Assembly (NCBI GenBank): GCA_014376435.1
Contig: JACMRL010000033.1
Coordinates: forward strand, 62,001 to 126,000
Reading direction: 5' to 3'
Source: Bdellovibrio sp.
Lineage (GTDB): Bacteria > Bdellovibrionota > Bdellovibrionia > Bdellovibrionales > Bdellovibrionaceae
Length of the DNA: 64,000 nucleotides
The notes under the pieces were generated by a model. The model was not told the DNA's origin, made no database searches, and was given only the letters and a program-made list of their open reading frames with translations. How positions within the stretch are numbered: position 1 is the first letter of the stretch; each line of letters opens with the position of its first letter. The translations under genes and the position numbers were made by a program. Below are positions 1 through 64,000 of the stretch, piece by piece.

Positions 1-102
1 ATCGCCTTTACAGGATGTCAGCCTATTCTCGTTTAGTATTCATCTTGAAGGCCTAGTAATTGAAATGTGTTTCTTGTGTACAAATTTATCCGAGGAGAAT
101 TT

Positions 103-1656
103 ATGCGGCTTTCTATCTTAACGGCAGTTTTTACTGCACTTACTTTGTCACTTTCTTTGCGGGCTAAGGCCGATAAACTGATGATTTTAGATAGCGTGCA
201 AGACACCATGCAGGCGCGTGTTGATTTAATTAAAGAAGCAAAACACACCATTGACGTTCAGTATTTTACAGTAGAACACGACACTTTATCAGTAGCCGGT
301 TTAGCTTTAATTAAAGAAGCAGCCCGCCGAGGGGTTAATATACGCATTATTGTCGATTCTATGCATAACTTGATGACCCGTGAATTAATGTCAGCGTTTC
401 TTGATAATTTAAAACCGGCAGCGCTTAAAAATATTGAAATTCGCGAGTTTAACCAATTTAATTTATTCCGTCCGTTTTGTTACACTCGCCGTATGCATGA
501 TAAAGCTCTGATCATTGATAATGAATATTTAATTGTAGGAGATCGGAACGTGGGTAATGGTTATTACAACGGCGATAAAATTAAAGACGGCAAAGCCAAC
601 ATTATCGGAGAAACTCGAGGACTTCCTATCTACCAAGGCGTCGATGCGCTTATTCAAGGATCAACGGCTGCTTCACTTGCTACAAAATATTTCTCTGCAC
701 GTTGGGATTCGAACGCAGTGAAACCGGTCAGACTTTACGAATATTCTCAAGATGCATTATCCGCGGGATACTGTTTTCTTAAAGCAGGTGAAGGATCAAA
801 TTCAGACTGCGATCAACGCCAAAGCTTTAATATTTCGGTTGTAAAAAGCGAAATGATTCGTTTGGAAAAAGCGCTGACAAGTATCAACAACGAAAAATTA
901 GTGAAACTTAATCAGGCTAAAACTTGGTTTAACGAGGCGATCGATATCGATGCGGTGGAGTACTTACATGATAAAGTAGGTGAAAAGAAACTTTGCGACG
1001 GTAAAGATGAAACCGATAATATTGGATCGCGGCTTTACAAAGCAATCGAAGAGAATACTACAAACGATGTAATTATCATGACACCTTACTTAGTCGCAAC
1101 ACCGGAAATGGAAAACTTAGTTAAAACTTTAGTCACGAAAGGTATTCAGGTGCGCTTCGTAACCAATTCGAAAGCTTCAAATGATGTACCTTCAGCACAC
1201 GCTGGTTATTTGAAAACTCGTCAAAAATTGCTAGATCAGGGTGCTACCATTTATGAATATGAAAAATTGGATAGCGCCCTGAATACCATCCACACTCTTC
1301 ATGCAAAAGTTGTATTGATTGATACGAACGGTTCTGCTGAAAAATCAAAAATTTTTATCGGATCATATAATTGGGATCCCCGCAGTCAAAACCTAAATAG
1401 CGAGGTCGGAATTTTAGCGACCGTAAGAGGCAAGAAGGATGTTCCGACTTTGCAGGTACGTAAACGCATGGCAGATATCTTAAGATCAACGACTTGGATC
1501 ACTAAAGACAACGCTTCAGACAAAATTATTGCAACTAAATACTCTGATGATGTTGATATTAATAAAATGCTTGATGAGCGTTCTAAAGCTGTCGACAGCT
1601 GGACCGGTTTGCTGAACAACAAATTATTCGGTCAATTCTTAGAAGGACAATTATAA
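103..1656 (+). CDS. Exported phospholipase D-fold protein (two HKD motifs), first of a tandem pair
   Basis: Member of the phospholipase D/cardiolipin synthase superfamily, whose enzymes hydrolyse or transfer phosphodiesters through two HxKxxxxD motifs. Both motifs are visible: HDKALIID with H at residue 132, followed by GDRN, and HAKVVLID with H at residue 400, followed by GSYNWDPRSQN. The protein (517 aa) begins with a hydrophobic export signal ending near AKA-D, so it should act in the periplasm or beyond. The ATG at 103 follows a GAGGAG ribosome-binding site; an upstream in-frame ATG at 67 lacks one and would bury the signal peptide. Three bases separate it from a paralogue, and the two are probably co-transcribed. 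The substrate (own lipid, prey lipid or nucleic acid) cannot be read from sequence. Cardiolipin-synthase-like lipid chemistry is the usual role of secreted relatives. Confidence 0.88.
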   Translation: MRLSILTAVFTALTLSLSLRAKADKLMILDSVQDTMQARVDLIKEAKHTIDVQYFTVEHDTLSVAGLALIKEAARRGVNIRIIVDSMHNLMTRELMSAFLDNLKPAALKNIEIREFNQFNLFRPFCYTRRMHDKALIIDNEYLIVGDRNVGNGYYNGDKIKDGKANIIGETRGLPIYQGVDALIQGSTAASLATKYFSARWDSNAVKPVRLYEYSQDALSAGYCFLKAGEGSNSDCDQRQSFNISVVKSEMIRLEKALTSINNEKLVKLNQAKTWFNEAIDIDAVEYLHDKVGEKKLCDGKDETDNIGSRLYKAIEENTTNDVIIMTPYLVATPEMENLVKTLVTKGIQVRFVTNSKASNDVPSAHAGYLKTRQKLLDQGATIYEYEKLDSALNTIHTLHAKVVLIDTNGSAEKSKIFIGSYNWDPRSQNLNSEVGILATVRGKKDVPTLQVRKRMADILRSTTWITKDNASDKIIATKYSDDVDINKMLDERSKAVDSWTGLLNNKLFGQFLEGQL

Positions 1657-1659
1657 TTT

Positions 1660-3126
1660 ATGCGCAATTCAATCCTGGGTCTTTTATGTTTACTAGCTTT
1701 ACCCGCTTGGGCCGACAAAGTCGTACTTCTACAAGATGCAATAAAATCTTCGCAGGCCCGCGCTGATTTTATCACGACCGCAAAAAATGAGATTACGGCG
1801 CAGTATTTTACGATTGATAATGACCATGCGTCTTTAGTGACTTTATCTTTATTAAAAGATGCCGCCAAACGCGGTGTACAAGTTAGACTTATCGTCGATT
1901 CTATGAACAATTTTATTACACGCGAGACCGTGGCGGCGCTCGTTTCAAGTTTAGAGCCTGAAAAAGCAAAATTTTTTCAAATTCGAGTTTACAACCGCTT
2001 TAATTTATTTCGCCCTTTTTGTTATACGAAGCGTATGCACGATAAGGGTTTAATCATTGATGGTAATACAATGATTAGCGGTGGGCGTAATATTGCCAAC
2101 GGCTATTTTCAATTATTAAATAGAAATGAATCAGGAAAACTTTTGCCCGTCTTTGAAGATACGGATATCTTAGTAACCGAAAGCGATTCTATTCAAATGG
2201 CAAAAAAGTACTTTTATGACCTTTGGAACTCAAATATGGTTAGTCCAATAGAGCTTTATGAGTTTTCTGCAAAATCGCTTAACCAAATAAGTTGCTCCGA
2301 TCGTGATAACTTTCATGGTTGTCAGCAGAACCGTGAATTTAATGTGAAGCGTGTTCAAGAAGAAGAAAATAAATTCACTGAAGTGCTTGAACAATTTCAC
2401 AATAATACTTTGGGCTTGGCCCGAGCTGGTGCAAGTATAAATTGGCAATCAAAGTCAATCGAAATTGGAAAGATTCAATTTTTGCATGACGAAATCGAAA
2501 CTAATTTATGTAAAGAGAACAAGGCTGAAAATAATATTGCCTCGCAACTTTACGACGTGATCAGAAAAAAAGCCCAAGTTTCGGTGACTATCGTAACTCC
2601 GTACTTGGTGGTGACGCCGGAACAGAAAGAATTATTTCAAACTTTAATCGATCGCAACGTGCACGTTCGAATTATTACAAATTCACGAAGCTCAAATGAT
2701 GTTCCATTTGCACAAGCCGGTGCCGAACTAACCGTTCCCGAAATTGTTGCCATGGGTGTAGATGTTTTAGAGTTCCGTGGACCAGACACCTTACATGCAA
2801 AAATGGTATTAATTGATCGTAAAATTGTTTTTATCGGATCATTCAACTGGGATTTTCGAAGTCAAAACCTGAATCGTGAAGTCGGTGTGGTTTTTGAACT
2901 TCCGGCAGACAATAAAAATGAATTCACTTACGATTTAATGCAGAAATTCAATCTGATCGTGAAAAAAACTAATATTTTGCGGTTAGATAACAAAAAAATA
3001 AAACTAGCAGAATTAACAGATGAGGAAATCGATGAGCTTACTTTACAAAATGAACATCGCGCTTCTAAAAATGATACCCACAAGAGTATCATAAAGATGT
3101 TCCCGAGTATAATAAAACAATTTTAA
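1660..3126 (+). CDS. Exported phospholipase D-fold protein, second of a tandem pair
   Basis: Paralogue of the gene just upstream, alignable along its whole length (shared FNLFRPFCYT, MHDK, SSNDVP, NWD.RSQNLN). It has a clean signal peptide (MRNSILGLLCLLALPAWA, then DK) and both catalytic motifs: HDKGLIID with H127, followed by GGRN, and HAKMVLID with H379, followed by GSFNWD. At 488 aa it is a little shorter than its neighbour. An AGAAGGA ribosome-binding site lies inside the end of the upstream gene, and the intergenic gap is 3 nt, so translational coupling is likely. Its stop overlaps the stop of the convergent MOSC gene by 4 nt. The tandem arrangement points to local gene duplication with divergence. 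Both copies keep all catalytic residues, so neither looks degenerate. Confidence 0.88.
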   Translation: MRNSILGLLCLLALPAWADKVVLLQDAIKSSQARADFITTAKNEITAQYFTIDNDHASLVTLSLLKDAAKRGVQVRLIVDSMNNFITRETVAALVSSLEPEKAKFFQIRVYNRFNLFRPFCYTKRMHDKGLIIDGNTMISGGRNIANGYFQLLNRNESGKLLPVFEDTDILVTESDSIQMAKKYFYDLWNSNMVSPIELYEFSAKSLNQISCSDRDNFHGCQQNREFNVKRVQEEENKFTEVLEQFHNNTLGLARAGASINWQSKSIEIGKIQFLHDEIETNLCKENKAENNIASQLYDVIRKKAQVSVTIVTPYLVVTPEQKELFQTLIDRNVHVRIITNSRSSNDVPFAQAGAELTVPEIVAMGVDVLEFRGPDTLHAKMVLIDRKIVFIGSFNWDFRSQNLNREVGVVFELPADNKNEFTYDLMQKFNLIVKKTNILRLDNKKIKLAELTDEEIDELTLQNEHRASKNDTHKSIIKMFPSIIKQF

Positions 3127-3935
3127 AGAATTTGTACTTTGTCGTTTAAACGAATTGTACCTAAATTTTGCGGAGTTAAATTTAAACCGAAAGTCACTTT
3201 AGAGCCTTCGACTTGATGAGTGTTCGCTAAAATTTTTAAAATATTTTTTGAAGTAACTTTTCCATTTTCAACATCTTGGGTAATCACCACACAACGAGTG
3301 CAAAGCCTGGGGTTCTGCAAAGTGATCTCACCCGCTTTAATCTTTTCAAATTTATCTTCTGCATAGGCTGGTAGCCCACTGATAATGATATTACTACGAA
3401 ATCTTTCAATATGTATGGGCGCTAAACCCTGGGCGTTTAAATGCGTATTTAACTCTTTCAACGAATCTTCACTGGTTAATAAAACTGGGCGCGAATCCGC
3501 AAACTTCACTTGCTTAACCGCTGCCGTACCGGCCGCACCTAAATCGCGAAAGCTTTGTTTTTGATAACGTACCAATTTTACCGTCTTGCATAAAAAATCT
3601 GATAGTGCTTCATTAATATCTTTTGTAGCCACTCCGACTAAAAATGAATCTTTCCAAACGGTGACCGTTTCGATTTGCTCTGATTCAATTCGTGTATCAA
3701 TTAAAATTTTATTGTTACCTAAGTACAAATGCAAAAACGGCCCCTGTAAAGCCGTTTTGATTTGCGAGAGTTCAGCCACGTTCCGTAAAGTTAAAAAATT
3801 ATTATCTTGATCGACGATCATCCATTCACGGTCGTGCATTGGTCCCGTGGGACCAATCTGCATTTCTTTAACCGCAACGCCACGGCACGATTTTACGGGG
3901 TATATCCACAACCCTGAAACAGTTGCCGGGCTCAT
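3123..3935 (-). CDS. MOSC domain protein (YcbX/mARC-like)
   Basis: Has the N-terminal MOSC barrel signature (SGLWIYPVKSCRGV, then a GPMHDREWMIVD segment) and a C-terminal MOSC domain with RFRSNIIISG and NPRLCTRCVVITQD. In mARC/YcbX relatives the conserved Cys of this last motif ligates the molybdenum cofactor sulfur. Here the cysteines fall near residues 212 and 215 of 270. No C-terminal 2Fe-2S ferredoxin domain follows, unlike E. coli YcbX, so electrons must come from a partner. Family members reduce N-hydroxylated compounds. I choose the ATG at 3935; a TTG at 3938 directly abuts the stop of the upstream deoxyhypusine-synthase-like gene, so the two are almost certainly one transcript. A metabolic link between them is not evident. 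Confidence 0.85.
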   Translation of the reverse strand: MSPATVSGLWIYPVKSCRGVAVKEMQIGPTGPMHDREWMIVDQDNNFLTLRNVAELSQIKTALQGPFLHLYLGNNKILIDTRIESEQIETVTVWKDSFLVGVATKDINEALSDFLCKTVKLVRYQKQSFRDLGAAGTAAVKQVKFADSRPVLLTSEDSLKELNTHLNAQGLAPIHIERFRSNIIISGLPAYAEDKFEKIKAGEITLQNPRLCTRCVVITQDVENGKVTSKNILKILANTHQVEGSKVTFGLNLTPQNLGTIRLNDKVQIL

Positions 3936-3938
3936 CAA

Positions 3939-4907
3939 TTACATTCCCATGATGTAGTAAAACATCAACGGCGCAACGATCGAAGCATCGCTTTCCACGA
4001 TAAACTTTGGTGTATCAATCGCAAGTTTTCCCCAAGTGATTTTCTCATTCGGAACGGCACCAGAGTAGGAACCATAAGAAGTCGTTGAATCCGATATCTG
4101 ACAGAAATAACTCCACAACGGAACATGATCATGACCTAAATCTTGCGACAACATCGGCACCACGCAAATTGGGAAATCACCAGCGATACCGCCACCGATT
4201 TGAAAAAAACCGACTTTATATTTTGTCGCCGTTTTCATATACCAGTCAGCCCAGTAAATCATGTAGTCGATACCTGATTTTACGGTGCGTGAACTTTTGA
4301 TATCACCCTTGATTACGTGACCAGCAAAGATATTACCCGTCGTAGAATCTTCCCAACCTGGAACAATGATTGGAATATTTTTTTCAGCAGCTGCTAACAA
4401 CCAAGAATTTTTTGGATCAATTTGGTAGTACTGCTTGAGCTGGCCAGAAAGTAAGATTTTGTACATGAACTCATGTGGGAAGTAGCTTTTGCCTTCGGTC
4501 TCGGCCGCTTGCCATTCTTTTAAAATTGCTTTTTCAATACGACGGATCGCCTCTTCTTCAGGGATGCAAGTATCGGTTACGCGGTTTAAGTGGCGCTCTA
4601 AAAGTTTTTGCTCATCTTCCGGAGTTAAATCACGGTAGTTAGGAATACGAACGTAATGGTCATGGGCCACGAGATTATAAATATCTTCTTCTAAGTTTGC
4701 ACCCGTGCAAGAGATCGCGTGAACCTTATCTTGACGAATCATTTCCGCTAAAGAAAGACCTAGTTCTGCCGAACTCATCGCGCCCGCTAGGGTCACTAAC
4801 ATCTTCCCGCCTTGATCCATAAGGTCTTTGTAACCTTTAGCTCCGTCTCTTAAAGCAGCCGCATTGAAATGGCGATAGTGGTGGTCGATAAACTGTGTAA
4901 TATTCAT
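3939..4907 (-). CDS. Deoxyhypusine synthase-family protein
   Basis: 322-aa member of the deoxyhypusine synthase family, NAD-dependent enzymes that transfer the aminobutyl group of spermidine. Recognisable blocks are LVTLAGAMSSAELG near the N terminus, ISCTGANLEEDIYN, GGGIAGDFPICVVPML, and a C-terminal WGKL at residues 292-295 followed by a DAS motif. Lys294 aligns with the catalytic Lys of the eukaryotic enzyme (WGKI). Bacteria lack eIF5A, so the true acceptor is probably a small amine (homospermidine-type chemistry) or an unknown protein; that is inference. A strong GGGGG stretch precedes the ATG. It is followed immediately by the MOSC gene. Upstream, a 93-nt gap contains a small inverted repeat (AACCTT at 4961-4966, AAGGTT at 4973-4978). 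Confidence 0.88.
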   Translation of the reverse strand: MNITQFIDHHYRHFNAAALRDGAKGYKDLMDQGGKMLVTLAGAMSSAELGLSLAEMIRQDKVHAISCTGANLEEDIYNLVAHDHYVRIPNYRDLTPEDEQKLLERHLNRVTDTCIPEEEAIRRIEKAILKEWQAAETEGKSYFPHEFMYKILLSGQLKQYYQIDPKNSWLLAAAEKNIPIIVPGWEDSTTGNIFAGHVIKGDIKSSRTVKSGIDYMIYWADWYMKTATKYKVGFFQIGGGIAGDFPICVVPMLSQDLGHDHVPLWSYFCQISDSTTSYGSYSGAVPNEKITWGKLAIDTPKFIVESDASIVAPLMFYYIMGM

Positions 4908-5000
4908 AAGTTGCCCCCGAAAGTGGATGTGAAATTTGAATTGGAAACGTACTGCGATTTAACCTTACTGACAAGGTTTATACGACTAACAATCGTCCGA

Positions 5001-6053
5001 TTAAGACTTCACTCCACATACGGCTTTCGATAAAAACCCTGCTTCGCTTTGCACGTTTTTTAAGCCCGCATCGGCCAGCAAAGCCTCCATTGGGTTTTGA
5101 ACGTAGTTCTTGTAAAAAGGCTCATGAAAATCTAACGGAAACTGCTTCAACGCCCACTGAAATTCTTTATCATCATTCTTCTGAATCGAATCCACTAAGC
5201 CTAAAAAACCACCGCTTTTCAGAAAATCAAAGCCTTCGGCCAAGACTTCTTGGCGAATATTCATCGGCAGCTCATGAAATAAAAAACAGGAAACAACGGC
5301 ATCAAAAGTACCCTCTTTGAAAGGTAGGTTTTCGGCGGCGCCCTGAACGAAATTAATATTTTTAAACTCTTTTAATTGCTCGCGCGCTTTCGCTAAATAA
5401 ATCGGGCTTAGATCAACGCAAGTTATTTTCGCCTTCGGAAATGCCAAAGCTAAAAATCGCGAGAATCTTCCCGTGCCGCTAGCCACCTCTAAAAATTGCA
5501 AACCTTCGCCTTGAGATCCCTGAAAGTGCACCTTCATAAAAGGCAATAGCAACCTTCTCATCGCATCGGCGGCGCCGCTAAATAAAATCTCTACCTGATG
5601 CTCGTATAGTTCGGCCGAAATCTTACTTAAGTAACCACCCGTTTGATAATGGAAATTTCTTTTATAATATTCGGGAACATCTTCTAAATATTCGGCCGCT
5701 TCTTCAAAAAACTTATCCGATACTTTTTCCTTACGGCGCTTCGACGCTTGAAAAGCATCACGCAAAACCTGTGGGTATCTCATCGCATGTTTAATTGGAT
5801 TTTCTGGATACAAAACCTTTATCGGATAGATTTCATTTTTAATATTTTCTAAATCTTTTTCATGCAGTTGTTTGATCTTCTGCAAAGCTTCTTTGATGTG
5901 ATTTTTAAACTCAGGCGGCGCTTCCCGCTTTTTACCAGTGGCTAAAAAATCCATCCACGGTAATAAATAACCTTGTAGCGCAAATTGACCCGTGCGCGCT
6001 AATGAGTAATACAGACCCGCTTTATTGAATAAGTTTTTCTTGAGTGTTTCCAT
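5001..6053 (-). CDS. Class I SAM-dependent methyltransferase
   Basis: The C-terminal half carries a canonical Rossmann methyltransferase: motif I LEVASGTGRFSR near residue 190, an acidic CVDLSP (motif II), AAENLPFKEGTFDAVVS and FLFHELP (motifs III-IV). The N-terminal ~165 residues are charged and helical with no family I recognise; the FLATGKKREAPPEF region may bind substrate. The substrate is unknown; the motif pattern is that of small-molecule or lipid-type methyltransferases (Methyltransf_11/25) rather than rRNA or DNA enzymes. The gene overlaps the end of a possible 43-aa membrane ORF by 32 nt and lies downstream of tcdA on the same strand. The start has no convincing ribosome-binding site, consistent with coupled translation. 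Confidence 0.82.
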   Translation of the reverse strand: METLKKNLFNKAGLYYSLARTGQFALQGYLLPWMDFLATGKKREAPPEFKNHIKEALQKIKQLHEKDLENIKNEIYPIKVLYPENPIKHAMRYPQVLRDAFQASKRRKEKVSDKFFEEAAEYLEDVPEYYKRNFHYQTGGYLSKISAELYEHQVEILFSGAADAMRRLLLPFMKVHFQGSQGEGLQFLEVASGTGRFSRFLALAFPKAKITCVDLSPIYLAKAREQLKEFKNINFVQGAAENLPFKEGTFDAVVSCFLFHELPMNIRQEVLAEGFDFLKSGGFLGLVDSIQKNDDKEFQWALKQFPLDFHEPFYKNYVQNPMEALLADAGLKNVQSEAGFLSKAVCGVKS

Positions 6054-6153
6054 ATTTTCTTACTTTATACCAATGGTATAAAGTAAGCGAGATCATTGTG
6101 ATCCCGGCAATAAATATACACAGCGCAAGACCAAAAAAGATAATTAAACTCAT
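6022..6153 (-). CDS. Possible small single-pass membrane protein (43 aa)
   Basis: A short frame between tcdA and the methyltransferase on the same strand. It begins MSLIIFFGLALCIFIAG, runs as one hydrophobic helix of about 25 residues, then a Tyr/Trp/Lys-rich juxtamembrane stretch (LYHWYKVRKYGN), and stops at 6022. The ATG lies 2 nt from the tcdA stop, with a GGTG about 8 nt upstream as a modest ribosome-binding site. The 3' end overlaps the methyltransferase start in another frame. It fills an otherwise empty gap and has the hydrophobic-then-basic layout of genuine small membrane proteins, but there is no homology evidence. It also contains a perfect inverted repeat at DNA level (6060-6086). 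Confidence 0.4.
   Translation of the reverse strand: MSLIIFFGLALCIFIAGITMISLTLYHWYKVRKYGNTQEKLIQ
6060..6086. repeat. Perfect inverted repeat, 12-bp arms, 3-nt loop
   Basis: TTACTTTATACC (6060-6071) and GGTATAAAGTAA (6075-6086) are exact reverse complements separated by AAT. It sits inside the possible 43-aa ORF and just 7 nt upstream of the methyltransferase start on the minus strand. As RNA it would form a stable hairpin immediately before that start codon. There is no T-run, so it is not an ordinary intrinsic terminator. It could be an operator, a translational control hairpin, or a by-product of coding sequence. Confidence 0.6.
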
Positions 6154-6154
6154 C

Positions 6155-7051
6155 CTAATTCACCGCTTCGGGGCCGGCTACAGCCACCGACGTAGATTTC
6201 ATGATGTCACGCACCACCCATGATACCATCGCTAAACCAAAAGCCCCGGTTACAAAGCTAGCCGTTCCGTAGATCACCGAACGATGTAAACAAGAATGTG
6301 GATCAAATTCACCCTGTGGGCAAACGCATTTGAAGCCTTCACCCAAATCATATTTTAATTCGACGGGCTCCATCGGCTCTTCATCGGAGAATACGCATGG
6401 AACATCAAAAAGACCTTTACGTGGAAAATTATATTCTTGGCGTAGAATTTTACGTAGCGAATGCGCCAAAGGGTCCATCACCGTTTGCGCTAAATCAGTA
6501 ATGCGCACGCGAGTCGGATCAATCTTTGCCGAAGCTCCGCAGCTAGTGATTACTTTAATATTATTTTCGCGGCAGGCATTTAATAAAAATGTTTTCGCCG
6601 TGATATTATCAATCGCATCTAAAATATAATCAGGCTTCATCGCTAAAATCTCCGCGGCGGTATCTTTATTAAAAAATACGGGCATCGCATTGATTTTGGC
6701 CTGTGGATTAATTTTTTTCAAACGTTCGCCCATCACGATCGCTTTCTTCTGTCCGACTAAACCCTGTAAGGCATGTAACTGACGGTTTGCATTGGTAATG
6801 CAAATTTCATCGTGATCGATAATTGTAATTTGACCAACACCCGAACGAGCTAAAGATTCGGCCGCCCAAGAACCCACCCCACCCAAACCAATAATCATCA
6901 CGTGCGAACCAAAAAGATTCTTCATCGTCTCATCACCAACTAGGCGACCCATACGGTCGAAGCGGCGGTGTAAGGTATAGTTGTTTTCGGGTATTACAAA
7001 ATTAGAGACCGGATTAGAAATTGGCGTAGCTGGTGTTTGGGTATTTTGCAT
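6155..7051 (-). CDS. tcdA: tRNA threonylcarbamoyladenosine dehydratase (TcdA/CsdL)
   Basis: ThiF/E1-like adenylating enzyme that cyclises t6A37 of tRNA to ct6A using ATP. It shows the nucleotide-binding GLGGVGSWAAESLARSGVG, the acidic IIDHDEICITNANRQ, and late Cys residues around CVCPQGE typical of TcdA. The hydrophobic C-terminal helix (SFVTGAFGLAMVSWVV) is also a TcdA feature. The frame is open further upstream, but an ATG at 7051 gives 298 aa and leaves a 22-nt gap to tatD instead of an overlap. The protein then begins with a flexible ~20-residue leader before NYTLHRRFDRMGRL. It probably lies in one leftward operon with tatD upstream and the small ORF and methyltransferase downstream. Confidence 0.88.
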   Translation of the reverse strand: MQNTQTPATPISNPVSNFVIPENNYTLHRRFDRMGRLVGDETMKNLFGSHVMIIGLGGVGSWAAESLARSGVGQITIIDHDEICITNANRQLHALQGLVGQKKAIVMGERLKKINPQAKINAMPVFFNKDTAAEILAMKPDYILDAIDNITAKTFLLNACRENNIKVITSCGASAKIDPTRVRITDLAQTVMDPLAHSLRKILRQEYNFPRKGLFDVPCVFSDEEPMEPVELKYDLGEGFKCVCPQGEFDPHSCLHRSVIYGTASFVTGAFGLAMVSWVVRDIMKSTSVAVAGPEAVN

Positions 7052-7073
7052 GGCTAGAGATATAACAGACAGT

Positions 7074-7859
7074 TTAAATCCTGAAAAGCCTTTTAAAGTT
7101 GGCTGTGCTGGTTTCAAGCACGTCAAAAGCGCTTAGGTTTCTTATAAGACCAATTTTCTCCGCAATGATCATTAAAGAGCTAGAATCGTTATCACCGCTC
7201 CAGTTTTCGGGTACCTGATCCGGAGAGTCCGATTCCAGTAGTAAATACTCCATGGGAATTTTTTTGATGCAATCATGCAGCTTACGGTTCTTCTCAAAAG
7301 TGACTGCACCGCTCACTGAAATGTGAAAACCTTTATCAATATATTTTTTAGCGACTTCGTAACTGCCGTTAAATGCGTGCACGAAACCTTTTCGCTCGGG
7401 CGCGTCCCACAGATCAAAAATCTGAATCGCTTTATCATGCGCTTGCACAATATGAAGAACCATCGGCTTTTCGAAAGCCTTGGCTAACTCGATTTGATTT
7501 TCGAACATTTCAATCTGCAGAGTTTGAGATTCTTTCATAATATGCGGGCGAAAGTCTAAACCCGCTTCACCCAAAGCCATCGCGGCCGGTAATAATTGTG
7601 CTAATTGATCTAGAGCTGCTTCGCAGTCTTCATATTCATGGTCACTTACAAAATAAGGATGCAGCCCAAAACATAAACCGAAATTTTTCGGATATTTATT
7701 TTTAAGTGTGATTTGGTTTTGCCACTCGGTCGGATTAATTCCGCCCAATAGAAAAAAATCGATATTTCTATCTAGTGCTTTTTGCAAAAGCTGTTCAAAT
7801 TCAGGCTTCTCAAAAAGTCTAGGATCAGACCAATGCGAGTGAGAGTCGATATATTTCAT
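7074..7859 (-). CDS. TatD-family metal-dependent hydrolase (deoxyribonuclease type)
   Basis: TIM-barrel amidohydrolase-type nuclease. Metal ligands appear as DSHSHWSD at the N terminus, GLHPYF, the Glu of ALGEAGLDFRP, MVLHIVQAHDKA, GFVHAFNGS and the terminal Asp of LLLESDSPDQVP. About 261 aa, the normal length for TatD/YcfH/YjjV proteins, which process 3' ends of DNA or RNA in repair. The start is set at the ATG of MKYIDSHSH; a GTG two codons earlier is possible. It is the first gene of the leftward tatD-tcdA run, with its promoter in the gene-free region to the right. Confidence 0.87.
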   Translation of the reverse strand: MKYIDSHSHWSDPRLFEKPEFEQLLQKALDRNIDFFLLGGINPTEWQNQITLKNKYPKNFGLCFGLHPYFVSDHEYEDCEAALDQLAQLLPAAMALGEAGLDFRPHIMKESQTLQIEMFENQIELAKAFEKPMVLHIVQAHDKAIQIFDLWDAPERKGFVHAFNGSYEVAKKYIDKGFHISVSGAVTFEKNRKLHDCIKKIPMEYLLLESDSPDQVPENWSGDNDSSSLMIIAEKIGLIRNLSAFDVLETSTANFKRLFRI

Positions 7860-7957
7860 GCGCACAAGATATAATGTTTTCTAAAGCTTTCCAATAGATA
7901 TAAAAGTAAATCAAAGGCTCAGCGCCATATCGTTATAAAAGACAAACTCGACCTTGG

Positions 7958-8002
7958 TTTTAAAGTTGAAAAACATTTGTACACGTAGAAGCAACTTTAA
8001 AA
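7958..8002. repeat. Inverted repeat, perfect 11-bp arms
   Basis: TTTTAAAGTTG (7958-7968) and CAACTTTAAAA (7992-8002) are exact reverse complements around a 23-nt spacer. They lie in the intergenic region that must hold the leftward tatD promoter and are immediately followed by a second inverted repeat. AT-rich arms without a G/C stem fit an operator or a cruciform-prone element better than a terminator. Confidence 0.55.
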
Positions 8003-8037
8003 TAGTTCTAAAAAGGCTTTAATTACTTTAAGAACTA
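8003..8037. repeat. Inverted repeat, perfect 7-bp arms
   Basis: TAGTTCT (8003-8009) and AGAACTA (8031-8037), separated by 21 nt, directly adjoin the preceding inverted repeat. A further partial copy of the half-site occurs as ATTCTTAAAATAA just downstream. Spacing of about two helical turns between half-sites fits a dimeric regulator site, but the region is AT-rich and chance is not excluded. Confidence 0.4.
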
Positions 8038-8059
8038 TAAAAATAATTCTTAAAATAAC

Positions 8060-8088
8060 TTGAGCTTTTTGTACAGTCTTCCGATAGC
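8060..8088 (+). promoter_or_regulatory. Candidate sigma-70-type promoter for the structured RNA
   Basis: TTGAGC (8060-8065) as a -35 hexamer, an exact 17-nt spacer, then GATAGC (8083-8088) as a weak -10. Initiation would fall near 8095, just ahead of a structured segment that ends in an intrinsic terminator. The -10 match is poor, so the call rests mainly on its position. Confidence 0.4.
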
Positions 8089-8094
8089 TTACCT

Positions 8095-8190
8095 GTTGGG
8101 GTAGTTTATCCGGCATACGTACATCCTTTCTTAAAGGAAGAGCTTATGTCGATTAAAAGGCGAAATGGCGTGAGCTACTTCGCCTTTTGC
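8095..8190 (+). ncRNA. Candidate small structured RNA or attenuated leader (~95 nt)
   Basis: No protein frame occupies this stretch, yet it folds well by eye. CGGCATA (8111-8117) pairs with TATGTCG (8145-8151, one G-U), enclosing an inner hairpin TCCTTT (8124-8129) / AAAGGA (8133-8138) with a 3-nt loop. A terminator hairpin (8155-8188) follows at once. A plausible promoter lies about 10 nt before the expected 5' end. Together these give a complete transcription unit of about 95 nt. It matches no RNA family I know (not 6S, 4.5S/SRP, tmRNA or the common GEMM/TPP/SAM riboswitches). It could also be the regulated leader of the gene starting at 8267, in which case the terminator would be an attenuator. 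Confidence 0.5.
8155..8188 (+). terminator. Intrinsic terminator-like hairpin
   Basis: AAAAGGCGAA (8155-8164) pairs perfectly with TTCGCCTTTT (8179-8188) around a 14-nt loop. The A-rich left flank and T-rich right arm give the usual rho-independent shape, although the T-run is only four bases. It sits 79 nt before the next start codon, so it either ends a small RNA or attenuates the downstream gene. Confidence 0.65.
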
Positions 8191-8266
8191 ATTTAAAGAG
8201 CCTAGTCATATCTGGACTTGGGCTTAGCCAATAAATTACCGATAAACAGATATCTGAGGAGACATC

Positions 8267-9325
8267 ATGAAGAAGAATTCTTTCGAAATGGGTATTGAAA
8301 TTAAAACGGCCGCCGGTAGCATTTTAAAGCCACAGCAAATGCACTTCTGGGATTTAAGCTCATCAAACGTACCTGCACAAATTAAAAACTTAAAACCCCA
8401 AGCGCCGTTTAAATATCACACGGATGCCATCTTAGGTCTTTGTTACCACAAGATGACCGATTACAAATTTTTATCTGCCGAAGAGCGCCAGTTTGCCACG
8501 CAGGCATACCGTTCTTTTGATCCTTACACGGAGCTTTATCAAAAATCAGCGCCCCGCGTACGTTCCCTGCGCGGTAATTTTAAAGCGACTTTAAAATATG
8601 AAAACTTTGAAAAACAGATGAGCGAAATCTGGAGCGAAGTATTCGAAAATAAAACAATTTATTTTGCTAAATTAGAGAAAGCTCTAGATTATTTATCTGA
8701 ATTTGAAATGTCGATTGAATCTACATTTCTTTATAATTTTAATATTCAGTTCAGCGAAAAAATGACTGAGAAGTTGATTTGCTTTTATTCCTTCTTATTT
8801 CACTTACGTTCATTAATGGCGATTGATCACAATGGACATGTGGAAGATTCTTCAGTTGAATCGGTTAAGTGTGATTCGATTTCAGATTATTTGCCAAAAT
8901 CAGATTATACCATTAATGATGCCCTACTTTATTTACAATTTAAAAAATTAAGTATTCCGTTTGTGGGCCACAAAGATAAAGACGTACGCATCGAAAAATT
9001 ATTTGTTGATCCGTTATTGAAAGCTTTCAATCAGTACAATCACAACGCGTGTTGCCTGGTTGATCAATTACCAAAAAGCTTTTTAAACTCATTGCCACAA
9101 GCTGAATTAGAAGAAGCTCTGCATCACGTGCAAATGGACTGGCTACTGGGTTCTGAAGCGGGTTTATTATTCAAAATCCGTGAAGAATTGTTTGGTGCCA
9201 CCGAAGGTTACGATAAAATTTTCTGGCCAGAGCTTTCGACTTCTAAATCGAAACAAGCGACCAGCCTTAATATTTGCTTTACGTTATCTCATAAAGATTT
9301 AGCCAGAGAATACGCCGCCGCGTAA
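8267..9325 (+). CDS. Hypothetical cytoplasmic protein, unrecognised
   Basis: I do not recognise this 352-aa protein. It has no signal peptide, transmembrane segment or obvious catalytic motif. The body is mixed helical with aromatic-rich stretches (GLCYHKMTDYKFLSAEERQ, FYSFLFHLRSL) and a C-terminal block DWLLGSEAGLLFKIREELFG. A strong GAGGAG precedes the ATG. A 10-bp palindrome CAGATATCTG (8247-8256) touches that ribosome-binding site and could occlude it when folded. The gene stands alone: structured RNA and terminator upstream, a convergent dedA downstream, and its own intrinsic terminator. That suggests an independently regulated transcript. Possibly lineage-specific. Confidence 0.75.
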   Translation: MKKNSFEMGIEIKTAAGSILKPQQMHFWDLSSSNVPAQIKNLKPQAPFKYHTDAILGLCYHKMTDYKFLSAEERQFATQAYRSFDPYTELYQKSAPRVRSLRGNFKATLKYENFEKQMSEIWSEVFENKTIYFAKLEKALDYLSEFEMSIESTFLYNFNIQFSEKMTEKLICFYSFLFHLRSLMAIDHNGHVEDSSVESVKCDSISDYLPKSDYTINDALLYLQFKKLSIPFVGHKDKDVRIEKLFVDPLLKAFNQYNHNACCLVDQLPKSFLNSLPQAELEEALHHVQMDWLLGSEAGLLFKIREELFGATEGYDKIFWPELSTSKSKQATSLNICFTLSHKDLAREYAAA

Positions 9326-9336
9326 TTAAATTAGGA

Positions 9337-10026
9337 TTAACTAAGCGTCTCAGTCTTCTTGGCTGAGACGTATTTTTTATACAAAAATACCAATAAGACG
9401 ACTGCCAGCACGCACAAAATAAAAATTTTGAATTGCTTCAAGTATTTTAAAATATGGTCCCCGTAATGGGCCAGCAATAAAATTTGTGTTGGCACGGAAA
9501 TGGCCGCGGCGATTCCATCAATTAATCCAAACTTCCACGCAGGAAACTTTAACATTCCGCACGCTAGATGCCCCGGAAAACGAACCCCGGGGGTAAAACG
9601 AAAGATACCACATGCGTAGGCACCGTATTTCTCGGTCCAACTTTCAATTCTTAAACGATTTTTTTCTGATAAAATGGATTTAACCGGTCGCCACTCAAAA
9701 ATGCGCCTACCGAAATACCTACCCATTCCGTAAATTAAAAAATCGGATAGAAATACCGCCAAGAATGCAACCCCGGCGGCCGTCGTCGCATTAATATGTG
9801 GAGCATTCGGATACGGAGGTGGAAATTTATCGGGATGACTTCCCATGTAAGCTAAGAAGCCAACGCTAACTAAAGTTGCTTCTTCGGGAAATGGTAAACC
9901 TACCGCCGACAATAACATCATCACAATCAGAAATGTATAAATCCAGGTGGGCTCGTAGGCATAAGGTGTTAAACACACCAGGGTCTCTTTACTATGCCAT
10001 AAACAGTGAAACAGGCTTTCTTGCAT
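9337..10026 (-). CDS. DedA-family membrane protein
   Basis: Integral membrane protein of the DedA/SNARE-associated (VTT) family; members act in lipid carrier or phospholipid flipping and envelope homeostasis. Diagnostic segments are GLPFPEEATLVSVGFLAY (re-entrant loop with acidic residues), SDFLIYGMGRYFGRR and the conserved FRFTPGVRFPGHLACGM. About five hydrophobic segments are visible, the last near the C terminus followed by KKYVSAKK. The frame is open to 10122, but the ATG at 10026 removes a non-hydrophobic leader that overlaps the divergent gene. The exact start is uncertain because no good ribosome-binding site is seen. Its last codons encode, on the opposite strand, the terminator of the convergent neighbour. 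Confidence 0.85.
   Translation of the reverse strand: MQESLFHCLWHSKETLVCLTPYAYEPTWIYTFLIVMMLLSAVGLPFPEEATLVSVGFLAYMGSHPDKFPPPYPNAPHINATTAAGVAFLAVFLSDFLIYGMGRYFGRRIFEWRPVKSILSEKNRLRIESWTEKYGAYACGIFRFTPGVRFPGHLACGMLKFPAWKFGLIDGIAAAISVPTQILLLAHYGDHILKYLKQFKIFILCVLAVVLLVFLYKKYVSAKKTETLS
9346..9378 (+). terminator. Intrinsic terminator of the 8267-9325 gene, inside the dedA 3' end
   Basis: CGTCTCAG (9346-9353) and CTGAGACG (9363-9370) form an 8-bp stem with a 9-nt loop, followed by TATTTTTT. It reads rightward, 21 nt after the stop of the orphan gene, and lies within the last codons of dedA, so the DNA serves both genes. Confidence 0.75.
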
Positions 10027-10100
10027 TGGTCTATCATGATGAGAAATCACCTTGATGTTAAGCTCTTGAACAAGCTCGATACACTGTGCTAAAAATTCAC

Positions 10101-10973
10101 ATGGCTCAATTTGTAAGCTCACATGGTTTTGAGTACGGCGTAAAACATTTTATCAATCTAAAGTCTGGGTATTTACTTGCAATCGCCGCCGAGGCATTAG
10201 AGAAATCCGAAGATGAGCTTAACGAGCTGCTTAAATTAGGTGCGATTTACATCAATAACCAAAGACAAAACACAAATGCATTGATACCGGAAAGCCAAAC
10301 AATTCGAGTGCATACAAAGCCACGTCGATTTTTTTGCGATTATATTTGGAAAGATCGCGTGGTTTTCGAATGCGAAGATTTCGTGGTGTTAGATAAACCT
10401 TCCGGGGTCCCCAGCCATCCGTCGGTTGACAATATCATTGATAACTCTTTAGAGCACTTAAGCCGTGCAATCAGCCACCCACTTTTTATCACGCACCGCT
10501 TAGATACTTTGACCGAAGGCCTGATCGTTTACGGGAAAAATATTAATTTCGTCAAAGGCTTCAATATAAAAATTCAAAATCGCTTAGTTGAAAAAAAATA
10601 TGTGGCCCTGGTTGAAACGAACCAAGTTCTACCAGAAAAAGTTATTCACTACATGGAACCTTCTCCGCGTGCGCCAAAAAAAGTTTCTGCGGTGGCAACC
10701 GAAGGATGGGCATTTTGCGAATTACATATTTTGAATCAAAAAAAAGCTATTGATGATACCTGGGTGAAAATTGATTTACTGACGGGACGTACTCACCAAA
10801 TCAGAGCGCAGCTTTCACAGCTATTAGCCCCGATCAAAGGCGATCGCCTTTACGGAGCAAAAACCAAATATGGTAGCGGGATTGCTTTAAGAGCTTGTGA
10901 ACTGCGCTTTACCTGGAATCAAAAACAGCAGCAATTCAATTTAAACGAAGACTTTAATACGACAACCAACTAG
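10101..10973 (+). CDS. RluA-family pseudouridine synthase
   Basis: Isomerises uridine to pseudouridine in rRNA or tRNA. It has an N-terminal S4-like segment (EDELNELLKLGAIYINNQRQ), then the catalytic core: VLDKPSGVPSHPS, the HRLDTLTEGLIVYGK motif with catalytic Asp135 (numbered from the ATG at 10101), and GRTHQIRAQLS followed by GDRLYGA. About 290 aa, usual for the RluA/RluC/RluD group; the exact target uridine cannot be assigned. A GTG at 10086 in frame is an alternative start. Divergent from dedA with little room between them, and overlapping the 3' end of the convergent outer-membrane protein gene by 4 nt. Confidence 0.87.
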   Translation: MAQFVSSHGFEYGVKHFINLKSGYLLAIAAEALEKSEDELNELLKLGAIYINNQRQNTNALIPESQTIRVHTKPRRFFCDYIWKDRVVFECEDFVVLDKPSGVPSHPSVDNIIDNSLEHLSRAISHPLFITHRLDTLTEGLIVYGKNINFVKGFNIKIQNRLVEKKYVALVETNQVLPEKVIHYMEPSPRAPKKVSAVATEGWAFCELHILNQKKAIDDTWVKIDLLTGRTHQIRAQLSQLLAPIKGDRLYGAKTKYGSGIALRACELRFTWNQKQQQFNLNEDFNTTTN

Positions 10974-11890
10974 TAAATACGAACATTCGTCATCAATGAA
11001 TAACTAAGATCTTTGGCGCGGTCTGACTGAACCAAATCGCGACGATCTTGATAACCAATGGTAAAATTAAATTCTTTCACCGGGCGAACTTCCACACCGA
11101 AACGATACGCGATGGTCGTTGTATGGCGCCCATCACGATCATTCACATCAGATTCATTCGTCCACGAATCTTCGAATTCAAAGCCAGGCTTTACCGAGAA
11201 ATATTTATTTAAATTAACGTCTACTTCCGACCCGTATTGCACATCCGCCAAATTAGTCGTTTTCAATTTACCGGCGCTGTCGAGATAAGAAGTCGTGCGT
11301 TGGAAATAATAGCTGGGCTTTACATAAGTACGAATATTTGAATAACGGCCAACATAATAACGATGTTCAAATTCAAAACGTAATCTGGCAATCATACCTT
11401 CGGCTTTTGAACCTTCACCGGTTGGTAAGTACATACGGGTTTGAATTTTTAAATCTTGATTCGCCGGTAGATCGTCTTCACCCACATTATAGTTAGTCGC
11501 TAACAATGAAAAGTCGCGCGTTTGCATTTTATTTGTTACGGGTGTTCCCATATAATCCAAACCTTCAGTTGAATAATTGAAGGCCGGGCGCGCCGCAAAA
11601 CGTAAGTTGCGATTTACTTTAAAATTAAAAGATAAATATCCATCGTAAACATAAAACGAAGGATCAGGGCGATTGAACTGATCTGAATTCACGCCGCCTA
11701 AGCTGAAAAATGAAATACCAAAGGCTTTTAAATTAGATTCTTCCGGGCTGTAGCTTGAAACCGGAACTTTGATTGACGAACTTGATTCACCAGATGCGGG
11801 GCTTGGATCAGCCACTGATATACCGCTCTGTTGTGCTTGTGCATACATCAACGGAGCAAGCAATAATAACGATATAAAAAGACTTCTCAT
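10970..11890 (-). CDS. Outer-membrane beta-barrel protein, unrecognised
   Basis: Begins with a clean signal peptide (MRSLFISLLLLAPLMYAQA, then QQ) and continues with a Ser/Pro-rich linker and about twelve alternating amphipathic strands rich in Tyr, Phe and Arg (for example RLRFEFEHRYYVGRYS, NIRTYVKPSYYFQRT, TTTIAYRFGVEVRPV). It ends with an aromatic C-terminal residue (VRIY), as BAM substrates do. No specific family is recognised; a roughly 12-strand barrel of 306 aa is plausible. The ATG at 11890 follows a GGGGG stretch; an earlier in-frame start lacks a signal-peptide rationale. Single gene, convergent with the pseudouridine synthase and divergent from the lipoprotein phosphatase. Confidence 0.75.
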   Translation of the reverse strand: MRSLFISLLLLAPLMYAQAQQSGISVADPSPASGESSSSIKVPVSSYSPEESNLKAFGISFFSLGGVNSDQFNRPDPSFYVYDGYLSFNFKVNRNLRFAARPAFNYSTEGLDYMGTPVTNKMQTRDFSLLATNYNVGEDDLPANQDLKIQTRMYLPTGEGSKAEGMIARLRFEFEHRYYVGRYSNIRTYVKPSYYFQRTTSYLDSAGKLKTTNLADVQYGSEVDVNLNKYFSVKPGFEFEDSWTNESDVNDRDGRHTTTIAYRFGVEVRPVKEFNFTIGYQDRRDLVQSDRAKDLSYSLMTNVRIY

Positions 11891-12014
11891 GGAACCCCCA
11901 AAAAATGACTTTAAAGACTGCACTACTTGTATCACACCGCACTAGATTCTGTCTAAACTAGCGCCGTAAATTGTTTTCGACTACCCTTGTATCATGCAAA
12001 AAATACACAATACA

Positions 12015-13160
12015 ATGAAGGTTTCGACAAGATTTCTAACCTCTAACTTGGCCCCCGTCACCCTCTTATTTCTATTCATTTTAGTAGTGATCTCGGGATG
12101 TACATCTTCAGGACCGAAAGATTCATCGGCGCAGAATTCTCGCCATCCAATCGCGCAAGAATTAGTTCAAAAAAAGCCTAATGAAATCTCGGTGATGACC
12201 TTCAACGTAGAAAATTTGTTCGACACAACTCACGACAAAGACCGCGAAGATTTCACCTATTTACCTTTAAAAGAGAAATCAAAAGTAGATGTAAAAAACT
12301 TCTGCGCACAGCAGAAAGCCCACTACCGGGACGAGTGTAATAACTTAAATTGGGATGAAGATATACTAAAAGTGAAGCTTAATAACATTGGCACAGTGAT
12401 TCGCTACATCGACGGCGGCAAAGGTCCTGATAATATTCTATTTGCCGAAGTGGAGAATATTTCTATTCTGAATCGTTTGGCGAAAGAGCAATTAAAAGAC
12501 TTAGGTTACCAGACAGTGGTTCTTATCGAGGGCCCTGATCTGCGCGGAATCGACCCCGGATTTATCTCTAAATTTCCTCAGGTTGGCGAAGCGAAACTTC
12601 ACTTAATTCCCTATGAAGATTCAAACCCTGAGCAATTAAAATGGGCTAAGCGCTCGCGCGGTATTTTAGAAGTGACTGTAAAGCTTCCGAACCAAAAGAA
12701 ATTAACTTTTTTATCGGCGCATTTTCCGTCTCAATCAAATCCGGTAGCTTGGCGTTCGCAAGCAATTCAGTTTGCAAAAAAATTAATGACTGATTATCAA
12801 AAGCAAGGTCGCGCGGTTATTTTCGGTGGAGATTTAAATATCACCGCGGATGAAGAAGATGCTCAAGGTTTCTTTAAAACACAAATGAGTGAAGTCGGAC
12901 AAGTATCACATCTAGTTGGCTGCAAAGCTTGCGAAGGTTCACACTTTTACCGCGGTCACTGGTCATTTTTAGATATTCTGGTTTATTCTAAAAATTTACC
13001 GACGGCGGCGAAAGTCGAACTCATTCCTGATTCATTACAAGTTGTTAAAGTTCCGGTGCACATGAAAAGAAATGGCACTCCTTTAAGATTTGACGTGGAA
13101 AAGCGTGAGGGAGTTTCAGATCACTTTCCTCTTTACTCAAGACTTAAAATTTTAGAATAA
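12015..13160 (+). CDS. Endonuclease/exonuclease/phosphatase-family lipoprotein
   Basis: Lipoprotein signal with lipobox VISGC (Cys29), so it is anchored in an envelope membrane. The body is an EEP-fold hydrolase: MTFNVENLFDT with the first metal-site Asn, FAEVENIS with the metal-binding Glu, GGDLNITADEED, SFLDILVY and the terminal SDHFPLYSRL containing the catalytic His. Such enzymes cleave phosphodiesters in nucleic acids or phospholipid head groups. With an outer-cell location, digestion of extracellular DNA or lipids is a reasonable inference. In-frame ATGs at 11994 and 12015; the latter gives the more standard lipoprotein leader. Convergent and 9 nt overlapping with the next lipoprotein gene. 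Confidence 0.82.
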   Translation: MKVSTRFLTSNLAPVTLLFLFILVVISGCTSSGPKDSSAQNSRHPIAQELVQKKPNEISVMTFNVENLFDTTHDKDREDFTYLPLKEKSKVDVKNFCAQQKAHYRDECNNLNWDEDILKVKLNNIGTVIRYIDGGKGPDNILFAEVENISILNRLAKEQLKDLGYQTVVLIEGPDLRGIDPGFISKFPQVGEAKLHLIPYEDSNPEQLKWAKRSRGILEVTVKLPNQKKLTFLSAHFPSQSNPVAWRSQAIQFAKKLMTDYQKQGRAVIFGGDLNITADEEDAQGFFKTQMSEVGQVSHLVGCKACEGSHFYRGHWSFLDILVYSKNLPTAAKVELIPDSLQVVKVPVHMKRNGTPLRFDVEKREGVSDHFPLYSRLKILE

Positions 13161-14054
13161 TTTTTTAAGATCAACGACCGGACGCGATTCACAGGCATTC
13201 GCGGCCGAACTTAAAGTGTCCTTACCAGCGTTCAATACGACGGATGAATCGTTATAAGTTGCGGTGCGTACGTAAGCAGGTTTTCCTGTTTTTGCATTGA
13301 TCACCAAAGACTCAAGTTTCATAACACCGTTAACCGAAACACAAGCGCCATCTAAGCGTACCGATACAGTTGATGAAGCCGTCTGCATCGCCATATCACC
13401 CGTTTGTACACCGTAGCGATTATGTTGAAGCGTAGCCGAAATAATGAAAGCCTCATTCCCATTTAAAGAAAATTGAAACTGAGCATCGTTTAAAGAAATT
13501 GATTTACCAGGCTTCGAGTTCAACTCATCAACTAATTTTAATGTTACATCATAAGTATTGGCGGCTTCCGCTTTAATGATCATGATTTCTTTACGTTTAT
13601 TTTTTAAAACGATGTCGTTTCCGCCAAATATAACTTTTTCTTCAACCAAATCAGCCTCTTTCAAACTTACCGATTTAACCGATTGATCTTCGTTACGTAC
13701 AACTTCAACGATTACGCTTAGGTTGGAAATTTGATCTAACATGCCATCTTTAAATTTTTTCGAATCTAATTTTAATTTTTTGACCGTTAATTTATTAACG
13801 GTGAGATCTTCAAAAACAAAACCTTTTTCTTTTGCGTAATCGGCGTCAATCACTGCTTTAAATAATTGAATCGCTTCAACTTGGCGATCAAGTAAGACCA
13901 TCAAATGTTTATTACTATCGTACTGGGAATTAACACTTAAACCGCCCGCCGTACCTACGCGTGGATCCGGTCTTTCAATTTTAGAATCCTTAGGCGCGCA
14001 GGCGACTAAAAAAGAAATGGCTAAAAATGGCGATAATAATAAAGCTGATTTCAT
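13152..14054 (-). CDS. Lipoprotein, unrecognised
   Basis: Signal peptide with lipobox LVAC at Cys19 (MKSALLLSPFLAISFLVAC), preceded by a GGGGGAAAC ribosome-binding site that fixes the ATG at 14054. The mature part (~280 aa) is beta-rich with alternating charged and hydrophobic residues (LTVNKLTVKKLKLDSKKF; NLSVIVEVVRNEDQ), suggesting a beta-sandwich. I recognise no family. Upstream, an 89-100 nt gap separates it from the RlmL-like gene on the same strand, so it may have its own promoter. Confidence 0.72.
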   Translation of the reverse strand: MKSALLLSPFLAISFLVACAPKDSKIERPDPRVGTAGGLSVNSQYDSNKHLMVLLDRQVEAIQLFKAVIDADYAKEKGFVFEDLTVNKLTVKKLKLDSKKFKDGMLDQISNLSVIVEVVRNEDQSVKSVSLKEADLVEEKVIFGGNDIVLKNKRKEIMIIKAEAANTYDVTLKLVDELNSKPGKSISLNDAQFQFSLNGNEAFIISATLQHNRYGVQTGDMAMQTASSTVSVRLDGACVSVNGVMKLESLVINAKTGKPAYVRTATYNDSSVVLNAGKDTLSSAANACESRPVVDLKKLF

Positions 14055-14155
14055 TGTTTCCCCCATGAGATGAGTTCTCCTTATACTGAAAAACCACTGT
14101 TGGGTCGAGGGCCTTAACGAAATCCTAACGAAGATTGAAAAATAGATAGGGCTGT

Positions 14156-15313
14156 CTAGTGGCTATACACGGACAGTTTTAATTTAAGCCCCTGATTTTT
14201 AAAGTCTAATTGTGAACTTAATTTTAAAGACTCAAATTTAAAATTCCACGACTCAGGGTGTAGAACAATCACTCCCGCGGCCTTTGCTTCGTTAGCAAAG
14301 CGCTCTATAATCGCGCGAGCGTCCCCTTCTTCGAGTCGGTGGCCGTAAGGGGGGTTGGTCATAACCCATAAGTTTTTATGGGCCGCTAAAGGCTTTAAAT
14401 CGAAATCGATGCTGTCTTCACGGTAAGTCTGAATATCTAGCTGGGTTAGTGGAAATTTTTCTGCTAACAAAGCCTGATTCTTGATTAAGTTCTCGATGGC
14501 GCTTTCTTCAAAATCAATCGCAATCATTTTTGCAGGAGTTGATTTAGCAAACCAGCGATAATTTTTAGACCATGTTTCAGACTTAAATAATTTCGGACGA
14601 TTTAAAAATTTAAACCAGCTGTAGTCTCGTTTCAACGAAGCTTCGCGGTAACAGGCCACTTCAAATAAAATTGTGCCCGAACCAACGAATGGATCAATTA
14701 CCGTTAGATTTTGATCAATCGAAGTCTTTTTCTGTAACTGACGCACCATCATCGCCGCTAAATTTTCGCGAATGGGTGCTTCACCACGATATTGCGCATA
14801 TCCACGGCGATGTAAATGATCGCCCGAAGTATCTAAGCTGATCGTCACGCGGTCTTTATCAATGCGAAAATAAACGATGACTAAACCTTCGGTGGTATTC
14901 GCCGCGATTTTAAATTTCTTTTTACCTAAGGTGTTGGTAATTGCTTCAATGATATTTTTTTCGTGATTAAGTCTTGATTTATGATGCTCAACTTTTACTT
15001 TAATACTTTGAGGCTCAAGCCACTTCTCAATCGGAAACTTCCCTAATTCTTTCTCTAACTGATCGAAATAGCGAGCTTCAAATTTTGCTACACGAATTAG
15101 GACGCGGTTTGCAAGTTTTGAGAAAAAATTAATTTGGTAACCTAAGTGATCTTCCGTTTCAAATTCGATGCCGCCGGGCCATGTGTCGTACTCTGGCAGT
15201 GCGCTTCGGGTCGGTTGGCCGTCAAGATCCATCATCTCAAACCAAAAATCTTTTAGCTCTGCCGCTAACTCTGCTTCGAATCCTACTGGGCAGCTGACGT
15301 AAAATTTAGCCAC
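14156..15313 (-). CDS. THUMP-domain RNA guanine-N2 methyltransferase (RlmL/YpsC-like)
   Basis: N-terminal ferredoxin-like and THUMP region (CPVGFEAELAAELKD, then FFSKLANRVLIRVAKF, and SIKVKVEHHKSRLNH) followed by a Rossmann methyltransferase. The diagnostic motifs are RGYAQYRGEAPIRENLAAM, IDPFVGSGTILFEVAC (SAM binding) and the catalytic TNPPYGHRLEE. In E. coli the RlmL half of RlmKL makes m2G2445 in 23S rRNA. This 385-aa protein is the single-domain form seen in many bacteria (YpsC-type) without the RlmK half. It starts one nt after the stop of the upstream gene, suggesting one transcript from the MFS gene onward. Confidence 0.87.
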   Translation of the reverse strand: MAKFYVSCPVGFEAELAAELKDFWFEMMDLDGQPTRSALPEYDTWPGGIEFETEDHLGYQINFFSKLANRVLIRVAKFEARYFDQLEKELGKFPIEKWLEPQSIKVKVEHHKSRLNHEKNIIEAITNTLGKKKFKIAANTTEGLVIVYFRIDKDRVTISLDTSGDHLHRRGYAQYRGEAPIRENLAAMMVRQLQKKTSIDQNLTVIDPFVGSGTILFEVACYREASLKRDYSWFKFLNRPKLFKSETWSKNYRWFAKSTPAKMIAIDFEESAIENLIKNQALLAEKFPLTQLDIQTYREDSIDFDLKPLAAHKNLWVMTNPPYGHRLEEGDARAIIERFANEAKAAGVIVLHPESWNFKFESLKLSSQLDFKNQGLKLKLSVYSH

Positions 15314-16336
15314 TTAAAATCTCCAATATAAATCAAAGAAACCGTAGTAACCATCCTGCGGATCTAAACGTAAATGAGTAATGTCAGTGGCATTGATCGA
15401 AATCTGTGCGTGTACGCGGTCGGCAATCCAAACATAAGATAAGTAGCCACCTAGCGCCTTCTTCTCAAAGTTGTAACTGGGTCCCACTAAAAATCGATCC
15501 CAATTATTTAAAATCAATTCGTATCCACTTTGAAACGAGCTTGATCCCAATGCTTTGATCGCGGCCGAGTCCGCAGCTTTTTCCCATTTAATTAAACCTA
15601 AGCTTACAAAAGTATGACTTATCAGGGCGTCGGATGAGATCGAATCCCAGTACAAGTTTAAATTGAGCGAGGCCTCACCCTCTTGCTCTAAACGGACAAA
15701 TGATAAACCAGTAGCTAAAGTTGTTGATTCGCTATCGTAAACTCGTGCTTTAAAACTAGCGTTGGGTTTACCAAAAATATTTGCCGTCGTTAACGTACCT
15801 AATGTTAACCAATCATTAAAACCGTACAAAAGATTTCCAAAGTAATTAATCATCAGCTCGTGGTTGTATAATGTTTGAGCCGTATCGCCGATAACAAAAC
15901 CTTGGTAAACCAGCGGACGATACTTTGAAGAAACATTGACCGCGTTTTGGTGAATAATTAAATCCGTTGATCCAATATAATCTGGATTACCTACGCTTAA
16001 ATCCATCCGCCGAATCACATCACCGGTTTGAATAAAATATTTTCTGGATTGGCGTAGTAATTTTAAACGTAGTTCAAAGCTGGTTGGGGAAAGTGCCCGC
16101 ACAGAATTTACTTCCACAAAACCGACCACACCTAATTTAGCATTACGCGAAACTACCGGAAGAATTTCTCCGACTTCCCAATCGTCGCGCTCGCTAATGG
16201 CGGTGATTTTTTGGTGATCAATAAAACTTTCGACCCGTGCCGAACGAAATACGTAAGTGCTGGCGAAATTTTTTTCCGCGAAAAAAAAGGACAAAGTAAT
16301 AATTAAGAAGAGACCTTGGGATGAAAGTTTACACAT
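15314..16336 (-). CDS. Probable outer-membrane or periplasmic beta-strand protein, unrecognised
   Basis: Signal peptide of about 26 residues (LFLIITLSFFFAEKNFAS) and then a 310-aa body. The first ~100 residues look like a small periplasmic domain (DDWEVGEILPVVSRNAKLG, VGFVEVNSVRAL). The remainder is strand-rich (SLGLIKWEK, GYLSYVWIADRVHAQISIN) and ends FDLYWRF with a terminal Phe, the usual barrel C-signal. The start overlaps the MFS gene by 34 nt and the stop abuts the RlmL-like gene. The mixed periplasmic-plus-barrel layout is known in several families, but I cannot name this one. Confidence 0.7.
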   Translation of the reverse strand: MCKLSSQGLFLIITLSFFFAEKNFASTYVFRSARVESFIDHQKITAISERDDWEVGEILPVVSRNAKLGVVGFVEVNSVRALSPTSFELRLKLLRQSRKYFIQTGDVIRRMDLSVGNPDYIGSTDLIIHQNAVNVSSKYRPLVYQGFVIGDTAQTLYNHELMINYFGNLLYGFNDWLTLGTLTTANIFGKPNASFKARVYDSESTTLATGLSFVRLEQEGEASLNLNLYWDSISSDALISHTFVSLGLIKWEKAADSAAIKALGSSSFQSGYELILNNWDRFLVGPSYNFEKKALGGYLSYVWIADRVHAQISINATDITHLRLDPQDGYYGFFDLYWRF

Positions 16337-17451
16337 ATCAAAGATAATACTAACGAAAGTAAGCCAACTCCGAAAGCATAAAATAAACCATAGCGATCCG
16401 TCAGAAATCCTACGCCAAGGTGCATAGTAATCACGCAGAAACTTTGAAAGCTGAGGGCAAAAGTAATAAATTTTCTTTTATGAATTCCGGTTTTTTCGGA
16501 AATATAGGCCACCGATATTGGATAAAAAGGCGCCATCGTAAGTCCGACCACGGTAATAAAGAAAGGATGGACATATAAACCCAACAGTAAACAAAATATC
16601 GATGCAACCAGCGAAACATTCATTTGTTGCTTCAATGATGAGGCAAAAGTTTTAAAAGCAAAAACCATTCGGCCAAGTAACATAAATGCAAAAAAGTAAG
16701 TGACGTAATTACTTGAATGCTCAAGATCCATATTAAAATACGTTCGTACATATAACGCTAAACGAGTCGAAACCAAGATTTCAGCCGTCACATAAAACGC
16801 GAATATTCCACCGATCGCAAATAATAAAAGTTTAGGAGTTTTTAAATCTTTTTGCTCCTGAGTATGCTCATGAATTTCAAACACAGGCTCTGCATAAGCC
16901 ATCAAGGCTCCTAATACGACAACAGCACAAAGTGCACTGATAATAAAAAAACTGCTGCGCCATGGTCCAAATATTTCTGGTGCGCGTGAAGCCACAATCG
17001 GGGCCAGTAAACTAGATAAGCCGTAAATCGCGTGCAACGCCGATAAAGCTTTTGGTTGTTTGTCAGTTTGAACATTTTCAGCGACAATTAAATTTTGCAC
17101 GACCGCCATCAAACCCAAACTAAAACCAAAAACCAGTGCACTGATAATATATAATGAGAATGTAGGAGCGATTCCCATTCCGAAAAGTCCTATGGACATT
17201 AAAAAAACTGCGATGATCAATAAGCGCGCCAAAGTCATAACCCGCATCAGCGGAGCCGAAAGTATGTTTCCCAGAAAAGCTGCGGCGGAAGTTGCAGCAA
17301 AACTTGCGGAACCTTCCGTATTATTGAGTTTAAAAAAGTTAATTAGATCGGCAAACAAAGGTCCACGGATGTTATCAGCTAGACCTAAAACAAACATGCT
17401 TAAACAGGCAAAGGCCAAGGCCCATTTGTATCTTTTGATATAGAAGAACAT
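16303..17451 (-). CDS. Major facilitator superfamily transporter
   Basis: 382-aa protein with about twelve hydrophobic helices, a central cytoplasmic loop (EPVFEIHEHTQEQKDLKT) and an MFS-type loop motif (GVGFLTDRYGLF) near the C terminus. Substrate not evident; the pattern resembles drug or sugar exporters with short loops. Transcribed leftward between the EF-hand lipoprotein (26-nt gap) and the barrel protein it overlaps by 34 nt, so it likely belongs to the same operon as both. Confidence 0.82.
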   Translation of the reverse strand: MFFYIKRYKWALAFACLSMFVLGLADNIRGPLFADLINFFKLNNTEGSASFAATSAAAFLGNILSAPLMRVMTLARLLIIAVFLMSIGLFGMGIAPTFSLYIISALVFGFSLGLMAVVQNLIVAENVQTDKQPKALSALHAIYGLSSLLAPIVASRAPEIFGPWRSSFFIISALCAVVVLGALMAYAEPVFEIHEHTQEQKDLKTPKLLLFAIGGIFAFYVTAEILVSTRLALYVRTYFNMDLEHSSNYVTYFFAFMLLGRMVFAFKTFASSLKQQMNVSLVASIFCLLLGLYVHPFFITVVGLTMAPFYPISVAYISEKTGIHKRKFITFALSFQSFCVITMHLGVGFLTDRYGLFYAFGVGLLSLVLSLICVNFHPKVSS

Positions 17452-17477
17452 AGCTGAATATCACACCTTTTTAAAAA

Positions 17478-19880
17478 TTACTTCTTAGAGCCTAATACGG
17501 CTTTTAAAATTTTAAAAGTGCTAATCATGGTTTTTCGCTCGACTTCGCCTTTGCTTGAAAAATCAATCAAAGGTGGTTTTGTACCAATACATGGTAACTT
17601 CCATGCTGGAGTTAAATCATCCTTGGTCGGAGTTCTGCCGTTAAATACTAAGTATACAAATGATTCGCGAATTAGATCTTCTTGTGAGTAACAGCCATAA
17701 ACAGTTTGCGAAAGAAAGCCACTAAACTCATCAATTTGCGCCTTCGCGTTATCCATCGCGTACTTATTCGCAAATGCTTTAAATCGGCCGGCATAAGCTT
17801 CACGAATCTCTTGCGATGAAAAAGCGGCATTTCCATCGGCATCGTAAACTGCATATAATGATTCGATGTAATATAAAATAATCGACATTGAACGTAAATC
17901 AGCGGTTTGAATTTGTGAACCACGATATTTAGCGTCAATACGGGTTACCTCCATCAACTCAAAATAAAACTCCGCAAATTGCGAATCATTCATTTTTTGA
18001 ACATAAGCATTTAACCAAGATAAATTTGAAAAATAGAAACCAAAATTTCTTTTTATATCAAGAACGGCGCAAGCTTCTGAATTCCAAGGAAAACCAAATA
18101 CATCTAATTCTTTTAAGTTACACTGCGCGCGAGCCAGACCAGCTTGAATTTCCGTTAAGGTTTCGCCGCCGCCCGATACTAACATATTCACATACTGAAT
18201 CGATTCTAAAAATCCCATTTTACTGTCACCATTTGCAGAGTAAGTCAGTAAATCAGCTTGCTTAAAACTTTCCGAGCCCGCATTCATCGAGCGTGGATCA
18301 AAAGCCTTACTTTCAATACCAAAATCTTTAAATTCTGCATACCACTGAATTAAGCCTTCTTCCGTCATAAATGAATGAGCAATTTCTTTCGAAGCGTATC
18401 CCGTTGGATTAGCTACGGTTACCGGTGAAATTCCCCAACCAATTAATAATTCGCGGGCTAACATCTTTGTGTAAAATCCACGAGCCAAGTCTGCCCAATT
18501 TTGATCCCATACGCTTTGGTTGGCCGCGATAACCATCTTTTTAAAGCGGTAAACCACTGGGCGAGAGCCTAAAAATTCACTTTTTAATTCTTCAAAGCCG
18601 TTTAAGATCTTTATCTGCTCAGGTTTATCAAAAGGCTTTAAGATAAACTCTAAAGTTTTCGGATCAAAGCTTTTCAGGCTAGTTTGAATTTTATGAATCG
18701 GCACACGTTGTTCATTGGTGCTTACTTGATCAATAAAATTCATGTAAAGGCGGTAAATCGCGACCTCACGTTTAATATTCGAAAAATGCACTTGAGTTAA
18801 ACCCGTTAATTTATTTAATTCGCCCGTACGTCCCGAATCAAAAACGCGCACAATCAACATTTTATAAAAATTAATCAAAGTAGGTCCGGAAATACTAACT
18901 GGTAAAATATTCTGCTTCGCTATTTCTTCGACCACTGGATCTAATGTATCTAATGAAATAAGTTGTTTATTTTTGTACTGAACTGAATTTTCTAAAAGAA
19001 TCAGCCAACTTTGGATATACTCAATCGCTTCGTTCATGCCATCTTTCGACACGATCTCAAAGTGAATCGTGCCTTGAACTTGAGTGGCGTAAAGGCGCAG
19101 TACTTCAGTTAAATTATCTACGAAAAGAAAATAATCGGCTTCCGTTTGTAAAACGTATTTTCCCACTAAAATATTTTTAATTTTGGTGGCTAATTGTAAT
19201 AGATCGTTTGACTCGGCTTCAATCATACTCAAATTAGTAACTAAACGCTTAAAATCATCAAACTGATAGTCTGAACGGGCGACATTGGTTACTTTTAATA
19301 AGTTTTTAAGTGACATATTTAACTGCGCAAATGCATCGCGGAGAAGTGCTTTTGAATAAGCCGTGGTACCTTTTTTAAAGTTAAATATTTTAGCGTAAGG
19401 AATCAAAGACTTTAACTCTGGCTTTAAAACCATTAAAAAATTTCTCAAATCACTGATTTCTATTTTAGTTATTTTTTGATTACTTCCGCCTAAAACAGCT
19501 GCTTTAAGCAACAGTAAGTCTACCGACGAGTCTTTCGAAATTTGCGCATCTTGAATGAAGCTATTAAAAATTTCGTATAGATCATCCGAGCTAAACGACT
19601 GTGCATCCTGACGGCCTTCAACGCGGTTTTGAAATTCATTTAAAGTTTGATCTAAGCAAGTAAAGCTTTGGTCAATATCTTTCGGGTTCGATTCTGATTT
19701 TAAAAAAGTTTTGAATTGAACGGCGACTTCTTTCAGGCAACTTAATGATTCTTTATTAACAAATAAGGTGTCTTTTTTCTCAGGTTTTCCACGTAAAAAA
19801 TCGGTACAACCGGAAAATTGCAGACTGATTCCTAGAATCAGTATCATCTTTACACCATCGTTCAGCATTCTAGATATCAT
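17478..19880 (-). CDS. Large EF-hand lipoprotein, second gene of a duplicated barrel/lipoprotein module (copy A)
   Basis: 800 aa, with a lipoprotein leader and lipobox FSGC at Cys25. Mostly helical, with conserved Cys residues shortly after the leader (SCLKEV, SFTCLDQT). Near the C terminus is a textbook EF-hand calcium loop, DADGNAAFSSQE at residues 680-691, and 132 residues earlier a degenerate one, SANGDSKMGFLE (548-559, with N3, D5 and E12). The end carries FNGRTP. The same blocks occur in the 999-aa protein at 27924-30923 (loops 129 residues apart, GRPP block), so the two are paralogues. It overlaps the upstream barrel gene by 11 nt and has GGAG 6 nt before its ATG. A cell-surface or outer-membrane partner of that barrel is likely; the function is unknown. 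Confidence 0.8.
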   Translation of the reverse strand: MISRMLNDGVKMILILGISLQFSGCTDFLRGKPEKKDTLFVNKESLSCLKEVAVQFKTFLKSESNPKDIDQSFTCLDQTLNEFQNRVEGRQDAQSFSSDDLYEIFNSFIQDAQISKDSSVDLLLLKAAVLGGSNQKITKIEISDLRNFLMVLKPELKSLIPYAKIFNFKKGTTAYSKALLRDAFAQLNMSLKNLLKVTNVARSDYQFDDFKRLVTNLSMIEAESNDLLQLATKIKNILVGKYVLQTEADYFLFVDNLTEVLRLYATQVQGTIHFEIVSKDGMNEAIEYIQSWLILLENSVQYKNKQLISLDTLDPVVEEIAKQNILPVSISGPTLINFYKMLIVRVFDSGRTGELNKLTGLTQVHFSNIKREVAIYRLYMNFIDQVSTNEQRVPIHKIQTSLKSFDPKTLEFILKPFDKPEQIKILNGFEELKSEFLGSRPVVYRFKKMVIAANQSVWDQNWADLARGFYTKMLARELLIGWGISPVTVANPTGYASKEIAHSFMTEEGLIQWYAEFKDFGIESKAFDPRSMNAGSESFKQADLLTYSANGDSKMGFLESIQYVNMLVSGGGETLTEIQAGLARAQCNLKELDVFGFPWNSEACAVLDIKRNFGFYFSNLSWLNAYVQKMNDSQFAEFYFELMEVTRIDAKYRGSQIQTADLRSMSIILYYIESLYAVYDADGNAAFSSQEIREAYAGRFKAFANKYAMDNAKAQIDEFSGFLSQTVYGCYSQEDLIRESFVYLVFNGRTPTKDDLTPAWKLPCIGTKPPLIDFSSKGEVERKTMISTFKILKAVLGSKK

Positions 19881-21189
19881 AACCAGCTCCGATCCAAACT
19901 TGATCTAAATTTCGATAAGATCCCATATTCGACAGCGTTTTATCCGCGGTCTCAATCAGGATAACGTCAGCCCAAAAAGACCATGGGCCACGAATATCGA
20001 GTCTGTTTTTAAAACGTAATTCAGTAAACTCATCCTTTGTACTTTGTCTCCATTGTACCCCCGACTCCAGCAAGATTTTTTTATAGAGAATATCTCTGTA
20101 TGTAACATTTAGCTGAGCGGCTTGGCGAAATAAAAACCTTTGCGTTAATGAAGCCCGGTCAGCCGATACGTCGGGACCACTTTCTTTTACTTCTCCGCCG
20201 ATCGTATCTAAATATGAAATCCCAAACTGAAATGGTCTAATGTTGTAAACAAATTTAGGACCAAAACTGATACTTTCATCTAAAATTGGCACACTGTAAC
20301 CGGGCTGAAAATCAGGCGTTTGCGGCTTGGTATACAATACAGAAAACTGCGCTAAGCCCCAACTGTCGCGGTAGCCAAGGTCTGCTGAATAAATATTTTC
20401 TAAATAAACTTTCGGCGTTACGTCAACGCGAACACGCGTCGTTACTAAAACTGGTTTGTAAGCTAAAGCTAACTGATGCGCTGGTTTAAATGAACCCGCG
20501 ACATTCGTGAAAAAACCTTTGCGCTCGCCTAAACGTAAGCTGGCGGAATAAACTTGTTGAAAGATAACATCACTGGTTTCGGGACGATGAATATTATAAT
20601 CAATCGGAAAAAGTTGACCTTGAAATCGAATGTTCTGCGGAGGGTTTGAAAACCATGGATTACTACGCTCAAATTGTCCGTCTTTTAATTCATAACCCGG
20701 GCCTTGATCAGGTACATAAACTGGTGAAGCAAATAAAGTTAATCCCCAAATAGGCTCATTACGCTCCCAAAAAATACCCGTTAATCCCTGGTTCTCAGGA
20801 TTGATCGGATTCCAACGGAATTGGGGTTGGTAAAAACCTAAATTCCAGTCTGAATCAAGCGAGGACCAATTAAATAATTTACGACCTACATGAATTTTTG
20901 AATTTGAATCGATTTGGTAGGTAAAATAAATTTCGCGAATATTTAAATAACTTAGAACCGACTGTCCAACGGCGTATACTCCCGTTAAATTAAGCATGAA
21001 TAAGTCCGGATTATTGTGGTCTGAAGCTAACGTAGCCCCCACAAAACCGAAGCTTTTCTTATCGGTATTTTCGTAATCAGGGCTTAAAAAAGAAAGGCTA
21101 TCAAGCTGCAAGGTTGTTTTAATTTCAGAACGAGACACCACCGCAAAACAAAGAATGATTAAAACGAAAAGAGATTTGGTGATGTTCAT
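19870..21189 (-). CDS. Outer-membrane beta-barrel protein, first gene of the duplicated module (copy A)
   Basis: About 439 aa with a signal peptide (MNITKSLFVLIILCFAVVS, then RSE). The body is a long series of amphipathic strands (IREIYFTYQID, KIHVGRKLFNW, FGPKFVYNIRPFQFGISYL) typical of a 16-18-strand barrel, ending GAGYDI. It aligns with the 480-aa protein at 30913-32352 through a shared SNPWFSNPP / SNRWAKRPP region, a following F.GQ segment with I.Y.I spacing, and a GGE(V/I)K block. The internal start at 21189 is chosen for the signal peptide; an ATG at 21198 is also in frame. Followed with an 11-nt overlap by its lipoprotein partner. Divergent from the LPS heptosyltransferase gene with a ~130-nt promoter region. 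Confidence 0.75.
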   Translation of the reverse strand: MNITKSLFVLIILCFAVVSRSEIKTTLQLDSLSFLSPDYENTDKKSFGFVGATLASDHNNPDLFMLNLTGVYAVGQSVLSYLNIREIYFTYQIDSNSKIHVGRKLFNWSSLDSDWNLGFYQPQFRWNPINPENQGLTGIFWERNEPIWGLTLFASPVYVPDQGPGYELKDGQFERSNPWFSNPPQNIRFQGQLFPIDYNIHRPETSDVIFQQVYSASLRLGERKGFFTNVAGSFKPAHQLALAYKPVLVTTRVRVDVTPKVYLENIYSADLGYRDSWGLAQFSVLYTKPQTPDFQPGYSVPILDESISFGPKFVYNIRPFQFGISYLDTIGGEVKESGPDVSADRASLTQRFLFRQAAQLNVTYRDILYKKILLESGVQWRQSTKDEFTELRFKNRLDIRGPWSFWADVILIETADKTLSNMGSYRNLDQVWIGAGYDI

Positions 21190-21321
21190 ACAACTCATCT
21201 ATACAAGCCCCGTGCCTTAGAAAAAGCACCGGCGCCAATGTAGTAGCTTTAATGAGCCTTTTACGGGGGTTAGACTGCTAACTCTAGACACCTGCCAGAT
21301 TTTGTAAATATCATAACTAAT

Positions 21322-22311
21322 ATGAAAGTTCTGATTATCCGTTTTTCAAGTATTGGTGATGTCACTCAAGCCCTAAGCATCCCAAGCCTTATCAAGGCTT
21401 ATTTGCCAACGGCTGAAATACATTTTGTCACACGTGAAGATCTTGCATCTTTAGCAGCAAATCATCCCGCCATCGAACACGTTTGGAAATTAGATCGCAA
21501 AACAGGTTTTGCAGGATTACTTAAATTAACTAAAGAATTACGCGCGCAAAAATTTACTCATCTTTACGATGCACATAATAATTTACGTTCATTTTTAATT
21601 CGTACTTTGCTTTTTACTCCGCAAACCTTGGTTAAACCAATGATGCGCTTTAAAAGATTTTTATTAGTTCGCTTTCAAAAGAATTTATTTGAAAAGCCTT
21701 TTTCTGGACAACGCGATTTATTAAAACCTTTAGAAAAATGGAATCTTAAATTTTTTCTTCCACCTGCGCCGCAACTTTATTTAGATGAAAAAGCCAAGAC
21801 CTACGCTAATCAGGTTTATCATGATTTTAAAATCAAAGATGCAATCGTTTTAGCTCCATCGGCTTCTTACGCGCTAAAACGCTGGCCACTCGAATACTGG
21901 CACCAGTTGATTCAAAGTTTACCGGCGCAAAAATTTATTGTCTTAGCGGGTCCGCAAGATACTTTTACCGAAGAATTAAATATTCATCAGAACGTAATTA
22001 ATCTAACGGGCAAATCGAACTTAACTGAATCGGCCGCCTTGATTGAAAAATCAAAATTATTAGTCAGTAACGATACTGGTTTATTACACTTTGCCGAGCA
22101 AATGGGAAAACCGGCTATTGCCTTCATGGGTCCGGCGCCTTTTGGGTTCCCGTCGCGCCCCTCCACTTTAATATTAGAACGTGATTTAAAATGCCGGCCC
22201 TGCAGTAAACACGGGCAAGGGCCATGCGTAAATCCAAATTTTCAAGACTGTTTACGCTCAATCACACCCAACGAAGTGACGCAAAAAATTAAAGGAATAC
22301 TGTCTCGATGA
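21322..22311 (+). CDS. Glycosyltransferase family 9 (LPS heptosyltransferase-like)
   Basis: Transfers heptose from ADP-heptose to the LPS inner core. It has the N-terminal GT9 hallmark IIRFSSIGDVTQALSIP, and a C-terminal nucleotide-sugar site LLVSNDTGLLHFAEQMGKP followed by AFMGPAPFG. The Cys-rich segment CRPCSKHGQGPC and NPNFQDCLRSITP is typical of WaaF/WaaC relatives. Overlaps waaA by 4 nt (ATGA), a shared LPS-core operon. WaaC versus WaaF cannot be decided by eye. Confidence 0.88.
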   Translation: MKVLIIRFSSIGDVTQALSIPSLIKAYLPTAEIHFVTREDLASLAANHPAIEHVWKLDRKTGFAGLLKLTKELRAQKFTHLYDAHNNLRSFLIRTLLFTPQTLVKPMMRFKRFLLVRFQKNLFEKPFSGQRDLLKPLEKWNLKFFLPPAPQLYLDEKAKTYANQVYHDFKIKDAIVLAPSASYALKRWPLEYWHQLIQSLPAQKFIVLAGPQDTFTEELNIHQNVINLTGKSNLTESAALIEKSKLLVSNDTGLLHFAEQMGKPAIAFMGPAPFGFPSRPSTLILERDLKCRPCSKHGQGPCVNPNFQDCLRSITPNEVTQKIKGILSR

Positions 22312-23540
22312 TTTATTTTTACCGCATTATTTTTTCTATTCTAAAAGTCATCGTTTTATTATTAAAGCCTTTTTTAAATTCTAAAATGAAGAAATGGGTT
22401 CAATTACGTGAAGCCGGTCCAACTTTAAAAAATTCGCTTAAAAAAAGTTTTTGGTTTCACGCTTCAAGCGGTGAAATTGAATACGTCAAATCAGTTATTT
22501 TAGAGATTAAAAAAAGAAACCCTGCTGCAAACATTGTCGTAACTTACTCTTCTCCATCGGCCGAGAAATTATTCGAAAACATTAAACCTTATGTTACAGA
22601 GTTCAAAGCCTTGCCTTGGGATCAACCAACCGCACTTAAAAAATTAATTACTTCCATTGACCCGCAGGTGCTGATTTTTTCGCGCACTGATTTTTGGCCG
22701 GAATTAATCTGGCAAACCCAACAGCAACAAATTCCTACGTGCATCGTTTCTTATTTTGGCCAAATGTCGTTTTCCAGACAGATTTTAGCCAAATGGTTAT
22801 TTAAAAAAATTAATTTTATTTCCTGCGTGGAAAGCCTAACCGCTAACAAACTTAAATCGCTTTTACCGTCTCGGGTGCACATCAGTGCGGACGGCGACAC
22901 CCGCTTTGACCAAGTTTTTTGGCGCCTTGAACAAAAATCAAAAGTGAATTTGCAACCAACCCGACCCATCTTTATTTGCGGTTCGACTTGGTCAGAAGAC
23001 GAAGACCAGCTAGGTCATGTATTTACGCAATTATTAAAAAATAATTATCAAATTATTTGGAGCCCGCATGAAGTTGGAGCCGCGAATATCCAAAGAATTG
23101 TTCAAAAAATTAAAATGTCGGCGCGGTCTTACCAACTGCTTTCACGCGAAAACAAAGATGATCTATGTTTTACGGCGGATTTTTTAGTCGTGGATCAGAT
23201 TGGCTATTTGGCCGATCTTTACCGTTATGCCGAAATCGCCTTCGTCGGCGGATCATTTAAAGAAAAAGTGCACTCCGTCATGGAGCCTTTATGCTGCGGG
23301 CTGCCGGTTTTGGTGGGGCCCTATTTTAAAAATAATCCCGAAGCCATTAAGTATGTTACAAATTCCCATCCGAAAGTTTTATACGTTGCTAAAGATACGG
23401 CCGAGCTTTGGCAAGGCATTGAGCAAATTAGAAGTGCCCGGGATAACTTCAAAGAAAATATTAGAAATTTGATGAAAGTGAACCAACACTCGACTAAAAA
23501 AATCGTCGACACTATTCAAGACAACGTTCTAAAAAGTTAA
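22308..23540 (+). CDS. waaA: 3-deoxy-D-manno-octulosonic acid (Kdo) transferase
   Basis: Adds Kdo from CMP-Kdo to lipid IVA at the inner membrane. It has an N-terminal membrane anchor (IFSILKVIVLLLKPFL), then family motifs: FWFHASSGEIEYVK (in place of the usual HxxSVGE), FSRTDFWPELIW, GDTRFDQVFWR, GSTWSEDEDQL, AFVGGSFKEKVHSVMEP and GPYFKNNPEA. 410 aa, normal for GT30. Coupled to the upstream heptosyltransferase by an ATGA overlap, and its 3' end overlaps the convergent BtuF-like gene by 29 nt. Confidence 0.92.
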   Translation: MIYFYRIIFSILKVIVLLLKPFLNSKMKKWVQLREAGPTLKNSLKKSFWFHASSGEIEYVKSVILEIKKRNPAANIVVTYSSPSAEKLFENIKPYVTEFKALPWDQPTALKKLITSIDPQVLIFSRTDFWPELIWQTQQQQIPTCIVSYFGQMSFSRQILAKWLFKKINFISCVESLTANKLKSLLPSRVHISADGDTRFDQVFWRLEQKSKVNLQPTRPIFICGSTWSEDEDQLGHVFTQLLKNNYQIIWSPHEVGAANIQRIVQKIKMSARSYQLLSRENKDDLCFTADFLVVDQIGYLADLYRYAEIAFVGGSFKEKVHSVMEPLCCGLPVLVGPYFKNNPEAIKYVTNSHPKVLYVAKDTAELWQGIEQIRSARDNFKENIRNLMKVNQHSTKKIVDTIQDNVLKS

Positions 23541-24249
23541 GATTACGTATTCCGTACCAGCTTAATTTTTCACCGTCGACTAATGCCCCATGCATCCCCC
23601 GCTGCTTCAGCGAATCAAAGTGTTTTGCAAAAGGGTAAGGCTCACTAGAGAATAAACAAAAACTCTTTTTTAAATCGGCTTCACTAACCTTAGGATATTT
23701 TTCTTCGCGTATCAGCTCAATACCGCCAAATTTCAAATTTTCAGCAATAAAAGTATTTTTTCCTATCACCATAAAAGGTTTGCGCCAAATAACATAATCA
23801 ACGGGTGATTGGCTTGTTAATCTTTCCCCAAGTATAAAAATTTGTTGCCAGAATTTTTCTTTATTTATTTTTTGTAAATTTAATTTCTGATAACGCCCGG
23901 CCATTTGAATTAATTTCTCATTACTTAGCGCTTCACCTAAAGTAATTAAAAAATCTTCCACGCTTTGTAAATCGGTGACATTAGATATCAACAATGAAAT
24001 ATGATTCCGCTTTAGCTCTTCCGCCATTTCCAGTTTATTTTCCTGCTCGTCTAAGATAACGAAATCGGGCTTCAACTGAAGAATTTTTTCTAAGTTCATA
24101 TTCTTGGTACCGCCGACCTTCGATATGCTTGAAATTTTATCAATGGGATGAATACAAAACTGTGTGCACCCCACCACTAAAACTCCTGCTTCCAGCAAGG
24201 TTTCGGTCCACGAGGGCACTAAGCTAATAATACGGGCCTTTTCACTCAT
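23512..24249 (-). CDS. BtuF-like cobalamin/metallophore-binding protein without signal peptide
   Basis: Resembles the two-lobed substrate-binding proteins of B12 and siderophore ABC importers: IISLVPSWTETLLEAG and GCTQFCIHP at the start, VGGTKNMNLEKILQLKPDFVI, then a long helix and a second lobe ending SWYGIRNLNFLE. It starts directly at the first lobe with no export signal, like a cytoplasmic subgroup often annotated as cobalamin-binding protein. No btuC or btuD is nearby. The ATG at 24249 is preferred over an adjacent TTG. Ligand unproven. Confidence 0.72.
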   Translation of the reverse strand: MSEKARIISLVPSWTETLLEAGVLVVGCTQFCIHPIDKISSISKVGGTKNMNLEKILQLKPDFVILDEQENKLEMAEELKRNHISLLISNVTDLQSVEDFLITLGEALSNEKLIQMAGRYQKLNLQKINKEKFWQQIFILGERLTSQSPVDYVIWRKPFMVIGKNTFIAENLKFGGIELIREEKYPKVSEADLKKSFCLFSSEPYPFAKHFDSLKQRGMHGALVDGEKLSWYGIRNLNFLERCLE

Positions 24250-24326
24250 CAACCAATCGTGTCAAAGGACTGTTAGTTGAGTCAACAAGCGGTCTTGGGT
24301 TAAGCTCGGAAAAAATAAGGAAGTCT

Positions 24327-25622
24327 ATGAGCTTATTCTACCCGGTTCGTCAAAAGCCTGCGCCGCATACTTTTCAAAAAGGCGATGTGCTTGTTTTATT
24401 CGGAGAACTTTTTAACCGTGGCTACGCGAATGGTTTAGTCGAAGAAGCCACCACCCATGGCATGACGATCATTCGCGCCACCGTAGGCCGCCGTGATGAG
24501 AATAATCAGTTGCGCGCCTTAACTGCGGAAGAATCTGAAAATATTCCTAAACCATTTATTAATATTCCCCTTGAAGCCGGTTTCGATTTAGAAACCGACG
24601 ATCATGGTAAAACTCCAAATGATTATTTAAAAAATGTAAAGTTAAGTGACTGGCAATCCGCACGTATTTCCGCTTCTAGCTTAGCCGTTAGCCGAGAAAA
24701 GGGCCGTATTCGCTTTCGTGCCCAGACACAAAAATTTTTAGCTGAACTTGAAAAACACATTCTTCCGGGCCGCCATGTTCACTTTGCACATTTAATGGCC
24801 GGGGGAGTTCCCCGTTGTAAAATTGTGATGCCTTTGATGAACCGCGTATTTAAAGGTATCGGCGACCGCTTTATTGCGTCTGAAACTTTTTGGACCAGCG
24901 GCATCGGCAAAGTTTTAGAAATGAACTTTCACGAAGTGACCGCCGAAACTTTCAATATCTTGATCACCGAATCAACAGCTTTGCGTGAAAAAATTAAATC
25001 ACAAAATGGCCACGTTAGCTATGTTGCCTACGGCTACCACGGCACCGAAACTTTAGTGAACAATCAACTTCAGTGGCAAGGCTATGCGCCCTACATCCAA
25101 GCTTGGGCTAAATTATCCCTGGAAGATTATTCAACCGAGTGGAGCAAAAAAGGGATTCACAGTTGCATTTACAACTGTCCAGAAATTTTGACGAATTCAA
25201 GTTCATTGTTTCAAGGCTTAGAAATTCCGCTTTATAATTTAATTCGCTCATTCGATAAAGAAAATCCGAATCATCCAATCACTCAAAAAATGAAAGTTGA
25301 ATGCAAAGAAGTTTTGAAAGACGATGTGTCGTTAGATGATGTTTACAAACTAGTCGACCACTTTCTAAATGCACCCGAAACTAAAAACATGGGGAAATTA
25401 AATTGCTGGCCTCAGCATTCGACCAAAGAACAGCTTGCGATTACTTTACGGACTTCAGATCAAATCATCGCTTTACACAAAGATGAAAAAAAATTGATGA
25501 CCAATAACTTAAGTGAGCTGATTTTCAGAGCTTGCGGTTACATTATGTTGCACGATGGCTACGCACCGAAACATTCGGTAGCTTGGATTGGCCACGATGC
25601 CGTCGTTAAAACTTTAATCTAA
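24327..25622 (+). CDS. Rossmann-like oxidoreductase-type protein (possibly FabMG-family enoyl reductase)
   Basis: 431 aa, soluble. The N terminus has a dinucleotide-binding flavour (GDVLVLFGELFNRGYANGL, then an Arg-rich VGRRD), and the mid-section has HFAHLMAGGVPRCKIVMP and YVAYGYHGTE. These suggest a divergent short-chain-dehydrogenase fold. I have a weak recollection of proteins like this being annotated as FabMG-family enoyl-ACP reductases, and give no symbol for that reason. An AATAAGGAAGTCT ribosome-binding site precedes the ATG. The next gene, a P-loop protein, follows after 19 nt, and both seem to be one operon. Confidence 0.6.
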   Translation: MSLFYPVRQKPAPHTFQKGDVLVLFGELFNRGYANGLVEEATTHGMTIIRATVGRRDENNQLRALTAEESENIPKPFINIPLEAGFDLETDDHGKTPNDYLKNVKLSDWQSARISASSLAVSREKGRIRFRAQTQKFLAELEKHILPGRHVHFAHLMAGGVPRCKIVMPLMNRVFKGIGDRFIASETFWTSGIGKVLEMNFHEVTAETFNILITESTALREKIKSQNGHVSYVAYGYHGTETLVNNQLQWQGYAPYIQAWAKLSLEDYSTEWSKKGIHSCIYNCPEILTNSSSLFQGLEIPLYNLIRSFDKENPNHPITQKMKVECKEVLKDDVSLDDVYKLVDHFLNAPETKNMGKLNCWPQHSTKEQLAITLRTSDQIIALHKDEKKLMTNNLSELIFRACGYIMLHDGYAPKHSVAWIGHDAVVKTLI

Positions 25623-25641
25623 CAACGGAAGGAATATTTGT

Positions 25642-26235
25642 ATGTCGCGAAAAATTGCAATCACGGGCGGACCTTCGGGCGGAAAAACCACTTTGATCGA
25701 TGCGCTGAAACAAACCTTCGGTTCGAAAGTTAAAGTAGTTCCCGAAGCAGCTTCGATTCTTTACAAAGGCGGCTTCCCGCGTGCGAAAGATTACAATGGC
25801 TACTATCACGCACAAAAAGCCATCTTTGCTACGCAACGTGAACTTGAAGAATTACGTACAAAAACTCACCCTGATGCTTTGATCGTGTGTGACCGCGGTT
25901 CATTAGATTCATTGGCTTATTGGCCAGATACGGAAGAGCATTTTTATAAAACTCTCAACACCGATCGTAAAACCGAAATAGCCCGTTATGATTGGGTCAT
26001 TCACTTAGATACGGCCACCGAAACCGACTACGACACTTCAAATGATATTCGCACGGAAAATTTTCACGAAGCTTTATTATTAAATGAAAAAATTAAAAAA
26101 AGCTGGGAAGGTCACCCACAGCGCGTGGTGATTACGGCAGAAAATGATTTCGTGTCGAAAATGAAAAAGGCTACGGCCGTGATCGACGCGATTTTAAATC
26201 AAAAAACGTACGAAGATATCACCTTAATTAAATAA
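25642..26235 (+). CDS. P-loop AAA_28/NadR-like ATPase or kinase
   Basis: 197 aa with Walker A GGPSGGKTTLID at residues 9-20 and a nucleoside-kinase-like CDRGSLDSLAYWPD. The layout matches the AAA_28 group of small P-loop proteins related to nicotinamide-riboside and thymidylate kinases. A GGAAGGAATA ribosome-binding site is clear. Directly downstream of the SDR-like gene (19-nt gap), and convergent with chaN, overlapping it by 12 nt. Substrate unknown. Confidence 0.75.
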   Translation: MSRKIAITGGPSGGKTTLIDALKQTFGSKVKVVPEAASILYKGGFPRAKDYNGYYHAQKAIFATQRELEELRTKTHPDALIVCDRGSLDSLAYWPDTEEHFYKTLNTDRKTEIARYDWVIHLDTATETDYDTSNDIRTENFHEALLLNEKIKKSWEGHPQRVVITAENDFVSKMKKATAVIDAILNQKTYEDITLIK

Positions 26236-27093
26236 TGAAGGTTTTGATATCCAGATAAAATCAGCGCGCGGACCTTCCACCAATGAAGGTTGCATTTCTG
26301 CTTGAATATCTTCATTGGTATAACCTTCGGCCCAAATTTGCGAAATGGTACGAATTGAAATTGTAGGCTGGCGCTGATGAATTCTCCAAGCTAACCCACC
26401 GCCAAATTGCGCGTGAAATTCTCCAACGACAATAACTAATACCTGCTCGGGATGCTGTTTTAAAAATTGCACTGCGGTCCATGCCATCGTGTCGTCCCAA
26501 GAAGATTGCGCCATAAAACAACGGTCTAAACTTGGACAGTGTGCCCCCGCGGCCGCCGCAAATCTTTCTTTGTATGAATCACGTCCAACTTTAAAATCAG
26601 GGGGGAGCATTTGTAATTCAGACTCAGTTAAACTTTCAATTCCCATTTTAGAAATTTTAGAACTGATCGCGCGCGGTAAATTAAGCGCGATCGAAAATTC
26701 ACCGCGACTTGCTTCCGGAAATAATAATTGTTGTTTGTAGAAATCAAAATTAAAACCTTGTTGCCAAGCGACTTTCGCTAAAAAATTGGTTTCATTTAAT
26801 GTGCCCGCTACGTATTGATCGACAATTGCTTGATCGGGGTAATTCAAAAACTCTAGCCCCACTGAAACAGATAGGCTCTGCTTACGAAGTTGATTTAAAA
26901 TCAGCATATGTTGCGCTTGGTGGGCCACCATGCCATGGCTTTCACCCAAGATAACAATCGACCCAGGCTGAACATCAGTTAACGCCTGCTGTAGAGTGGC
27001 TTCTTGCAGGGTGGTCCCTTGATAAATTTGGGCATTTAAAGTCAAAAAACTAAAAAATGTTGTTATAAATAGCAAAAAACTTGGATTACGCAC
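26224..27093 (-). CDS. ChaN/Tiki-like haem-binding-fold exported protein
   Basis: Shows the ChaN (cofactor-haem-binding) pattern: IVILGESHGMVAHQAQHMLIL with the His/Glu cluster, VSVGLEFLNYPDQ, WQQGFNFDFY, and VLVIVVGEFHAQFGGGLAWRI near the end. It has a signal peptide (LLFITTFFSFLTLNA, then Q) with no lipobox Cys. ChaN proteins bind haem and are implicated in iron acquisition; relatives include Tiki metalloproteases, which share the GxxH...GxxH layout. No Fur-type palindrome is visible in its 84-nt upstream region, and no receptor gene is adjacent. Confidence 0.8.
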   Translation of the reverse strand: MRNPSFLLFITTFFSFLTLNAQIYQGTTLQEATLQQALTDVQPGSIVILGESHGMVAHQAQHMLILNQLRKQSLSVSVGLEFLNYPDQAIVDQYVAGTLNETNFLAKVAWQQGFNFDFYKQQLLFPEASRGEFSIALNLPRAISSKISKMGIESLTESELQMLPPDFKVGRDSYKERFAAAAGAHCPSLDRCFMAQSSWDDTMAWTAVQFLKQHPEQVLVIVVGEFHAQFGGGLAWRIHQRQPTISIRTISQIWAEGYTNEDIQAEMQPSLVEGPRADFIWISKPSLFN

Positions 27094-27177
27094 GATGCAC
27101 CCCCGGACTTACGTATATTCCATTGACTAGGCGCTGTAAACTTACTTATATTCGTTCTTTCATTATTGAGGTGTCTT

Positions 27178-27357
27178 ATGGCAAAAAAATCGGGTCGAAT
27201 TATCGTAACTTTGGAGTGCACTGAAGCAAAAGCTGCAGGTAAACCAGTATCTCGTTACACGACAACTAAAAACAAAACTAAAACTCCGGGTCGTCTTGAG
27301 AAAAAGAAATACAATCCAAACATGCAGAAACATACTGTTCACCGCGAAACTAAATAG
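27178..27357 (+). CDS. rpmG: 50S ribosomal protein L33 (zinc-ribbon residues lost)
   Basis: 59 aa. The second half is a good L33 match: [20 protein letters not shown] and KHTVHRETK. The N terminus has VTLECTEA, recalling the VTLACTEC of zinc-type L33. Only that one Cys survives, and the downstream pair is replaced by Asn and Met in [10 protein letters not shown], so this copy should not bind zinc. The ATG at 27178 follows TTGAGGTGTCTT; the frame runs back to a TTG that overlaps the ribosome-binding site. dcd starts 9 nt later. Confidence 0.93.
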
Positions 27358-27365
27358 TTCTAGCG

Positions 27366-27902
27366 ATGATTCTAACAGATAAAGAAATTCTGAATCATAT
27401 GGAAAAAGGGCTCATCAAAGTGGAGCCCTTTCGTTTATCTTGTCTTGGCACAAACTCATACGATGTTCACTTAGGTAAAACCTTAGCGACTTACGAATCT
27501 GATGTTCTCGATGCAAAAGCTCACAATAAAATTAAAACTTTTGAAATTCCACTAGAAGGCTTCGTATTAATGCCGACCGCGTTCTACTTGGGCGTTACCG
27601 AAGAATATACTGAGACCCTAGCGCATGTTCCTTTTTTAGAAGGTAAATCAAGCGTTGGCCGTTTAGGAATCGATATCCACGCAACGGCCGGCAAAGGTGA
27701 CGTTGGATTTTGTAATCATTGGACCTTAGAGATTTCAGTTAAGCAGCCCGTGCGCGTTTACGCCGGAATGCCAATCGGTCAGTTGATTTACTTCGAAACC
27801 AAAGGCGAGATCGAAAATATGTACAACAAAAAAGCCAGCGCTAAGTACAATACTAAAACAACTCTACCGGTCGAGTCGATGATGTTTAAGAACAAGTTTT
27901 AA
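27366..27902 (+). CDS. dcd: dCTP deaminase-type enzyme
   Basis: 178 aa, trimeric dUTPase-fold deaminase supplying dUMP/dUTP for dTTP synthesis. Key segments are FRLSCLGTNSYDVHLG, LEGKSSVGRLGIDIHATAG with the conserved Ser-Arg, GDVGFCNHWTLEI with the catalytic Glu, AGMPIGQLIYF and KYNTKTT. The spacing follows Dcd more than Dut. Bifunctional dCTP deaminase/dUTPase activity is possible and cannot be judged here. Coupled with rpmG upstream. Confidence 0.88.
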   Translation: MILTDKEILNHMEKGLIKVEPFRLSCLGTNSYDVHLGKTLATYESDVLDAKAHNKIKTFEIPLEGFVLMPTAFYLGVTEEYTETLAHVPFLEGKSSVGRLGIDIHATAGKGDVGFCNHWTLEISVKQPVRVYAGMPIGQLIYFETKGEIENMYNKKASAKYNTKTTLPVESMMFKNKF

Positions 27903-27923
27903 TACTTTATTAAATACGAAATT

Positions 27924-30923
27924 TTAATTTGTTACTAACGGAGCCGGTGTAACAACCGGCTTTGTTGCGTCTGCGATATAGTTAAAGATCTTACCTAAAT
28001 CTACGCGTGTACTTTGAATGTCCCAACCCTTTTGATCTTTGTCGCGGATAAATGCCACGAACTTTAATAGCTCGCCTAAGTTCTTAGGATTTGGCGGACG
28101 TCCAAATTTTAAAATATAAATAAATACGCCCGGCAGGTCTTCTTCTTTAATTTGTTTATACGATGCCACAAGCTGTTTCAGTAGACTCTTAAAGACAGGG
28201 AACGCGTGCATAGCTTCGTTTTTTTGTAAAAAGCCATCTTTATTCAGGTCATGGGTCGCAAAAATCATTTCGATATACTGAACCACGTGCGGAAATAAAT
28301 TCGCATCGGTAAAATAAATAATCTGTTGGTCATTCGGCACATGCCCGGCTGCTTTTAATAAACTTAAATAGTAAGCCTTCATTTCATCCGGCTTAAATTT
28401 CGTGCGCATATCTAAAAAAATTGGCATATCTAAAAATGCGTCGGTCTCTTGCTGATAAATATTCAAGACACAATCTTCTCCTACGCCCAAAACGCGTTGA
28501 TTGGGTGCCAAAAATAATGGGGGGCAATTCGCATTAATTTTTTGTTTAACAACATTCGCGCGTTCAACTCCAGAAAGGATATGTAAAATCAGCTGATGTA
28601 GCTCACCTAAGTCGGCTAAACTATCACCATTTGAAGTAGCCAAAAACAAATTGGCTTCGCGAAAGCGAGAAGAAATAAATGTGGTGTTCGATTCCTCGAT
28701 GATTTCAAAGTCTACGGCCGCTGGCTTCAGTTGAGCGTAAACGAATTCAGACTCGGGTAACAACAATCCGCCAAAGGCAGTTGCGCGGTCCAGATCCTCT
28801 GCATAACCTTGAATAACCAAACGTGAAATTGCTAATGCAATATTAGATTTTGCCAAATCGGTATAACGATAGAAATTTGAATCCGGACTTAGAATTTTTA
28901 AAAAGCCTTGATCATTAAAAGTTAATGGCACGGCCTGATTAACAAATTGCTTCAACTGAGTTAGCCCCATAATTTCAGCGGCATCAGAAGCTTTTCCTAG
29001 ACGCAAGTTTAGCTCGGCTAATAAATCTTTTTGTTCGATGCGATCTGTATTCTCAAATATTTCTGAAATATTTTTTTGATTTTTTAAAAAGAAAAAAACT
29101 TCTTTTGAAAGCTGATCTAACGTGATCTGGTTAAAACCGATTTGCGCAATCTGATCTTTGATACGCGATTCGGGATTATTTAAAATATTGCTCCACAGAG
29201 CGTTAAAAAGAGAGGTTAGGCTGCTTTCACGAAATTTAGCACTTAGGTACTTTTCTTTTTGCAAAGTTAGCACCAGATCCGTAAGCTCTTCCGTCGATAG
29301 AAAATGCGTGTATTTTTGTTTTAACTCGGTCAAGAGAGTATCTTTAACTTTAGGCCATAAACGAATTAAATTTTTGCTGTAGCGAACGTCTTTCATTTCG
29401 TACTGGGCTAAGAATAAAGAATATTCTGCATAATTTAAGTACGCGCGAATCCCCACGTTGAATAAAACTTTTAGATTGTCCGGAGTTAGAATTGAACTTT
29501 TTTGTCCGGTTAACAGAGTTTTACCTGATAAGGCGACATTAAATATTGCGTCTAGATCTTTGGGAATTGTAGCGTTACCTTTCAACAGAGTAAGAGCTAA
29601 ATTTTTAATCAAACTTTTTAAAGATTGTATATCGTAAGCCCCCTCAAGCAAATGTCCGACTTCATAAATAGCCAATAACAGCTTTGTTTCGTTAGTGGTA
29701 AATTCAGGATAAGTAATGAGCCCCTGGTTTTTCAGTGAAAGACCATCGAACTGCTTAAAAATAATTGATAAGTTTTTAAACAAATCCGGGATTTTTTTAT
29801 CTAATGCGATAAAGTCGGAATGCGACCAGCCACGATTACCTAAAGCACTTTTACCTAAAAGCATTATCTTAAGGTCGCCAAGACCTTTTAAAAGTTCAAG
29901 ATTCACTTCAATTTGTGGAATAATTTCTGAGAGCGGCTGAAGTAGATCGTAGATTTCGTCGTTCGTTAAAGATTGAGTCTCTTTAGCTTTAAGTAATGTC
30001 TCGACTAACAAACTTAGATCTAAAGCAATTTTTCGGTAGAAAGACCATTTCTCTTCGACTTGCTCATTATGCAAAGGATCTAAAAAGTATTTATAACGTA
30101 AAGCCTGAAAGTAAGCTTCGCTTAAAGTGAGTCCTAGTTTTTTCCAGTCGTCTCCGCGAATTGAAGATGTTCCACCGATCAAATGTTGTTTAAACTTTTT
30201 CAAGAAAACGCGCGATTTTTGGATGGTCGTAATTGTTTTTTCAGAACTATTGACAAACTTTGCAGTCTCGGTAATTAGTTCGATTAAATGATCAATTTGG
30301 TAAGCACGACCGCCCGATTCAAACTCACCCAGAAATTTTAAAGTAAAATGCCGGAATTCATCTTTAGCTGATTGAAAACGTTCCTCATTATTTTGTGAGG
30401 TTGCAGAATCGCCTTCTATTTTCCATTGCATCGCAATGATTTTCATGTGCGGGTTTAAACGTATTAAATCTGGTTTTAAACGAGCCATAAAGCTAGCGAC
30501 CTGATCAATCTCTTGCTTCTGAATAAGGACTTCACTACCGCCAAATAGCACGACTTTAAACTTCATAACTTGCGCTAAAAACTGTGGACTGATCTTTGTA
30601 CCATCTGCAAAAAAATTGGCTTCTACGAAATTAACAATTTCTTGCGGAGTAAATGAATCTTTATTTTGCCCGCGAATGTTATCTTTAAACGCGACAAAAA
30701 CGTTTTGTAAACAAAACAAAGACTGCTCGACAGCTTCATCCGTCGCATCACCTAACAAAAATAACTGAAAATCACTAATCGATTGATTTAAGCATTGCGA
30801 ACTTTTGACTTTTGCCGACACTTCGGTATCTTTTGCTTTTTCTCCGATCTTAATTCCGCAGCCACTCATGATAAGGTTCATCGCGACGAGTACCGATAAA
30901 ATATACTTTGTTTTAGAAAACAT
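27924..30923 (-). CDS. Very large EF-hand lipoprotein, second gene of the duplicated module (copy B)
   Basis: 999 aa, lipobox MSGC at Cys22. Largely helical with no known enzymatic motif. The C-terminal third holds a perfect EF-hand calcium loop, DLNKDGFLQKNE (residues 892-903), and a degenerate partner TSNGDSLADLGE (763-774) 129 residues earlier. The terminal FGRPPNPKNL block and a LFGGSEVLIQKQEI block near residue 130 match copy A's FNGRTPTKDDL and LGGSNQKITKIEI. Copy A is 199 residues shorter, with the difference in the middle. Its ATG overlaps the stop of the upstream barrel by 11 nt, the same geometry as copy A. Probably an outer-membrane-anchored partner of that barrel, with calcium a structural or sensing ligand. 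Confidence 0.8.
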   Translation of the reverse strand: MFSKTKYILSVLVAMNLIMSGCGIKIGEKAKDTEVSAKVKSSQCLNQSISDFQLFLLGDATDEAVEQSLFCLQNVFVAFKDNIRGQNKDSFTPQEIVNFVEANFFADGTKISPQFLAQVMKFKVVLFGGSEVLIQKQEIDQVASFMARLKPDLIRLNPHMKIIAMQWKIEGDSATSQNNEERFQSAKDEFRHFTLKFLGEFESGGRAYQIDHLIELITETAKFVNSSEKTITTIQKSRVFLKKFKQHLIGGTSSIRGDDWKKLGLTLSEAYFQALRYKYFLDPLHNEQVEEKWSFYRKIALDLSLLVETLLKAKETQSLTNDEIYDLLQPLSEIIPQIEVNLELLKGLGDLKIMLLGKSALGNRGWSHSDFIALDKKIPDLFKNLSIIFKQFDGLSLKNQGLITYPEFTTNETKLLLAIYEVGHLLEGAYDIQSLKSLIKNLALTLLKGNATIPKDLDAIFNVALSGKTLLTGQKSSILTPDNLKVLFNVGIRAYLNYAEYSLFLAQYEMKDVRYSKNLIRLWPKVKDTLLTELKQKYTHFLSTEELTDLVLTLQKEKYLSAKFRESSLTSLFNALWSNILNNPESRIKDQIAQIGFNQITLDQLSKEVFFFLKNQKNISEIFENTDRIEQKDLLAELNLRLGKASDAAEIMGLTQLKQFVNQAVPLTFNDQGFLKILSPDSNFYRYTDLAKSNIALAISRLVIQGYAEDLDRATAFGGLLLPESEFVYAQLKPAAVDFEIIEESNTTFISSRFREANLFLATSNGDSLADLGELHQLILHILSGVERANVVKQKINANCPPLFLAPNQRVLGVGEDCVLNIYQQETDAFLDMPIFLDMRTKFKPDEMKAYYLSLLKAAGHVPNDQQIIYFTDANLFPHVVQYIEMIFATHDLNKDGFLQKNEAMHAFPVFKSLLKQLVASYKQIKEEDLPGVFIYILKFGRPPNPKNLGELLKFVAFIRDKDQKGWDIQSTRVDLGKIFNYIADATKPVVTPAPLVTN
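27942..27961 (+). terminator. Possible weak terminator after dcd
   Basis: AGCCGGT (27942-27948) and ACCGGCT (27955-27961) form a 7-bp GC-rich stem with a 6-nt loop, 40 nt after the dcd stop. It lies within the last codons of the convergent lipoprotein gene. The T-run after it is broken (TTGTTG), so termination efficiency is doubtful. Confidence 0.4.
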
Positions 30924-32352
30924 ATTTTACCCCGGCATAAAAGCGATCATTCGCTTGGTTCTGGCTCAGGAAATTTTCTGGCGCATCCGCTGGAAGTTCA
31001 TTTTCAGTTCCCAATAAGTCAAGGCCCGCTTGTAAGTAAAGCTTTTTCCAAGTCTCGTGCATTAGCTTAGCCGACAATAACGAGCCTTTAAATTCGCGGT
31101 CGTAAGTCCAAGACACTGTCGTGATTAACGGACGCTCGCCGAAGAAAATAGAATCTCCGGTAAAACCTAAAGTAACCGGGCTTTTAAAAATTGTACGATT
31201 AGCAGAAAAAGTGAAAATACTTACTTTACCGCCCTGCATTTTATCTTTTATTTCTCCGCCGCGCATTTCTGCCGCGGCTAAACTGATTAAAAAATTTCTC
31301 GAGATGTAATCTTTAAGGTCTAATGCAAAATAAACCGCATAAACTTTTAGAGGATTTAATACCTGCAAAGTTTCATCCATGAAAGGTTCGTTATTAAATG
31401 GTTGATCTTCTAAATAAGAAAAAGTTGATTTAAGCAAGCGTCCGTCTAAATTGATGTCGGCCGATTTAACCTCGTGGTAGGTCACCACCGGAGCTAAAAA
31501 TACGTGGCCAGTAAAGTCGTTAATTGTTCCGTAAGTTTCACGCGTTAGCGGAATTTCGTTCAAAGGATGGCGAGCATACGAAACTTGTAACCACGGTCGT
31601 TCGACATTCTCACCCACAAACAAACTTAAAGTATGCCCTTGATTCGTAATAATTTTTTCTACGTCATACGCGCGAATAACATATTCAATTCTTTTATCTT
31701 GTCCTTGTACAAATTCAAAACGCTTAGGCGGGCGTTTGGCCCAACGATTCGAAGAAACAATACTACCGTCTTGTTCATGGATTTCGGGCCCTTGATTTTT
31801 TAAGAAAACAGGTTGAAAGCCACCTTTAAATCCAAAGTACCCCTGATGTACTTGCAACTGAATTCCTGCAAAACCTTGCTCTTTGTAATCGATAAAGTCG
31901 TTGGTAAAATAAGATTCGTAAAGCCCTAAGTGATAATATCGATCTACAAAACTAAACGATTGAGTTTTAATTCCTAAAGCTAGGTAATTTGATTTTAATG
32001 AACCCACAGCCAAATAGGCATCAGGTACAGGAATATACACGCTGCGTGAACCAGAGAATGATCCCACCGTTAATTCTAAATCGGCAAATAAAAAACCCTG
32101 TTTTTTTAAGCCTAACATCAGCTCGACTTGCCCTTGTGAAGCATCATCGGCGACTGAACCCGCGGCGTAGTTCAATGATTTTAGTTCCAGACTTAGTTTA
32201 GGCTGAACGGAAGATTTTGTTTCCGCCGGTTGAATCTTTTCAATCGAGGTCGAAAAATTCTGCGCAACGGCTGGTTGCAGCAAAAAAACGCAGGCTAAAA
32301 ATAAGTCCCGAATCGGATTGAAAAAGACTAATCTTTTATACATCCTCCACAT
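30913..32352 (-). CDS. Outer-membrane beta-barrel protein, first gene of the duplicated module (copy B)
   Basis: About 479 aa. A signal peptide (LFLACVFLLQPAVAQ) is followed by a short Ser/Glu linker and then amphipathic strands through to a C-terminal aromatic (GVKYVF), the barrel signature recognised by BAM. It shares SNRWAKRPP, an F-GQ segment and a GGEIKD block with the barrel of copy A, and the two proteins are close in length. It precedes its lipoprotein with an 11-nt overlap. The start at 32352 (ATG) is one of three clustered candidates; an ATG at 32343 sits right after GGAGG. Confidence 0.75.
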   Translation of the reverse strand: MWRMYKRLVFFNPIRDLFLACVFLLQPAVAQNFSTSIEKIQPAETKSSVQPKLSLELKSLNYAAGSVADDASQGQVELMLGLKKQGFLFADLELTVGSFSGSRSVYIPVPDAYLAVGSLKSNYLALGIKTQSFSFVDRYYHLGLYESYFTNDFIDYKEQGFAGIQLQVHQGYFGFKGGFQPVFLKNQGPEIHEQDGSIVSSNRWAKRPPKRFEFVQGQDKRIEYVIRAYDVEKIITNQGHTLSLFVGENVERPWLQVSYARHPLNEIPLTRETYGTINDFTGHVFLAPVVTYHEVKSADINLDGRLLKSTFSYLEDQPFNNEPFMDETLQVLNPLKVYAVYFALDLKDYISRNFLISLAAAEMRGGEIKDKMQGGKVSIFTFSANRTIFKSPVTLGFTGDSIFFGERPLITTVSWTYDREFKGSLLSAKLMHETWKKLYLQAGLDLLGTENELPADAPENFLSQNQANDRFYAGVKYVF

Positions 32353-32483
32353 CAAACCCGAAGCCTATTTATCAGTCAACGTAATGCAGCAGAATGACAA
32401 TTCTGCTAATAGGATTTGTAATAAATTCCAATTAGAAATCAAATAGATTGCAAATGATACTTTAGCGAAAAATAGGAGTGTTT

Positions 32484-33293
32484 ATGAGTTCTTTGGATCA
32501 GTTAAAAATCTACATGAATGAAATGTGGACCGACTATATTAAAATGAACCCCGCGGCCGAAAAAATTTACAATTTATTCGCTCAATCCGGCGAAGACTTA
32601 ACGAATGACCACATTGCTTTACGTACTTTTAAACATCCTGATTTGGGTATTCAATCATTAGCGCAACATTTTACCAAATATGGCTACGAAGATCGCGGCG
32701 AATACTTTTTTATTGAAAAAAAACTATACGCAAAACATTTTGAACATCCGGATAAAAATGTTCCAAAAATTTTCATCTCAGAACTAGAGCTTGAAAAAAT
32801 GTCTCCCTACGTACAAGAGACAATCGCTCAATGCATTCACCAAATTAAGCCCGAAGCGGTTAAAAATGAAAAATTTGTTTTCAGCGGTACCCACTGGATT
32901 CCGAACCACGCAACTTATCTAAAACTTGCTCAGGAAAGTGAATATGCTTCTTGGGTTTACGCTTATGGCTTTCGTCCTAATCACTTTACCGTTAGCATCA
33001 ACCATCTAAAACATTTTACGGATATTACTCGTTTGAATGATTTCATTAAAGGTAACGGCTTCAAGCTAAATGCTTCTGGCGGCGAAATCAAAGGAACACC
33101 ACAAGAGTTGCTCGAGCAAAGTTCGACGATGGCCGCCGAAGTTCAACGTCAGTTTGCGGACGGTGTTTATTCAATTCCGGGTTGCTACTATGAATTTGCA
33201 AAGCGCTATCCGATGACTAACGGAAATCTTTATCAAGGCTTTATTGCTAAGTCAGCGGATAGAATTTTTGAAAGCACGAATAAATCATCATGA
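32484..33293 (+). CDS. DUF1338 / 2-oxoadipate dioxygenase-decarboxylase-like protein (HglS-related)
   Basis: Metal-dependent vicinal-oxygen-chelate-fold enzyme. The family includes HglS, which converts 2-oxoadipate to 2-hydroxyglutarate in lysine breakdown. Probable metal ligands are His43 in NDHIALRTF, His167 in RPNHFTVSIN and Glu237 in GCYYEFAKRYP. At 269 aa it is the short form rather than the ~450-aa Pseudomonas type. AGGAG six nt before the ATG at 32484 sets the start; an in-frame GTG at 32478 overlaps that ribosome-binding site. The stop overlaps the next start (ATGA). A role in catabolism of lysine is an inference; no other lysine-pathway gene is in view. Confidence 0.8.
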   Translation: MSSLDQLKIYMNEMWTDYIKMNPAAEKIYNLFAQSGEDLTNDHIALRTFKHPDLGIQSLAQHFTKYGYEDRGEYFFIEKKLYAKHFEHPDKNVPKIFISELELEKMSPYVQETIAQCIHQIKPEAVKNEKFVFSGTHWIPNHATYLKLAQESEYASWVYAYGFRPNHFTVSINHLKHFTDITRLNDFIKGNGFKLNASGGEIKGTPQELLEQSSTMAAEVQRQFADGVYSIPGCYYEFAKRYPMTNGNLYQGFIAKSADRIFESTNKSS

Positions 33294-33973
33294 AAATAAG
33301 CTTACGCTTTTCGATTCGTTTTATTTTAAGTTTGCTATTATTTTCAAGTTCAGCTTGGTCACAAAAGATTATGGTTAAAAAAACGAAGGGTAAAAATTCA
33401 ATCGTAGAAAGCTCGATCCCCCTTGAAGAAGGAATGGTTTACGATTTACAGACGGCTCCGATTTCAGAAAATGTAAATTATCAAACGAAGGGTTTAAAAT
33501 CGCGACAAAATTCAATGATGGTTGGCGGAAGCTTCGTAAGTTTAAAAGGTACTGATTACCAGAAAAATGCGGGCTCGTTACAGCTGCGTTACGGTTGGAA
33601 TTTTACGCAGCTAGAATTTGGCGCGGCGGGCGAAGTTAAATCAACTAATTTGGGGGCTGGCGCCACCACCGATTTTTTATTGGGCGGATACTTTGATTAT
33701 AATTTAATTACTAATCGCGACCCGAAACCTTTTATTTACGGACCTTTTGCTTTTGCAGGCTTTGGCTCCGTTGAGTCACCCGCATCCAAGGGCGGCGGTT
33801 CGGCTTCAATTCTTGATTCAAATTTGGGTGGTTTTATCACGTGGTTTTTATCAGGGTCTTCGGCCGCGATTCGTGTTGAAGGATACTTTGATTATCAGCA
33901 GATTAATACATCACTGAAGCAAACAGATGTAATGGGTTTCGGAACCCGCGGCTTTTTGGTGTATTACTTTTAG
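33290..33973 (+). CDS. Small outer-membrane beta-barrel protein
   Basis: 227 aa: signal peptide (FILSLLLFSSSAWS, then Q), a short Lys/Thr-rich linker, then about eight amphipathic strands (SMMVGGSFVSLKG, LQLRYGWNFTQLEFGAAGE, FLLGGYFDYNL, AIRVEGYFDYQQ) ending FLVYYF with terminal Phe. The size and pattern suggest an OmpA/OmpW-like 8-strand barrel, but no family is recognised. Translationally coupled (ATGA) to the HglS-like gene, an odd pairing. Confidence 0.72.
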   Translation: MKISLRFSIRFILSLLLFSSSAWSQKIMVKKTKGKNSIVESSIPLEEGMVYDLQTAPISENVNYQTKGLKSRQNSMMVGGSFVSLKGTDYQKNAGSLQLRYGWNFTQLEFGAAGEVKSTNLGAGATTDFLLGGYFDYNLITNRDPKPFIYGPFAFAGFGSVESPASKGGGSASILDSNLGGFITWFLSGSSAAIRVEGYFDYQQINTSLKQTDVMGFGTRGFLVYYF

Positions 33974-35326
33974 TTATAAAAAAATATCGTATTCAGACAA
34001 GGTTACAAAGTCTGAACTTGTTGAATAGTTACGGTAGATATCGTTTAACATTTCGCTGCGCATATTTTCGATGTCATGAGCTTCCATATTCGTAAAATCA
34101 TGGCCTAAAAATACAAATGACAAGGTCCCTTTTTCGGTCGCGACAAATCCGGCTAAATTGAAGGCGGGATTATCAAACAGTCGACCCGTTTTTAATACGA
34201 CAGAATTTCCGTAATCAATTTGGGTTTCAAAAGTTCCATCCTGATCACTGGTGGGATTAAGTAATAAATGGCCTAAATTGAATTGGGCCTGAGCGCTAAC
34301 CTGTTTTACGTAGGATAAAACACGAATCATACTAAAGCAGCTGCCTAAATTATCTTTACGGTCGTTCGCTTCATTCACCGGTAAGCCCGAGCCTGTGTAA
34401 ATTTGCAGATCTTGGGTAGAAATTTTTAAAGTATTTTTTTGAAAATTTTTAAAAGCGCTCGCTCCGCCGAAAGATTCAAACAAAGCATCAGCCAAATAAT
34501 TATTTGAAAAGACATTCATATTTTTTAAATATTTAAATAGCGGAGCCGAAAGAATTATTTTTTTATTCGAATAGCTATCTTTATTAATTTGCGCAGAATT
34601 TTTAACGACAACTTGTTCAACGCTGAATGAGCTGGGTATATTTAAAGCACGTCGGTTTTGTGCGGCCCATTTTTGCAAATTGTCTTTAGCCTTTAAAGTC
34701 CTAGAAGCCCAATTTTTGGAATTAAAAAGCAATTTTAAATTATCTTTAGATTCGTCACTCGATACGGGTGTTTCTTTCAGTTCTAAGTGTGGGGCACTAA
34801 GCACCGAAATATAAACGCGCGTGGTTTCGTCGATTACTAATTCACGTAAACCGGTAACGCCCAAAGCTTTAAGCTCGGACATAAAATACAGTAACTTTTC
34901 GGTATTTACGACCGGATCGTAATTTGTTCTTAAGTACGCATCAAAAATTCCGTTAAGTCCGCTGACGGGCTTTAGATACCACTCACTTGCAAAGCGGCTA
35001 TCTAGACCACGAGTATCCATTGCCCAAGCACTGGTAATTACTTTGGATAGCGAAGCCAAGGGCTCGAGCTGTGTATCACGCACGCCCGTGTAGCTAGCCG
35101 TATTGTTTTCTAAAATTTCACAGTAACTGACGCGCGGGTCATTTTGATTTAAAATATTTCTAGAAAAAACATCCGCGTTGGTTGCGGGCCTAGTTGGTAG
35201 CTGAATTTTTGTCGCTTTTTCAGATGAATTACTTTGCGGCGCGCAGCCCAAAAAGCCTGGGGCACACAGAAAAAATACGCAGTAAAACTTAAAGCCGATA
35301 TGGCGCTTCGCAGGTTTTTTAATCAT
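33974..35326 (-). CDS. PBP4-like D-Ala-D-Ala carboxypeptidase/endopeptidase lipoprotein (S13 family)
   Basis: Serine peptidase with the three penicillin-binding motifs: SxxK as LASLSKVIT (nucleophile Ser92, Lys95), SxN in VFSNNYLADAL, and KTG in VVLKTGRLF. The lipobox FLGC at Cys28 makes it a lipoprotein, unusual for PBP4/DacB. At 450 aa it is near the length of E. coli DacB (477). In Bdellovibrio, PBP4-type DD-endopeptidases (Bd0816, Bd3459) loosen prey peptidoglycan during invasion. Whether this one acts on self or prey wall is not decided by sequence. The ATG at 35326 is preferred to a GTG at 35335. Confidence 0.82.
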   Translation of the reverse strand: MIKKPAKRHIGFKFYCVFFLCAPGFLGCAPQSNSSEKATKIQLPTRPATNADVFSRNILNQNDPRVSYCEILENNTASYTGVRDTQLEPLASLSKVITSAWAMDTRGLDSRFASEWYLKPVSGLNGIFDAYLRTNYDPVVNTEKLLYFMSELKALGVTGLRELVIDETTRVYISVLSAPHLELKETPVSSDESKDNLKLLFNSKNWASRTLKAKDNLQKWAAQNRRALNIPSSFSVEQVVVKNSAQINKDSYSNKKIILSAPLFKYLKNMNVFSNNYLADALFESFGGASAFKNFQKNTLKISTQDLQIYTGSGLPVNEANDRKDNLGSCFSMIRVLSYVKQVSAQAQFNLGHLLLNPTSDQDGTFETQIDYGNSVVLKTGRLFDNPAFNLAGFVATEKGTLSFVFLGHDFTNMEAHDIENMRSEMLNDIYRNYSTSSDFVTLSEYDIFL

Positions 35327-35418
35327 CGGCTTCACTTATAAGCGACTGCTGTTCATTTGGAAAGATAAGGCCTTGAAACCTTTGACAAATAAGTAATTTC
35401 TACAAAAGATAGCAACCT

Positions 35419-36141
35419 ATGTCAAATCTGCGCACTCCTTTAGCGTTTAAAATCAATAAGATCACGGATCACACTCCCGAAATTCGCGAGCTTGATTTGC
35501 AACTTTTGAATAAGCCGGAATTTAATTTTAAGGCCGGCCAATTTGTGATGTTGCATGTTCCGGTCGACGGTGCAAAACCGGCGCTGCGTGCGTATTCCAT
35601 TGCGTCGACCGACGAGCAAAAAAATGGCTTTAAACTTATTTTTAAATTTGTCGAAACTGGAATTGCCAGTTGTTTTATTTGGGCCTTAAAAGGCGATGAA
35701 ACTTTAACGATGACCGGACCGTTTGGAAAAGTATTTTTCCAAGAGCCTCCAACAGAACAAATTATTTTCTTAAACACAGGCAGCGGCATCTCGCAACACT
35801 TTTGTTTTCTTGAATCAAAGATGAAAACTTACCCGCACTTAAAATATAAATTATTTTTTGGCGTACGCAAAGAGCGTGATATTTACTACGAAGCTGAATT
35901 AAAATTTTTACAAAAAGATTTGCCAAATTTTGAATACCATTACGTTTTAAGTCGCGGCTCTGACGAGTGGGACGGCAAAAAAGGCTATGTTCAAGACTTT
36001 ATCAAAGACACCGATTATAAAAATATTCCGACGACATTTTATCTGTGCGGAAACGGCGCGATGATAAAAGACGTTAAACACCAACTGCTCGAAGTGGATG
36101 GACTTGATAAGACCCGCGTGTGGTCTGAAGCCTTTGACTAA
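35419..36141 (+). CDS. Ferredoxin-NADP reductase-family flavoprotein
   Basis: 240 aa. An FAD-binding barrel with RAYSIAST is followed by an NAD(P)-binding lobe with LNTGSGISQ and the nicotinamide-site CGNGAMIKDV, as in FNR/phenol-hydroxylase-type reductases. No fused 2Fe-2S domain. The 3' end overlaps the next gene's longest frame. It could supply electrons to oxygenases or flavodoxin; a partner is not adjacent. Confidence 0.87.
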   Translation: MSNLRTPLAFKINKITDHTPEIRELDLQLLNKPEFNFKAGQFVMLHVPVDGAKPALRAYSIASTDEQKNGFKLIFKFVETGIASCFIWALKGDETLTMTGPFGKVFFQEPPTEQIIFLNTGSGISQHFCFLESKMKTYPHLKYKLFFGVRKERDIYYEAELKFLQKDLPNFEYHYVLSRGSDEWDGKKGYVQDFIKDTDYKNIPTTFYLCGNGAMIKDVKHQLLEVDGLDKTRVWSEAFD

Positions 36142-37051
36142 ACGTTTTTCTCCCTATCAAATTGCGGTGGCCCAGCTTATTTTTGCCGGCAGCATCTGGG
36201 GAATTTCTTTTACCTGCGTGCGCTGGGCTTTAGCTGACTTTTCATCTTCCAATTTAATTTTTTGGCGTTTCGCGATCGCCTTTATCGTGGGTGAATTACT
36301 GCAATTTATTTTTAAACCCGAAACCTATAAAAACTCGTGGAGTGATTTGAAAATTGCCTTGTGGGCCGGAATCGCTTTAGGGCTTTCAATTTTATTACAA
36401 ACTCACGGTCTTCATTTTACCACGGCGACGAAATCAAGTTTTATTACTTCATTGTATGTGGTGATGCTACCCCTGGTAGCCGGAATTATTTTTCGTCAAC
36501 GAATTAAAAGTGATCATATCGTTTTGGGTTTGATTGCTTTTGCAGGGATGGCACTTTTATTAGATCTACATAAAGCTGAATTTACCTTCAACTTTGGTGA
36601 TTTGCTAACCTTGGGCTGCGCGCTAGCCTCTACCTTTCATATTATTTTTATTGGCTCGGCGGCGAACCGCGTAAAAAGTGGATTTCGTTTTAATAATTTT
36701 CAAACGATGTGGTCACTGATTGTGATTATGCCGTTTTTAATTTACGAAATGAATACGAAGGGGATTTTGTTATGGCCGGCCAGCGTTCAACCTAAATCTT
36801 TACTGGGCCTTTTTATTTTGGCGGCATTTTCTAGTATATTAGCTTTTTATCTTCAGATTAAAGCGCAAAAAGTTTTATCGAATACGACTTCCAGTTTACT
36901 TTGTTTACTGGAAGCTCCTTACGCATTTATTTTTGCCGCGATTTTATTAGATGAAAAATTAAACGCCGTACAGTTGCGAGGCGTTTTAATTATTCTTGCT
37001 AGCTCGGTGGCGTCGGTCTACATAGATCGACCAAAAAATCGAGAGAGTTAA
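36098..37051 (+). CDS. EamA/DMT-family transporter
   Basis: About ten transmembrane helices in two EamA repeats: GSIWGISFTCVRWALAD opens the first, and LGCALASTFHIIFIGSAANR the second. A typical 300-aa DMT carrier, substrate unknown. The ATG at 36098 lies 44 nt inside the reductase gene; a TTG at 36134 would start nearer the first helix, so the start is uncertain. The 3' end overlaps the convergent TerC-like gene by 66 nt. Confidence 0.82.
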   Translation: MDLIRPACGLKPLTKRFSPYQIAVAQLIFAGSIWGISFTCVRWALADFSSSNLIFWRFAIAFIVGELLQFIFKPETYKNSWSDLKIALWAGIALGLSILLQTHGLHFTTATKSSFITSLYVVMLPLVAGIIFRQRIKSDHIVLGLIAFAGMALLLDLHKAEFTFNFGDLLTLGCALASTFHIIFIGSAANRVKSGFRFNNFQTMWSLIVIMPFLIYEMNTKGILLWPASVQPKSLLGLFILAAFSSILAFYLQIKAQKVLSNTTSSLLCLLEAPYAFIFAAILLDEKLNAVQLRGVLIILASSVASVYIDRPKNRES

Positions 37052-38026
37052 AATAGCTGCGCCGGTTAAAGCCGTAAACCATTCGGGGAAATGAAAGAAT
37101 GGATCTAACAACATAAAAAATGCTAAGACTCCTAAAGCGTAGAATGCCCCGTGCTCAAGAAATTGAAATTGCTCTAAGGTATCATTGGCTACTAAATATA
37201 AAGTTAATCCCCGCACAAAGAATGCGCCCACACTTAAACCAATCATGATTACAAAAATTTCGTGTGAAATTGCGAATGCGCCAATCACCCCATCAAAACT
37301 AAATGATGCGTCTAATACTTCTAGGTATAAAAACATTCCTAAACCCGTGCTTAGCCATTTTACGTGACTTAATTTAGGCCCCTCTAAAAGCTCACTAATG
37401 CCGTGAACGATCAAAAATGTCATAATACCCCATAAATACGATAGAAAAAATGTGGTGCCCTGCTCAGCCGGTAAGACCCGATGAATCAGAAGCAAAACAA
37501 CCATGGCTGTCAAAAGCTCAATACTTTGAAAAGATGAAACGCGGGCAATGGGTTTTTCAAATAGCGGAATCCAGTGCACATCTTTTTCTTCGTTCATAAA
37601 AAAGTGTAAGAAAACCATTAGTAAAAAGGCTCCGCCAAAACTACTCACTGATAAATGCGCTGATTGCATCAAGGCCGAATATTCATCCGGCTTTGTAAAG
37701 GCGATATTAAAAGACTCTACTAAAGAAATGCCCCCAACGATGGCCACGATGATCAATGGAAATATTAAACGCATTCCAAAAACAGCGATTAACATACCCC
37801 AAGTTAAAAAACGACGCTTCCAAACCTCATCCATCTTTTTCAAAACCGTCGCGTTAACAACTGCGTTATCAAAAGAAAGTGAAATTTCTAAAACACATAG
37901 TAGCAATACCGTGAAAATGTTTTGCATGACGATGGTCGAGTTATGATGTTGCGACCAAGATAAAAGTCCAGCTGCTGCTAGACCAACGACGAGAGAAAAA
38001 ATTGGAAATTTAAAATATTTAGTCAT
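36986..38026 (-). CDS. TerC-like integral membrane protein (DUF475)
   Basis: 346 aa with about nine helices. The family signature LCVLEISLSFDNAVVNATVL contains the SFDNA motif of TerC-like proteins, repeated in the second half as LDASFSFDGVIGAFAI. TerC-type proteins take part in manganese or other metal export and membrane-protein metalation. Single transcript, its upstream region divergent from the proline-rich lipoprotein gene. Confidence 0.85.
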   Translation of the reverse strand: MTKYFKFPIFSLVVGLAAAGLLSWSQHHNSTIVMQNIFTVLLLCVLEISLSFDNAVVNATVLKKMDEVWKRRFLTWGMLIAVFGMRLIFPLIIVAIVGGISLVESFNIAFTKPDEYSALMQSAHLSVSSFGGAFLLMVFLHFFMNEEKDVHWIPLFEKPIARVSSFQSIELLTAMVVLLLIHRVLPAEQGTTFFLSYLWGIMTFLIVHGISELLEGPKLSHVKWLSTGLGMFLYLEVLDASFSFDGVIGAFAISHEIFVIMIGLSVGAFFVRGLTLYLVANDTLEQFQFLEHGAFYALGVLAFFMLLDPFFHFPEWFTALTGAAILTLSIFWSIYVDRRHRASKNN

Positions 38027-38145
38027 GCGTCCTATTTTCTCTAAATTTTTTACAATTTCAAACTAAAAACGCTCAAGATGCACTGTTCATTAGTCGATAT
38101 CAGTCTTGTATATAACTGACTTCGGTCACGTCCAGCGGAGGACAC

Positions 38146-39336
38146 ATGAACACAGTTTCACTAAAATTAGTTGCGATGTTTGCGAGCATTTTATTATTTG
38201 CAAGCTGTCATCAAACGCAATTCAAACCGGTTGCAGAAGTAACTCGGCAAGAAGCTTCACTGGCCGAACCAACACCCGTTCCAATTCCGGTTGATTCAGA
38301 ACCAGTCGCTGAACCGCCGTCGGCACCTCCGGTTGTGGTACCCCCTCCAGAGCCGCCACCAGTCGTTGTTCCACCACCTGAACCTCCGCCGGTTGTTGTA
38401 CCTCCGCCGGTTGTTGTACCGCCGCCTGTGGTTGTACCACCTCCTATTATAGTCCCACCCCCAGCAGTTATTCCACCACCCGTTGTTGTGCCGCCACCTC
38501 CTCCTCCACCAGTCGTGATTCCACCGCCGGTGCAAAAAGCTGGAAAGTGTGCGAGTGATTCTTCAACTCAATTATTAAGTTGTTTAAAATGTAATGTGCC
38601 GATGAATCCGCCGCCACCGCCACAATTTTCGGAAAAAGGACAGTCATTAATTGATGTGATGTCGATTGGTTGTTCAATTCCAAATAAAAGTGCGCCGAAA
38701 AATTATGTTCCACCAACGAAGGCACAACTAATTGCACGCTTGAGTAAATTGTCTCCAACTTTTTACCCAGATTCGCAAATGAGCGCCGCACAAAAAAGCG
38801 TGATTGCTAGTTTAAAAAATGATCCAGCGATGCAAAAGAAAATGTTTGCCGGCCGCTGGTATCAACCTCCCTATTCAGATGCATTTGAAACTTATTTTGG
38901 CGCAAGCGTGGCCGAATTAGTTTACCAAATTTGTTACCAAAGCCCGGAAGCAAACTTTACTCCTTACGATAGCTCATCATTGCAATCAGCTGATTATATC
39001 AACTGCCAGTACAATGGAAGTAACTGCAAAGAGAAAAGCGATTACATCAGTGCCAATACTTACCGTAAAAATTTACGTGATGGCATGAAAGAGTCGATCA
39101 ATAACCCTTACGTTCCACCGCCTTCAACTCCGGCGAAAAAATGTAATTGGGAAAGTTTTGAAGGAAATTACGAGCAAGGCGCTAAAGAAGTTTTAAAACG
39201 CTGGTTAGTTTCTGGATTTAAAATTGGAATCGAAATCGGATCATTAGCCGGTAAGTGCGAGCCCGTAAGCTCTTTACCAAGTGGTGCAAGCGAACCTCGT
39301 GGCCATGTTAAAATGTCTGGTTACGTTTGTAAATAG
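38146..39336 (+). CDS. Proline-rich lipoprotein with PPPVVV repeats
   Basis: Lipobox FASC at Cys21. Residues ~55-130 are almost wholly Pro and Val in repeats of PPPVVV/PPPEPPP, forming a rigid polyproline spacer. A Cys-rich globular domain follows (KCASDSSTQLLSCLKC, QICYQSPEANF, NCQYNGSNCK), ending with SGYVCK. The spacer suits a protein that reaches from the outer membrane through the peptidoglycan or away from the surface. A CAGCGGAGG ribosome-binding site precedes the ATG. No family recognised for the C-terminal domain; disulfide bonding is likely from its Cys count. Confidence 0.78.
   Translation: MNTVSLKLVAMFASILLFASCHQTQFKPVAEVTRQEASLAEPTPVPIPVDSEPVAEPPSAPPVVVPPPEPPPVVVPPPEPPPVVVPPPVVVPPPVVVPPPIIVPPPAVIPPPVVVPPPPPPPVVIPPPVQKAGKCASDSSTQLLSCLKCNVPMNPPPPPQFSEKGQSLIDVMSIGCSIPNKSAPKNYVPPTKAQLIARLSKLSPTFYPDSQMSAAQKSVIASLKNDPAMQKKMFAGRWYQPPYSDAFETYFGASVAELVYQICYQSPEANFTPYDSSSLQSADYINCQYNGSNCKEKSDYISANTYRKNLRDGMKESINNPYVPPPSTPAKKCNWESFEGNYEQGAKEVLKRWLVSGFKIGIEIGSLAGKCEPVSSLPSGASEPRGHVKMSGYVCK
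38313..38532 (+). repeat. Tandem Pro/Val-coding repeat array
   Basis: CCN/GTN-rich DNA made of imperfect units encoding PPPVVV and PPPEPPP, within the proline-rich lipoprotein. Codons vary between units (CCG, CCA, CCT; GTT, GTA, GTC), so it is not a recently expanded exact repeat, though slippage could still alter its length between strains. Confidence 0.85.
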
Positions 39337-39365
39337 TTTCTAAATTTTACTACCAACCGATTAGT

Positions 39366-41984
39366 TTACAAGAGAGGCCGCAAAAATTTTGCGGTTTCAC
39401 TTTTTTTCGAGTCACTTACTTTTTCTGGCGTACCTGTTGCCACGATCTCTCCGCCAAAAATTCCGCCGTCTGGCCCCACATCAATAATATAATCAGCCGT
39501 TTTTACGACCTCTAAATTATGTTCGATGACTAAAACAGTATTACCTTGATTCACTAGCTCGTGTAGCAATTCTACTAACTTACGAACGTCATCAAAATGT
39601 AAACCCGTGGTTGGTTCGTCTAAAATATAAAGTGTTTTTCCCGTGCCACGACGCGAAAGCTCTTTGGCTAATTTCACGCGCTGGGCTTCACCTCCGGATA
39701 ATGTGGTCGAAGACTGACCCAAGGTCATGTAATCTAACCCCACTTTCATCAAAGTTTCGAGCTTACGGTGAATTTGTGGATGATTTTTGAAAAAATCAAA
39801 AGCTTCAGCCACATTCATTTCTAAAACATCAGCGATACTTTTTTCTTTGTACTTAACATTTAAAGTTTCTCGGTTATAGCGTCTTGCACCACACGTATCA
39901 CAAGTTACAAAGACATCGGATAGAAAATGCATTTCCATACGAATTTGTCCATGCCCCAGACAAGTTTCACAGCGGCCACCCTTCACATTAAAACTAACAC
40001 GACCCGGTTCAAAGCCACGCAACTTTGATTCTGGTAAAGCGGCATATAGATCACGAATGATTGGCAGTAAGCCAACGTAAGTCGCCGGCGTGGAACGCGG
40101 AGTACGACCGATCGGGCGCTGATTGATATCGATTACCTTATCGATATGTTCTATACCTTCAATTTTTTTGTAGGGTGAAGCAGTAACGTTTGCGCGGTAG
40201 AATTCGCGCGCCAGAATTTTATACAATGTATCTAAAATTAAAGTACTTTTACCGCTGCCCGATACTCCGGTCACACAAGTAAAAGTGCCTAAAGGAATTT
40301 CTATATCAACATTTTTTAAATTATTTCCAGTAGATCCAAATAATTTAATTTTTAGACCGTTACCTTTACGTCGTACTTTCGGAACCGGAATTCGTCGCTT
40401 ACCCGCTAAATACTGACCCGTAATTGAATTCGGATTTTTTTCAATTTCTTCCGGAGTACCGATTGCCATTAATTCACCACCTAGTTTTCCCGCGCGCGGA
40501 CCTAAATCCACTACGTAATCAGCGAAGCGAATGGTATCTTCATCATGCTCGACTAAAATAATTGTATTTCCGCGATCACGCAGTTCTGCGATAATTTCTA
40601 ATAAGCGATGATGATCGCGCGGATGTAAACCAATGCTGGGCTCGTCCATCACGTACATGCAACCGATTAAAGCCGAGCCCACTTGCGTCGCTAAACGAAT
40701 ACGCTGGGCTTCTCCGCCCGATAAAGTTCGCGCTGTACGAGATAAAGATAAGTAACTTGCTCCCACGCGGTTTAAAAATTCTAGCCGTGAAATAATTTGC
40801 GTTAGAATCTTGTCCGAGATCATTTTATTTTTTTCATTCCACTTCACTTTACTAAACCACGCCACTAATTCTACAAATGACATATTTGAAAGTTCAGCGA
40901 TATTTTTTTCAGAAATTTTGATGCTTAATGATTCAGGTTTTAATCTGGCCCCGTGACAATCTGGGCAGGTGGATAAAATCATCTCTTCTGCTTCTTCATC
41001 GTCACCGTCGGTATCAGAAACTTTTTTTCCTTTATACGAGTACTTCACTTTTTCAAGCTTACGCCCACCGACTTCGCCATCGACGAATTGCTCTTCTTCC
41101 ACTAAATCTAAAGTTCCTAAACCGTGACAAGTTTCGCAAGCGCCGCGCGGATTATTAAAACTGAATAATCTGGGCTCTAATTCAGGAAAACTAAATCCAC
41201 ATTTTGGACAAGTTGAATGCAAAGAGTAATTAATGCGTTCGCCACTAGCCATTTCGATAATTAGGCGACCATTCGCTAATGATAAGGCCGTATTGATACT
41301 TTCGCTTAAGCGATGTTTGATCGCTTCTTTTAAAATTAACTGATCCACGACTAAATCAATATCGTGCGCTTTCGTTTTTGCTAAACGAGTGGCTTTTTCT
41401 AATTCGATGTACTGGCCATTTACTTTGGCCTTCACAAAACCTTTTTTTGCCCACTTTTGAAATTCGGCTAAGAATTCCCCTTTTTTAGATTGGGCCATCG
41501 GAGCCAGAATTGTAAATTTTGTACCGACGGATTTTTTAAAAATATCATTAATGATCTGCTGCGGAGTTTGCGAAGTGACCGGAATATGATGAATCGGACA
41601 TTCCGGCACACCCACTTTGGCAAATAATAAACGTAAGTAATCGTAAACTTCAGTTATTGTACCCACGGTTGAACGCGGATTTAAACCCACCGATTTTTGA
41701 TCAATCGCAATCGCCGGGCTTAGCCCCGTAACCGAATCAACTTCTGGTTTTTTTAATTGTTGTAGGAAATTTCTAGCGTAAGCCGAAAGACTTTCCACGT
41801 AACGACGCTGGCCTTCGGCATAAATTGTATCAAAAGGTAAAGATGATTTTCCGGAACCGCTGAGTCCGGTGAAAACCGTAATTTTATTTCGTGGAATTGT
41901 AACCGAGACGTTTTTCAAATTGTGTTCGCGCGCACCCTTGATCACAATTCCGTCTTGCATATCGATTTCTGTTTTTTTTGCCAT
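39366..41984 (-). CDS. uvrA: UvrABC excinuclease subunit A, shortened insertion region
   Basis: Damage-recognition ATPase of nucleotide excision repair. Both ATP sites are complete: [20 protein letters not shown] and [17 protein letters not shown], with ABC signatures [12 protein letters not shown] and [12 protein letters not shown]. Zinc modules are present (CPKCGF, CETCHG; CETCLG, CDTCGA). It is 872 aa, about 70 shorter than E. coli UvrA. The loss lies between the [10 protein letters not shown] segment and CPDCHGARL, where E. coli has about 110 residues and this protein about 55, mostly acidic. Pro replaces the usual Ala after SSL in the first Walker A. ATG at 41984. Downstream of fur with a 42-nt gap. 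Confidence 0.93.
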
Positions 41985-42026
41985 ATATCCACATTCCCGC
42001 ATGCCACTGGCCGCGCTAGTGAATTA

Positions 42027-42551
42027 TTATTTCAACTTACCTTGCGCCTGACAAGCAGGACATACGCCATAAAGTTCTAGGATATGGTTAGTCAATTTAA
42101 AACCGAAATATTCGGCCACTTGAACTTGCAGTTTTTCGATTTTTTTATTCTCGAATTCACAGATTTTACCGCACTGAACGCACGTTAAGTGATCATGATG
42201 ATTCTGCGTCGTTAATTCATAGCGTGATGATTGACCGCCCAGGCGAACTTCCGTCACGAATTGCTTTTCCGCTAAATCGCGTAGAAATCTGTAAACCGTC
42301 GCGAAACCTACGCTAGAGTCTTTCGCCGCAACTTTTTCAAATAATTCTTGGGCAGTTACGTGACGCTCTCCCGAACGGGCTTCCGAATCATGCAAACAAT
42401 TTAAGATTAATAAACGCTGTTCGGTAATTTTTAAGCCCATTGAACGAATCATTTTTTTAAAATCTTCAATTTGAAAACGCTCTTCTTTGCGAATGATATC
42501 TTCATCTTGTGGACGCGGAAGGTGAAACGATTCATTTAAATTCATCGACAT
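42027..42551 (-). CDS. fur: Fur-family metalloregulator
   Basis: 174-aa winged-helix repressor. It carries the DNA-binding helix region [18 protein letters not shown], the metal site [11 protein letters not shown] and a second CxxC in GVCPACQ. That gives a structural zinc site and a sensory site as in Fur; Zur or PerR cannot be ruled out by motif alone. An N-terminal extension of about 30 residues precedes the usual start of the fold. AAGGAG is 6 nt before the ATG. A perfect Fur-type palindrome lies ~58 nt upstream, consistent with autoregulation and supporting the iron type. Confidence 0.85.
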
Positions 42552-42608
42552 AATAAACTCCTTGCAGTGAAGAAAGTTTTAGCTGAAGTTATTTGAAAAT
42601 GATATTAG

Positions 42609-42629
42609 AAATGAGAATTATTCTCATTT
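42609..42629. promoter_or_regulatory. Fur-box palindrome upstream of fur
   Basis: AAATGAGAAT-T-ATTCTCATTT is a perfect 10-1-10 palindrome containing TGAGAATTATTCTCA, matching the 7-1-7 Fur consensus (TGATAATnATTATCA) except for one position in each half. It lies between folE2 and fur, overlapping the folE2 stop codon by 2 nt, so it most likely controls fur (and uvrA behind it). Confidence 0.8.
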
Positions 42630-43506
42630 AATCGTAACACGTAAAGCTGATAACTCGCGGGTTGCTGTACTTTTGTGCAGATATGCTCGTCGCATTATGC
42701 GGATGTAAGCTTTCTTGATGCTCGCAAAGCACGTGAAAACCTAAAACTTCTTTTTGTTGGTTTAGTAGATTTGCAAGCTTTCTAACTGCATCTTCGCAAA
42801 ACATCAGGTTTTGCGCATTTAAACGGGCAAACTCCATCTCATCAATTTTTTTAACCGTGGTTTGCACGGGTGTACCTAAAATATTTTCCGCAGATACAAT
42901 GAACTGCTCAACAGCATTTTGAGAAAAATTTTGTAACTGCAGGCGAATCTGCGCCCGGCTGCGCTGGGCATGTGGCGTCGCGGGAAAACGTTCAAACATT
43001 TTCCCGTTTGTTTCGTGATGAATGACTTCCATTGAAACTCCCGCCGATTGCGGACAAGTGCTGGAGTAAAGAATTTCAAATTGCAGCCAAGTTTGGAATT
43101 TATTTTTATCTTGTTCAAAAATAAATTGCACTGGGTACTGGCGAAATCCCGGCAAATTTGATTTTAAAGAAAGTGTTTGTCGTGGCCACTGCAAACTTAA
43201 TTTTGCCGAACTAAAATCACTAATTCCCGCTTGCGAATCAAGACAATCACGTGTGAATTTTTGCATCATCTGGCTTGAAAAATTTTGATTTAATATTTGC
43301 GATTGTTGTAATTGATAAAGTCGCGACATATGAATACCACGATTATTTTCAGCTAAGCTTACCCCAATGTCTAAAGACATTGGCACAGCTAGCTGCACAC
43401 CCGCTTGCCCGATCAAGACAGCGGACTGAATTTGCGTCATTCCGACCCAATCAAGGTGCTGATATTGCTGAGATTTTTCTAACATTACGTCAGGTAATAC
43501 CTTCAT
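42628..43506 (-). CDS. folE2: GTP cyclohydrolase type IB (FolE2)
   Basis: First enzyme of folate (and queuosine-type) synthesis, converting GTP to dihydroneopterin triphosphate; the IB form does not depend on zinc. Signatures are WVGMTQIQSAV, RGIHMSRLY, YSSTCPQSAGVSMEV with the conserved Cys, TPHAQRS, and FCEDAVRKLANLL with the metal-site Glu. 292 aa, standard length. Located directly upstream of the Fur-family gene; elsewhere folE2 is often controlled by Zur, which makes the neighbour's metal specificity worth checking. Confidence 0.9.
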   Translation of the reverse strand: MKVLPDVMLEKSQQYQHLDWVGMTQIQSAVLIGQAGVQLAVPMSLDIGVSLAENNRGIHMSRLYQLQQSQILNQNFSSQMMQKFTRDCLDSQAGISDFSSAKLSLQWPRQTLSLKSNLPGFRQYPVQFIFEQDKNKFQTWLQFEILYSSTCPQSAGVSMEVIHHETNGKMFERFPATPHAQRSRAQIRLQLQNFSQNAVEQFIVSAENILGTPVQTTVKKIDEMEFARLNAQNLMFCEDAVRKLANLLNQQKEVLGFHVLCEHQESLHPHNATSISAQKYSNPRVISFTCYD

Positions 43507-43608
43507 CGGGCTTGGTATATCAAAAAAAACGATAAAACGTAAGGACTATTGTCGGGCCACGCATCTGATTAGTTTATAGCGAAGAGGTGCCGCGCTATAC
43601 TATCACAG

Positions 43609-45180
43609 ATGTTGGAATCACCGAAAAAACGACTGCTATTCATTAAATCTCCCCTTCATAATTTGAAGGCGATCGAAACCTTTTTAAGTAGACGTAATTA
43701 TGAAGTAATTATTGAAACAGATATTAAAGAAGGTTTAGTAAAAGTGATCGAACTTCAGGCCGAGTTTGTTTTCATTGCGCTTGATCATACGAATCCTCAA
43801 ATTATGTCGGTGCCGAAAATTCTTGCGCAGTCGACGTTGGCTTACGTTATTCCGTACGTGCAAACAAATTCTAAAGAAGCCATTCGCAAGTTAGAATTCA
43901 GTGGATTTTCTCATAAAATCTATCCGCCATTATCGGGACCCGCGATTGAAAGATTAGTTTTAAAATTACTCAAAGAGTCAGGCCTAGGAGCTGATTCCGA
44001 AGCCAAACAAAAACGTGGCACGGGTCAAAAATCAAAAGAAGAAATGATTCAGATTAAATCTAAAATTTTAGAAAGTCTGGATAAAGAAAATACCAATAGC
44101 CAAGACGCCGAGATCGCGAATAATGGTGTCTTGATTCAAAAAGGGACGCGTGGAGAACTTTTAAAAAGCAAAAATAAAGAACTTCAGCGGTTAACAAAAA
44201 ATATTCTTTCGGAAAACCATAAAGAACAATTAAAAAACAATTTCAATGATAAAGTTCGTTCAAGCCTAGAAGATATGATTGAGACCTATAAAGATTTTTC
44301 GGGCGAAACTGAAAAATCCGGAGTCGCGGTTGATCTGGAGAAATCTTTAACTGATTCGATCGCGCCGCATTTAAAAGATTCAAGTTTGAACTTAAAAACC
44401 TTCGTCAGCAAACAAAGTCAATCGGCAGATTCAAGCTTTCAAGAAATCGAGCAATCAACAAACTCATCCATAAACAGCGGTTTAAGTCCAAAAATTTTAA
44501 CTAATTCTGTACGCGATTTAATTGGCAATGCTCCTGAAGAATCTAGCCTTGGCCACGCGGAGGCACCTACCGCTAATCGCTTTAAACAAAACCACAACAT
44601 TTGTAATAACGTTTACTGTTTAACCGTGCAAAGCTCGGCTTGGTGCGGATACCTGGTGGTGTACTCAGATTGCCAGATTGATTTTTCAACTTCGCAAAGT
44701 TTATTTAAAGACTGGTTAACGGGTAATCTCGATCATTTAACAGATCTAGAAGATACGGAACAATTTGAAATTGAAATTGCCCACGCCGATTTTAAATCAT
44801 GGGCTAAAGAAAATGCCGATCATTATGAATCAGTGGGTTCAGAAAACAACGAGATTCTTTTAAGCTTTTTTTCGATCGATCCCCGCTCGCTGATAATTGA
44901 CATGAATGAAAGCGAATTGATTGAAATTCCTTTGCAAATCATTCCGGTCGACAAAGAATTAACGTTTAGTGTTTATCTGCATTTGCCGGAGAATAAAAAA
45001 TATTTACTTTATACCCGTACCAAGCAGGCACTTAGTTCTTCGCAACAAAGAAGACTGACCGATAAAAATATTGATAAACTTTATACTCCGCAAGAATTTG
45101 AAAAAGAATATCGTAAACTCATCGCTGAAAATCACTTAAATCAACTTTTTGATTCAATTAAAAGTGATAAACCGGCATGA
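43609..45180 (+). CDS. Receiver-like regulator with HD-GYP-associated C-terminal region
   Basis: 523 aa, soluble. Residues 1-125 fold like a response-regulator receiver (RLLFIKSPLHNLKAIETFL, EFVFIALDHTNP with a candidate phospho-Asp, GFSHKIYPPLSG at the usual KP position). A ~200-residue charged, Ser/Asn-rich linker follows. The C-terminal ~190 residues include DKELTFSVYLHLPENKKYLLY and LTDKNIDKLYTPQEFEKEY, resembling the N-terminal domain found before HD-GYP phosphodiesterases; no HD-GYP catalytic domain is present. A scaffolding or signalling role is inferred. ATGA overlap with maf. Confidence 0.6.
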   Translation: MLESPKKRLLFIKSPLHNLKAIETFLSRRNYEVIIETDIKEGLVKVIELQAEFVFIALDHTNPQIMSVPKILAQSTLAYVIPYVQTNSKEAIRKLEFSGFSHKIYPPLSGPAIERLVLKLLKESGLGADSEAKQKRGTGQKSKEEMIQIKSKILESLDKENTNSQDAEIANNGVLIQKGTRGELLKSKNKELQRLTKNILSENHKEQLKNNFNDKVRSSLEDMIETYKDFSGETEKSGVAVDLEKSLTDSIAPHLKDSSLNLKTFVSKQSQSADSSFQEIEQSTNSSINSGLSPKILTNSVRDLIGNAPEESSLGHAEAPTANRFKQNHNICNNVYCLTVQSSAWCGYLVVYSDCQIDFSTSQSLFKDWLTGNLDHLTDLEDTEQFEIEIAHADFKSWAKENADHYESVGSENNEILLSFFSIDPRSLIIDMNESELIEIPLQIIPVDKELTFSVYLHLPENKKYLLYTRTKQALSSSQQRRLTDKNIDKLYTPQEFEKEYRKLIAENHLNQLFDSIKSDKPA

Positions 45181-45767
45181 AGAAAATCGTCCTAGCCAGC
45201 ACTTCGATTTATCGTAAAATATTGCTAGAGAAAATGGGCTTAGAATTCTCTACAGAAAAACCTACGTTCGATGAGGACGCTGCAAAAATTCAGCTGTTAA
45301 AAAATAATAAATCTCCTTTAGAAATTGCCGAAGCTCTCTCAAAGGGCAAAGCCCAATCGATTGTTGCCGAGGGGAAGCTGATTATTGCCGGAGACCAAAT
45401 TGTAAACCTAAACGGACAAATGATCGGTAAAGCGGGCTCGCAAGATAAAGCTCACCAGCAATTACAACAGATGAACGGTCAGCGCCACGAATTGATTACC
45501 GCGGTTACTCTACGGACCAGCGAGAAAATAATTCACTTGAACCATATCACGCAGCTTTTTATGAAAAATTTAAGCGATAACGAATTGAAAAATTATTTAA
45601 AAAAAGATGCACCCTTCGATTCTGCGGGTAGTTACAAAATTGAAGAAAGTGGATTACTACTTTTTGATAAAATTGAAACTGATGATTTTTCAGCGATTCA
45701 AGGGTTACCCCTGATCTGGATCTCACAACAACTTAAAGGAATGGGATATGAACTCTTTAAAAGATAA
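45177..45767 (+). CDS. maf: Maf-family nucleotide pyrophosphatase
   Basis: 196-aa house-cleaning NTP pyrophosphatase acting on non-canonical nucleotides. The start is ASTSIYRKILLEKMG (canonical ASxSPRR), then the catalytic-Asp region IIAGDQIVNLNG and GKAGSQDKAHQQLQQMNGQRH, and the end segment FDSAGSYKIEESG and IQGLPL. Several positions differ from the consensus (AGDQ for ADTV, GKAG for GKPx), but the key Asp and Lys remain. Overlaps both neighbours (4 and 20 nt). Confidence 0.85.
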   Translation: MKKIVLASTSIYRKILLEKMGLEFSTEKPTFDEDAAKIQLLKNNKSPLEIAEALSKGKAQSIVAEGKLIIAGDQIVNLNGQMIGKAGSQDKAHQQLQQMNGQRHELITAVTLRTSEKIIHLNHITQLFMKNLSDNELKNYLKKDAPFDSAGSYKIEESGLLLFDKIETDDFSAIQGLPLIWISQQLKGMGYELFKR

Positions 45768-46161
45768 GCTTAATCAAGATGCGCGCATGGCTTTACAGTT
45801 TTCTTACTCGCCCTACTCACAGAAAAAAATTGGCGCAAGTTTAGTATTAACAAATGGAAAAACTTATTCGGGATGTAATATTGAAAATGCATCTTACGGG
45901 GGCACAGTCTGCGCCGAGCGCGTGGCCATTTGGAAAGCATTTAGTGAAAACGAATCTTCGGAAAAAATAACTGAGATCGTCGTTGCCAGTGATGAAACTG
46001 AACCTTGGCCACCTTGCGGTTTTTGTCGTCAAGTCATTGCAGAATTTGCCACACCCGAAACTTTAATTAGATTAGTTAATTTAGAACAAAAAGAAGTTAG
46101 CTACAAATTCAAAGACCTCTTTCCAGAGGCCTTTAAACCAGAACATTTACTTAAGAAGTAA
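45748..46161 (+). CDS. cdd: Cytidine deaminase
   Basis: 137 aa, small tetrameric type. Zinc site CAERVAI (Cys, catalytic Glu) and PCGFCRQVIAEF, with the substrate loop FSYSPYSQKKIGASL and GCNIENASYGGTVC. Salvages cytidine or deoxycytidine to uridine. Its start overlaps the maf reading frame by 20 nt, so translation is coupled. A predator of other cells would use it on host-derived nucleosides; that is inference. Confidence 0.92.
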   Translation: MNSLKDKLNQDARMALQFSYSPYSQKKIGASLVLTNGKTYSGCNIENASYGGTVCAERVAIWKAFSENESSEKITEIVVASDETEPWPPCGFCRQVIAEFATPETLIRLVNLEQKEVSYKFKDLFPEAFKPEHLLKK

Positions 46162-46168
46162 GTTTCAT

Positions 46169-47689
46169 TTACTCGGCTTGCACTAAAGCAGAGTTTGTCT
46201 CAACTTTTGCAGATTTTTTGAAATTCTCGACCCAAGAGCGGTAAGCCTCCGTGGATTTTTGTTTTTCTTGCAGCTCTTCCTGTTGAGCCTTCACGACAGT
46301 ATTTTCCATTTTTGCATCTTTCAAACGTACAACGTACTGAGTATCGCCTTCACGGATCAACTTTTTTGCGGTTGGTTCAGCCTTCGTTAGCTGTAATGCG
46401 GCCTTCATCACTTGATTTGAGTTAATCACCGGTACCGCTTCAGCGGCGATATCGAAAAAGCCCGTCTCTTTCCATTTCATATTGTTCTTTGTTAAAGTTT
46501 GCATCGCTTCGTTTGTTTTTCCAGCGGCTACTTCAGTTTCAATGGTTTTAATGAAAGTAGCATACTCTTCATTTGCGATCATTTTTTTAGCGATAGCAAA
46601 CTTTGATTTTTCAAAATCAGCTTTAGCAAAAGATTTTTTCTCAGTTACTTTAATAATGTGAAAACCAAAAGATGATTTTACCAAATCAGAGATTTTCCCA
46701 ACTGGAAGATTAAAAGCGGCTTCTTCAAATTCTTTAACCATGCGTCCGCGTGTAAAAAATCCTAAATCCCCTTTTTTAGCCTTAGAACCTGGATCATCGC
46801 TGACTTCCGCCGCTACTTTTCCAAAATCTTCTTTTTGTACCCGCTGTAATGCAGCTTCAGCTTTGGCTTTAGCGGCGGCTTCGTTGCCCGCGTCAGACTT
46901 GATTAAAATGTGTGAAGCCTTAATTTCTTCTTTAGTTTCAAATTCTGCCGAATTTGTTTTGAAATATTCTTCAACCTTTTTCGCAAATGCAGGATCTGCT
47001 AATTGAGCGCTAACGTTCGCCGCAGTTACATCATGAGTTTTTACATATTCGGCTTGGTTTAAAGCGATATACTCAATATTTAATTTAGCTGAATGAAGTT
47101 CTTTTTCAGCTAATTTTTGCAAATCACTCACGTTCATTGAAGTTTCGAATAACTGACGTGACCTTTGATTTTTGATGTCTTGGCGCAATTTGTTTTCGAA
47201 TTCACCCGGAGTTAGATGGTTTGCCTCAAGGATTGATTTATAGGCATCAGATTGAAAGGCTCCGTCACGTTTAAAGTAAGGAAGCTCTTGTGTGATCATA
47301 TGACGAATTTCAGCATCTGTTGCGTAGATGCCTTCTTTTTCCGCAGCCTGTGCGCCTAGAGCTTTGCTAACCAATGAGTTCATTGCTTCACCGCGCAGAA
47401 GTGATCTTTGTGCGGTCATATCGAATTGGCCACCGAATAGTTGTCCGTAATATTGAGCTAAACGATTTTCTTCGTCTTGGAAATCTTTGATCGAAATAAT
47501 TTCACCGTTCACTTCAGCGGCTTGCCCCATCGCACCGCCACCCTTATGGCGACCCGTCAAGTCAGATAACACGAATACTAACACGATCATCCCGAAAAGT
47601 AAGAAAGCCACAATACTACGAGTGGAAACACCCTTTTCTGCCAAGCCTTTTTTAATATCGTCGATCATATTCGAATTTGTTTTTTTCAC
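46169..47689 (-). CDS. ppiD: PpiD-like periplasmic peptidyl-prolyl isomerase
   Basis: 506 aa: a cytoplasmic N terminus, one membrane anchor ([19 protein letters not shown]), a SurA-like chaperone domain ([19 protein letters not shown]) and a parvulin domain around residues 258-352 ([43 protein letters not shown]). Same order as E. coli PpiD, which helps outer-membrane proteins leaving the Sec translocon. The start is a GTG at 47689 behind AAGGAG. Monocistronic, divergent from mreC and convergent with cdd. Confidence 0.88.
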
Positions 47690-47849
47690 GATGAGCTCCT
47701 TCGTCGGTCAATTTTAAGACTCTTTATGACCTCACGAATTGAATCTCTTTTCAAGAAAATATTTACGCTTAGTTCTCGGTCAAAAAAATCTGCAAACTGA
47801 GCTTGAAATTCGTTCTTTATTTGCTATCGTTTTAAGGAAGAGGCCCTCA

Positions 47850-48734
47850 TTGAATTTTCTTAATTTTAATATTCGAAAAGCATTTATATTACTTTTGGTT
47901 TTATCCTTACCTTTGATCTCAATTAACATGGAGCAAAAAAAGGTTCAAAATACGTGGTTCACAGAGCCATTCAGCTTCTTAGCCGAAAGTACTCAAGCTG
48001 TTTTTGCCAACCTAAGCCGCGGTGTGCGCTCAACAACGGGCGAGTACTTGAATCTTTTGAATATCAAAATCCGTAATACTAATTTGCAAAAAGAAAATGA
48101 CGAACTAAAAACTCGTCTGAATCAAATGACCGAAAGCCAAAATGAGCTTGAAAGATTACGCACACTGCTAGACTTTCAAAAAAATACGAAAATGGATTTA
48201 GTTCCGGCGCAAGTCATTGGCCGCGATTTAGTCCCTGATCATAATACGATCACCATTAATAAAGGCACAAAGCATGGCCTGAAAGCGGGCCAGGCAGTTT
48301 TAACCGTGTCTGGCGCCGTTGGTTATATTTTTAAGCCCCAATACTTTACATCTCATGTGATGCTAGTAACAGACCGTTACTCAGTGGTCGACGCACTTAT
48401 TCAAAAAACGCGCGCGCACGGCATCGTTGAAGGCAAGTCTCCGGAATTATGCGTTTTACAATATGTAGAACGTACCGAAGACGTTAAGCCGGGTGATTTA
48501 ATCGTCACGGGCGGTTTAGATAATATTTTTCCGAAAGGCTTTCCATTAGGAGTTGTAACGAATGTAGAGCGTAAAACAAAAAGCGCTTCGCTAATTATTG
48601 ATTTGAAACCCGTCGTCGATGCAAACAAAGTGGAAGAAGTATTTATTGTAAAGCATGCCGCCTTGGAAGACTTCTTGCAGAAAGCAACTGACGTAAGCGC
48701 CGTTGAAACTACGAAACCTAGTGCTTCCAAATGA
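47850..48734 (+). CDS. mreC: Rod-shape protein MreC
   Basis: Periplasmic elongasome scaffold: one membrane helix (AFILLLVLSLPLISI), a coiled coil (LQKENDELKTRLNQMTESQ), then the beta-domains (AQVIGRDLVPDHNTITINKG, VLQYVERTEDVKPGDLIVTGG). The frame is open from 47739, but AAGGAAGAGG lies 6 nt before a TTG at 47850, which I take as the start; it also removes 37 residues of atypical leader. The first gene of mreC-mreD-mrdA-rodA. mreB is not in the window. Confidence 0.9.
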   Translation: MNFLNFNIRKAFILLLVLSLPLISINMEQKKVQNTWFTEPFSFLAESTQAVFANLSRGVRSTTGEYLNLLNIKIRNTNLQKENDELKTRLNQMTESQNELERLRTLLDFQKNTKMDLVPAQVIGRDLVPDHNTITINKGTKHGLKAGQAVLTVSGAVGYIFKPQYFTSHVMLVTDRYSVVDALIQKTRAHGIVEGKSPELCVLQYVERTEDVKPGDLIVTGGLDNIFPKGFPLGVVTNVERKTKSASLIIDLKPVVDANKVEEVFIVKHAALEDFLQKATDVSAVETTKPSASK

Positions 48735-49282
48735 CAACGCTTCGCCTACGATTCTATTTCAAAATTTTCGTTTTCACGCTTTTCTTTTTTCTGGCTTGTG
48801 GATTCGAAACAAGCTTCTGGCCACATTTGATTCCGTGGATTCCGGGACCGCAAATTTGGCTGTTAATGATTCTGTTTTTTACCTTAAAGTGGTCCCCATT
48901 GTTTACTATTTTCTATATTTATTTTTTAGGATTCTGCTTAACCCGCTTTTCGCATTTACCGCTAAAAATGGTTTGGTCGACATTGTTAATTACTTTCAGT
49001 ATTTTGTGGCTGATTAAAAACCGCGTGCAGATGTCGGGAGTTTTTTCGTTTATCTTATTTTGTTTGGGTGGCAGTTTTGTTTTTCAAATCAGCTATATTG
49101 TTTTATCTCATACGATCGAGCGCGTTCCGACTTCTATCATGTTTACGGATCGACTTTTACAAATTTTAGTAAACTTCATTTTTAGCTACCCACTTTATTT
49201 TATTCTACAGTGGTGCGATGAATCTTTATTTAAGAAAAATGACTGGTCACGCTCACCTGAGAAACCAGAGATGGAATCATGA
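48731..49282 (+). CDS. mreD: Rod-shape protein MreD
   Basis: 183-aa protein with five or six hydrophobic helices and little soluble sequence (IWLLMILFFTLKWSPLFTIF, LICF-type stretches), as expected for MreD. Identification rests on its position, with ATGA overlaps to mreC upstream and mrdA downstream, as much as on sequence, because MreD is poorly conserved. Ends with a charged tail (RSPEKPEMES). Confidence 0.8.
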   Translation: MTTLRLRFYFKIFVFTLFFFLACGFETSFWPHLIPWIPGPQIWLLMILFFTLKWSPLFTIFYIYFLGFCLTRFSHLPLKMVWSTLLITFSILWLIKNRVQMSGVFSFILFCLGGSFVFQISYIVLSHTIERVPTSIMFTDRLLQILVNFIFSYPLYFILQWCDESLFKKNDWSRSPEKPEMES

Positions 49283-51261
49283 GCGAATACATCAGTAACC
49301 CAGATGAAGCCCGCGAGTTTCAAAGCCGGTATAAAAATTTATCTATTTTTATCGTGGTCACAATCGGTATTTTTATTTTGCGCCTCGCGTGGTTACAAGT
49401 AGTTCAAGGAACCGAGCTTCGTCAGTTTTCAGAGAAAAATCGAATTAAGCAAAATAAAATTGCGGCTCCACGTGGTTTGATTTTGGACCGTGATGGAAAA
49501 GCACTTGTTGAAAACTTACCCGGCTTCGAAGTTGTGATTTCTCCTCAGTATATTGAAAATATGCGAGACTTAGCCGAAGTAGTCGGCCCGGTTTTGGGTT
49601 TAGAGCCGACGAAGGTCATTGAAAAAATTCAAAAAAACAAAAGAGTGAACGGCCCCTTTGCCCTGATTCGCTTAAAAGATAATTTATCCCGCGAAGAAGT
49701 ATTTCGCTTAAAACGAGTACGTCTTGATACTCCAGGCTTAGAAATTCGCGAGTCTATTTTACGTCATTACCCGTTAGTTGAAAATGGCGCGCAGCTGTTT
49801 GGTTACGTCGGAGAAATTTCAAAAAACGAAATCTCAAAGCTAAATGAAAAATATCGTAACGAAATCACTTTCGAACAAGGTGATAGCGTCGGAAAAAGCG
49901 GTCTAGAAGAGTATCTCGAAAGAAAAGTTCGTGGTACCGATGGAGTAAGTTATATTCAAGTGGATGCTCACGGACGTGAAACTGTTACCGAAATTCCGAA
50001 TATTTACGGCGAGAAGATTAAAGATTTAGATTCTATTCACGGCAACAGTGCTTTTTTAACCATTGATCGCGATATTCAAGAAGCGGCTTACAAGTCTTTT
50101 ACTGGTCTGAATCGTATTGGCGCTTTAGTCGCGATGAAAAGTAACGGCGAAATTTTGGCCTGGATGAATGCTCCATCATTTGATCCCAATATTTTCGCAG
50201 CCGATATTCCAACAAAAATTTGGAATAAATTAACCAGCGATCCATTTAAGCCCTTACGCAATAAAGTAATTCAAGATCATTTTTTTCCCGGATCAACGTT
50301 TAAACCTTTGGTGGCGGTGGCCGCCTTACAAGATAAAGTGATTACCGATAAAACGCAGTTAAATGCACCTGGAAAATTTTATTTCGGCGGCCGCTGGTAC
50401 CATAATCATAATAAAAATGGTGAAGGCTTAATTACCGTTTACGATGCGCTGGAGCGCAGCAGTAACGTTTTCTTTTATCAATTAGGTATTAAGCTGGGCG
50501 TTGATAAAATGTATAATTACATTAGCTTATTAGGTTTAGGTCAGCGCACCCAAATTGAAATGGCCCGCGAAGCTCCGGGACGCCTACCAAATTCAGCGTG
50601 GAAAAAATCAATCCGCGGTGAAGAATGGCAACCTGGCGAAAATTTAAGTACGGCAATCGGTCAAGGTTACGTAACGGTTACTCCGCTGCAACTTGCTTTG
50701 GCCTACAATACCATCGCTACCGAAGGTAAAGTTGTAAAACCATTCATTGTTAAAAAAGTGGTCGATCACGACGGTAAAATTTTGTTCGAACGATTTCCCG
50801 AAGTTGTTCGTGATGTGACTTTAACTCAGCCCAATGGTTATAAAATTGATCCGGAAACTTTTCGTATCGTAAAAGAAGCTTTACGCCGGGTTTCAAATGG
50901 CGCACGTGGAACTGCAAAAAATTTAAAAATTCCGGGCGTGCAAATGGCCGGCAAAACCGGAACCGCCCAGGTGATGAGCTTCACCGCTGATCAAATTTAT
51001 TCTAAGTGCGAAAATCGTCCAATACATATGCGCCATCATGGTTGGTTTGTTGCCTGGGCGCCTTGGGATAAGCCAGAAATTACAGTGGCCGTACTGGCAC
51101 AGCACAGTTGTCACGGAAATCCTGGCGCCGCTCCGATCGTGCGTGATGTAATCGAGGCTTATTTTAAAAAGTATCATCCAGAAATTATTGCCGATGCGCT
51201 TAAGCGCGGTGAAAAAAAACCAGTACAACTTATTCATGTTGAAAGCGGAGGGGCAGACTAA
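49279..51261 (+). CDS. mrdA: Penicillin-binding protein 2 (elongation transpeptidase)
   Basis: 660 aa. N-terminal anchor (LSIFIVVTIGIFILRLAWLQ), pedestal domain with the class B PBP motif APRGLILDRDGK, then the transpeptidase: nucleophile Ser339 in GSTFKPLVAVAAL, SxN as SSNVF, and KTGTAQV. Cross-links lateral-wall peptidoglycan together with RodA. Slightly longer than E. coli PBP2 (633). Overlaps mreD by 4 nt and shares TAATG with rodA. Confidence 0.94.
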   Translation: MSEYISNPDEAREFQSRYKNLSIFIVVTIGIFILRLAWLQVVQGTELRQFSEKNRIKQNKIAAPRGLILDRDGKALVENLPGFEVVISPQYIENMRDLAEVVGPVLGLEPTKVIEKIQKNKRVNGPFALIRLKDNLSREEVFRLKRVRLDTPGLEIRESILRHYPLVENGAQLFGYVGEISKNEISKLNEKYRNEITFEQGDSVGKSGLEEYLERKVRGTDGVSYIQVDAHGRETVTEIPNIYGEKIKDLDSIHGNSAFLTIDRDIQEAAYKSFTGLNRIGALVAMKSNGEILAWMNAPSFDPNIFAADIPTKIWNKLTSDPFKPLRNKVIQDHFFPGSTFKPLVAVAALQDKVITDKTQLNAPGKFYFGGRWYHNHNKNGEGLITVYDALERSSNVFFYQLGIKLGVDKMYNYISLLGLGQRTQIEMAREAPGRLPNSAWKKSIRGEEWQPGENLSTAIGQGYVTVTPLQLALAYNTIATEGKVVKPFIVKKVVDHDGKILFERFPEVVRDVTLTQPNGYKIDPETFRIVKEALRRVSNGARGTAKNLKIPGVQMAGKTGTAQVMSFTADQIYSKCENRPIHMRHHGWFVAWAPWDKPEITVAVLAQHSCHGNPGAAPIVRDVIEAYFKKYHPEIIADALKRGEKKPVQLIHVESGGAD

Positions 51262-52388
51262 TGGCTTTGCGTGGACTGCATGTAAACGAAAGAAACTTTT
51301 TAAATCGTATTGATATACGCCTGATTTTATTAATTTTTTGCTTAAACGTAATTGGGCTTTTTAATTTATACAGCGCGACTCACGGGCCTCATTCCAACGC
51401 AGTTGAATCTTTATTTGTTCAACAAATTGTTTGGCTACTTGGCGGATGGACGATCTTTTTTATTTTAACTTTCATGGATTACATGTGGGTGAATAAACTG
51501 GTGTGGATTATTTATACATTGAATGTGGGTGCGCTCGTCTATACCGATTTCAAAGGTAAAGTTGTTCTGGGCGGACAGCGCTGGATTGATTTACATTTCT
51601 TCCGCTACCAACCCTCAGAAACAATGAAGTTATGTATTATTCTTATTTTGGCCCGAATTTTACTGAATCGAAACTCGATGGGTCGCGGAATGGGGCTGCG
51701 CGAATTATTCTTACCCGTGTTACTGATTATTATTCCATTTGCCCTAACCGTTAAACAGCCCGATCTAGGAACCGCGATGATGCTGATGTTCATCGGCGGC
51801 ACCATGCTGTTTTTTGTGAAAATTCGCAAAAGTATTTTAGCTTTTATTATTATGACGGCGATGATCGCCCTACCGGTTGCGTGGAAATACGGTTTAAAAG
51901 ATTACCAAAAAAATCGCGTCTTAACTTTTTTAACTCCAGATCAAGATCCTCAAGGTACTGGCTACAATTCGATTCAATCTAGAATTGCCGTGGGTTCCGG
52001 AAAATTTTTCGGCAAGGGTTTTCGTATGGGAACCCAGTCACAACTTGAATTTTTACCCGAGCGACACACCGATTTTATTTATTCCGTTTTATCAGAAGAG
52101 TGGGGCTTCGTCGGCAGTTTAATTGTTTTATTTACCTTCGCTTTTTTATTCAAAATCTGTTTCGAGATTGGCTTACAAGCCAGGGATAAGTACGGTGCCC
52201 TGGTAACCATTGGAGTAACGGCCTACATCTTCTGGCATATGTTCGTAAATATCGGAATGGTGATCGGCGTTTTACCAATCGTGGGCGTGCCACTTCCACT
52301 GCTGAGTTACGGTGGATCCGGAATGTTAACCACGATGGCGGGCTTAGGCTTGGTTTCTAGTATTGCTTACCGTCGTTATTTATTCTAA
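51261..52388 (+). CDS. rodA: Rod-shape peptidoglycan glycosyltransferase RodA
   Basis: 375-aa SEDS polymerase with ten helices. Conserved blocks are YQPSETMKLCIILILAR, KQPDLGTAMMLMFIGG with the catalytic-region Asp, the QSRIAVGSGKFFGKGF and FLPERHTDFIYSVLSEEWGF segments, and the terminal PLPLLSYGGSGMLTTMAGLG. Its ATG overlaps the mrdA stop, so PBP2 and RodA are made together, as they work. Confidence 0.95.
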   Translation: MALRGLHVNERNFLNRIDIRLILLIFCLNVIGLFNLYSATHGPHSNAVESLFVQQIVWLLGGWTIFFILTFMDYMWVNKLVWIIYTLNVGALVYTDFKGKVVLGGQRWIDLHFFRYQPSETMKLCIILILARILLNRNSMGRGMGLRELFLPVLLIIIPFALTVKQPDLGTAMMLMFIGGTMLFFVKIRKSILAFIIMTAMIALPVAWKYGLKDYQKNRVLTFLTPDQDPQGTGYNSIQSRIAVGSGKFFGKGFRMGTQSQLEFLPERHTDFIYSVLSEEWGFVGSLIVLFTFAFLFKICFEIGLQARDKYGALVTIGVTAYIFWHMFVNIGMVIGVLPIVGVPLPLLSYGGSGMLTTMAGLGLVSSIAYRRYLF

Positions 52389-52407
52389 ACCCAAAGGAGA
52401 CTTTATT

Positions 52408-52785
52408 ATGAAAAAGAGTATTTTATTAATCGCATTATTATCATTAACTGCCCACGCGCAAGACGTCGGTGTTAAACTTGATAACGTAAATGCAGCTCAA
52501 GAGACAACGATCTCGATCAAAAAAGGTGATGTAGCTGCTAAAAAGAAATACACCTTGTCTGAAGGCGAAGAAGAAATCACCGGCGATAAAGAAGTCGTGA
52601 TGAAAAGTGCCGAGAAAAATTGGAAAACGGCCTGCACCGATTGGAAAAAAGAATTTAAAGAGATGAATAAAGAAAATAAAGTTGTCTCGATGACTTGTGG
52701 CCGCATGAAATGCAGCAAAGAAGATGTTGAATCAACTTGTTCTTCAACTGCTAAGTACAAAGTTAAAGTTTTAAGCGAAGAGTAG
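52408..52785 (+). CDS. Small secreted protein with four cysteines, unrecognised
   Basis: 125 aa: signal peptide (MKKSILLIALLSLTAHA, then QD) and a small Lys/Glu-rich mature domain with four Cys (TACTDW, MTCGRMKCS, STCSS), enough for two disulfides. AAAGGAG precedes the ATG at 52408, 19 nt after the rodA stop; the frame extends back into rodA but that leader is non-physiological. As the last gene of the elongasome operon, it may be a periplasmic accessory of wall growth; no family is recognised. Confidence 0.75.
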   Translation: MKKSILLIALLSLTAHAQDVGVKLDNVNAAQETTISIKKGDVAAKKKYTLSEGEEEITGDKEVVMKSAEKNWKTACTDWKKEFKEMNKENKVVSMTCGRMKCSKEDVESTCSSTAKYKVKVLSEE

Positions 52786-52796
52786 TTTTGAAAAAA

Positions 52797-52826
52797 ATGT
52801 CGGCTAGATTTTTCTAGCCGACATTC
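52797..52826 (-). terminator. Strong intrinsic terminator for trxA (minus strand)
   Basis: AATGTCGGCTAGA (52797-52809) and TCTAGCCGACATT (52814-52826) make a perfect 13-bp stem with a TTTT loop. Seven A's lie to the left, which reads as a T-run after the stem on the minus strand, so it ends the trxA transcript. On the plus strand it lacks a T-run, though the stem may still slow transcription from the mre operon. Confidence 0.88.
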
Positions 52827-52860
52827 AGTTGAATTAAGCTCTTCTCAGCGAATCAAAAAA

Positions 52861-53187
52861 TTAAACCAATGATTTCAATAGTTCAGTGATGCTTTCTTTT
52901 GGATGATTTCCAACTAACTCACCCACTTGTTTTCCGTCTTTGAATAAAAGCATCGCCGGAATTCCGCGAATACCGTACTGACCCGGGGTTTGCGGGTTTT
53001 CATCCACGTTCATCTTAACGATTTTAACTTGTGAGCTCATCTCTTGCGCGATTTCTTCGAGCTTTGGTCCTAATGCTCGGCAAGGGCCACACCATTCAGC
53101 CCAAAAATCAACCAACACTAATGTTGAAGATTTCATTACATCTTTATCGAAACTTGCATCCGTTACCGAAGTTGTATTTGCGCCCAT
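52861..53187 (-). CDS. trxA: Thioredoxin
   Basis: 108 aa with the active site AEWCGPCRALGP, preceded by VLVDFWA, and the cis-Pro GIRGIPAMLLFKDGK. No signal peptide, so a cytoplasmic disulfide reductase. AAGGAG lies upstream of the ATG. It starts 10 nt after the receiver-like gene on the same strand and is ended by the strong hairpin at 52797-52826. Confidence 0.95.
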   Translation of the reverse strand: MGANTTSVTDASFDKDVMKSSTLVLVDFWAEWCGPCRALGPKLEEIAQEMSSQVKIVKMNVDENPQTPGQYGIRGIPAMLLFKDGKQVGELVGNHPKESITELLKSLV

Positions 53188-53197
53188 CAGTTCTCCT

Positions 53198-54067
53198 TTA
53201 TTTTTTCATTAGTGCTTTAGCAAAATTTCTGCGTTCTGCATCTAGCTTTTTTAATTCATCTTCTGAAATATTAGAAAAAAGCTCTTTATTGCTATTTTTA
53301 GTTTGCCTCTTACTGAGACCCTTTTTCAAATCCTGATCAACATCCTTTATCGCGCGATTATAAGAGTCAATCCGCAGAGGTAATTCTTGGTCAGCTGCTT
53401 TCAGTTCGCTTTGAAGCTGGTTTTTATACTCATCGCTTAAAGTAAAATCGGCATTATCATCAACCGGCGTAGCAGAAGTCTTGGTGGCAGGCTTTATTTC
53501 GGCTGGTTTTTCTGGCTGACCAAAACTCATCAAAGCCTTTTCATCTAAGGTTACGGATTCTTCTTTTTCACCCACATCACCGGTAATAATTTGAATTTCC
53601 GAATCAATGGTTGCCCCGATTGATTTTAAAATTTGTTGCTCATTTGTTCTGAACTGCGGATCGGTGTGAGCAAACCTTAAAAGTTTATCCATGATGGCTT
53701 CTTTGTTCATCGTGGTTAACGTCAAAAGATGCGCAACTAAACGAAGTGCACTGATCGGCTCAAACAACATTAAATCCATACGCACTTTAATTAAATCTTC
53801 GGGATCAGGTCGTGATTCGTCAGAAAAAATTAAAATAACTTTTCCAAGGTACTTAGCATTCTCTTTAAGCTTCTTGCCGATGCTTAAAGAAGACACTCTA
53901 GCGGATGATCCTTTGGCGATAACGTAGTCAGGATTGAAGGTTAAAAGCTTTTCCGGCAAATTGTACTCGGTTGTGACCGTTTCAGGATCAAAACCGACTT
54001 TTCGAAGTGTTGTTTCGACGTGGCCGGCATACTGAATGTCATCGATTAGCAATAAAACTCTATCCAT
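53198..54067 (-). CDS. Receiver-like regulatory protein, degenerate
   Basis: 289 aa. The N-terminal ~115 residues follow the receiver alternation (VLLLIDDIQYAGHVETTLRKVG, FNPDYVIAKGSSA, YLGKVILIFSDES, MDLMLFEPISALRLVAHLL), with the acidic pair DD and the MLFEP at the KP site, but no Asp at the phospho-acceptor position (AKG instead). The rest is charged helix (ELKAADQELPLRIDSYN, KDVDQDLKKGL). Similar in design to the 523-aa regulator at 43609. Probably an adaptor rather than a phospho-switch. Co-transcribed with trxA. Confidence 0.6.
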   Translation of the reverse strand: MDRVLLLIDDIQYAGHVETTLRKVGFDPETVTTEYNLPEKLLTFNPDYVIAKGSSARVSSLSIGKKLKENAKYLGKVILIFSDESRPDPEDLIKVRMDLMLFEPISALRLVAHLLTLTTMNKEAIMDKLLRFAHTDPQFRTNEQQILKSIGATIDSEIQIITGDVGEKEESVTLDEKALMSFGQPEKPAEIKPATKTSATPVDDNADFTLSDEYKNQLQSELKAADQELPLRIDSYNRAIKDVDQDLKKGLSKRQTKNSNKELFSNISEDELKKLDAERRNFAKALMKK

Positions 54068-54090
54068 TGGTCTATTGTAGAATCAGCGTC

Positions 54091-55227
54091 ATGACCTGGG
54101 CAAAGAAATTGTTTAAGATAAGACAGCTCATGTTAAAAAATAAACGGGTTTTCTCCTATTTAATCACTGAAATGCTTCCTTCATTCTTGTTGGGAGTTTT
54201 TGTCTTTATTTGTATCTTGTTAATGTTTCAAGCGCTGCGCCTGACTGAGTTCATCTTGGTACATGGCCTACGTTGGACTGTTTTACTAAAAATTATGGGC
54301 TACATGAGTATTTCTTTTTTGCCACTGCTACTGCCGATGAGTTTATTATTCGCAGTTTTAATGACCTACAACCGCCTTTCACAAGACTCTGAAATTATTG
54401 CTTTCAAATCGGCGGGAGTAAACAGTATGACGCTGGTTTTACCCGCGATTGTTTTTGCATGTTTAGTTTCATTTTTATCTTCGCAAACTTCGTTTTACCT
54501 AGCTCCGTGGGGTAACCGCCAGTTTGAAGTACTGATTAATAAATTAGGTAATACAAAAGCGGCCGCTTCTATTAAAGAAGGCACATTCTCAGAGAGCTTT
54601 TTTGATTTGGTGGTTTACGCAAATAAAGTTGAATCAAAATCAGGCTCATTAACAAATTTGTTTATTTACGATGAGAAACAACCCGATGCACCGCTTACGA
54701 TCATTGCGCCGGAAGGACAAATTATTCCGGATGAAACTCATCCGGGGCATTCTGTTTTGCTGCGCTTATTTCGCGGACAAATTCATCGTAAGGGTGAATC
54801 CCACACCGTGATTAATTTTGATTCTTACGATATTTTATTAAACGATCCCATCAAGCTGGAAGAGCGGCAAAAATCGGCGCCGTCTTTAACTTTACATGAA
54901 CTAAATGTATTGCGCGGAAACCCTCTTACGCCCGAAGATAAACGTTTTGAGTTTGATATAGAGTTTCATAAGCGTTCGGCCCTGGCGATTGCGTGTTTGG
55001 TATTTAGCTTAATTGGCGTAGGTTTCGGAATCGTAACAAATCGTCGCAGTGGTAAGGCTTCGGGCTTCGTGCTTTCCGTGGGCTTCATTATTCTTTACTG
55101 GATTGTTTATTTAAGCTTCGAATCAATGGTGCGCTCTGGCAAAATGCCACCTTGGTTGGGCATTTGGATTCCAAATTTTCTATTTACTATCTTCGGAGTT
55201 TATCAGCTTCGTAAGTCTTGGAATTAA
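54091..55227 (+). CDS. LptF/LptG-family LPS export permease
   Basis: Inner-membrane permease of the LptB2FG transporter that extracts LPS. YjgP/YjgQ pattern: N-terminal helices with FSYLITEMLPSFLLGVFVF, LPLLLPMSLLFAVLMTYNRLSQDSEI (the coupling-helix region), a periplasmic jellyroll (FSESFFDLVVYANKV, FRGQIHRKGESHTVINFDSYD), then EFHKRSALAIACLVFSLIGVG and C-terminal helices. A single copy appears here; LptF versus LptG is not decided, though the sequence order suits LptF. ATG at 54091 (54130 is an alternative). Confidence 0.85.
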   Translation: MTWAKKLFKIRQLMLKNKRVFSYLITEMLPSFLLGVFVFICILLMFQALRLTEFILVHGLRWTVLLKIMGYMSISFLPLLLPMSLLFAVLMTYNRLSQDSEIIAFKSAGVNSMTLVLPAIVFACLVSFLSSQTSFYLAPWGNRQFEVLINKLGNTKAAASIKEGTFSESFFDLVVYANKVESKSGSLTNLFIYDEKQPDAPLTIIAPEGQIIPDETHPGHSVLLRLFRGQIHRKGESHTVINFDSYDILLNDPIKLEERQKSAPSLTLHELNVLRGNPLTPEDKRFEFDIEFHKRSALAIACLVFSLIGVGFGIVTNRRSGKASGFVLSVGFIILYWIVYLSFESMVRSGKMPPWLGIWIPNFLFTIFGVYQLRKSWN

Positions 55228-55510
55228 GACCTATAAAAATCAGAAACATTGCCGCTTCTTGTTAGGATCTAGGTCTATCTATATTTTTTTGATTTTTTTG
55301 AGGGATTATAAAAAACGAGACGATGCAATAGCTTCCGTACTACTGGGGTCATCCTTGACCACATCGCCCCTCCCTAATATCTATTTAGAAGTACATTTCA
55401 TTTTTTTTCAAAGGCTTTTTTTAGAAAATTTCATTTTTTTTATGTTATTTATTTAAAAAAAATCAACCACTAGATCTAGTGATCAAAGCAAAAAATACTA
55501 CCTACCGCTG
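55228..55510. other. AT-rich convergent intergenic region with a palindrome and direct repeats
   Basis: 283 nt between lptF and dprA with no credible gene. It contains a perfect 14-bp palindrome CACTAGATCTAGTG (55468-55481), a 14-nt direct repeat ATTTCATTTTTTTT (55395-55408 and 55428-55441), and a small hairpin GGTCA-TCCT-TGACC within a GGGG...CCCC-bracketed segment near 55340-55372. The long T-runs may end rightward transcripts. Nothing identifies it as a mobile element scar. Confidence 0.5.
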
Positions 55511-56344
55511 CTAGGGCCGACTATTTTCAATGGCACTAGACCAAGATTCAGCCTTCCAAAAATCGAGCAGTTGCTCAGAATTCGAAACAGAATAAGCGCC
55601 TTCACTGACTAACTTTAGATTTCCTTCAAATCCGCAGATCTCTGGATGACTGGGAATTGTTAAAACAGGGCGACCGATATCCAAACAGTGATGAACCGTC
55701 AGTAAACTTCCGCTTTTTAACGTCGCTTGCGCAACTAAAGTCATTTCTCCTAAGGCCGCAATTAATCGATTACGAAAATAGAAGTGCGATTTATGAATTC
55801 TTTGCCCCAACTCAAACTCTGTCAAAAAACAACTAAGCATTGCATAGGGTGCGGTTTTAAATTTTTTCAAATTACTGGGATAAACATTTTCTAACCCGGA
55901 AGGTAAAACAAAGATGGTTGGCCTTTCATGTTTAAGTGAAAGCGAATGGACTAGCTGATCAACACCAAACGCCCCTCCACTGACCGTCCCTAACCTTGAG
56001 CCATTGATGAAACCCGGTAAGTGTTTTTTTAACCAGGCCTCGGTCAGGGGCGAAATCTGCCTTGAGCCTACGACCGAAATAAATTGATACTCACACCAGA
56101 ACGGATGGCCTTGATATTCTAAAAATAAAGGTGGCTCTTTCATTTTGTAAAAAGCTTTCGGATAAAAAACATCACCCGGATAGGTCCAATTAATATTTAA
56201 ACGCGAAAGCCGTTCGATATATTCTTGGGCCGAGCTAAGCTGTTCCGCGGTGTACATTAAATCCGTCGGTAGCGCGGTGAGGTGTTTTGGATTTCGGAAC
56301 TTGTTTTGTCTTTGTAGCACTTTAAATAAATAGGCATTTGTCAT
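55511..56344 (-). CDS. dprA: DNA-processing protein DprA
   Basis: 277 aa, loads RecA on incoming single-stranded DNA during transformation. Rossmann-like DprA core: ISVVGSRQISPLTEAW, VSGGAFGVDQLVHSLSL, FVLPSGLENVYPSNLKKF, FYFRNRLIAALGEMTLVAQATLKSGSL and GFEGNLKLVSEGAYSV. No SAM-like or winged-helix extension, so it is the compact form. Last gene of a leftward set with the LysM and TPR proteins, while a comEC pair lies just beyond in the opposite direction. Confidence 0.9.
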   Translation of the reverse strand: MTNAYLFKVLQRQNKFRNPKHLTALPTDLMYTAEQLSSAQEYIERLSRLNINWTYPGDVFYPKAFYKMKEPPLFLEYQGHPFWCEYQFISVVGSRQISPLTEAWLKKHLPGFINGSRLGTVSGGAFGVDQLVHSLSLKHERPTIFVLPSGLENVYPSNLKKFKTAPYAMLSCFLTEFELGQRIHKSHFYFRNRLIAALGEMTLVAQATLKSGSLLTVHHCLDIGRPVLTIPSHPEICGFEGNLKLVSEGAYSVSNSEQLLDFWKAESWSSAIENSRP

Positions 56345-56398
56345 AAAGTAGCTATTAACAATTTGTAGGCCAGCAAATAGACCAGGTGATGAAGATAA

Positions 56399-57853
56399 CT
56401 AAGGAATGACCGTATCACCCTGTGAAACCGTGTCACTAATATCAGTAATGACTCCGACCGCGTAGGAACCAAATTTTTCGATAATTTTAATTTGTCCATG
56501 AATTGTATCGGTTACTTGCGATTTGATCTTAAAAACTTGTCCAGGTTCTGCTACCTGCTGCCCCAGATCGACATAAGCATACTGGTGGAAGGTATAAAGC
56601 ATTTGTTCGTTAACATCGGGGCCACCAATTAATGAAGCATCAATTTGCTGACTGGTTTTATTGGTACCCACCTGCGGTAAGCTGCTGGTCGGAACTAAAA
56701 CTGCTTCCGTCGTTAGGCCGCGGCTGCAGCGTAAAACTTTTAAATTTTTATCACTGATTGCTTCGGCTTCGCCAATGATACGGTATGGATAAATTTTTAC
56801 ATTCGCCATTTCAACGGGAAACACACTTTCAATAATTGTGTAGGGCCCTTGAGACTGGGGCTGAAATTTAACATCTTTGATGATTAAATTTTCTTGGCAG
56901 CGTTGTTTAGAAATAGCCTCTACCGGAATTGTTACATCCGAAGTGACAATTTTATCTGATAAAATAATATCATTGGTAAAAACATGTTCGATTGTGGGCC
57001 TATTTTCTAACTGAACCATCAGCACTTTTGATTTTGTGTAATATCTTTCATTTCGGTAGATGGGAAAAGTATCAGGAACTGGCGTAGGTACGCCGTTACG
57101 TGATGATAATTTTATTTTAGTTGCGGGTGATGCGCTAGACGCAGTGGTCTCAAAAGCTTCGCCCACTTCTAAGGTAGGCATATCATCGGCTGATCCTGGG
57201 TAGAAATAAATTTTCATTCCCGGAGAAATTTGATGAGGATTGGTGATGCCCTGTCGATTTAAGGCCCAAATCTTTGGCCAGAAGTGCGTGTCGCCAAATA
57301 AAGTTTGGCTGATGGTAAATAGTGTATCACCTTTTTGTACCGTATACACTTCGGCGTTACGTCCATCGGCAGCCACCGACCAAGCTTCTTCAGAAGTAGG
57401 AGCCGCATTATTACGTTGGTAAACTTGATGAAAACGATTTTCAATATTTGCGTCTGGATCATCGTTATTTAAATCAGCGGGATTGATCGGGCGGGCGGAA
57501 GATTTTTTCGCAGTTTTTTTATTCGAAGATTTTTTAAGCGTGTTTTTTGCATTGGTTTTTGTCGTTTTTTTTCTAATTACTTTTTTTGCCGTTTTCTTTT
57601 TTGCCGGCGCGTCGATGACTTGACGAATATCTTCTAAAACGGGCTCGTCATCTTCTTTGAGATTTTCTTTTTTAACTGGCAATGGATCTAAAGGATCTGC
57701 ATCGCCAATGAATGAACTACTTTCTTTATTTAACTCATCAACGACGACCGGGCGTACCAGATTAGTTGAAGTACTTGCGTCGGCCGAAGCAGTCTGTCCT
57801 TGGGCTTGCGTGCTTATTAAAATAAATACGAAAGAAAGTAGCATGATTTTCAT
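56399..57853 (-). CDS. Secreted LysM-domain protein with Lys/Thr-rich spacer
   Basis: 484 aa with a signal peptide (MLLSFVFILISTQAQG). Residues ~80-120 are a low-complexity basic stretch (PAKKKTAKKVIRKKTTKTN) of histone-H1-like composition. A LysM repeat follows at ~165-215 (VYTVQKGDTLFTISQTLFG, LNRQGITNPHQISPG), which binds peptidoglycan. The C-terminal ~250 residues are beta-rich, with repeated proline-ended strands (GQVFKIKSQVTDTIHGQIKI), and unassigned. Shares TAATG with the upstream TPR lipoprotein gene. Likely a wall-associated scaffold; the basic spacer could also bind nucleic acid or teichoic-like anions. Confidence 0.78.
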   Translation of the reverse strand: MKIMLLSFVFILISTQAQGQTASADASTSTNLVRPVVVDELNKESSSFIGDADPLDPLPVKKENLKEDDEPVLEDIRQVIDAPAKKKTAKKVIRKKTTKTNAKNTLKKSSNKKTAKKSSARPINPADLNNDDPDANIENRFHQVYQRNNAAPTSEEAWSVAADGRNAEVYTVQKGDTLFTISQTLFGDTHFWPKIWALNRQGITNPHQISPGMKIYFYPGSADDMPTLEVGEAFETTASSASPATKIKLSSRNGVPTPVPDTFPIYRNERYYTKSKVLMVQLENRPTIEHVFTNDIILSDKIVTSDVTIPVEAISKQRCQENLIIKDVKFQPQSQGPYTIIESVFPVEMANVKIYPYRIIGEAEAISDKNLKVLRCSRGLTTEAVLVPTSSLPQVGTNKTSQQIDASLIGGPDVNEQMLYTFHQYAYVDLGQQVAEPGQVFKIKSQVTDTIHGQIKIIEKFGSYAVGVITDISDTVSQGDTVIP

Positions 57854-58350
57854 TATTTCGTCGTTTTTTGGCTATCTTGGTTTTTGGCCGTTTGTGATTT
57901 AACATTCACTTTTTTTATTTGTGCTAACCGCATATTTAACTGAGCTGGTTCAGTTAAACCCATCTCGTTATAAACTTTTGCTTTAGCTAATAAGGCCGGC
58001 TTCACTTGTGCCGAACGAGGATAATTTTTAATCACCGTATTGTAGTGTTTAATGGCCACGATATAATTTTTTTGTTCAGCTGCTTTTTGTCCGGCATAAA
58101 AATGTTGAACTGATAAAGGCTGCTTACGTAATTGTTCTTTTGAAATTGCCGCTTGATCAATTTTACCAGTCAGCTCTTGCATAATTTTTTGATCGCTAGT
58201 CACTGATGGAAGATCATCTGCCCGGTAAACAGCACTCGCAGAACGAGAGCGAGAAGTGGCCGCCGCTTTTTTATGAGCACTTACGCAACCCGTAAGTAAA
58301 ATTGCTGATAAAAATAGAGCACAATTTTTTAAAGATGGTTGTCGTAGCAT
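57853..58350 (-). CDS. TPR-like lipoprotein
   Basis: 165 aa: lipobox LTGC at Cys22, a basic Ser/Arg region (ATSRSRSAS) and one tetratricopeptide-like repeat pair (VQHFYAGQKAAEQKNYIVAIKHYNTVIKNYPRSAQVKPALLAKAKVYNEMGL, read here as motifs of helices A/B with Ala/Tyr/Pro at TPR positions). AAAGGAGGAGG before the ATG at 58350 is the strongest ribosome-binding site in the window; the frame open upstream is spurious. First gene of the leftward operon with the LysM protein and dprA. Resembles small BamD/CpoB-like outer-membrane adaptors. Confidence 0.78.
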   Translation of the reverse strand: MLRQPSLKNCALFLSAILLTGCVSAHKKAAATSRSRSASAVYRADDLPSVTSDQKIMQELTGKIDQAAISKEQLRKQPLSVQHFYAGQKAAEQKNYIVAIKHYNTVIKNYPRSAQVKPALLAKAKVYNEMGLTEPAQLNMRLAQIKKVNVKSQTAKNQDSQKTTK

Positions 58351-58605
58351 GATGCCTCCTCCTTTATTAAACTGGATAGCTGAGACTGAATCAACGATCA
58401 GAGTCATAGTTATCCACAAACTTTGTTCAAAACAGTGTTTTCTAGACTTTAGACCTATTGATTATCAAGGTTTACAGCGTTTTGCTGCTATTATAACCAC
58501 ACTTAAGATATTGAAATTACTTAGTTAATGCTGAAAATGTGCATCACAATTTATTTTCTGTTTCGATTTCTTAAATCCTCGCTCATTCATTTTGCATAAA
58601 AGCTT

Positions 58606-59520
58606 ATGCACATAGTTGGTTTGTTATTTGTTTCGCTTAGTTTGCTAGCGTTCGTACGGATTTCGCCGCTGAGCTTTCTTGAACCTTTAACAACTTTTTT
58701 ACACGCTAGCTGTATAAATCGGCTGCCTGAAAACTCTACTGCGTTACCAGAATTGAAAGCTTTAGTTTGTGCCGAAAATTTTTCAGGCCTTTATATCTCA
58801 GAAATTTTTGTTAGTTCTGGATTAATTCATCTGTTCGTTGTTTCGGGTGCACACCTTTTGGTATTACAAAAAATTTACAATCGGTTGTCTCCGGGAAAGT
58901 CGCAGAAAATATTTTTTGCGACTTTATTCATCTATGCCGGAGCTTGTGAGTTTAATTCCCCGGTAACCCGCTCGCTGGTTGCGATTTATTTTTCTAGTCT
59001 ATTAATCTCTAAACATCTTTTTTGGCCAAAACATTTTTGTCTACTACTTGTTGGATTGCTTACCTTGCTGATTGAACCGGCTTGGCTACAATCAATTAGT
59101 CTGCAACTTAGTTGGCTTGCGGCTTTTGTCGTCAGCTTGAATCAAGATTTTTTTCGCGACAAATCTTTTTTATTTAAGCAAAGTCTTTACTTTTTTGCCT
59201 TACTACCACTACTGATTTATCTGCAAATCCCTAGTCCGTTAGTGATTGTGCTTAATCTTTTTTTTACTCCTGTTCTTGAATTTTTACTTTTCCCGCTGGG
59301 ATTATTGGTTTGGTTTTTTCCACGAATGTATCCGCTATTTGATTATTTGATCGAATTTTGCAAATGGCTGTTACTAAAAATTAATATGCAGTGGCAATTT
59401 CAGCCCGACAGTGCCCCGACTTTTTTAATCATCTTTAATTGGGCCCTTATTTTTTTACTACATCTTATTGCGCACCTTGCGTGGATGCGGAAAAAGAGAT
59501 CGGGCACTTGGCATGCATAA
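58606..59520 (+). CDS. ComEC competence channel domain only (split ComEC, part 1)
   Basis: 304-aa membrane protein corresponding to the Competence domain of ComEC/Rec2, the inner-membrane DNA channel of transformation. Family blocks are LPENSTALPELKALVCAENF, SGLIHLFVVSGAHLLVLQKI (canonical HLxAVSGxH), EFNSPVTRSLVAIYFSSLLI and LTLLIEPAWLQSISLQLSWL. The N-terminal OB-fold domain of full ComEC is absent, leaving about 60 residues before the core. The C-terminal metallo-beta-lactamase domain is on the next gene in another frame. The stop overlaps that gene's ATG by 8 nt. Confidence 0.85.
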   Translation: MHIVGLLFVSLSLLAFVRISPLSFLEPLTTFLHASCINRLPENSTALPELKALVCAENFSGLYISEIFVSSGLIHLFVVSGAHLLVLQKIYNRLSPGKSQKIFFATLFIYAGACEFNSPVTRSLVAIYFSSLLISKHLFWPKHFCLLLVGLLTLLIEPAWLQSISLQLSWLAAFVVSLNQDFFRDKSFLFKQSLYFFALLPLLIYLQIPSPLVIVLNLFFTPVLEFLLFPLGLLVWFFPRMYPLFDYLIEFCKWLLLKINMQWQFQPDSAPTFLIIFNWALIFLLHLIAHLAWMRKKRSGTWHA

Positions 59521-60259
59521 ATATATTTGCTTTTGTTTTCTTTTAGTCTTTTTCAAATTGCCTTGGGCCTTGGCGCCTGACAATCGTGACGCTTGGGTTA
59601 TTTGGAACACCGGGCAAGGTTTATGGGTAACCCATGTTTTACCATTTAGCTGCACCCACTATGATTTTGGTGGAGAGATCGGTTCATTTAAGTATATTCG
59701 GGGGAAACTTTTAGCCAACTGTGCGTATAAAGAAAATCGTTTGAATTTAAGCCATTGGCACGCAGATCATTATATTAATTTAAACTACTTAGTAAAATCG
59801 CTACCGCGCGTTTGCTGGGAAAGCCAACCACTTTTTCGCCCCGATAATTTGTCTATTAAAAAAATAATAAATTTAAATATACCCTCGTGCCTAGCCAGCG
59901 AACAAAAAGTTCAAAGCTGGGCCCCTTTACAATTCAAATCCGTGAATGAGTCTTCAAATATTTATTTAGCGAATCAAATTTTACTTCCCGGAGACTCTCC
60001 CCTTGCGCAGGAAAAAAAATGGAGTAAATCCTTCACGGGTTTAACTAAAGTGAAGTTACTGGTATTAGGCCACCACGGCAGCCGTACCAGCTCGGGTTTA
60101 CAGTTATTACGAAAACTACCTAATCTAAGTGTGGCCGTTTCTTCCGCTCGACGGGCTCGTTACGGGCACCCTCATCGACAGACGTTAGTGCGGCTGCAGA
60201 AAAGTCGCGTACCTGTTTTACGAACGGAAGAATGGGGAAATATTTGGTTTTCCTTTTAG
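59513..60259 (+). CDS. ComEC C-terminal metallo-beta-lactamase-fold domain as a separate exported protein
   Basis: 248 aa with its own signal-type leader (MHKYICFCFLLVFFKLPWALA, then PDN). The MBL-fold domain has LSHWHADHYINL (His81, His83, Asp85, His86) and LGHHGSRTSS (His187, His188), and YGHPH at the end, matching the periplasmic MBL domain of ComEC thought to degrade the non-transferred strand. The ATG at 59513 is inside the end of the channel gene (shared ATGCATAA), so the halves are translationally coupled. A frameshifted single gene is possible, but the second half starts with a proper hydrophobic leader and keeps all metal ligands. Confidence 0.85.
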   Translation: MHKYICFCFLLVFFKLPWALAPDNRDAWVIWNTGQGLWVTHVLPFSCTHYDFGGEIGSFKYIRGKLLANCAYKENRLNLSHWHADHYINLNYLVKSLPRVCWESQPLFRPDNLSIKKIINLNIPSCLASEQKVQSWAPLQFKSVNESSNIYLANQILLPGDSPLAQEKKWSKSFTGLTKVKLLVLGHHGSRTSSGLQLLRKLPNLSVAVSSARRARYGHPHRQTLVRLQKSRVPVLRTEEWGNIWFSF

Positions 60260-60263
60260 GCAA

Positions 60264-60295
60264 AAAAAAGCTCTTCGGCAAAGAAGAGCTTTTTT
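60264..60295. terminator. Bidirectional intrinsic terminator between comEC part 2 and ald
   Basis: AAAAAAGCTCTTC (60264-60276) pairs perfectly with GAAGAGCTTTTTT (60283-60295) around a 6-nt loop. The A-run and T-run on either side give T-tails in both directions, so it serves both converging transcripts. The positions just past each stop codon support this. Confidence 0.92.
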
Positions 60296-60341
60296 AGAAA
60301 ATAAATTTTTTGAAAAACTAGATTAGTTTTTCATTCAAGAA

Positions 60342-61448
60342 TTAGATCTTATACGGACGGTATTCCATACCTAAATCTTTTGCGACTGGCTCGTAACAAA
60401 CATATCCGCCGTAAACATTTAAACCTTTCATTAGGGCTTTGTTTTTTGCGATTGCGTCCTCTACGCCCATCGCCGCGATCATTGAACCGTATTTCAAAGT
60501 TACGTTTGTTAAAGCGTAAGTTGAAGTTCTTGGCACAACGCCTGGCATATTAGGTACGCAGTAATGAATTACTCCGTCGACTTCGTAAGTTGGGTTGGTG
60601 TGTGATGTCGGACGACAAGTTTCGATACAGCCGCCTTGGTCAACCGCAACGTCGACGATCACTGAACCTTTAGACATAAGAGAAACTAATTCTTTAGAAA
60701 CTAAAGTTGGAGCTTTTTGACCCGCTAATAAAACGCCACCGATTACTAAATCAGATTCACGAACTGAATCTTCGATGTTTTTTGCATTCGAGAATAAAGT
60801 TTGGCAACGACCTTGAAAAATATCATCTAAGTATTCTAAACGAGCGGTGCTAACGTCTAAAATAGTAACTTGCGCCCCTAAGCCCACGGCCATTTTAGCT
60901 GCGTTCGTCCCAACCACACCACCACCGATAACCGTTACTTTACCGGGCATAACTCCCGTTACTCCGCCTAATAAAATACCTTTGCCACCGTGATTTTTTT
61001 GTAAGTAGAAAGCACCCACTTGCGTTGCCATACGACCTGCAACTTCAGACATTGGAGTTAATAATGGTAAAGAACCATTTTCTAACTGGATCGTTTCGTA
61101 AGCGATTGCTTTTACTTTTTTCTCGCAAAGAACTTTTGTTAATTTAGGTTCTGCCGCTAAATGAAGGTAAGTGTAAATAATTTGGTTTTCGCGCATTAAT
61201 TCGTATTCATCTGGAAGTGGTTCTTTCACTTTCATGATCATGTCAGCGGTTGCGTACACTTCTTTTTTTGTATCGATAATTTTTGCGCCGACTTTTTCGT
61301 AATCTTGATTTGAAATACCGCTGCCCACGCCTGCGTCTTTTTCAACGATCACCGTGTGACCTTCTTTTACGAACTGGCGTGCGCCTGCTTCAGTTAAACC
61401 AACGCGATTTTCGCTGATTTTAATTTCTTTTGGAATTCCGATAATCAT
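60342..61448 (-). CDS. ald: Alanine dehydrogenase
   Basis: 368 aa; oxidises L-alanine to pyruvate with NAD+. [21 protein letters not shown] opens the protein, and the substrate-region [13 protein letters not shown] and NAD-binding [28 protein letters not shown] follow, then [12 protein letters not shown] with the catalytic-region Asp and [16 protein letters not shown] near the end. Full length. It would let the cell use amino acids as carbon, in keeping with a protein-feeding lifestyle (inference). Ends at the shared terminator. Confidence 0.95.
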
Positions 61449-61568
61449 AGTTATCTCCTAAGTATGACGTCTGTTATTTAATCTGTTAGTTGAAGAGTCA
61501 AAAACGTACCAGTTAGGCATTTGAAAGGCAAAAATATATTATAAGCTTTGCTTAAACTTAAGGCGCGG

Positions 61569-62474
61569 CTAAGAAAGGGTCCAATTAGCGAATTTCTTGG
61601 TCTCGGCTGAGATATCCGCCCCCATTTCGACGAAACGGTAAGACTTCGGACTACTTACGATCTTTTTAATCAACTTATTCATCACATCGTGCCCAGCTTT
61701 TTGTAACACCATATGGCCCATCAGAGGCATTTCAAGGGTTACTAAATCACCCAGGGCATCCAACATTTTATGACGTACAAATTCATCTTTAAAACGTAGA
61801 CCCTCGGGGTTTACCACTTTGTTATCATCCATGACGATGCAATTTTCTAAACTTCCGCCGCGTGCCAGGCCCGCCGCCTTCATCGCTTCCACATCTTTTA
61901 AAAATCCAAAAGTACGCGCATTCGCTAATTCACGCGTAAAAGTTTGCTCGTTAATTTCTATGTCAATTTTTTGTAAACCAATCGCCGGATGCGGAAAATC
62001 AATCATCACGCTGATTCGCAAACCATGATAGGGCAAAACGTAAGCGGCTTTATCACCTTCGTTGTACGAGATGGGTTCGGTAATGTAACAATATTTTCTA
62101 GGCTCATCCATTTCGATCAATTCAGCTTTTAATAATGCTTCTAGAAAATATTTTGCACTGCCATCACAAATTGGAATTTCAGGGCCATCTAATTCAATAT
62201 AAATATTATCAATTCTTAATGCCGACAAGGCAGATACGCAGTGTTCAATCGTGGCCACCTGAAAAACTGAATTTCCTAAAGTGGTCTGGTAACTAACCGC
62301 CTGAACATTTTTAGCGGAAACTTTTAGAAAAGGTTTTCCGGGTAAATCCGCGCGAATAAAATAAACTCCGGTATTTGCCGGTGCAGGCTTAAAACGAAGA
62401 GTTGTTTTTTCACCAGAGTGAATTCCCACGCCTTCAACTTGAACTGCTTTACGAATGGTTTTTTGAAAGAACAT
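61569..62474 (-). CDS. lpxC: UDP-3-O-acyl-N-acetylglucosamine deacetylase
   Basis: Commits UDP-GlcNAc to lipid A. Zinc ligands and active-site residues appear in ATIEHCVSALSAL (first His), FVRHKMLDALGDL (His and Asp) and AGHDVMNKLI (catalytic His). Also FKPAPANTGVYF, and GPEIPICDGSAKYF with the conserved GSA. The ATG at 62474 gives 301 aa, the family norm; the frame runs 45 codons further up into the divergent gene's promoter without a ribosome-binding site. Separate from ald by 120 nt. Confidence 0.93.
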   Translation of the reverse strand: MFFQKTIRKAVQVEGVGIHSGEKTTLRFKPAPANTGVYFIRADLPGKPFLKVSAKNVQAVSYQTTLGNSVFQVATIEHCVSALSALRIDNIYIELDGPEIPICDGSAKYFLEALLKAELIEMDEPRKYCYITEPISYNEGDKAAYVLPYHGLRISVMIDFPHPAIGLQKIDIEINEQTFTRELANARTFGFLKDVEAMKAAGLARGGSLENCIVMDDNKVVNPEGLRFKDEFVRHKMLDALGDLVTLEMPLMGHMVLQKAGHDVMNKLIKKIVSSPKSYRFVEMGADISAETKKFANWTLS

Positions 62475-62563
62475 TGCATAACTATACTCTTTAGCCGTCT
62501 CATTTTGCAACAGGACCTTTAACCTGAGCTTTGAGATACCGAATAGATAGGGTGATTTTAACA

Positions 62564-63955
62564 ATGAAAACCATTTTTTTATTGAGCTTATTTGTATGTT
62601 TTTCGGCACAGGTTAACGCTGAAGATTGTAGTACCTTAGTGCCTTCAGGAATTTTACGCACGATTGCGGATAATAATTTAAATTCTGTTCAGCTTGAGCT
62701 AAAAAATAAATACATCGTTGAGTTCTACCAAAAGCTAATAGCTTGCCCAGCGGAACATATTAAGTCTCTGGAAAGCGAAGATGAAAAGAAAAATTTAAAA
62801 CAAGTCTACATCACTTCGACTCTCAATCGTAATGCAAATTACATTTTAGATAATTACGAAAATATTGACGTTGATTTATCAATTGAACGTTATAAAAAAA
62901 TTCACGACCTCGTTTACGGAAATACAAAAGAATATCCGCGCGCCATGAAAGATATCATGGAAAGCCGTCCACGCTTTATTAACGAAGCACGTAAATCCTG
63001 TTCGAGCAAGTCCGTCGATACCACACATATGGGACCCGTTCGTAATCAACAAGACACAGCCTGGTGCTACGCATCGGCCTCGGCCGATGTTCTTTCGTGG
63101 TATGCAAAAAAACGCGTCTCGATGGTTGATGTAGCTATTTTGCACAACAATTTTTCTTTATACGCAATTCAAAATAAAAAACAATGGCGGGACCGCATTG
63201 AAAATTTAAGTCCTTTTTACAAAAAATTATTTGTTGAAAATAAAATTATTGATGAAGAAAATCTGATTAATCCTGCAGAGACTTCTCAGCGAAATAAGAT
63301 TGAGCTCGAAGAATCTATTACAGATGGGATTTTCGACTATGGCTACGAACCTCAGGCATTAACTATCGCCATCCATCGAGGTGTGTGCAGCGATGTAGAT
63401 TTGCCATCAGATCTTGGCAGTCAAACCCTGGGAGAAAAGCGTCAAGCTCCTTATCACATCAAAGTTAAATCTAGAGCGATCACTAAAAATGCCTGCGAAA
63501 ACATGACGTTTAAAGTAAAATCTTTGTTCAAAAATTTGAGCTTTGAACAAATCGCCGAAATTATCGATCGCACAGATCCCGACCGATTAATGTTGAAATT
63601 GAGAGAAGCTAATTGTAAAGAAAAAATTAAAATAAATATGAGTCGCGTTCACGTTGAAGGTGCACCCGATACTTTCGCCGCGCTCAAACTACTGAATACA
63701 AAATTAGATAAAAAAGAGCCTTCCGTTTTAGGATTCGAAAAGGGTATGGTGGGTGTTTCGGGACAGGGGGGCCACGCTTCCGTGATTATTGGTCGAAGAT
63801 TTAGTGAGACGAAAAATGTTTGCGAATATCAAATTAGAGATTCTTACGGCGATCTGATGAAGTCCCAGAAAGTAAAATATACGCAAGGAAACTATTGGGT
63901 GGATGAGCGCACTTTGCGTGAAAATCTGATTCGAGTAACGGCTGTAGAACAATAA
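62564..63955 (+). CDS. Secreted papain-like (C1A-type) cysteine peptidase with Asn-to-Asp change
   Basis: 463 aa: signal peptide (MKTIFLLSLFVCFSAQVNA, then ED), a ~145-residue helical pro-region-like segment, then a papain-type core. GPVRNQQDTAWCYASASADV carries the oxyanion Gln and nucleophile Cys168; GQGGHASVIIGRRF carries His404; YQIRDSYGDL matches the usual (K/R)NSWG region but with Asp426 where papain has Asn. Eight or more further Cys suggest disulfides. GGGTG precedes the ATG. Likely degrades protein outside the cytoplasm. The window ends 45 nt past the stop. Confidence 0.82.
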   Translation: MKTIFLLSLFVCFSAQVNAEDCSTLVPSGILRTIADNNLNSVQLELKNKYIVEFYQKLIACPAEHIKSLESEDEKKNLKQVYITSTLNRNANYILDNYENIDVDLSIERYKKIHDLVYGNTKEYPRAMKDIMESRPRFINEARKSCSSKSVDTTHMGPVRNQQDTAWCYASASADVLSWYAKKRVSMVDVAILHNNFSLYAIQNKKQWRDRIENLSPFYKKLFVENKIIDEENLINPAETSQRNKIELEESITDGIFDYGYEPQALTIAIHRGVCSDVDLPSDLGSQTLGEKRQAPYHIKVKSRAITKNACENMTFKVKSLFKNLSFEQIAEIIDRTDPDRLMLKLREANCKEKIKINMSRVHVEGAPDTFAALKLLNTKLDKKEPSVLGFEKGMVGVSGQGGHASVIIGRRFSETKNVCEYQIRDSYGDLMKSQKVKYTQGNYWVDERTLRENLIRVTAVEQ

Positions 63956-64000
63956 AATTGAAATCAAACTCGTACCATTTAACTAAGTTATAAGGAATAC

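What the first reader, a model, noticed from the sequence alone, without database searches (positions are those of the whole stretch)
17478..32352. A duplicated two-gene module: outer-membrane barrel followed by a giant lipoprotein
19870-21189/17478-19880 and 30913-32352/27924-30923 are both barrel-then-lipoprotein pairs on the minus strand. Both pairs overlap by exactly 11 nt, the barrels share SNxWxxxPP and GGE(I/V)K blocks, and the lipoproteins share several blocks including GRxP near the end. Only about 7 kb of unrelated plus- and minus-strand genes separates them. Neither protein matches a family I know. A barrel plus a surface lipoprotein, duplicated and diverged, suggests a secretion, adhesion or nutrient-uptake device with two substrates. 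This is my leading candidate for an undescribed system.
Basis: partly seen in the sequence, partly recalled or inferred. Interest (0 to 1): 0.78.

Follow-up and report, generated by a model that had tools for sequence, protein, structure and literature searches.

The report
Duplicated outer-membrane barrel and EF-hand lipoprotein
Bacteria of the Bdellovibrio group carry a little-noticed pair of genes, a likely outer-membrane channel and a very large lipid-anchored helper protein that probably binds calcium; the pair is kept together in most sampled genomes of the phylum and present twice here, which suggests a conserved envelope machine of unknown cargo.

Summary
The barrels are homologous (26% identity, E 5e-19), as are the lipoproteins (E 6e-13); both pairs overlap by exactly 11 nt. 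The genome has just these two copies. The duplication is old: A and B clades recur in other genera, with congruent barrel and lipoprotein trees.

Of 290 phylum genomes, 227 have both proteins, 3 only the barrel, 1 only the lipoprotein, 59 neither. The pair stays adjacent in three arrangements. In 48 of 52 collinear pairs the lipoprotein ATG lies exactly 11 nt inside the barrel gene, after a Shine-Dalgarno-like core in 47; both counts are 0 of 13 in divergent pairs. So the barrel's C-terminal beta-signal doubles as a start site.

The window's four proteins match no Pfam or NCBIfam family above cut-off. The barrel models as an AlgE/OprD-class porin. The lipoprotein models as all-helical, with two conserved EF-hand loops and a 230-residue unit, once in A, twice in B.

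Best reading: a translationally coupled outer-membrane transport complex, resembling AlgE-AlgK in architecture but with an EF-hand scaffold instead of TPRs. Complex formation, cargo and direction are inferred. A gliding role was tested and not supported.

The parts
19870..21198 (-). Barrel A: outer-membrane beta-barrel, 442 aa, N-terminal signal-peptide-like helix, C-terminal ...GAGYDI
   Evidence: AF2 pLDDT 85.5, pTM 0.81; fold matches to AlgE and OprD-class porins; family profile found in 230 of 290 phylum genomes
17478..19880 (-). Lipoprotein A: 800 aa, lipobox Cys25, all-helical model, two EF-hand loops, one 230-aa-type unit
   Evidence: AF2 pLDDT 82.5, pTM 0.78; weak fold matches mostly to EF-hand proteins; Cys25 in 79 of 79 relatives
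19870..19880 (-). 11-nt overlap A: end of barrel (Tyr-Asp-Ile-stop) contains the lipoprotein ATG; GGAG lies upstream inside the barrel gene
   Evidence: ATG at this place in 48 of 52 collinear pairs, 0 of 13 divergent pairs
30913..32355 (-). Barrel B: paralogous barrel, 480 aa, C-terminal ...GVKYVF
   Evidence: 26% identity to barrel A, E 5e-19
27924..30923 (-). Lipoprotein B: 999 aa, paralogue of A with two repeat units
30913..30923 (-). 11-nt overlap B (barrel Tyr-Val-Phe-stop contains the lipoprotein ATG)
20776..20886 (-). Barrel A residues 105-141: conserved segment GRKxxxWSxLD...QGLTG, between strands 5 and 6; probably an inward-folded extracellular loop (L3) by porin topology
   Evidence: G105 and G141 invariant in 27 sequences; strand limits; the topology is inference
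20638..20724 (-). Barrel A residues 159-187: second conserved segment (P..DQGP ... NPWFxxPP)
31864..31974 (-). Barrel B residues 128-164: the same segment, motif degraded (GIKTQSFSFVD in place of GRKxxxWSxLD)
18204..18239 (-). Lipoprotein A EF-hand loop 1 (residues 548-559, SANGDSKMGFLE)
   Evidence: position 12 Glu in 77 of 79, position 3 Asn/Asp in 72 of 79; position 1 rarely acidic
17808..17843 (-). Lipoprotein A EF-hand loop 2 (residues 680-691, DADGNAAFSSQE)
   Evidence: position 1 Asp in 79 of 79, position 12 Glu in 77 of 79; profile match to PDB EF-hand proteins E 1.2e-4
28602..28637 (-). Lipoprotein B EF-hand loop 1 (residues 763-774, TSNGDSLADLGE)
   Evidence: aligned with loop 1 of A
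28215..28250 (-). Lipoprotein B EF-hand loop 2 (residues 892-903, DLNKDGFLQKNE)
   Evidence: pattern match; sub-threshold Pfam EF-hand at 884-908
29928..30617 (-). Lipoprotein B repeat unit 1 (residues 103-332)
   Evidence: E 5e-78 to a unit profile that includes it; unit 1 against unit 2 of seven B lipoproteins: hhalign probability 99.8% over 218 columns
29253..29927 (-). Lipoprotein B repeat unit 2 (residues 333-557)
   Evidence: E 3e-63 to a unit profile that includes it
19167..19565 (-). Lipoprotein A single repeat unit (detectable part, residues 106-238)
   Evidence: E 3e-13 to a profile built from B units only
15314..17451 (-). Possible accessory genes downstream of A: MFS transporter (16303-17451) and a 340-aa probable outer-membrane protein (15314-16336)
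   Evidence: each recurs beside module A in 8 genomes among the loci clustered; MFS_1 hit, no Pfam hit for the 340-aa protein; membership of the system is inference

Best explanation
The pair is a two-subunit outer-membrane transport complex, present as two diverged copies. The barrel is a selective channel of the AlgE/OprD/MOMP porin class; its most conserved segments probably form inward-folded extracellular loops that set selectivity. The lipoprotein is a lipid-anchored, all-helical scaffold built of one, two or perhaps three 230-residue units plus a C-terminal head with two EF-hand loops; two cysteine pairs are conserved. It probably docks on the periplasmic mouth of the barrel and guides cargo between the channel and the periplasm, stabilised by calcium. 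Translation is coupled: the barrel's C-terminal beta-signal (GxxY[VDA][FI]-stop) contains both the ribosome site and the start codon of the lipoprotein, so the subunits are made together. Copies A and B have kept their own partners since an ancient duplication and probably serve different cargo. Shown: homology, duplication, coupling signature in the sequence, co-occurrence, barrel fold class, EF-hand loops, repeats. Inferred: physical complex, periplasmic side, channel function, direction, cargo, calcium binding, and that the helical units outside the two loops are degenerate EF-hands.
Confidence: 0.45

Rival explanations
1. Envelope tether: the barrel is only an anchor and the long lipoprotein holds the outer membrane to the wall or organises the surface, like the porin-PapS complex of Rhodospirillum rubrum. 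Repeat number would set the reach.
For: Repeat number varies: one, two, and in L288 perhaps three, the third weak, as a spacer would; lipoprotein-only loci exist; a porin-lipoprotein structural complex has precedent (passages read in PMC11369160).
Against: No peptidoglycan-binding or OmpA-like family among the matches of 33 lipoproteins at E 0.01, whereas PapS needs such a domain; the most conserved barrel residues lie in probable pore or extracellular loops, not what a mere anchor needs.
Confidence: 0.2
2. Surface receptor or adhesin: the lipoprotein is flipped to the cell surface, caps the barrel and captures calcium-dependent ligands or prey surfaces (SusD-like or adhesin-like).
For: Conserved barrel segments are probably extracellular (topology inferred); calcium loops suit an extracellular protein; the family occurs in a phylum with many predators.
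Against: I know of no surface-export system for such lipoproteins here (recall, not searched); no SusD, TonB-receptor or adhesin family found; localisation was not tested.
Confidence: 0.17
3. Assembly factor: the lipoprotein is a dedicated chaperone or plug for folding its own barrel, as LptE is for LptD (recalled).
For: Translational coupling signature and partner fidelity; near-invariant lipoprotein sites.
Against: Three of the four f10 genomes fetched have two unlinked lipoproteins for one barrel; an assembly factor need not vary in repeat number.
Confidence: 0.1
4. Component of the Glt/Agl gliding machinery.
For: In B. bacteriovorus HD100 a cluster of a VWA-like lipoprotein, a TPR protein and a small OMP lies about 3 kb from barrel A, matching the published gliding cluster Bd2368-2377 (passages in PMC12546842; cluster identity inferred from position and gene content). 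The window's own genome also has a strong match to that TPR protein, on another contig (E 5e-239).
Against: Among the loci held, that neighbourhood was matched only in L301, L293 and L148, although several other A loci reach 5-8 kb upstream. Strong matches to the TPR protein occur without the module (G052 E 1.6e-133, G280 E 5e-67) and the module occurs with only weak matches (G002 8.8e-6, G034 2.1e-5) (a TPR query is partly unspecific). Myxococcus GltA and GltB are small (256 and 275 aa).
Confidence: 0.04

Closest known systems
AlgE-AlgK (alginate export, Pseudomonas)
   Different: About 10% identity, no Pfam match; lipoprotein has EF-hand loops, no TPR match, and reaches about 1200 aa; no polymer synthase among the neighbours scanned; barrel and lipoprotein genes overlap
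OprD/Occ substrate-specific porins
   Different: No sequence family match; Occ porins work without a lipoprotein (recalled)
Por39/Por41-PapS porin-lipoprotein complex (R. rubrum)
   Same: Porin plus outer-membrane lipoprotein acting as a unit (PMC11369160, passages)
   Different: PapS has an OmpA-like wall-binding domain; no such family matched here
PopA (Bd0427), the major OMP of Bdellovibrio
   Same: Outer-membrane barrel of the same phylum
   Different: PopA is a 16-stranded, helix-plugged pentamer of about 350 aa (PMC12228718, abstract, passages and one section); the barrel profile matches no PDB chain convincingly (I did not check that PopA is in that copy)
Eukaryotic EF-hand proteins (calmodulin, calpain PEF, CDPK, ALG-2)
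   Same: Canonical calcium loops; most of the weak fold matches are EF-hand proteins

Membership tests
AlgE-AlgK | 18-stranded barrel of AlgE fold | tested here: inconclusive
   AlgE is the best Foldseek match but OprD-class porins score as high and TM-scores are about 0.5
AlgE-AlgK | Sequence membership in a curated family | tested here: not met
   No Pfam family for 27 barrels at E 0.01; none for the window's two barrels at E 10
AlgE-AlgK | Lipoprotein made of TPR/Sel1 repeats | tested here: not met
   No TPR or Sel1 family among the matches of 33 lipoproteins at E 0.01
AlgE-AlgK | Polymer synthase operon | tested here: inconclusive
   None among the 17 proteins scanned (8 of them window neighbours); not every neighbour was scanned
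EF-hand superfamily (lipoprotein) | 12-residue loop with Asp at 1, Asp/Asn/Ser at 3 and 5, Glu at 12 | tested here: met
   Loop 2: 79/79, 75/79, 73/79, 77/79
EF-hand superfamily (lipoprotein) | Profile match to known EF-hands | tested here: met
   PDB ALG-2 E 1.2e-4; Pfam EF-hand in up to 6 of 33 members, best E 5.8e-5; the window's own proteins stay below the curated cut-off
EF-hand superfamily (lipoprotein) | EF-hand fold through the whole chain | tested here: inconclusive
EF-hand superfamily (lipoprotein) | Binds calcium | not testable with these tools
   needs a binding assay
SusCD-type uptake systems | TonB-dependent barrel with plug, SusD fold | tested here: not met
   No such Pfam hit for 27 barrels or 33 lipoproteins
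PapS-type porin-lipoprotein complex | OmpA-like peptidoglycan-binding domain | tested here: not met
   no such Pfam hit for 33 lipoproteins at E 0.01
PopA superfamily | 16-stranded plugged barrel, radial oligomer | tested here: inconclusive
   no convincing profile match in PDB sequences; oligomeric state not modelled
Glt/Agl gliding machinery | Co-inheritance and linkage with glt/agl genes | tested here: not met
   the TPR query is partly unspecific and the window's genome does hold a strong match elsewhere
Outer-membrane lipoprotein | Lipobox cysteine | tested here: met
   Cys25 in 79 of 79; outer-membrane sorting itself not testable here

The most novel reading that the evidence does not exclude
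A new kind of outer-membrane machine characteristic of Bdellovibrionota: a porin-class channel gated or extended by a calcium-responsive giant EF-hand-array lipoprotein whose length is tuned by repeat number, with the start signal of one subunit written into the membrane-insertion signal of the other, duplicated so that one cell runs two versions, possibly for moving prey-derived material.
Probability: 0.25. Interest if true: 0.82.

Novelty: new variant of a known kind. Interest (0 to 1): 0.6.

Why it matters
A two-protein envelope system found in 227 of 290 sampled genomes of the phylum that holds the best-studied bacterial predators has no family model that its window members match in Pfam or NCBIfam, and turned up in none of my ten literature searches (open-access full text only). 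It points to genes in the model strain B. bacteriovorus HD100 that can be deleted and tested, may bear on how these predators move material across their outer membrane, adds a large lipid-anchored EF-hand protein to bacterial envelope biology, and offers a clear natural case of a beta-barrel C-terminal signal that also encodes a ribosome site and start codon.

Tried and rejected
Gliding machinery (Glt/Agl): raised by the HD100 neighbourhood, not supported. Recent duplication as the cause of the identical 11-nt overlap: rejected, the overlap is family-wide. MFS-acyltransferase-barrel fusion in L277: the ORF runs from an acyltransferase straight into what looks like the barrel's signal peptide, so I take it as a lost or missed stop, not a functional fusion. 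LPS-biosynthesis link (heptosyltransferase and Kdo-transferase next to A): a recurring neighbourhood (16 and 12 genomes), but the B pairs and most other families sit elsewhere, so not used. PopA relationship: no support. Presence outside the phylum could not be tested properly: plasmid records gave no tblastn match for barrel A or lipoprotein A; PDB sequences gave only EF-hand matches and chance helical ones. HD100 locus tags were guessed from position only; literature searches by guessed tags found nothing usable. The first genome-contig scan with barrel B alone found no relative. A multimer model was not available. A family absent from the VIA-align lists is not thereby excluded. Other weak Pfam and NCBIfam matches of the window lipoproteins (NBAS, YgxA-like, MutS_III, borfam_49, ESAT6, all below cut-off) were taken as chance.
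Full report
1. What is there. Two minus-strand gene pairs lie about 7 kb apart. Pair A is barrel A (19870-21198, 442 aa) followed by lipoprotein A (17478-19880, 800 aa). Pair B is barrel B (30913-32355, 480 aa) followed by lipoprotein B (27924-30923, 999 aa). The barrels align at 26% identity over 385 columns, E 5e-19. The lipoproteins align at E 6e-13 over their N-terminal part and E 4e-4 over a C-terminal part. The window's genome has exactly two matches to barrel A and two to lipoprotein A.

2. Whose genome. Genome G122 has one contig of 3,782,950 bases, the length I recall for strain HD100. There the pairs lie at 2265720-2269410 and 2320545-2325027, minus strand. The HD100 identity rests on recall of the length.

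3. Families. Pfam gives nothing above its cut-off for the four window proteins, and a sub-threshold EF-hand in lipoprotein B. NCBIfam gives nothing above cut-off. None of 27 barrels matches a Pfam family at E 0.01. Of 33 lipoproteins up to 6 match an EF-hand model, best E 5.8e-5; single members also matched DUF6240 (1.8e-3) and Endotoxin_N (5.7e-3), which I take as chance. A profile of the lipoproteins matches EF-hand chains in the PDB, best E 1.2e-4 at profile positions 659-691, with a weak second EF-hand match at 534-558 (E 0.17); a few designed or coiled-coil helical chains also appear.

4. Distribution. In 59 genomes (the window's own and 58 relatives of its genus, family and order) the four window proteins hit 48 (barrel A), 49 (lipoprotein A), 47 (lipoprotein B) and 49 (barrel B). 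With family profiles, 230 of 290 genomes sampled evenly from the phylum have the barrel and 228 of 290 have the lipoprotein. Comparing the two listings handle by handle: both in 227, barrel only in G127, G200 and G293, lipoprotein only in G231, neither in 59. G127 shows a weak lipoprotein match beside its barrel when more candidates are scored; the G200 and G293 barrels lie near contig ends; G231 is 72% complete. Absences come together: 17 genomes negative for both were searched with a second lipoprotein profile at E 0.1 and none matched, while G231, the 18th searched, did. These genomes are related, so counts are not independent events. Spread beyond the phylum was not tested except in plasmid records, where tblastn found no match.

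5. Gene arrangement. In 81 stretches (the window and 80 fetched loci, chosen because they had hits, five of them lipoprotein-only outside f10) I found 73 barrels and 79 lipoproteins; 67 barrels have an adjacent lipoprotein. Arrangements: 53 barrel->lipoprotein, 13 divergent (family f18), 1 lipoprotein->barrel (L127). The 6 unpaired barrels are L130, L135, L139 and L144 (family f10, where barrel and lipoproteins are on different contigs) and L295 and L296 (contig ends). Three f4 loci (L134, L138, L143) hold barrel-lipoprotein-barrel-lipoprotein in tandem.

6. The overlap. In 48 of 52 collinear pairs an ATG lies exactly 11 nt before the end of the barrel gene; a Shine-Dalgarno-like core lies just before it in 47 of 52, against 2 of 52 in a window 14 nt further upstream. 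In 13 divergent pairs both counts are 0. In 7 other barrels the ATG count is 0 and the core count 2. One further collinear pair (L290) overlaps by more than 200 nt in my ORF calling and was not among the 52. The reason is visible in the sequence: the C-terminal GxxY[VDA][FI]-stop reads GGN G.. ... TAT GNN TTN TAA, so GGAG falls in the Gly codon and ATG in the Tyr codon. The C-terminal strand is, by general knowledge, what the BAM machine recognises. Where the genes are unlinked or divergent the pattern is lost.

7. History. Trees of 64 barrels and their 64 partner lipoproteins both recover the f1 B group of 10 rows at SH-aLRT 99; the f1 A group of 12 rows has 92 in the barrel tree and 100 in the lipoprotein tree. 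In the lipoprotein tree the f4 copies split, one set nearer B and one nearer A. Distances correlate at 0.917, and 0 of 5000 random partner swaps inside 21 two-module genomes reach that; single swaps lower it in 20 of 21, G076 being the exception. Three fragmentary or odd loci (L277, L290, L292) were left out of the trees. So the pair duplicated as a unit, long ago, and partners were seldom if ever exchanged. Adjacent genes would give this even without physical contact.

10. Function. The coupling signature, co-occurrence, joint absence and partner fidelity argue for one machine. The nearest architecture is AlgE with AlgK, where a helical-repeat lipoprotein is modelled end to end with the barrel on its periplasmic side (PMC9734138, passages). 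I therefore propose a channel with a calcium-binding EF-hand scaffold. Direction and cargo are open. The f10 genomes (one barrel each; two lipoproteins in G046, G051 and G055, one in G058) and the lipoprotein-only loci suggest that several lipoproteins may share a barrel, which fits a scaffold or adapter better than a plug. Rivals are an envelope tether, a surface receptor and an assembly factor.

11. Gliding. In HD100 a probable gliding cluster lies about 3 kb from barrel A. The neighbourhood was matched only in L301, L293 and L148 among the loci held. In 290 genomes strong matches to its TPR protein occur without the module (G052, G280), and the module occurs with only weak matches (G002, G034); the window's own genome does have a strong match on another contig. 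I do not count the pair as part of that machine.

12. Literature. Ten full-text searches in an open-access library listed no paper that I recognised as describing the pair. For PMC12228718 I read the abstract, passages and one section; for PMC6561027, PMC12546842, PMC11369160, PMC2797640, PMC3169522 and PMC9734138 passages only; supplements were not read. PMC12546842 lists an uncharacterised Bd2361 among proteins raised within prey; its relation to these genes is unknown.

Noticed in passing
window 21322-23540: A heptosyltransferase (Glyco_transf_9) and a Kdo-transferase sit head-to-head with module A; clusters of these recur in 16 and 12 genomes among the loci compared.
   Followed up: partly
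window 15314-16336: A 340-aa probable outer-membrane protein with no Pfam family lies downstream of module A and has relatives in the same place in other genomes of the family, including HD100.
   Followed up: partly
window 26224-27093: A ChaN-like haem-binding-uptake protein near module B; its cluster recurs in 12 genomes of the loci compared, beside A, B or f10 barrels.
   Followed up: no
L301 14064-19001: In HD100 a cluster with a VWA-like lipoprotein, TPR protein and small OMP lies about 3 kb from barrel A; likely gliding cluster Bd2368-2377.
   Followed up: yes
L277 2332-5445: One ORF reads from an MFS-acyltransferase (LplT-Aas-like, name recalled) directly into the barrel; probably a lost stop, but it shows a lysophospholipid-type neighbour in family f14.
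   Followed up: partly
L288 2331-5933: A 1200-aa lipoprotein-only locus with two clear and one weak repeat unit and no barrel found beside it.
   Followed up: no
L165 5540-8557: In a same-genus genome (G008) the lipoprotein next to barrel A is 1005 aa, and another lipoprotein of 810 aa lies on a different contig.
   Followed up: no
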